DNA of 21,733 nt from a virus. The first letter of the stretch is position 1, and every line of letters starts with the position of its first letter. The stretch covers positions 1 through 21,733 of the IMG/VR virus record IMGVR_UViG_3300028739_000030. One strand, written 5' to 3'. A model generated the notes under the pieces. The model saw only the letters and a program-made list of their open reading frames with translations. It ran no database searches and was not told where the DNA came from. The translations under genes and the position numbers were made by a program. Shown piece by piece: positions 1 through 21,733 of the stretch.

Positions 1-92
1 GAACGGCGGACACTTTCTTCGTTTCCCTGTGAAATGCTTTTGTAAGACATTTCGCTGATGACGGACATGTAATCATTTACCGTAAGTGTCAT
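1..92 (-). CDS. Partial gene, Mu gp36-like (DUF1320) candidate, N-terminus only
   Basis: An open frame begins with ATG at 92 on the minus strand and runs off the left edge after 30 complete codons. The visible N-terminus starts MTLTVNDYMSVISEM and continues with an ISQGNEESVRR segment. A DY..VI start followed by a 'sQ.nEE..r' helix is how DUF1320 (Mu gp36-like head-tail connector region) proteins of Bacteroides phages tend to begin, so that family is my tentative assignment. The start codon lies one base after the stop of the 76-residue gene upstream (TAA-T-ATG), which indicates translational coupling in the packaging operon. The frame is seen directly; the family is an inference from about 30 residues and may be wrong. 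Confidence 0.5.
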   Translation of the reverse strand, partial: MTLTVNDYMSVISEMSYKSISQGNEESVRR

Positions 93-93
93 A

Positions 94-324
94 TTATCGT
101 GTTATATATAAAGCCCTTTGTTCAATCTGTTCGACACGAGTCCCCTTTCGGAAGTACCGCATTCTTATCAGTCGCTTGATATCTTGCTTTGCGACAACCT
201 TTAGTTTTCCATTCAGTACGATGACGAAATATTTCAATGCCGTCAGCCTGTGCATTTCGTCTGCTTTTTTAACTGATTTTTTAAATCTCCAGCTGAAAAA
301 TAAACGTTTGATCAATTCTTTCAT
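94..324 (-). CDS. Small basic protein of the packaging operon, unknown function
   Basis: This 76-residue protein begins MKELIKRLFFSWRF and is rich in Lys and Arg throughout, with no recognisable domain. I chose the ATG at 324 because it follows the large terminase stop by a single base (TAA-A-ATG). A longer reading in the same frame up to 495 would overlap the terminase C-terminus and is probably a shadow. The gene ends TAA at 94-96, one base before the next ATG, so it sits tightly between the terminase and the gp36-like gene. Its charge could suit nucleic-acid or head-protein contact, but nothing in the sequence shows that. Small conserved orphans at this position are common in Bacteroides phages. 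Existence is likely; function is unknown. Confidence 0.65.
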   Translation of the reverse strand: MKELIKRLFFSWRFKKSVKKADEMHRLTALKYFVIVLNGKLKVVAKQDIKRLIRMRYFRKGTRVEQIEQRALYITR

Positions 325-325
325 T

Positions 326-1879
326 TTACCATGAATTATGTTTGTTAATATTATGACGTCCGCCCATAATGGGCACGAAAGCTTCAGTACGTGTGGACTT
401 CTGAAACTTCCATATAGCACCTTCGTCGGCGTCAGGTGCGTCGTCATGGACGGTACTTCCTCGCTCGAGTCCCAGTGTCTGGTCGATTCCTGCAATCATG
501 TCAGGATCATTTGTTTTGTCGATATTGTAATAGATAAAACCGCGTTCCCATAAAGGGGATACGGCCTCAATACGCGCTATCTTATCGGGTTTTTTTCTGT
601 TGTCTGGTGTTAATGGTAGCTGGTGTCCCCGCTCGTCTCCTTCGCGCTCAAATTCATCGAGAAGGGTGTCCTGCATGAAGTTCGCTTCCATATACCATAC
701 TACTGCCGCATTTTCGGGAAGGCTTTCCCACAGGTTGTAACACCACCGAACCATTCCTCTCACGCTGTCCTGGCGAACATAACAGTCTATCAGGTGGAAC
801 TCTTTGCCTTTGCGGCCCCAGAATCTTGCTGCCTTATAGTCGTTTTTCGTGGTTCCCTTGAATGACGGGTCAATGTAAACGATCAGTTGGTCGTATTGGT
901 GTAACGGAAATATCTTTTTATATTTAATCCAGTCGCGTTTAAAGATGGTACCTTCCTTGATGGGGTTGTGCATCATCTCCTTTTCCCAGTTGCGGTACCC
1001 CATGAAAGTGCGCATGGCCTCGGCTTCCTGCTTTGTCCATTTTTCTTTCCATATAGGGTTCCCGGTTGCGTCAACCGCTTTTATTTTAGATAAGAAAACG
1101 TCTTTTGTCTCTGAAAATTCTTGTAATACAGATGTCTTGCTAATCAGGTTTCCCACCATAATGAAGCGGCCACGTCCGACGTCGGTGGCACCAAACAATG
1201 CCGTCTTTACCCACTCAGACATCTCATGAATACGCCGTTCATTTCGGCAAAGTTCGTCATCGTCAAGGTCGTCGATAACGATATAATCGGGACGTGCTTC
1301 CTTATAACGAAGGCCTCGGGGGCTTTGTCCGCGACCACGTGCAAAGAAGGCTACACCGCACTGTGCCACGAACTCACCATCCTGCCAGTCTCCACCACTC
1401 TTCTGTGACCCGTAGTCATTAATGATTCTTTGGTTTGCTTCAAACTCTGCCTGGATGTCTCCCAAGAGACCTTTTGCGGCATCTTCTGACTTGCTGACAA
1501 CAACCATGACGTTGATCAGTCTCTTTGGCTGAAAGATCAGCCACAAAGGCATGAATACATCGAAGTGTGTAGATTTTGCGTGTCCACGCGGCCACATAAA
1601 GGCTGCCTTTAAATTCGGAGTCTCTTTTACTTTCTTTGCCGCTTCGTTATGAAAAGGAGCGTTATGCGTTATCTTAACAGGCTCCCCTGTTGCCTTATCG
1701 TATTGTGTCAGATAATGGGGGAAGTAATACTCGCAAAACGCAGCGTAGTTGTTTCTGAGTTTTTTGATACGCGCACTTTTCTCGCTGTCCGTTTCGTGTG
1801 CGTCCAGGGCTGTTAACTTTTGTACTCGTGTACAATGTTCTCGCCACCTTTCGAGTATTTCTTTTTGTTCCGACAGCAT
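326..1879 (-). CDS. Phage terminase large subunit (packaging ATPase/nuclease)
   Basis: The 517-residue motor protein pumps phage DNA into the prohead and cuts it. The ATPase half shows a Walker A-like WPRGHAKST at residues 96-104 and a Walker B YIVIDDLDDDE at 199-209. A QSPRGLR segment (185-191) precedes it, as in gp17/gp28-type terminases. The C-terminal RNase-H-like nuclease half has candidate metal ligands D337 (in YIDPSF), E398 (in YMEANF) and the acidic cluster D479/D480/D483. Length is normal for the family, and ATPase and nuclease are both complete. It starts three bases after the small terminase stop (TAA-GTT-ATG), so the two are one operon. I think it is closest to the Mu gp28-like group, but subfamily cannot be settled by eye. 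Confidence 0.93.
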   Translation of the reverse strand: MLSEQKEILERWREHCTRVQKLTALDAHETDSEKSARIKKLRNNYAAFCEYYFPHYLTQYDKATGEPVKITHNAPFHNEAAKKVKETPNLKAAFMWPRGHAKSTHFDVFMPLWLIFQPKRLINVMVVVSKSEDAAKGLLGDIQAEFEANQRIINDYGSQKSGGDWQDGEFVAQCGVAFFARGRGQSPRGLRYKEARPDYIVIDDLDDDELCRNERRIHEMSEWVKTALFGATDVGRGRFIMVGNLISKTSVLQEFSETKDVFLSKIKAVDATGNPIWKEKWTKQEAEAMRTFMGYRNWEKEMMHNPIKEGTIFKRDWIKYKKIFPLHQYDQLIVYIDPSFKGTTKNDYKAARFWGRKGKEFHLIDCYVRQDSVRGMVRWCYNLWESLPENAAVVWYMEANFMQDTLLDEFEREGDERGHQLPLTPDNRKKPDKIARIEAVSPLWERGFIYYNIDKTNDPDMIAGIDQTLGLERGSTVHDDAPDADEGAIWKFQKSTRTEAFVPIMGGRHNINKHNSW

Positions 1880-1882
1880 AAC

Positions 1883-2350
1883 TTAGGAATTAGAACTTAA
1901 TTTGTATAGTATATATTTATCCTGATACTTATTAAAAGTCTTCATCAGTTCAGGGGTTACTTCCGGGTCTGTGTTGGATCTGAATTCAAGCCATTTGCTG
2001 AATGCCATAAACACCTCGATGACATCTACCGTATTTGCTTTCTTATCAAGTTTCTGAATGACTGCCGCCAGCTTTGCAAGTTTGTCCGGAGCGGAAGCAA
2101 TCAGTTCCGGGCTATTGCTTTCCTGTATCTGTGTCAGAAGGGTGTCGATTGTGATCAGAACCTTGTTGACAAGTTCGGGACGTGTCACCTGTGTGGCGGC
2201 ACGCTGTTCCTTCCAGCTTTCTGATACACACCATTTTGAAATGGTATTTTTTCCCACCCCGATTTTTTCGGCTATATCAGCCTGCTCCAACCCGGTAAGG
2301 TATAATGTACGGGCAAGTGCCTTTTTGCTTTCAATTTCTAGTTTTTTCAT
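1883..2350 (-). CDS. Terminase small subunit, helix-turn-helix protein
   Basis: This 155-residue protein is the probable DNA-recognition subunit of the packaging enzyme. Residues about 10-45 form a helix-turn-helix: an ALARTLYLTG helix, then QADIAEKIGVGKNTISKW, the typical 'IA..lgvs..TIskW' pattern of small terminases. The rest is helical and likely drives oligomer formation. It begins with ATG at 2350, the first gene of the leftward operon, and lies just upstream of the large terminase. A perfect 12-bp palindrome (2351-2362) touches its start codon and a minus-strand promoter-like pair lies at 2371-2404. A purely regulatory role for an HTH protein is possible, but position makes terminase much more likely. 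Confidence 0.85.
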   Translation of the reverse strand: MKKLEIESKKALARTLYLTGLEQADIAEKIGVGKNTISKWCVSESWKEQRAATQVTRPELVNKVLITIDTLLTQIQESNSPELIASAPDKLAKLAAVIQKLDKKANTVDVIEVFMAFSKWLEFRSNTDPEVTPELMKTFNKYQDKYILYKLSSNS

Positions 2351-2362
2351 AAAACGCGTTTT
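2351..2362. promoter_or_regulatory. Perfect 12-bp palindrome at the small terminase start
   Basis: AAAACGCGTTTT is a perfect palindrome that directly abuts the start codon of the leftward packaging operon. It falls about where transcription from the minus-strand promoter candidate would start. It could be an operator, or a short hairpin at the 5' end of the mRNA. Only the symmetry is observed; a binding role is inferred. Confidence 0.4.
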
Positions 2363-2370
2363 AAACAGTG

Positions 2371-2404
2371 CAAAAATGCTAATAATCGGTCACATTACAA
2401 AAAA
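2371..2404 (-). promoter_or_regulatory. Candidate Bacteroides-type promoter of the packaging operon
   Basis: On the minus strand TTTTTTG (2404-2398) is followed after 19 bases by CATTTTTG (2378-2371). That matches the Bacteroides primary sigma pattern (-33 TTTG, 19-21 bases, -7 TAnnTTTG) with one mismatch in the -7 box. Initiation would fall around 2360-2365, just ahead of the small terminase. This is a visual match in AT-rich DNA, hence moderate confidence. Confidence 0.4.
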
Positions 2405-2437
2405 ACGACGCACGCCCTACACAATAGTGCGCCACCG

Positions 2438-2463
2438 TTGCACACTTTTTTGGATGTGTGCAA
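2438..2463. promoter_or_regulatory. Inverted repeat overlapping the rightward promoter candidate
   Basis: Perfect 8-base arms TTGCACAC (2438-2445) and GTGTGCAA (2456-2463) flank a 10-base centre that contains the proposed -33 element. A nine-base direct copy, GTGCAAAAA, occurs at 2368-2376 and again at 2458-2466, next to the leftward promoter candidate. The arrangement suits a regulator that controls both late operons. No protein that would bind it can be identified in this window. Confidence 0.45.
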
Positions 2464-2480
2464 AAAGTGATGTAATATTG
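2447..2480 (+). promoter_or_regulatory. Candidate Bacteroides-type late promoter for the head-tail operon
   Basis: TTTTTG (2447-2452) is followed after 20 bases by TAATATTG (2473-2480), which fits -33 TTTG / -7 TAnnTTTG with one mismatch. Initiation near 2487 would leave a leader of about 70 bases that carries the 2500-2533 inverted repeat before the protease-scaffold gene. No other comparably good match was seen before the long plus-strand gene series. Confidence 0.42.
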
Positions 2481-2499
2481 CAGCAGAAATGTGGATAGA

Positions 2500-2533
2500 G
2501 AGGCCGTGAAGCTAAGGCTAGAGTAGCGGCCTC
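2500..2533 (+). promoter_or_regulatory. GC-rich leader hairpin before the protease gene
   Basis: Arms GAGGCCG (2500-2506) and CGGCCTC (2527-2533) are perfectly complementary, with a 20-base loop. They lie between the promoter candidate and the ATG at 2555, so the structure would form in the 5' leader of the head-tail transcript. It could stabilise the mRNA or act as a control point. A terminator is less likely because no U run follows. Confidence 0.4.
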
Positions 2534-2554
2534 GATTTTATAAATGATAAAAAT

Positions 2555-3526
2555 ATGGCACGAGTAAGAATAACAAACAGTAGTCTTAACAGTTACGGGA
2601 CACGCGTCCTCACCGATGGGTTGGATATAAGTCAGTATCAACGAAATCCGGTGTTATTATGGATGCACGAACGTGGAAACGTAATAGGGTTTGTGACAGG
2701 TATTGCAAAAGAAGGTGACGACATAACCTGCGAACTTGTGTTTGATGAGGTTACCGACTTGTCAAAACAGCTCAAACAGCAGTTTGATAAAGGTTCCATC
2801 CGTATGACTTCAATAGGTATTGACATTATAGAATTATCCGATGACCCGAATCTTCTGGTTATCGGCCAAACCCGACCGACAATTACAAAATCAAAATTAT
2901 GCGAGGTTAGTCTGGTAGACATCGGCGCAAATGACGATGCTATTCGACTAACCCGCAACGGTCACGTATTAACATGCGGACAGGGTGGAGAAAACACGCT
3001 TCCTTTAATTAACAAAATAACAAAAAACATGGATCAGAAGATTTTAGCAGTAAAACTCGGACTCCCGGAGACGGCGGACGAGGCAGCGATCAACGCAAAG
3101 ATCGCAGAGATGCAAACAAACGGAAACAAGACTGTTACCGATTTGCAAACACAGGTTGAAACCCTGACAAAAGAGAAGGCTGGCCTTGAGGCCGAAAAAG
3201 CAAAGATTACCAGCAGTGTGATCGAGAAGCTGGTTGATGACGCTGTCAAAGAGAAAAAGCTGAATGCCGACAAAAAGGCTGAATTTGTAGAGCTGGGCGC
3301 AAAGCTTGGAGCCGAAGGACTGTCAAAGGTTCTCGACAGTATGCAACCTGCTGTTAAACTTGGAACCTTGGTAATGGGTCACCAGGGCGGTGGGGCTACA
3401 GGAAATACAGACGCGAAGAAATTAAGCGACATGTCACCTGAATCGCAGGTGCAGCTCAAGGCTGACGACATTAACAAGTATCGCGTTCTGTACAAGGCCG
3501 AGTACGGATTGGAATGTCCGGTATAA
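2555..3526 (+). CDS. Prohead maturation protease fused to scaffold domain
   Basis: The 323-residue protein has two parts. Residues 1 to about 140 look like a caudoviral prohead serine protease: RNPVLLWMHERG holds the candidate catalytic His38, and CEVSLVDIGANDDA holds the candidate Ser119, as in the 'EVSlVd.paN..A' signature of the family. Residues 159-323 form a scaffold-like part: a coiled coil rich in Lys/Glu/Ala (about 165-235), a Gly-rich spacer (GHQGGGATG) and a helical tail. The scaffold would shape the prohead and then be cut out by its own protease. The gene is first in the rightward late operon and is followed after 16 bases by the major capsid gene. An internal ATG at 3029 could give free scaffold. 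Start chosen at 2555 because the domain begins at once. Confidence 0.85.
   Translation: MARVRITNSSLNSYGTRVLTDGLDISQYQRNPVLLWMHERGNVIGFVTGIAKEGDDITCELVFDEVTDLSKQLKQQFDKGSIRMTSIGIDIIELSDDPNLLVIGQTRPTITKSKLCEVSLVDIGANDDAIRLTRNGHVLTCGQGGENTLPLINKITKNMDQKILAVKLGLPETADEAAINAKIAEMQTNGNKTVTDLQTQVETLTKEKAGLEAEKAKITSSVIEKLVDDAVKEKKLNADKKAEFVELGAKLGAEGLSKVLDSMQPAVKLGTLVMGHQGGGATGNTDAKKLSDMSPESQVQLKADDINKYRVLYKAEYGLECPV
3029..3526 (+). other. Possible internal translation start giving free scaffold
   Basis: The ATG at 3029 is codon 159 of the protease-scaffold gene, in frame, preceded by a very A-rich stretch (AACAAAATAACAAAAAAC) like the leaders that drive translation in this phage. Initiation here would give a 165-residue protein with only the coiled-coil scaffold and tail, comparable with the nested protease/scaffold pairs I/Z of Mu and C/Nu3 of lambda. 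The context is observed; use of the start is inference. Confidence 0.35.
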
Positions 3527-3542
3527 CAAACATTTTTAAGAT

Positions 3543-4592
3543 ATGAAGAAAGTATTAACAGCAATTCTTGCTGCCGTCATGTTGAACAGCATGGTCGGCG
3601 TATTGTTCGCCCACATGATGGGTGCAGATGCTATTACGTGCGCCATCGGTGCAAATGTGGTAGCCGGTATGTTTTCGCAGTTTGCCCCTGAAGGCTCATT
3701 ACGAGAAGGTATATTGACAGAGATCTGGACAGGAGAAATGATCAAACGTCTCCGCGCAGGACTTGACGGGACATGGTTAGCCGGCGTTCCGGACAGTTCG
3801 TCGGTCGTTGAAAACGACGTCATACATCTTGTGGATGTTGGTGTGGATCCCGACGTGCTGATAAACAACACGACTTATCCTATCGATTTACAGGATTTGG
3901 ACGATACCGATAAAGCGATATCGCTAGACAAATTTCAGACAAAAGTCACCCCACTCACTGATGATGAGCTGTACGCTATAAGCTACGATAAAATGTCACG
4001 CATACAGGAAAGTCACCGGAATGCCTTAGCCGATGCGGAATTCACCAAGGCGGCACATGCACTGTGTCCGACACAGGATACTACGACAACGCCCGTATTT
4101 ATTACGTCCGGAGATGATGACGGTACAGGTCGCCTAAAGTTGACCGTGAAGGATGTTATTAAGTTGAAACGTGCCATGGATAAGGCTAAGGTTCCACTTG
4201 ACGGTCGCCGCCTGGTACTTTGCCCTGATCACATCAATGACCTTTTAGAGCAGGAGCAGAGATTCGCGCAGCAATTCTACCAGTATGAGACCGGTAAGAT
4301 TACCAATATGTACGGATTTGAGATTTACCAGTTTGTCAACAACCCATATTATACAACTTTGGGTGTCAAGGTGGCTGTTGGAACAACGCCAGGTACAACA
4401 GACAAACAGGCCTCTTTTGCGTATTATGTTCCGCGCGTATTCAAAGCTACCGGAAGTATGAAAATGTACTACCGTGACGCTCAGACAAACCCGCGGTATC
4501 AGCGCAATGAGATCAATTTTTGCCATTATTTCATCTGTATGCCTAAAAAGGAGGATGCAAATGTGGCTATTTACTCAGGTACAAAGGCATAA
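3543..4592 (+). CDS. Major capsid protein (HK97-fold type inferred)
   Basis: This 349-residue protein lies straight after the protease-scaffold gene, where the major head protein is expected. It reads like the capsid family of Bacteroides Mu-like phages: an EIWTGEMIKRLR segment, then NDVIHLVDVGVDPDVLINN, then SLDKFQTKVTPLTDDELYAISYDK, and a C-terminal beta-rich half ending near KMYYRDAQTNPRYQRNEINF. Unusual is the N-terminus: residues 1 to about 50 start MKKVLTAILAAVMLNSMVGV and look like a signal peptide or membrane segment. Since it precedes the conserved capsid body, I take it as a delta-like segment to be trimmed by the prohead protease, not a secretion signal. The start at 3543 is the first ATG, 16 bases after the protease stop. 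Fold assignment is from context and remembered family features. Confidence 0.82.
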   Translation: MKKVLTAILAAVMLNSMVGVLFAHMMGADAITCAIGANVVAGMFSQFAPEGSLREGILTEIWTGEMIKRLRAGLDGTWLAGVPDSSSVVENDVIHLVDVGVDPDVLINNTTYPIDLQDLDDTDKAISLDKFQTKVTPLTDDELYAISYDKMSRIQESHRNALADAEFTKAAHALCPTQDTTTTPVFITSGDDDGTGRLKLTVKDVIKLKRAMDKAKVPLDGRRLVLCPDHINDLLEQEQRFAQQFYQYETGKITNMYGFEIYQFVNNPYYTTLGVKVAVGTTPGTTDKQASFAYYVPRVFKATGSMKMYYRDAQTNPRYQRNEINFCHYFICMPKKEDANVAIYSGTKA

Positions 4593-4599
4593 TTGAGTG

Positions 4600-5055
4600 A
4601 TGGAACTTAAAAGACTCGTCATTCATTGTACCGCAACCCCGGAAGGTCGTGAGGTGACCAGTGCTGAAATAAGGCACTGGCACTGCGATCCGGTAAGCAA
4701 GGGCGGAAGGGGATGGAAAAAGGTAGGATATTCGGATATGATACATCTTAATGGAGGTGTTGAAAATATGATACCCTACAATGAGGACAACAATGTTGAC
4801 CCATGGGAGATAAGCAACGGTGCTGCCGGATATAATAGTACCAGCCGCCACGTGGTATATGTGGGCGGTGTGGATGAATCCGGAAAGCCGAAAGATACCC
4901 GAACGGATGCGCAGAATGCGGCGTTGATTAAATATGTCAAAGACTTCCACCGCAGACATCCCGGCGCAGAAATCGTTGGTCATCATCAGTTGAATCCCGG
5001 AAAGGCTTGTCCTTCTTTCGACGTCCCTTCATGGATTAAGAGTATAAGACTATAA
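4600..5055 (+). CDS. N-acetylmuramoyl-L-alanine amidase endolysin
   Basis: This 151-residue enzyme of the T7-lysozyme/Amidase_2 family cleaves the bond between muramic acid and L-alanine in peptidoglycan to release progeny. The fold spans the whole protein. Candidate zinc ligands are His9 (in LVIHCTAT), His128 (in VGHHQLNPGKACPSFDV) and Cys137. Tyr44 (in GYSDM) and Lys135 match catalytic residues of T7 lysozyme. No signal peptide is present, so it needs a holin. I start it at the ATG at 4600; a GTG one codon earlier (4597) is possible and adds one residue. It lies 7 bases after the capsid gene and 10 bases before the holin-like gene, so it opens a lysis cassette inside the late operon. Confidence 0.92.
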   Translation: MELKRLVIHCTATPEGREVTSAEIRHWHCDPVSKGGRGWKKVGYSDMIHLNGGVENMIPYNEDNNVDPWEISNGAAGYNSTSRHVVYVGGVDESGKPKDTRTDAQNAALIKYVKDFHRRHPGAEIVGHHQLNPGKACPSFDVPSWIKSIRL

Positions 5056-5065
5056 AATTAAGAAT

Positions 5066-5578
5066 ATGGGCACGATATTAGCAATATTACAATGGGCAAT
5101 ACCGGGTGGAGGTATAGGTGCTGCAATCGCGTGGCTTGCAAACAGAAAAAGCGCAAAGGTGCGAGAGTCGCTTGCGGCCAAGGATGTGCACGATACGTTT
5201 AAGTCTATGTACGACGACGTTTCCGCCCTGCTTGAGAAAACACAAAAAAAATATGAAGAAATACAAACAGAATTTGAAAAAATCAGAACAGAAAATGGAA
5301 ATCTTAAACGTGCCATTAATGGTCTCAAAAAGGCTATTCAGGCAATCCAGAAATGCCCTCATAATATGCAGTGCCCTGTTCGCAATGAGTTGTCAGTCGA
5401 CCCGGACGATAGCGGTTCAGAATCCTCAGATAAAGGACAGTGTGTCGGCGGTGGCGATGTCGGCATCAACGCTGATAACCGAAGTGGAACCCCCGCAGGT
5501 GGACACGGCAGCGCTGGAAGTAACGATCCCGCAGCTGGAAGCACTTCCGACGGGAGCAAGTTACACGCAGACAAATAA
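5066..5578 (+). CDS. Holin-like membrane protein with coiled coil
   Basis: The 170-residue product begins with a hydrophobic, Gly-rich segment (residues about 3-24, ILAILQWAIPGGGIGAAIAW) followed by a basic patch and a coiled coil (about 40-95). Next comes a Cys motif, CPHNMQCPVRNEL (residues 97-109), then about 60 residues of Gly/Ser/Asp-rich low complexity. One membrane pass and a position after the endolysin suit a holin or lysis accessory protein. Similar proteins with a CP.R.EL motif follow the amidase in other Bacteroides phages. The low-complexity tail coincides with the region that also encodes the lipoprotein in another frame, which may explain its odd composition. An inner-membrane spanin role is the main alternative. 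Confidence 0.62.
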   Translation: MGTILAILQWAIPGGGIGAAIAWLANRKSAKVRESLAAKDVHDTFKSMYDDVSALLEKTQKKYEEIQTEFEKIRTENGNLKRAINGLKKAIQAIQKCPHNMQCPVRNELSVDPDDSGSESSDKGQCVGGGDVGINADNRSGTPAGGHGSAGSNDPAAGSTSDGSKLHADK

Positions 5579-5870
5579 AACAACGCGTGTTACGCTGAAA
5601 AAGACCGGCAAAGGGATTGTTGCCACCGCCGAAGCGGTTGCACCCTCTAAAGTAAAGACAACAGCATCGATAAGTAGCAATGCGTCATCAACATCAAAGA
5701 ACGATGTGAAAGCAGCGGTTACAAAAACAACGGAGATAAAGCCTATTAAGGTGCATTTCTTTTCCGTATTCGATGTTATCATTCTGGCTGTCGTGGCGCT
5801 TATTGCGGTCGCGATATGGATCATCAAGAAAAAGAAAATCAACTTAAAAAAATGGTATTATGGATTATAG
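5319..5870 (+). CDS. Overlapping lipoprotein, unimolecular spanin candidate
   Basis: In another frame, starting inside the holin-like gene, lies a 183-residue protein. From ATG 5319 it begins with a lipoprotein signal: basic n-region MVSKRLFRQSRN, hydrophobic ALIICSALFAMS, then Cys25. A long Ser/Thr/Val/Ala-rich middle follows, then a C-terminal membrane segment (about 146-170, VFDVIILAVVALIAVAIWII) and a KKKK cluster. An outer-membrane lipid anchor at one end and an inner-membrane helix at the other is the plan of u-spanins such as T1 gp11, which fuse the two membranes in the last step of lysis. The first 260 bases overlap the holin-like gene; the end overlaps the tail tube gene by 11 bases. 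Starts at 5295 or 5253 would lengthen the n-region. Architecture is visible; function is inferred. Confidence 0.65.
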   Translation: MVSKRLFRQSRNALIICSALFAMSCQSTRTIAVQNPQIKDSVSAVAMSASTLITEVEPPQVDTAALEVTIPQLEALPTGASYTQTNKTTRVTLKKTGKGIVATAEAVAPSKVKTTASISSNASSTSKNDVKAAVTKTTEIKPIKVHFFSVFDVIILAVVALIAVAIWIIKKKKINLKKWYYGL

Positions 5871-6306
5871 AGATGGAACTGACCTTATATTGTCTATTCC
5901 CATAGCAGGAAAACAGACGGCTATTGGCCATTCTACGGAATGTAAAATCGGTTATAAATCCGAAACCGGAACCCGTAAAACAAAAGAATCAAACAGTGGT
6001 AAATGGGCGGAGAAATATGTGAAAAGTCTTACTGCCACAATTACTGCAGGAGGCTTTGTGTTTGATGGCGACGTGGCAGGACTTCCGGAGTTTAAAAAAG
6101 TATTCAAGGCAGGCGAATCAGTGCAAGCATCATGGAACTATCGGGACTCTCAAACCGTTGAGTATGGAGACTTCGTTATTTCAAGCCTTGACCAGGAAGG
6201 AAAGGCCGGAGATGACGAGACATACAGTATCACACTCGACAACAGTGGGGCTGTGAAAGACGGCACCATGACAGCCGGCGTGATCACTGAAAATACGGGA
6301 GCATAA
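5860..6306 (+). CDS. Major tail tube protein
   Basis: This 148-residue protein is beta-rich and begins MDYRDGTDLILSIPIAGKQT. The pattern 'G..TaiGhstec.i...sET...K.s..gkwaeky.....at..a.g' fits phage major tail proteins of siphoviruses (TP901-1/lambda V type), which stack into the tail tube. Its place directly before the tail assembly chaperones and the tape measure gene is the canonical one. The ATG at 5860 lies inside the end of the spanin candidate (11-base overlap), and the stop is two bases before the next gene. The Asp/Gly/Thr-rich C-terminus (GDDETYSITLDNSG) resembles the tube subdomain. No sheath gene lies next to it, which favours a non-contractile tail. Confidence 0.75.
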   Translation: MDYRDGTDLILSIPIAGKQTAIGHSTECKIGYKSETGTRKTKESNSGKWAEKYVKSLTATITAGGFVFDGDVAGLPEFKKVFKAGESVQASWNYRDSQTVEYGDFVISSLDQEGKAGDDETYSITLDNSGAVKDGTMTAGVITENTGA

Positions 6307-6308
6307 TT

Positions 6309-6608
6309 ATGGCAGAAAAGATAAAGATAACGATTACGACATCTGATGGGAAGTCTTTTCCCTGCAAGTTGACATTGGGCGCAATGCGCAGGTTTAAGGA
6401 AGAGACGGGACACGACGTAAGTCAGATAGACGGTGCGGCTGATATGGCCGTTCTTGTGTGGTGCTGCTGCAAGAGTACCTGTAATGCTGAAGGAATAGAA
6501 ATGCCATACGATCTCGTTGATTTTACAGATCGCCTGGACAGTGATGCAATACAGGGATTCTCGGCTTTGCTCGATCCTGAAAAAAAAACAGTTCAGACAG
6601 TGAAATAA
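6309..6608 (+). CDS. Tail assembly chaperone, short form (gpG-like)
   Basis: The 99-residue protein lies between the tail tube and tape measure genes, where tail assembly chaperones are almost always found. It begins MAEKIKITITTSDGKSFPCK and contains a conserved-looking LTLGAMRRFKEETGHDV segment, typical of these chaperones. Near the 3' end the codons GAA-AAA-AAA-ACA form a nine-A run (6580-6588), after which only six codons remain before TAA. The overlapping second frame continues without a stop from this run, so this protein is probably the abundant short form of a G/GT pair. It would coat the tape measure protein before the tail tube polymerises. Confidence 0.75.
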   Translation: MAEKIKITITTSDGKSFPCKLTLGAMRRFKEETGHDVSQIDGAADMAVLVWCCCKSTCNAEGIEMPYDLVDFTDRLDSDAIQGFSALLDPEKKTVQTVK

Positions 6609-6937
6609 TAGATATTGACATTCTCTTGGGGCTTGCAGTGGGGCGTATCGGTATGAGTGTTATGGACTTTGACAGATGCACCCCACGTGAGTTTAACGAG
6701 ATTGTTGAAGCGTGGACGACGGGAAAGAAAAACGAAGAACGCGCCGAATGGGAGCAAACGCGTATGCAATGTTTTTATTACGTCAGAATGCACACAACAG
6801 ACAAGCTGGATCCAAAAGATATTATCCGGTTTGAGTGGGACAATAAGGACGATGGGAAAACAGAAACCTGCAAAATGGATCCCGAAAAGGAACGGCAGCG
6901 TTATGGGGAAATAAAGAAAAAACGTGGAATAGAATAA
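6309..6937 (+). CDS. Tail assembly chaperone, frameshifted long form (gpGT-like)
   Basis: A -1 shift on A-AAA-AAA (6581-6587) joins the short chaperone to the frame that ends at 6937. The fusion would be 209 residues: 93 from the first frame, then 116 from the second. The joined reading continues NSSDSEIIDIDILLGLAVG, then RIGMSVMDFDRCTPREFNEI, which is good protein sequence directly after the slip site and before any ATG of the second frame. A separate second gene would have to use TTG at 6626 or ATG 6653 and would lose the DIDILLGLAVG part. G/GT frameshifting between tail tube and tape measure genes is widely conserved in long-tailed phages. The T part ends basic (EKERQRYGEIKKKRGIE). The frame is observed; the shift is inferred. 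Confidence 0.7.
6581..6587 (+). promoter_or_regulatory. Probable -1 ribosomal frameshift site
   Basis: The heptamer A-AAA-AAA fits the X-XXY-YYZ rule in the reading frame of the short chaperone (codons AAA 6582, AAA 6585). The zero-frame stop TAA lies at 6606, and the -1 frame is open to 6937. No clear downstream hairpin or pseudoknot was found by eye, so efficiency may rest on the A run. Confidence 0.62.
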
Positions 6938-6938
6938 A

Positions 6939-9900
6939 ATGGCAAATTCGGTAACATTTCAGATCAAAATAGAAACTGCGGGCGGGGAGAGTGTCAGAAC
7001 CGTCACGATGGATGCACGCCAGCTCGGCGAGGCCATTAATCAGGTGAGCAATAATGCTGAGCACATGAATAGTCGCCTGCTTGATATCAATCAGGCATCT
7101 ATGGCGTTACAGAATGCGTTTAACGGTTTTTCTCAAATTTCTGAAGAGATCAGAAACCTGACCGGATTATATGTTGTTCAAGAAACAGCAGAGGTTAAGC
7201 TTCAGACTGTTATGAAGCAACGTATGAATGCTACCGAAGGTGATGTTAAAGGCATTGAACGTCTGACGGAAGCACAGAAGAATCTGGGAATAGTAGATGA
7301 CGATATACAGTTGTCGGGATCTCAGCAACTGGCCACCTTCTTAAATAAGCGTAAAAGCCTTGAGATGCTTATCCCTGCAATGAATAATTTGTTGGCACAG
7401 CAAAAAGGATTTAACGCTACCGAAGAGGATGCTGTGAATATTGGCAACATGATGGGTAAGGCCATGCAGGGCCAGACAGGCGTGTTGTCACGCGTTGGTG
7501 TTACATTCACGGATGCACAAGCGCAGATTATCAAGTATGGTACTGAAGAACAACGTGCCGCCACTCTAGCTCAAGTAATAACCGACAATGTCGGACAGAT
7601 GAACCAAAACCTTGCTCAGACAGATGCCGGAAAGGCCAAACAGCTCGCCAATAATTTTGATGATATAAAAAAGAAAATAGGTGCGGCTCTTTCCGAATAT
7701 GAGCCGTTTTTGACGGGAATGAGTGAGTTGGGTATGACAATTTTTGCACTTACAAATGTAGCAAATGGTGTTAGGGGTATTGCGACTGCTTTTTCTTTAT
7801 CCAGAATTACGCAATTAGCATCAGTTGCAGCAACAAAACTTGATGCTCAGGCAAAAGGAATACTGACAGCGATGAATATTACAACGACGGCAAGCACGTG
7901 GGTGCTTCGTGCGTCAATGGTGGCACTATATGCAACGATGACTTTTGGGCTATTCCTTGCCGTCCAGGGGCTTATTTCTCTCTATGAAAAATTATCAGAG
8001 AAGTCTTCCGGGGCTACAAAAGAGGAAGAGGATCAAAAGCAGGCAGTAGATGACGCCGCACAGGCACGGCAAAATGAGTCACAGCAGCTTCAGCAGACAC
8101 GTGCGGCGCTGGAAATAAACATTCAGAAGCTAAAAGAGTTTCATGGATCAAAGGAAAAAGAAAAGGCTCTAGTGGAAGAGATGAACTCCGCATACGGGAC
8201 AACGATTGGCTATTTCTCTACCGTTTCGGATTGGTATAAGGCTTTGACGGCAGATAGTGCCGCATATTGTGATCAGATGGTGATTGAAGCTAGGACGCGT
8301 TCGCTGGCTGATGAGATCGCTAAAAAGGAACAAGAAAATCACGAGCTCAAATATAACGAAAACGGAACCGTTAAAAAATACTCAAAAGAGAGGGAAACGC
8401 AGACCGTATGGCAAAGCGCGAATGGCGCCGGATCATATCAAACAGAAGTGGAAGTGGCCGGGTCGAGTGATCTGGAAAAGGCACAAAGTAAAATAAAGAA
8501 GAATACTGAGGCTGTCAGCAGTCTTAAAAAGCAGATGCAGGAAGCATCTGCCGAAGCCGGGAAAATAAAGATACCTGTAGTTGGTTCACCTGATCGTCCG
8601 GATTTGGACACAAAGAAGAAAAAGAAGGACGACGTCCTTGTTGAGGACGCAAAGAGTTACGCGGATCTGGCAAATAATATTGAAATCTGGCAAAAGAAAC
8701 TTGACGCTACAGACCCTTCAAATCAAAAACAGATACAGACGCTTAGTGAAAGCATTAAAAAGGCAAAGGGTCAGCAGGAGGCTATCAAGGAATTGCAGGC
8801 GGAATATTCAAAGCCTGCACAACTGAAAACGCTAGAAGATTACGGAACGGAGATTACCAGACAGGAGAACCTGCTGAAACATGCCGGTGACAGTGAGCGG
8901 GCTGAAATAGCAAATAATATTCAGAAACTTAAGGACAAGCGTGACGCAATGGAAAAGGCTACTAAAATAGAGCCATTAGTCACCGAGATAAGCACCTATA
9001 AACAACTTGATGATGCGATTAAGTATTATCAGGATGCACAACAAAATGCAGATGCAGTAACCAGACCGATGTATGCTGCACGGATTGATCAACTGAATAA
9101 AATAAGAGAGGGGTGGTTGTCGGTGGATGAAGCTGCCAGCAAGCCTGCAGGCATCGCTGAACTTAATACATACAAGCAACTGGATGACGCTATTACTTTT
9201 TATAACAAGCAGGCTCAAACGGCAGAAGGCGACCAATTGACAGCTGTTGAAGGAACCGTAGCGGCATTAACAAGGAAACGTCAACTTCTGCAAGATCTTG
9301 GAAACCTGTCGGCCACACAGGTGGAATTGTCTGACTTAAGCGGTTTGACAGATAAAGAGGTTACGATAAGACTTAAGGAAGTTGGTGTTGATGGGATCAA
9401 GAAAAAGATAACGGATCTTAATAAACTTATTTCTTCACCTTCCACTTCTGCTGCACAGGCAAAAAATATAAAATCTCAGATTACAGAATGGACAAATTAT
9501 GAAGCAAAACTTCGTAAAAGTCAAGTTACGTTTGAGAAGACGTGGGGCGACGTAAAGTCCGTAGGAAATGGGATAAGGGATCTTTCTTCAACCTTGAAGG
9601 GAAACGGATCGGCCTGGGATAAGTTAACGGGTATTGTCGATGCGGGTATAGAGATATTTAACGGAATTAGTTCTATTATACAGGTTGTTAAGGCGCTTAC
9701 GTCTGCTACAACCGTAGAGCAAACCACGCAAGCATCCGCACAGATGGCAACAAACAGTGCCGAAGCTGCTACATGGTCAGGTCTTGCGGCAGCTAAAACT
9801 GTTGCAGCATACGCAGGACTTCCTTTTATTGGTGAGGGTTTGGCTACTGCACAGATAGCCTCTTTTCAAGCTATGATCGTGGCCGCAGCTGTTCCCAAAT

Positions 9901-10115
9901 TTGCAAATGGAAATATAGCTTATGGCCCAACGTTGGGTTTATTTGGAGAGTATGCCAATGCGTCTCGCAATCCCGAGGTAACGGCACCTTTGGATAAACT
10001 GAAATCTATGATACAGCCTTCGGGGTTTGGAAGTGGGGAGGTAGTTTTTCGTCAACGCGGCCGTGATCTTGTTGGTGTTTATCAGAGACGTAATAATCTG
10101 TCTCGTAGAAGTTGA
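6939..10115 (+). CDS. Tail tape measure protein
   Basis: At 1058 residues this is the longest gene in the window. It fixes tail length and is ejected ahead of the DNA. The N-terminal 250 residues are helical with a Gln/Asn-rich start. Hydrophobic segments lie at about 257-285 and 320-347 (TMTFGLFLAVQGLISLY) and again near 955-985, as expected for a protein that enters the cell envelope. Residues 572 to about 798 hold four divergent helical repeats of about 57 residues, beginning at K572, L629, I684 and L742; the last two share TYKQLDDAI. The ATG at 6939 is one base after the chaperone stop. If tail length follows the usual 1.5 Å per residue, the tail would be near 150-160 nm. Confidence 0.93.
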   Translation: MANSVTFQIKIETAGGESVRTVTMDARQLGEAINQVSNNAEHMNSRLLDINQASMALQNAFNGFSQISEEIRNLTGLYVVQETAEVKLQTVMKQRMNATEGDVKGIERLTEAQKNLGIVDDDIQLSGSQQLATFLNKRKSLEMLIPAMNNLLAQQKGFNATEEDAVNIGNMMGKAMQGQTGVLSRVGVTFTDAQAQIIKYGTEEQRAATLAQVITDNVGQMNQNLAQTDAGKAKQLANNFDDIKKKIGAALSEYEPFLTGMSELGMTIFALTNVANGVRGIATAFSLSRITQLASVAATKLDAQAKGILTAMNITTTASTWVLRASMVALYATMTFGLFLAVQGLISLYEKLSEKSSGATKEEEDQKQAVDDAAQARQNESQQLQQTRAALEINIQKLKEFHGSKEKEKALVEEMNSAYGTTIGYFSTVSDWYKALTADSAAYCDQMVIEARTRSLADEIAKKEQENHELKYNENGTVKKYSKERETQTVWQSANGAGSYQTEVEVAGSSDLEKAQSKIKKNTEAVSSLKKQMQEASAEAGKIKIPVVGSPDRPDLDTKKKKKDDVLVEDAKSYADLANNIEIWQKKLDATDPSNQKQIQTLSESIKKAKGQQEAIKELQAEYSKPAQLKTLEDYGTEITRQENLLKHAGDSERAEIANNIQKLKDKRDAMEKATKIEPLVTEISTYKQLDDAIKYYQDAQQNADAVTRPMYAARIDQLNKIREGWLSVDEAASKPAGIAELNTYKQLDDAITFYNKQAQTAEGDQLTAVEGTVAALTRKRQLLQDLGNLSATQVELSDLSGLTDKEVTIRLKEVGVDGIKKKITDLNKLISSPSTSAAQAKNIKSQITEWTNYEAKLRKSQVTFEKTWGDVKSVGNGIRDLSSTLKGNGSAWDKLTGIVDAGIEIFNGISSIIQVVKALTSATTVEQTTQASAQMATNSAEAATWSGLAAAKTVAAYAGLPFIGEGLATAQIASFQAMIVAAAVPKFANGNIAYGPTLGLFGEYANASRNPEVTAPLDKLKSMIQPSGFGSGEVVFRQRGRDLVGVYQRRNNLSRRS

Positions 10116-10142
10116 TTTAAACAGTAATAAAATAGCATTAAA

Positions 10143-12566
10143 ATGGCATTCGGAAAAAGATATACAGGAACATATTATACTAACCAGGACATTAAATGGA
10201 CGGTAGAGATATGGTGTAAGGATTATAGCGGAGGTGTAGGTGATCTTACCTTTCCGGACGATGAGCCATTAACTATTGAATGGGAAGAGAAAGGCGTGGA
10301 AGAACCTATTATGGGAAGCAATGCAACGCTGAAGGTAATTAGTCCGGGAGACCGTACTTATATGGATTTATATTCCATTAAGGCCGGAGAGATAAGGATG
10401 GACGTGCAGCGCGATGATAAATTATATTGGAGTGGAACGCTTGATCCGGAATTCTATGAAGAGCCATACGCTACTGTTGGAGATTACGAGGTGAGCTTGA
10501 CGTTTACTGATTTCGGAATCTTCGAGCGTTTGAAATATAACCTTACAGGTGTACAGAGTATCGATAGCATACTGAAGGATGCTTTAGAAAGGAGTGGAAT
10601 TAACTTTGCTGTGGTCACAAACTACTGCAGGGCAAATGCAACAGACGGGGATGCTCTCAGTCTGACAACAGTGGAGGAAGGAACGACGTGCGGGGCTGAT
10701 ACAAGTATGATAACCACGCAGCGATCCTCGAGAGGCAACGACGGTCTGAGATATACGGTAGATCTGTCGACTATTGGCATCAAAAGCGAGAATTGGACAG
10801 ATGAAGACGGGGAGGTATCAAATTTAAAAGATGTGATAACCCATATTCTTACACCTCTTGCGCTGAAGATACGACAGAAGGCAGGAAAGATATATGTGTT
10901 TGATCCGAATGGTTTGGCACAAAGGAATGCAACAAGGCGTATTGAATGGGCAAGCGATGACCAGGTGCTAGGGACGGGTGAGGTATGTAATACGGTAAAG
11001 GTGACATTCAGCCCTTATGCGTCGTCATCTCTGGATGTTGCGGATATTAAACTTGTTGACTATGATAAAGCCTATTATCACATTTTGAGTAGCTTTAGTG
11101 ATGTTGAGTTTCTCACAAAATCTGCACTTGGGTGGAGGCAAACCGTCAATGTAAGCACCTTTGAAAGTGAAGATCCGGCGCGAGGATTTACACTTCATTG
11201 GGGTAAGAGTTCCGGTATTGGTGCAACAATTAATATTAATGAGGTTCAGTTTTTCCATCTTTTCCCTTGGAACTCTGGTGAAGAGTGTGATGGAATTGCG
11301 GCGCTTGTCTCTCAGGAATATTTTAAATATATATCAAGTTCGAGCTATGAACATCAGAAAACTAATATACTTCCACGAATAGACACCAATCATTATTATA
11401 TCAATTCTTATCGGTATATCACAACAGCAACTACGGTAACTGATGCTTTTATGGCAGCTTCGACGCAATCAATGTTTTCTATTTCGGGGATCAGGATTGA
11501 AAAAACGGGCGGAGGTACATGTTATAGACTTAAGCTCCCGATGCTGCTAGACGTAAAATACAATCCCTATGAGGATGCCGGTGATGATCTGAGTTATAAG
11601 AATAAAGTGGACTGGGTGAAGCATTATGTGAACTGGGTATATGTTCCGATAAGGATTATCTTGACCGGAGACGACGGTCATCAATATGTCTTTTGCAACT
11701 GGTCAAATGCTTCAAGCGCAGTGAGTAATCCCGTGAGCTCGATGAAGGGCACATGGGTGCAAGATGGTGATGTGCTCGGATGGGGGTCGGCGTTCCTGTC
11801 ATATTATAGTTATGACGACAGGGTGGATGATACCGGGGTGCTTGGATGGCAAGAAAATAAACATACCATCCCGCGAACAACGAATAAATTGAACGGGAAT
11901 ATTGTGAACCGCCAGACGGGAGAGTATATTCCATCCCCTCCTGTAGGTGGTACGATACAGATATCTGTCGGTGACAGGCTGATCCTGATGAACGACGTCG
12001 ATGCGTTGTCTGAACATAATAATGATGCGGAATGGACGTGGCTTCTTTTTAAAAAGCCAACCATTGAACTGGTAAACGTGATGACAAACCAAACTGCTGA
12101 GCAGGACGATGTGACCTATAAAGGTGTTATCAACTCTGACGCTAAAGACGATAAGGAGGTGGATACAAATTGCGGGACGCTAGAGGATGACTCCCCCCTA
12201 GCTAAAGGTTGTTTTCTTGACATGACGAAATTGAATGAACAGATACACACATTTGTTCGTGAGTCTCGAAACTCTCAGGCCGAAAAGCTTCTTATAGGTA
12301 CCATTTATTCGCAAACGGGTGACAGAATGTTGAAACTCAGCGGAACTATTAATACAAGCGGGAAACATCTTGTCAATGGGCTTGAAGATGATAATTTATA
12401 TCATGGGGACGATCCTCTTGGTCTCGTAAGGGAAGTATCGGCGGGTGATGATATCAACTTTGCAATAGCAAGTATAGTGGAGGACTGTTCAAATGATACT
12501 GCTGAAATTGTATTGCTGGAAATATCAGAAGATGAATATATAGACGTGGAGGTAGAAGATGAATAA
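10143..12566 (+). CDS. Tail tip or baseplate hub protein
   Basis: The 807-residue protein follows the tape measure gene, the position of distal tail and tail-associated hub proteins. The N-terminal 150 residues are beta-rich with a patterned core (DEPLTIEWEEKGVEEPIMGS, then LYWSGTLDPEFYEEPY), which resembles the hub start seen in many Bacteroides phages. Next comes a SIDSILKDALERSGI helix and a region with LSTIGIKSENWTDEDGEVSN, where small ligand-free hub domains often lie. The C-terminus is very acidic (EISEDEYIDVEVEDE). No enzymatic motif is visible. The last eight bases overlap the next gene, which suggests coupled translation. Assignment rests mostly on order and composition. Confidence 0.68.
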   Translation: MAFGKRYTGTYYTNQDIKWTVEIWCKDYSGGVGDLTFPDDEPLTIEWEEKGVEEPIMGSNATLKVISPGDRTYMDLYSIKAGEIRMDVQRDDKLYWSGTLDPEFYEEPYATVGDYEVSLTFTDFGIFERLKYNLTGVQSIDSILKDALERSGINFAVVTNYCRANATDGDALSLTTVEEGTTCGADTSMITTQRSSRGNDGLRYTVDLSTIGIKSENWTDEDGEVSNLKDVITHILTPLALKIRQKAGKIYVFDPNGLAQRNATRRIEWASDDQVLGTGEVCNTVKVTFSPYASSSLDVADIKLVDYDKAYYHILSSFSDVEFLTKSALGWRQTVNVSTFESEDPARGFTLHWGKSSGIGATININEVQFFHLFPWNSGEECDGIAALVSQEYFKYISSSSYEHQKTNILPRIDTNHYYINSYRYITTATTVTDAFMAASTQSMFSISGIRIEKTGGGTCYRLKLPMLLDVKYNPYEDAGDDLSYKNKVDWVKHYVNWVYVPIRIILTGDDGHQYVFCNWSNASSAVSNPVSSMKGTWVQDGDVLGWGSAFLSYYSYDDRVDDTGVLGWQENKHTIPRTTNKLNGNIVNRQTGEYIPSPPVGGTIQISVGDRLILMNDVDALSEHNNDAEWTWLLFKKPTIELVNVMTNQTAEQDDVTYKGVINSDAKDDKEVDTNCGTLEDDSPLAKGCFLDMTKLNEQIHTFVRESRNSQAEKLLIGTIYSQTGDRMLKLSGTINTSGKHLVNGLEDDNLYHGDDPLGLVREVSAGDDINFAIASIVEDCSNDTAEIVLLEISEDEYIDVEVEDE

Positions 12567-14163
12567 GACGTATACACAGACAGTAACAAAGATAAAGGCA
12601 CGGTGTCGCAGCAAGCGACTTCGGGAAACCGGATCAGGTGGCGGAAGTACGTCTATTACAAAAAGTATTATAGAGCAATCATCCGTTCCTGGACATACCC
12701 ATGATAATAAGGCAGACCTTGACAAGCTGTCTGTTTCTAACGGTTATTTGAATATTACCGACTATGAGAAACAGGAAGATGGAAGCGAAATAAAAAAGAC
12801 AAACAAGATAAAGGCCGGATTTGCAGACGAGGCGACAAATGCGACATCCTGGGCGGGTCATCTTTTTGATGCGTTCTGGCAGTCTATTACAGACATGTTT
12901 GGTTCTCTTTCTAATAAGTTTATCAGCAAGGAGAAAGATGATTCGACGCCTTTTAGTCTTGGTGTCGGGAAAGATTTAAACGTTTCAGGAAAAGCAACGG
13001 TTGGTGGAGATGTGTCTGTTTCAGGATCTCATGAAATAGGGAAGGATAATATTGTTCATGGTAATCAGATTGTAGATAAAGATAATACCGTATCTGGAAA
13101 GTCTGTATTGAAAGATGATGTTACGGTAGGAACATACAGTTCAGGCCTCACTGGCTCAGGCGCAAAGATCGGAAAGAATGGAAATGCAGAAATGAGAGGT
13201 CTCGTATTGTGGGAGACCCTTCAAGTTCCTCAGATAAATTTCAATAGAGTTGTGGTGCTTGTTGGCATGGATTATCAATCTAGCGGCGGTGGTTTAATCG
13301 AAAGTGTCACTATAGATAAAGACGCAAAAGGAAAGGAACTATCTTCAGGAACAGTCAAATTGCATCTCGAGGATGGTGAGTACGGCGCTGTGAAAGTCGG
13401 CGATTTCTGCATGGGTATCTTTCACAACTTCGGTGGTGTAAACGATACAGAGAGTAGTGACAGCCATACGGGCAACATCACGAAGATGGGATTTCTTACC
13501 TCCTATTTCTATATCACAGAGATAACGGATGCGTCTACGAACGGAGAGTTTAAATACATCCTCCGTGAGGTTAGTGATAGTTGGACACAACAGAATCACC
13601 CAAGTGCCCAAATGAACTTCGCACAAAGGGGAAGTAATACAGATACCTCTCGACAGAGTTTTAAATATCGCACGACGGAATATTCTATAGGCCTGACAGG
13701 TGTTAACTCATGGGAGTTCACCGACTCAAACATCTATTACATAGAAGGTAAACTTGATGGTTGGTCTATTGGAGATAAGACCTTCGAGGGATATGGCTCC
13801 GTGATAGGAAATGCTTATATCTACGGAAAGATAGATCAGTTTGAAAAGGTCGGTTATCTCATGACATTTGATGGCGGAGGAGACACGCTGATATCTCAAG
13901 GAGAGACAAAGACTATTTCTGCTATTATCAAAGATGGGTATGGGCTAGATGTAACTAATCTATTTACCGATTGGTCGATAGTTAGAAATACAGGCAACAC
14001 GGCATCTGATAACATCTGGAACTCTCAGGCAACAATAAACAATGGGATATTTAATATAACGTGGAGTAATAGTAAGGACGACTTGGGAGGAAACAACCTT
14101 GCGTTATTTACTGTCACAGCACATAAAGGAGCACAAGAAATCAGTGGAACATTACAAATATAA
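12559..14163 (+). CDS. Tail fibre protein with repeat shaft
   Basis: This 534-residue protein has a basic N-terminus (KARCRSKRLRETGSGGGS), then a GHTHDNKADLDKLSV segment that recurs in Bacteroides phage fibres. A shaft of short repeats follows at about 133-200 (NVSGKATVGGDVSVSGS, DNIVHGNQIVDKDNTVSGK), which suggests a beta-helix like other trimeric fibres. An 'AEMRGLVLWETLQVPQINFNR' type segment, here from about 211, marks the junction to the head domain. The C-terminal 90 residues (from about YLMTFDGGGDTLISQ) read like an Ig-like domain. It begins eight bases inside the hub gene. It is probably an anchor or fibre that carries the receptor-binding parts encoded downstream. Confidence 0.68.
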   Translation: MNKTYTQTVTKIKARCRSKRLRETGSGGGSTSITKSIIEQSSVPGHTHDNKADLDKLSVSNGYLNITDYEKQEDGSEIKKTNKIKAGFADEATNATSWAGHLFDAFWQSITDMFGSLSNKFISKEKDDSTPFSLGVGKDLNVSGKATVGGDVSVSGSHEIGKDNIVHGNQIVDKDNTVSGKSVLKDDVTVGTYSSGLTGSGAKIGKNGNAEMRGLVLWETLQVPQINFNRVVVLVGMDYQSSGGGLIESVTIDKDAKGKELSSGTVKLHLEDGEYGAVKVGDFCMGIFHNFGGVNDTESSDSHTGNITKMGFLTSYFYITEITDASTNGEFKYILREVSDSWTQQNHPSAQMNFAQRGSNTDTSRQSFKYRTTEYSIGLTGVNSWEFTDSNIYYIEGKLDGWSIGDKTFEGYGSVIGNAYIYGKIDQFEKVGYLMTFDGGGDTLISQGETKTISAIIKDGYGLDVTNLFTDWSIVRNTGNTASDNIWNSQATINNGIFNITWSNSKDDLGGNNLALFTVTAHKGAQEISGTLQI

Positions 14164-14169
14164 ACAAAT

Positions 14170-15396
14170 ATGAGAACATTAATAACAAGAATCAGGCGAT
14201 ATGAGTCACCACTTGACGCATTTTGCACGCTAAAGGTCAGATCGGGGGCTTTATATTGTCCTCTATTGCAGACCTACGACAACAATAGCAATGCTTTTGT
14301 TGTAGACAGAAGTACAACACCGACAGTGATAGTCCCCGTCATCAGGTTGACGGCAAAGGACGGTAGTGTAACTTATGATAGTTCGTCGAGTCATCTGGCA
14401 AACATAAAATGGTACGTTCAGCGGGCCGGAGAATCTTCCAGTACCGATATTACTCAGCACGCTCAATGGACAGGACTGTATTCGATATCCTCGGATTCTG
14501 CAAGTCGTGGTGTAATAACGCTTACGAAAAATATCCCGTCATCAGACAGCTGGACAATATGGATGCAGGCGGAATTTGACGATGAACGAACGGGGTCTAC
14601 AATTGTTGTCCCGATATCAAGCGAAAAATTATTGTTGTCAACAACTATCAATACGGAGAGTCCTTATTCGATGTCAACAGATCGGCAGAGTGGCGAAATA
14701 TATGACATGATGCTCGATAAAAGAATAGAATTTGACTATCGGTCTGCTAGAGGTCTGCTGGATAACGGAGAGACATTCACGGATGATGGTAATACCTATC
14801 TCCGCAAATTGACTGTCAATTTACGCAAGGGGCAGACATTACTGACGGCTGGTACTGATTATACAATTAAAATAGAACGTATTGATGCCGGTGTAAGTAC
14901 GGTTGTAACGACTGCTGATTATGAAATAAACTCTATCTCAGGAAATGTTATCACATTCGACTTGCGATGGTTGTTATCTGCGAGTTATAGGATCAGTTGC
15001 ATGATAGGCACAAGGGTGATAGCATTCAACTATTACGGATATATCCGGTCTAAAAAAGAGCCAACAGCGGATACTCTTGCAGGGACTCAGTATGCCGGAA
15101 ATACTACAATAAAGACATGCAAATGTATTCTATCTTATAATGGTTCAATTGTAAAATATCCAGAAGCCTATTGTGATATACAATGGTCGACGCAGCGCGA
15201 AAATGGAAGTTTGACGTACAGGGGATCAGGAGAATCAATATCGTTCGATTTCTCAAATTCAGACGTCATCACTTCGGCCGATAATAATTTTACTATTAAG
15301 GTAGCAATATCCCTGAGGGGCGTATTGAATATACTCACCGATGAACTTGGAAATATACTCACCGATGAACTTGGAAATATACTCACCGATAATTAA
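14170..15396 (+). CDS. Ig-like tail/fibre protein with C-terminal octapeptide repeat
   Basis: The 408-residue protein is beta-rich, with no enzymatic motif. Its N-terminal region (GALYCPLLQTYDNNSNAFVV, then DRSTTPTVIVPVIRL and IKWYVQRAG) aligns by eye with the next gene, which points to duplication. Central segments alternate beta strands typical of Ig-like adhesion domains. The C-terminus consists of the octapeptide NILTDELG twice and a partial third copy, encoded by a 24-bp DNA repeat (15328-15390). It starts 6 bases after the fibre gene and ends 12 bases before the next. I cannot name the family; a structural tail or fibre role is inferred from the neighbours. Confidence 0.58.
   Translation: MRTLITRIRRYESPLDAFCTLKVRSGALYCPLLQTYDNNSNAFVVDRSTTPTVIVPVIRLTAKDGSVTYDSSSSHLANIKWYVQRAGESSSTDITQHAQWTGLYSISSDSASRGVITLTKNIPSSDSWTIWMQAEFDDERTGSTIVVPISSEKLLLSTTINTESPYSMSTDRQSGEIYDMMLDKRIEFDYRSARGLLDNGETFTDDGNTYLRKLTVNLRKGQTLLTAGTDYTIKIERIDAGVSTVVTTADYEINSISGNVITFDLRWLLSASYRISCMIGTRVIAFNYYGYIRSKKEPTADTLAGTQYAGNTTIKTCKCILSYNGSIVKYPEAYCDIQWSTQRENGSLTYRGSGESISFDFSNSDVITSADNNFTIKVAISLRGVLNILTDELGNILTDELGNILTDN
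15328..15390 (+). repeat. 24-bp tandem repeat, 2.6 copies, at a gene end
   Basis: Units begin at 15328, 15352 and 15376 and are identical over their shared length; each encodes NILTDELG in frame. The third copy stops after NILTD and runs into AAT-TAA. Because the unit is a multiple of three, slippage would lengthen or shorten the protein tail without breaking the frame. Confidence 0.9.
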
Positions 15397-15408
15397 AAAA
15401 TAAAGATT

Positions 15409-16506
15409 ATGACAAACAATGCACAAGGAACCATCACACTCCGAAAGCTTCGGAATGGTTCAACGAGCGCAGTAACGCTTAATGTAGATAAGCAGCTATT
15501 GCAGCTGGTGGCAATAAATGATGCCACGGGAAATGCTACCGTCGCTCCAGACTGGACAGTAGCAGCAAACCAACCGACAATCACACCGATGCTTGTTGGA
15601 GGAGCTACGGGAATGACGCTGTCCGACATTCGGTGGTATTATAATGGCGACACCTATATCGGAAATGTAGCATCTGGAAGTATTAATTCTAATTTTAGAA
15701 TTAACGCGAACGGAAGCCTTACGATTATCGGTAATCTGGCCAGCAAGGATAACCTCTTTACGGACACAGTTACCATGAAGGCAGAAGTTACAGATACGAC
15801 GGGGATAACAAGTGGTAACATCGAAAAGAGTATCGATATTCCTATTCAGCGCGCATCAACATCGGGGTATACCGTATTGATAGACTCTACCAGTACGGTA
15901 TTGGGAACAACATCTTCGGGGTCAGTTGTAAATAGTGCTACTTTGACGGCAAAGGTACTACAAGGAGTAACGGATGTAACAGACAGCGTTACGGTCAAAT
16001 TTTTTAATGGTTTGTCGGATTCGACCGGCACAACCGGGAAAACGTTAACCGTTTCAAGAAGTGATGTCAACGGATCACAGTTATATATAGCCCGTGCCTT
16101 TGTTGGCAGTACGGAGGTAGATGCGGAAGGAATTACAATCCTTGATTCGTCTGACGAATATCAGGTCGTAACTGATGTAACTGATGGGGTAAATTCGCAG
16201 AATAATGTAACAACATACAATGTCCCTGAATCCACGGCACTTATTACGGTCACTGGTAGGGCTCAAAGAAATGGGGCTGATATTACTGCATCTTCGTGGG
16301 TAACGAGTAAAGTTCATGCAGACACTCAGAAGCTAATTGCTGAGGTTGATGGACAGAGTGCTTTCACGACTGATACAACTGTTGCAAATAGCTATAATAC
16401 AACATCGACTAATACGATAACTGTCCTAGACAAGGATTATATAAATACCAGTTCCGGGTCTAAGAAAAGGGCAGAGGTGTTTGTTATTGCTCAGGCTGAA
16501 ATCTAA
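15409..16506 (+). CDS. Ig-like tail/fibre protein, paralogue of the preceding gene
   Basis: A 365-residue, Thr/Ser/Val-rich, all-beta protein. Its first third shows the same order of features as the gene before it: LLQLVAINDATGNATVAPDW, a Pro-Thr-Ile segment (NQPTITPMLVGG) and IRWYYNGDTYIG, corresponding to LLQTYDNN, PTVIVPVI and IKWYVQRAG there. The rest contains at least two Ig-like stretches (SATLTAKVLQGVTDVTDSVT and ALITVTGRAQRNGADITASS). No catalytic residues, signal peptide or membrane segment are seen. It lies 12 bases after its paralogue and 17 bases before a small gene that precedes the DGR target. It is probably a virion adhesin or fibre component. Confidence 0.58.
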   Translation: MTNNAQGTITLRKLRNGSTSAVTLNVDKQLLQLVAINDATGNATVAPDWTVAANQPTITPMLVGGATGMTLSDIRWYYNGDTYIGNVASGSINSNFRINANGSLTIIGNLASKDNLFTDTVTMKAEVTDTTGITSGNIEKSIDIPIQRASTSGYTVLIDSTSTVLGTTSSGSVVNSATLTAKVLQGVTDVTDSVTVKFFNGLSDSTGTTGKTLTVSRSDVNGSQLYIARAFVGSTEVDAEGITILDSSDEYQVVTDVTDGVNSQNNVTTYNVPESTALITVTGRAQRNGADITASSWVTSKVHADTQKLIAEVDGQSAFTTDTTVANSYNTTSTNTITVLDKDYINTSSGSKKRAEVFVIAQAEI

Positions 16507-16523
16507 TTTTAAAAATCAAAAAT

Positions 16524-16919
16524 ATGAAAGCTTTTTATTCAACAAAACCATCTTCAAATGCGTTTAAAAATATGGGCGGGGATATCTCCGTATGTATTGA
16601 TTGGAATGCAAAAGATGTACAGAGGGGTACACGAACCGTCAACGGATTCGAGTGTACAGAAATTCAAGTCAGGGGCACGATGCTGACAAGTGATAACGTA
16701 ATAGAAGAGTTCGTCAGAGAGAAATACTCCCAGAGCTACGAATTTGCTTTGATAAACGCATACAATGCTTCCGTCACAGGAATATTGAAGGATGATGCAA
16801 AGGAACAAGAGTACCTCTCTTTTCTCTCATGGCGTGAGTCTATGAAATCGCAGGTTAAAGCTGCCATAGACGCCTATAATGCAACTATTGTAACAACAGA
16901 AACTCAAACAACTGAATAA
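16524..16919 (+). CDS. Small protein upstream of the DGR target, unknown function
   Basis: This 131-residue protein has a mixed N-terminal half (MKAFYSTKPSSNAFKNMGGD, then GFECTEIQVRGTM) and a helical C-terminal half (EEFVREKYSQSYEFALINAY, then KSQVKAAIDAYNATI), with a Thr-rich end. I recognise no named domain. The helical half resembles in style the small proteins that help assemble or anchor tail fibres, such as DUF4376-like and fibre chaperones, but that is only a style match. Its stop (16917-16919) is two bases before the ATG of the DGR target, so the two are probably translated together. A role in displaying or folding the variable protein is plausible and unproven. Confidence 0.6.
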   Translation: MKAFYSTKPSSNAFKNMGGDISVCIDWNAKDVQRGTRTVNGFECTEIQVRGTMLTSDNVIEEFVREKYSQSYEFALINAYNASVTGILKDDAKEQEYLSFLSWRESMKSQVKAAIDAYNATIVTTETQTTE

Positions 16920-16921
16920 TC

Positions 16922-17695
16922 ATGGCACTAATGAAATTAACTGATAAACCCACTGTGGGCAGTGTAAATTTAACTGATTTACTTACATTAAATCAGGGAT
17001 CTTCGGCAAAACAAGTTGCTGTACAAAAAGTAGTAGACTTGTCGTCGGCTGCTGCTTCCATCGCCGCTCAAACAGCATTGACCCCGTCTTTATTAGATGG
17101 CGTATTTATTATGTATCATAGGAAGTCGGATAATATTCCCATCCTTGCAACGTCAGTGGCATGGCCGGCATTACAAACGGCTGGAGAAATCGCCGATGGC
17201 GTGTTAGTATTGCAAGGAGGTAAGCACCTTGTTGTTGCTCCAACTGAGACAAATAAATATTTTTCAAGTAGTGCAGTGCTCGTTGGAACGGCTGTAACTG
17301 ACAGAATCGTGGCGATGAACGATTGGAATGGCAAGGCATTAACTGCCGCACTTGTTGCAAATGCAACATTAGCCGTAGATGGGGACGGGTTTGCACCAGG
17401 ATGGGCACATGCTTATTCTCGTACAAATGCAAATGGGCAAGGACTAACAGCCGGTAAATGGTGGCTTCCGGCTGCTGGAGAGAATACGTTCATGCTCGCA
17501 AATTTCAACAAGATAAATAAATGCCTCTCTGTGATCAATGGCGCGACTCTATTACAAGGTGGTGCCTACTGGTCTAGCACTGAGGGCTCAGCGGCGGGCG
17601 CATGGGACTTGAACCTCGGCAACGGCTTCCTGAGCCCGTACACTAAGGTGAGCATCCTGTACGCTGTGAGGCCAGTGTCAGCATTTATCTCTTAA
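16922..17695 (+). CDS. DGR target: variable tail protein with C-type-lectin-like domain
   Basis: The 257-residue protein is the substrate of the retroelement. Its N-terminal 60 residues (KPTVGSVNLTDLLTLNQGSS) look like a virion attachment segment. The C-terminal domain carries the DGR-target hallmarks GKWWLPAAGE (178-187) and AYWSSTE (215-221), then the variable repeat that encodes residues 220-254 and ends AVRPVSAFIS. Residues that differ from the template are 222, 225, 226, 229, 236, 238, 239, 240, 245 and 247. N231 and N234 in LNLGNG are template-encoded but unchanged here. In known C-type-lectin DGR targets such residues line the ligand face, so this is probably a receptor-binding tip. 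Avd follows after 24 bases. A second ATG at 16931 would remove three residues. Confidence 0.92.
   Translation: MALMKLTDKPTVGSVNLTDLLTLNQGSSAKQVAVQKVVDLSSAAASIAAQTALTPSLLDGVFIMYHRKSDNIPILATSVAWPALQTAGEIADGVLVLQGGKHLVVAPTETNKYFSSSAVLVGTAVTDRIVAMNDWNGKALTAALVANATLAVDGDGFAPGWAHAYSRTNANGQGLTAGKWWLPAAGENTFMLANFNKINKCLSVINGATLLQGGAYWSSTEGSAAGAWDLNLGNGFLSPYTKVSILYAVRPVSAFIS
17579..17683 (+). repeat. DGR variable repeat (VR)
   Basis: These 105 bp at the 3' end of the target gene align without gaps to the template repeat 598 bp downstream. Thirteen positions differ: 17585, 17586, 17594, 17597, 17598, 17606, 17627, 17628, 17634, 17636, 17639, 17655 and 17660. At every one TR has A, while VR has G (7), T (5) or C (1). 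The last 23 bases (17661-17683) are identical in both and contain the likely initiation site of mutagenic homing. Similarity stops at both ends. Confidence 0.97.
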
Positions 17696-17719
17696 ACCCT
17701 TTAACTCTTTAACTCTTCA

Positions 17720-18067
17720 ATGATAGCGACAGAATTACCAGTGTATCATGATGTCTATAAATTTGTAAAGATGGTGGCCATGGCACAAAATAATTATTCA
17801 AAACAGTTCAAATACGGGTTGGGCGAAAAAACGCTCAACACCGCTATTGAGCTGTTCGAGTATATCCAACTTGCGAACATGTTCAAAGAAAATAGAAAAG
17901 TCCATTTAAATGGCTTTATAATCAAGTTTGAAACTGTTAAGACACTGTTAAGAGTCGCAGAAGATTTTCATCAAATAAGTATCAGCAAACGTGCAGAGAT
18001 GTTCCCTGTTATCGAAAGAATTGGTCGGCAAATTACAGCATGGAAAAATGCCCCTCTTAAGCAGTAG
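17720..18067 (+). CDS. avd: DGR accessory variability determinant (Avd)
   Basis: This 115-residue, basic, helical protein fits the Avd family in size, place and sequence. Avd forms a pentameric barrel of four-helix bundles that binds the reverse transcriptase and template RNA and is required for cDNA synthesis in the Bordetella phage element. Visible segments: YHDVYKFVKMVAMAQNNYSK, YGLGEKTLNTAIELFEYIQL, a third helix FETVKTLLRVAEDFHQ, and a fourth, MFPVIERIGRQITAWKN. The pattern 'fPk..ry.lg..l...a.e.l..i..A' is typical of Avd and the related S23 bundle proteins. Start at ATG 17720, after a run of TTTAACTC-type repeats. Downstream comes the template repeat, giving the order target-avd-TR-RT. 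Confidence 0.9.
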   Translation: MIATELPVYHDVYKFVKMVAMAQNNYSKQFKYGLGEKTLNTAIELFEYIQLANMFKENRKVHLNGFIIKFETVKTLLRVAEDFHQISISKRAEMFPVIERIGRQITAWKNAPLKQ

Positions 18068-18083
18068 GCATTTTGTGACAGAA

Positions 18084-18107
18084 TTTTGTATTTTACGGAA
18101 TACAGAA
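18084..18107 (+). promoter_or_regulatory. Hairpin in the leader of the DGR template RNA
   Basis: TGTATT (18087-18092) and AATACA (18099-18104) pair perfectly around the loop TTACGG; TTT (18084-18086) and GAA (18105-18107) extend the stem with one G-U pair. It lies 17 bases after the avd stop and about 70 bases before TR, so it would be part of the structured template RNA. DGR template RNAs need flanking sequence for priming, but no function is shown here. Confidence 0.4.
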
Positions 18108-18176
18108 GAGTTCCTTCCATAAAGAAATGGGTGCCCGCTATCATTTATAGCTAAAAATAAGAAAGTGGCACAATAT

Positions 18177-18281
18177 ACTGAGAACTCAGCGACGAACGCA
18201 TGGAACTTGAACCTCGGCAACGGCAACCTGAACACGAACACTAAGGTGAGCAACCTGAACGCTGTGAGGCCAGTGTCAGCA
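18177..18281 (+). repeat. DGR template repeat (TR), non-coding RNA source
   Basis: The 105-bp invariant donor copies into the VR of the target gene through an RNA and an error-prone cDNA. Read in the target's frame it holds ten AAC and two ACG codons, and all thirteen VR differences lie in these. AAC mutated at its adenines gives NNC codons, which never include a stop. The repeat lies between avd and the RT gene and ends 20 bases before the RT start codon. It is not itself inside a protein gene, so it should act as RNA. Its exact RNA ends are unknown. Confidence 0.96.
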
Positions 18282-18301
18282 CTTCAAAGAAAGGAATTAT
18301 T

Positions 18302-19522
18302 ATGGTAACGATAGAAGATATTACAAAGGCATATATTGATTGCCGTAAAAAGAAACGGAACACAAACAATGCTATCAGATTTGAGATAGACTACGAATGC
18401 AATCTTGCTAGGCTCACTGATGAGATTAACGACAGGACGTATCAGATATCACGTTGCCTCTCATTTGTCGTTACAAGACCGAGATACAGGGAAGTCTTTG
18501 CAGCTGATTTTAGAGACAGAATCATTCATCATTATATTGCATTAAGACTTATCCCCATACTCGATAAGATTATGAACGATAGGAGTTTTAATTGCAGGGT
18601 AGGGAAAGGGACTTTGTCGGGCGTCAAGCAGCTATACGCGGACATAAAAGAGTGTTCAAATCAATATACACAGGATTGCTGGGTATGCAAAATGGACATA
18701 AGGGGGTTTTTCATGAGCATCAATAGACTCATGCTAGCCGAAAGGGTAGAGAAACTTACAAAGAAATATTATATAGGAGACGATAAAGAAGACCTCCTGT
18801 GGCTTGAGGGAAAAACGATAACCAACAGTCCGGAATACAACTGCATAAAGAAATCGCCATTAGAACTGTGGAATTACATTCCGAAAGAAAAGAGTCTCTT
18901 TACAAATGGAGAAAATATAGGCTTACCGATCGGAAATTTACCGTCTCAGATATTGGCAAATTACCTGATGGATTCCATCGATTGGGAAATTGAAAATATG
19001 GGACTTAAATATCATGGGCGGTATGTCGATGATATTTATATTGTCGACAGAGATAAAAGTCTTATCTTGAAATCTATTCCGAAAATAAGGCAGCTGTTAT
19101 CTGAAATTGGACTGACACTTCACCCTAGAAAGTTCTATTTTCAGCACTATTCGAAGGGCATTGAATTTACCGGAACAATCATAAAGGGGAATAGATCTTA
19201 TGTAAATAACAGGATCGTATTTTCTTTTAAAAATTCAGTTAAGGAACTCGAACAGGCTAAGACGATAGATGAAATATTTTATGCAGTCTCACGCGTCAAC
19301 TCATACCTCGGAACAATGTCACATCACAATACTTACGCAATCAGAAGTGACGTATTGGTTCATGCAGACATCTATAATAAAGTATATGTCGGTGGAAAAT
19401 ATGAAAAGGTAGTGGTTAAAAATAAATATAAATATCGTGAATTCGTCAGAAAGGAAATCAATAAAAGGAAATGGGTCGAAATTGGACTCGCAAGTCCTGT
19501 ATTCCAAGAACCCTCCAAATGA
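18302..19522 (+). CDS. DGR reverse transcriptase
   Basis: The 406-residue enzyme copies the template RNA into cDNA with errors at adenines. Fingers and palm motifs are in order: REVFAADFRDRIIHHYIALR (63-82), SFNCRVGKGT (95-104), the first catalytic Asp132 in KMDIRGFF, a DGR-type insertion with YNCIKKSPLELW (179-190), LPIGNLPSQ (208-216) and YVDD (241-244) with Asp243/244. The GNLPSQ form, instead of QG...SP of retroviral and group II enzymes, is diagnostic for DGR reverse transcriptases, which are error-prone. The C-terminus is basic (KNKYKYREFVRKEINKRK), as expected for the thumb and RNA or Avd contact. AGAAAGG lies about 10 bases ahead of the ATG, one of the better ribosome sites here. All catalytic residues are intact. 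Confidence 0.97.
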   Translation: MVTIEDITKAYIDCRKKKRNTNNAIRFEIDYECNLARLTDEINDRTYQISRCLSFVVTRPRYREVFAADFRDRIIHHYIALRLIPILDKIMNDRSFNCRVGKGTLSGVKQLYADIKECSNQYTQDCWVCKMDIRGFFMSINRLMLAERVEKLTKKYYIGDDKEDLLWLEGKTITNSPEYNCIKKSPLELWNYIPKEKSLFTNGENIGLPIGNLPSQILANYLMDSIDWEIENMGLKYHGRYVDDIYIVDRDKSLILKSIPKIRQLLSEIGLTLHPRKFYFQHYSKGIEFTGTIIKGNRSYVNNRIVFSFKNSVKELEQAKTIDEIFYAVSRVNSYLGTMSHHNTYAIRSDVLVHADIYNKVYVGGKYEKVVVKNKYKYREFVRKEINKRKWVEIGLASPVFQEPSK

Positions 19523-19534
19523 TCGGTTTATAGA

Positions 19535-19558
19535 GATGATCCTGCTGTCAGGATCATC
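19535..19558 (+). terminator. Perfect 10-bp hairpin after the RT gene
   Basis: GATGATCCTG (19535-19544) and CAGGATCATC (19549-19558) pair perfectly around CTGT, starting 13 bases after the RT stop. No U run follows, so it is not a standard intrinsic terminator. It could end or process the DGR transcript, protect its 3' end, or separate it from the fibre gene downstream. The pairing is observed; the role is a guess. Confidence 0.5.
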
Positions 19559-19655
19559 AATAGAGATAGAATATACTGAAAATGTTTATAAGATAAAAAT
19601 AACAGATGATACAAGGAATAGTAGTTTTAACAAAATCTCCGGCAGATGGGAGTGA
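19536..19655 (+). CDS. Possible small protein between RT and fibre gene
   Basis: A 39-residue frame begins MILLSGSSIEIEYTENVYKI and ends KISGRWE, starting at ATG 19536 inside the hairpin and overlapping the next gene by 50 bases. The alternating hydrophobic/charged pattern (IEIEYTENVYKIKITDD) could form two beta strands, so it is not obviously random. It has no convincing ribosome site and no family I know. It may be a real small tail protein, a remnant, or chance. Confidence 0.25.
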   Translation: MILLSGSSIEIEYTENVYKIKITDDTRNSSFNKISGRWE

Positions 19656-21576
19656 CGGATGGAATTTCAGTCTATCCCCGTCAAATATCGCGATAGGTGA
19701 TAAAGACGACGGGACAGTTGGACTTACAAACGCTAAATCAACGATACTCTGCAACTACGGTGGCAACAATGCTTCTGTCGCAGTGAACGGACAACTGTCA
19801 GGTGTAAATTGTAATGCTGAGGTGCTTGAGGGAAATATAATCCATATTACAAGCGTATTCATTGAGGATATTACTTATACTTATAATAGTGTTGAATATG
19901 ATGCAGAGGCGTATTACCCGAACGGACATGTTATGATTCCCGTAAGGGCTACATATAAAGACAAAAGTGTTGATGCTACATTACGTCTTGATTTTACAGT
20001 AAGTGCGTTTATCGGAAATAAGATAAACGAGTTAAGGATAACAAAGATAATTGCGGATAATGGAACGATAAAGGCCCAAGTAACCGAAATTAGTCAGAAG
20101 GCTGACTCTGTGGCCATTACGGCCTCTCAGAATACTCAGAGCATCAATAATGAGGTTTCACGTGCCGAATCGGCAGAGGCATCTATTAAAGTTACTTCCG
20201 ATAAGATTTGCTTATCCGTTTCAGACAGCAGCATGACTACTCAGTTCAATGCCGGGGTTAGTGCCATCAACGTAACTGACGTAACAGGGGACAGTGCTTA
20301 TCAATACCAGAATGGCATCTTCACGCAAGAGCAAGGCAACGCTACCGACCATTTTGTCGTGCTTGGTGCAAATGTGTCAGGGCTAGCAGTTGGAACTAAA
20401 TATAAGATGCACTTCTTGATAAATTATCACGCTGGGGATGGGGAAATATTTTCATTTGCAGGTTCGTCTCCTTCAGGTGAAAATAAAGCAACTGGCGATC
20501 TAGCAACGGCCGATCAAATAAATGGTTATAGCAAGATCGGCGATTACCATGACGTTATCTGCTATTTTGTTGCAAATGCTACAACGATGATCTGTGGTTT
20601 TAAAATTACATTGGCAGAAAATGGAGATGCTTTTCTGAATTTGACCGCTATTGGAATCACAATCGGTATAGATATTGACACAAAGCTATTAGACACAGGT
20701 GTCGACATAAAGCAAAGAAAAATTATAGCTACGGTAGATACCTTTGTAATAAGAGACAATTCTGGAAATGTCAATACGGTATTTAAGGCTGTCGGCGGTG
20801 TTCCGATGCTGGATGCAAATCTTATTCAGGCTGACACCATTACCGCAAGAAGGCTAAAAACCAAATCTACTGGCGCAAATACTGAAATAATCAGTGATAC
20901 TATGAGCCAGTATAATGATAACGGTGAGTTGAGAACTCTGGTCCACGGTGGTACTTTAGGCGGCGCAAGCAACGTGGTTGATAACTTGTTTAACGTTCCG
21001 GTCGGAGTGCTAAACAAGACTACCTATGCAACAAACGGGCTACAGCAGGTATTTGACATCAAATTATCAGCATCTTCTTTTCAAATAATGTCTCTTGCAA
21101 ATGTGATTAAACTATTAGATGCGTATGAAAATAATAACGTTCCGATCACTTGCAATATAACCTGCAATAACGTATCGGCAATAGGGACGGAGCTGTATAT
21201 ATCAGGAATGTCAGGACAGAACTGTAACGATGCCTTTATCTGGTCTGAAAACCCTACGACAGGGGCACTTAATATCACGGAAGGAATGAGTGGTACCGTA
21301 GTTCTTTCTTCAAAAGTGGCACAAACTGGATGTGATCTATATCTGAGGTTAAAGGTCGTATTTACAAATTCTTCGGGATTTCTGTCTATAAATAACACTA
21401 ATCTGAATTCTAATGGTGATGCAGATAATTTACTTGCTCAAGTTATATACGGAGGTGATCGGACGGAAATGGCCGGAGACGGCTTCATGTCTATGTTCGG
21501 AAACTATGGTATAAAAATAACTTCTTCCGGTATTCAGAAGACTACAAACGGAGGAACCACATGGACATCAATTTAA
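19606..21576 (+). CDS. Large tail fibre protein
   Basis: This 656-residue, all-beta protein has no enzymatic motif. The N-terminal 130 residues (TKSPADGSDGWNFSLSPSNI, then MIPVRATYKDKSVDATLRL) read like Ig-like domains. Residues about 155-200 form a helical or coiled segment (ITASQNTQSINNEVSRAESA) of the sort that trimerises fibres. Further on lies a module common in Bacteroides phage fibres: TGVDIKQRKIIATVDTFVIR, then MLDANLIQADTITARRLKTK. The C-terminus ends GIQKTTNGGTTWTSI. An in-frame TAA just upstream fixes the start to ATG 19606. It lies downstream of the DGR and carries no second variable repeat that I can see. It is probably a side or long fibre that works with the variable protein. 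Confidence 0.72.
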   Translation: MIQGIVVLTKSPADGSDGWNFSLSPSNIAIGDKDDGTVGLTNAKSTILCNYGGNNASVAVNGQLSGVNCNAEVLEGNIIHITSVFIEDITYTYNSVEYDAEAYYPNGHVMIPVRATYKDKSVDATLRLDFTVSAFIGNKINELRITKIIADNGTIKAQVTEISQKADSVAITASQNTQSINNEVSRAESAEASIKVTSDKICLSVSDSSMTTQFNAGVSAINVTDVTGDSAYQYQNGIFTQEQGNATDHFVVLGANVSGLAVGTKYKMHFLINYHAGDGEIFSFAGSSPSGENKATGDLATADQINGYSKIGDYHDVICYFVANATTMICGFKITLAENGDAFLNLTAIGITIGIDIDTKLLDTGVDIKQRKIIATVDTFVIRDNSGNVNTVFKAVGGVPMLDANLIQADTITARRLKTKSTGANTEIISDTMSQYNDNGELRTLVHGGTLGGASNVVDNLFNVPVGVLNKTTYATNGLQQVFDIKLSASSFQIMSLANVIKLLDAYENNNVPITCNITCNNVSAIGTELYISGMSGQNCNDAFIWSENPTTGALNITEGMSGTVVLSSKVAQTGCDLYLRLKVVFTNSSGFLSINNTNLNSNGDADNLLAQVIYGGDRTEMAGDGFMSMFGNYGIKITSSGIQKTTNGGTTWTSI

Positions 21577-21632
21577 AATAAATATTAACAATTAAATGGT
21601 ATTATAATGCTAATAAAAAGTGATTCAATGTC

Positions 21633-21661
21633 CATTTCGTTTTTTATAAAAACACGAAATG
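21633..21661. terminator. Hairpin after the fibre gene, possible late terminator
   Basis: CATTTCGT (21633-21640) and ACGAAATG (21654-21661) pair perfectly; inside them TTTTT and AAAAA can extend the stem with one bulged base. The structure lies 57 bases after the last gene and could end late transcription in either direction. The stem is AT-rich, so this is tentative. Confidence 0.35.
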
Positions 21662-21688
21662 ATTAAAAATTCATAAACATTTCGTTTT
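21633..21688. repeat. Three copies of CATTTCGT, two direct and one inverted
   Basis: The direct copies, CATTTCGTTTT, lie at 21633-21643 and 21678-21688, 45 bases apart; the inverted copy is at 21654-21661. Both direct copies are followed by TATAAAAA. Clustered short repeats near a transposable phage end are often transposase sites, as in Mu, but the end itself is not visible here. Confidence 0.55.
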
Positions 21689-21733
21689 GCGGATTATAAA
21701 AAGACTATAAAACACTGTTCCCTTTCATTGTTT

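Follow-up and report, generated by a model that had tools for sequence, protein, structure and literature searches.

A DGR of a Mu-like transposable phage with two probable targets, one at the end of the tail genes and one in the early operon

Phage DGRs are mostly explained as tail-tip diversifiers. In the DGR of Bordetella phage BPP-1, sequence is transferred by adenine-specific mutagenic retrohoming from a template repeat (TR) to a variable repeat (VR) in a C-terminal lectin domain, with a reverse transcriptase (RT) and Avd; a hairpin with a GAAA loop lies just after the VR, and its loss nearly abolishes homing (PMC3240598). Two targets are known from the Bacuni phages F1, F2 and F4 of Bacteroides uniformis (PMC8143477), in which the genes run in the order target, bAvd, TR and RT and a second, remote target encoding a 224-aa protein lies in the DNA replication module. 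Two-target phage cassettes are also known from the tentaclin phages (PMC10743442). Of the two lectin targets of the Quimbyvirus DGR, one belongs to the structural region; the other is remote and non-structural (PMC8008677). Hankyphage (Bacteroides phage p00, PMC6199706) is a Mu-like transposable phage with a DGR for which a single VR was reported, at residues 2188-2225 of a large ORF.

The DNA analyzed here, referred to as the window, comprises 21,733 nt (all of the stretch taken from IMG/VR record IMGVR_UViG_3300028739_000030). Its DGR has the Bacuni gene order, with an RT about 50% and a local target about 53% identical to those of Bacuni, and the remote Bacuni target is homologous to the second target described below. 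The backbones differ, that of Bacuni being a non-transposable siphovirus with a recombinase and DNA polymerase A. The phage shares with hankyphage the Mu-like transposable character, the divergent terminase/structural layout, homologues in the early operon and the presence of a DGR, but the gene of the second target was not found in the hankyphage early operon. Quimbyvirus was likened to the second target by layout and not by sequence; its RT is in three frames, and its second target sits within an island of defence genes and is encoded on the opposite strand. Two targets, and a second target that is non-structural, are therefore prior art (PMC8143477, PMC8008677). New are the occurrence of the two-target arrangement in a Mu-like transposable phage, the recognition that the remote target belongs to a conserved protein family, associated in more than one backbone with early modules and bearing selection signatures, and the lack at both targets of the GC hairpin found in most relatives.

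The local target gene (16922..17695, plus strand; 257 aa; C-terminal part phrog_4245) sits at the end of the tail genes and carries the VR, here called VR1, in a C-terminal lectin-type domain. It is 52-53% identical to its homologues in Bacuni phages F1/F2/F4 over residues 56-256; the lectin fold was assigned by sequence similarity because the structure model of the protein itself was too poor (pLDDT 55). It is followed on the same strand by a bAvd accessory protein of 115 aa (17720..18067; PF22296, E=6e-13; phrog_3206 Avd, E=2e-15), the TR (18177..18281) and an RT of 406 aa (18302..19522; PF00078, E=3e-19; phrog_1423, E=5e-66). The RT motifs IGNLPSQ and YVDD, read from an alignment, match the DGR types GxxxSQ and YxDD, and the protein is 48-51% identical to the RTs of the Bacuni phages. 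Both the RT and Avd are intact open frames. The gap between the TR and the RT gene (18282..18301, plus strand) measures 20 nt, compared with 20-53 nt in relatives, so a spacer RNA recruiting or priming the RT would overlap the start of the RT coding sequence. No conserved RNA fold was found across the TR-RT junction among 19 relatives, the alignment there being gappy, and no Rfam family was found in the window. With an adenine-only VR/TR pair, an adjacent DGR-type RT, Avd and a lectin-type C-terminal target, the cassette is a complete DGR, which alone is ordinary. The RTs of the Mu-like relatives G026, G027, G031, G035 and G037 scored much higher on phrog_1423 than the window RT, which suggests that the Mu-like backbone has acquired cassettes from different origins by exchange. 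The RT of phage F4 (L009, 4001-5131) lacks 19 residues of that of phage F2, a difference described as an insertion in F2 (PMC8143477).

VR1 (17579..17683, plus strand) and the TR, compared directly, align over 105 nt without gaps at an offset of 598, and the same pair was found independently by a repeat finder; no third copy was found in the window. The TR contains 34 adenines, mostly in AAC codons and in register with the target. Thirteen of these are changed in VR1 (7 to G, 5 to T and 1 to C), while none of the 71 G, C or T positions is altered (0/71). The original prediction had placed all 13 differences on template adenines with these same counts and had judged random divergence hardly possible; the counts were reproduced exactly and the judgement was supported, the probability that all 13 mismatches would fall on adenines by chance being 6.6e-8 (hypergeometric). 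Realignment, proposed there as the check, gave no non-adenine substitution within the 105 nt. The nearest one lies immediately outside, at the first base past the repeat, which is C in the TR (18282) and T in VR1 (17684). Since this base in relatives is nearly always C in the TR and T in both VRs, the difference was taken to mark the end of the homing tract and not hypermutation, and the boundary of the repeat matters to the count. The 3' end of VR1, identical to the TR (17661..17683, plus strand), is the likely initiation-of-homing segment. A DGR that has worked is thus the only reading of the pattern that fits, and it is supported by the presence of all cassette parts. That it worked in the recent past, as also predicted, is only loosely supported: from 0 changes at 71 non-adenine sites, the rule of three gives an upper limit of about 4% on the divergence accumulated since homing last occurred.

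That the window represents the structural arm of a transposable, Mu-like phage was concluded from its terminase, its layout and the Mu-type genes of overlapping contigs. The terminase large subunit (326..1879, minus strand) shares about 30% identity with its hankyphage p00 counterpart, and the divergent terminase/structural layout is common to both phages; the protein is 100% identical in the contigs that hold the second VR and ties them to the window phage. Over positions 1..11879 the window matches contig IMGVR_UViG_3300030294_000156 (L013) at 100% identity; this contig extends leftwards beyond the window as far as the second VR and in that extension encodes a Mu-type portal (Portal_Mu) and F protein (Phage_Mu_F). 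Three further genes, for a phrog_310 transposase, a phrog_296 DNA transposition protein and a phrog_6891 ATPase, were found on overlapping contigs. The window phage thus combines several hankyphage-like features: a divergent terminase, a portal and F protein of Mu type, and a transposase and B protein of Mu type. No near-identical phage was found in the phage collection, and no match to a host genome was obtained. Near the contig end, at 21621-21710, repeated CATTTCGTTTT...ATAAAAA motifs were noted by eye; they are possibly transposase-binding repeats of a Mu-like right end.

The second VR (VR2) was located by using the TR with every A set to N as a query against viral contigs. Four contigs were recovered with one copy each; two of them share an overlap of 99.98-100% identity with the window, and the remaining pair is 99.98-100% identical to the first. 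The scan gave VR2 copies only, with no VR1 variants of the window strain in the viral collection. VR2 occupies window-equivalent positions of about -7722 to -7615, about 25.8 kb from the TR, and the four separately assembled contigs agree there. It differs from the window TR by 9 changes, all at TR adenines and none elsewhere in 105 nt (p = 1.7e-5). As in the Bacuni phages, a single TR thus corresponds to both a local target and a distant one that belongs to the VR2 family and lies in the early or replication region, although here the targets are on separate contigs: TR, VR1 and VR2 occur together on no single contig, and the link between them is 11.9 kb of perfect identity.

VR2 forms the 3' end of a C-type-lectin gene of 219 aa (contig L120, 3217-3876), which begins 12 nt after the ATPase gene and ends 21 nt before the next gene. 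The order is phrog_310 transposase, phrog_296, phrog_6891 ATPase and VR2 gene, with spacings of 34, -4, 12 and 21 nt, so the VR2 gene shares an operon-like run with MuA and MuB, and later early genes come after it. The VR1 and VR2 proteins share phrog_4245 and invariant C-terminal residues. In the model of the VR2 protein (mean pLDDT 86.5), a pair of helices at the N terminus precedes a lectin-type domain that starts at about residue 42; its best solved match was a fimbrial tip of B. ovatus (4eps; Z 14.9, rmsd 2.7, 170 residues), followed by the C-terminal domain of Legionella Lcl (Z 11.1, rmsd 3.2, 118 residues).

The VRs and TRs of relatives were aligned, as the original prediction had proposed, and the same pattern was obtained. 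In 29 ungapped pairs 400 of 992 TR adenines were changed, against 4 of 1879 other bases, and the 13/34 of the window is in line with this pooled rate; the pooled VR1 pairs came from a scan that tolerated mismatches at one template base only, so these counts lean toward the pattern. Without trimming, 37 pooled pairs gave 519 mismatches at A and 26 elsewhere; gapped alignments and the 5' repeat edge account for most of these 26. A fairer test of the bias comes from VR2s that were located through protein homology, independently of the adenine pattern. In the remote VRs of seven other phages found in this way (G001, G003, G004, G010, G012, G016 and G022), 102 of 103 VR2/TR mismatches were at A, and the remote VR of Bacuni F1 has 16 changes over 103 nt, at adenines only.

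VR2-type genes also occur in unrelated phages. A profile search returned 165 related stretches, and a homologue aligned over most of its length was present in 11 of the 24 records that hold the cassette or target of relatives. In Bacuni-like phages the gene lies among genes for an exonuclease, a single-stranded DNA-binding protein, DNA polymerase, a PcfJ-like protein and a primase-helicase; larger phages of 66-107 kb (G074, G082, G086) also carry VR2-type proteins with adenine-only VRs. In nine close pairs pN was lower than pS in the gene body wherever changes were seen, and pN exceeded pS in the VR; between L248 and L252 the gene bodies are identical and the VR alone differs. The bodies of VR2-type genes are thus under purifying selection while the VR is hypervariable. 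Among the Mu-like phages, a full-length VR2 homologue was found in none of 27 relatives, and of the 28 Mu-like records only the window phage's own contig matched. Relatives such as L017, L033, L071 and L087 have the same MuB-ATPase-g158 order with the ATPase and g158 genes close together and the VR2 gene absent, as at an empty site. Because these relatives do without it, the gene looks inserted into the early operon of the window lineage, together with a Bacuni-type cassette at the opposite end.

Where one contig of a relative holds both VR1 and VR2, the two are always co-oriented. This fits the replication-direction preference of the DGR found in E. coli (PMC12875486), a comparison confounded by gene direction. 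Phages of 89-112 kb were seen to encode a second, divergent RT, which lies about 0.8-2.9 kb downstream of their VR2-type gene (L264, 7407-8735; L246, 9567-10841; L162, 6476-7738). In different phages a gene for a PcfJ-like protein (PF14284) follows the remote target at a short distance downstream (L206, 7538-8776; L246, 7699-8994; L251, 7162-8439).

A GC-rich hairpin is no defining feature of DGRs as a whole. In relatives, one of 7-10 bp follows VR1 and VR2, typically with a GAAA, GGTA or GCAA loop and some 25-45 nt beyond where the coding match ends; it was present at 20 of 24 VR1 and 38 of 51 VR2 loci scanned, against a background of 18 in 2000 random stretches (0.9%). Hairpins with GAAA and GCAA loops also follow the two VRs of Bacuni. 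The window phage differs from these and from BPP-1: no such hairpin was found within 110 nt of the window VR1 or the L120 VR2, and the homing site of BPP-1 type, a GC-rich 7-10 bp hairpin with a 4-nt GRNA loop tens of bases 3' of the VR, is missing. For VR1, VR2 and the TR, the 3' flanking DNA folded no better than shuffled sequences. Just past the VR there is a pyrimidine-rich sequence common to VR1 and VR2 of this phage. At these two VRs, either another signal serves or efficiency has dropped. The hairpin is absent from both targets and yet the adenine signature is clean, which makes this phage a natural test of the hairpin's necessity.

It is very probable that this is a complete, two-target DGR in a Mu-like, hankyphage-type transposable phage. 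The TR RNA would be copied by the RT together with Avd and would home by the standard DGR route to two sites, VR1 where the tail genes end and VR2, about 25 kb away, in the 219-aa lectin-fold protein. Counted against this are the split of the TR and VR2 between contigs, bridged by perfect identity, and the lack at both VRs of the GC-rich hairpin required for homing in BPP-1, in view of which present activity is presumptive. That the repeats are two duplicated segments which diverged by chance or in the ordinary way explains the existence of a repeat and nothing more; it was refuted by the probabilities given above for VR1 and VR2 and by the recurrence of the pattern in relatives. It is highly improbable that VR2 belongs to a different phage or to an assembly chimera and that the window phage has VR1 only. 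The window contig does stop short of VR2, and the VR2 contigs stop short of the TR, but the 11,879 bp are 100% identical, four separate assemblies agree at VR2, VR2 differs from the window TR at adenines only, and relatives show the same two-target layout within single contigs or genomes. A cassette that homed once and has since lost its activity, for instance along with the hairpin beside its targets, is unlikely. Such a fossil would account for the lack of the hairpin 3' of VR1 and VR2 in the window lineage, given the near abolition of homing in BPP-1 without it (PMC3240598); the RT and Avd frames are intact with the expected motifs, however, and the 71 non-adenine sites of VR1 and TR show no decay.

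As to the use of two targets, VR1 would vary the tail tip for host recognition, and the placing of the second target in the early (transposition) operon hints at a purpose beyond variation of the tail tip. The favoured reading of the VR2 protein is an intracellular hypervariable binder, expressed early and not part of the virion, that would vary against a changing intracellular or cell-surface partner; its non-virion status is argued from operon position. It may instead be a second virion or adhesion protein, such as a particle-decorating lectin, that is merely encoded early. This we regard as rather improbable. The protein shares its lectin fold with pilus tip and bacterial adhesins, and both Bacuni targets were read by the authors as adhesins resembling fimbrial tips (PMC8143477). 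Against this, its gene forms part of the early transposition operon in this phage and in others is flanked by genes for DNA polymerase and primase, its N-terminal region is unlike that of the tail target, and genes of this type are kept in an early or replication setting across different backbones. A fuller account that keeps the early, non-virion binder is put forward tentatively, at less than an even chance: one template would serve two jobs, in a tail-tip protein and in an early lectin-fold binder of a changing host partner (e.g. a defence or receptor component); the pair and the cassette would have travelled together among unrelated phage backbones, one of them transposable; and homing here would proceed without the usual hairpin. 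A hypervariable early-operon protein with a conserved body and a hypermutated tip offers a concrete handle on the role of second, non-structural DGR targets.

The codons of VR1 were compared with those of the TR. Ten of the 12 AAC/ACG codons are altered in amino acid, N231 and N234 remaining the same, as predicted. These 12 had been called the designed codons; they were counted correctly, but the term leaves out other adenine-bearing codons, of which T220, E221, S223, A227, T241, K242, S244, R250, P251, S253 and A254 are without change in VR1. A special meaning of the unchanged N231 and N234 was rejected: in the 29 ungapped VR/TR pairs 83% of AAC/AAT codons were changed and 17% unchanged, the probability of at least two unchanged out of ten is 0.53, and N231 is replaced by Ala in VR2. 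AAG codons, represented in the window by K242 (TR 18243-18245), were changed in 0 of 32 cases in the 29 pairs despite carrying template adenines, perhaps through selection or sequence context. AAC codons were changed in 82% of cases in the same pairs, and the commonest single outcome among them when pooled was AAC to TAC, which matches the tyrosine bias at AAC reported for the BPP-1 RT (PMC12875486).
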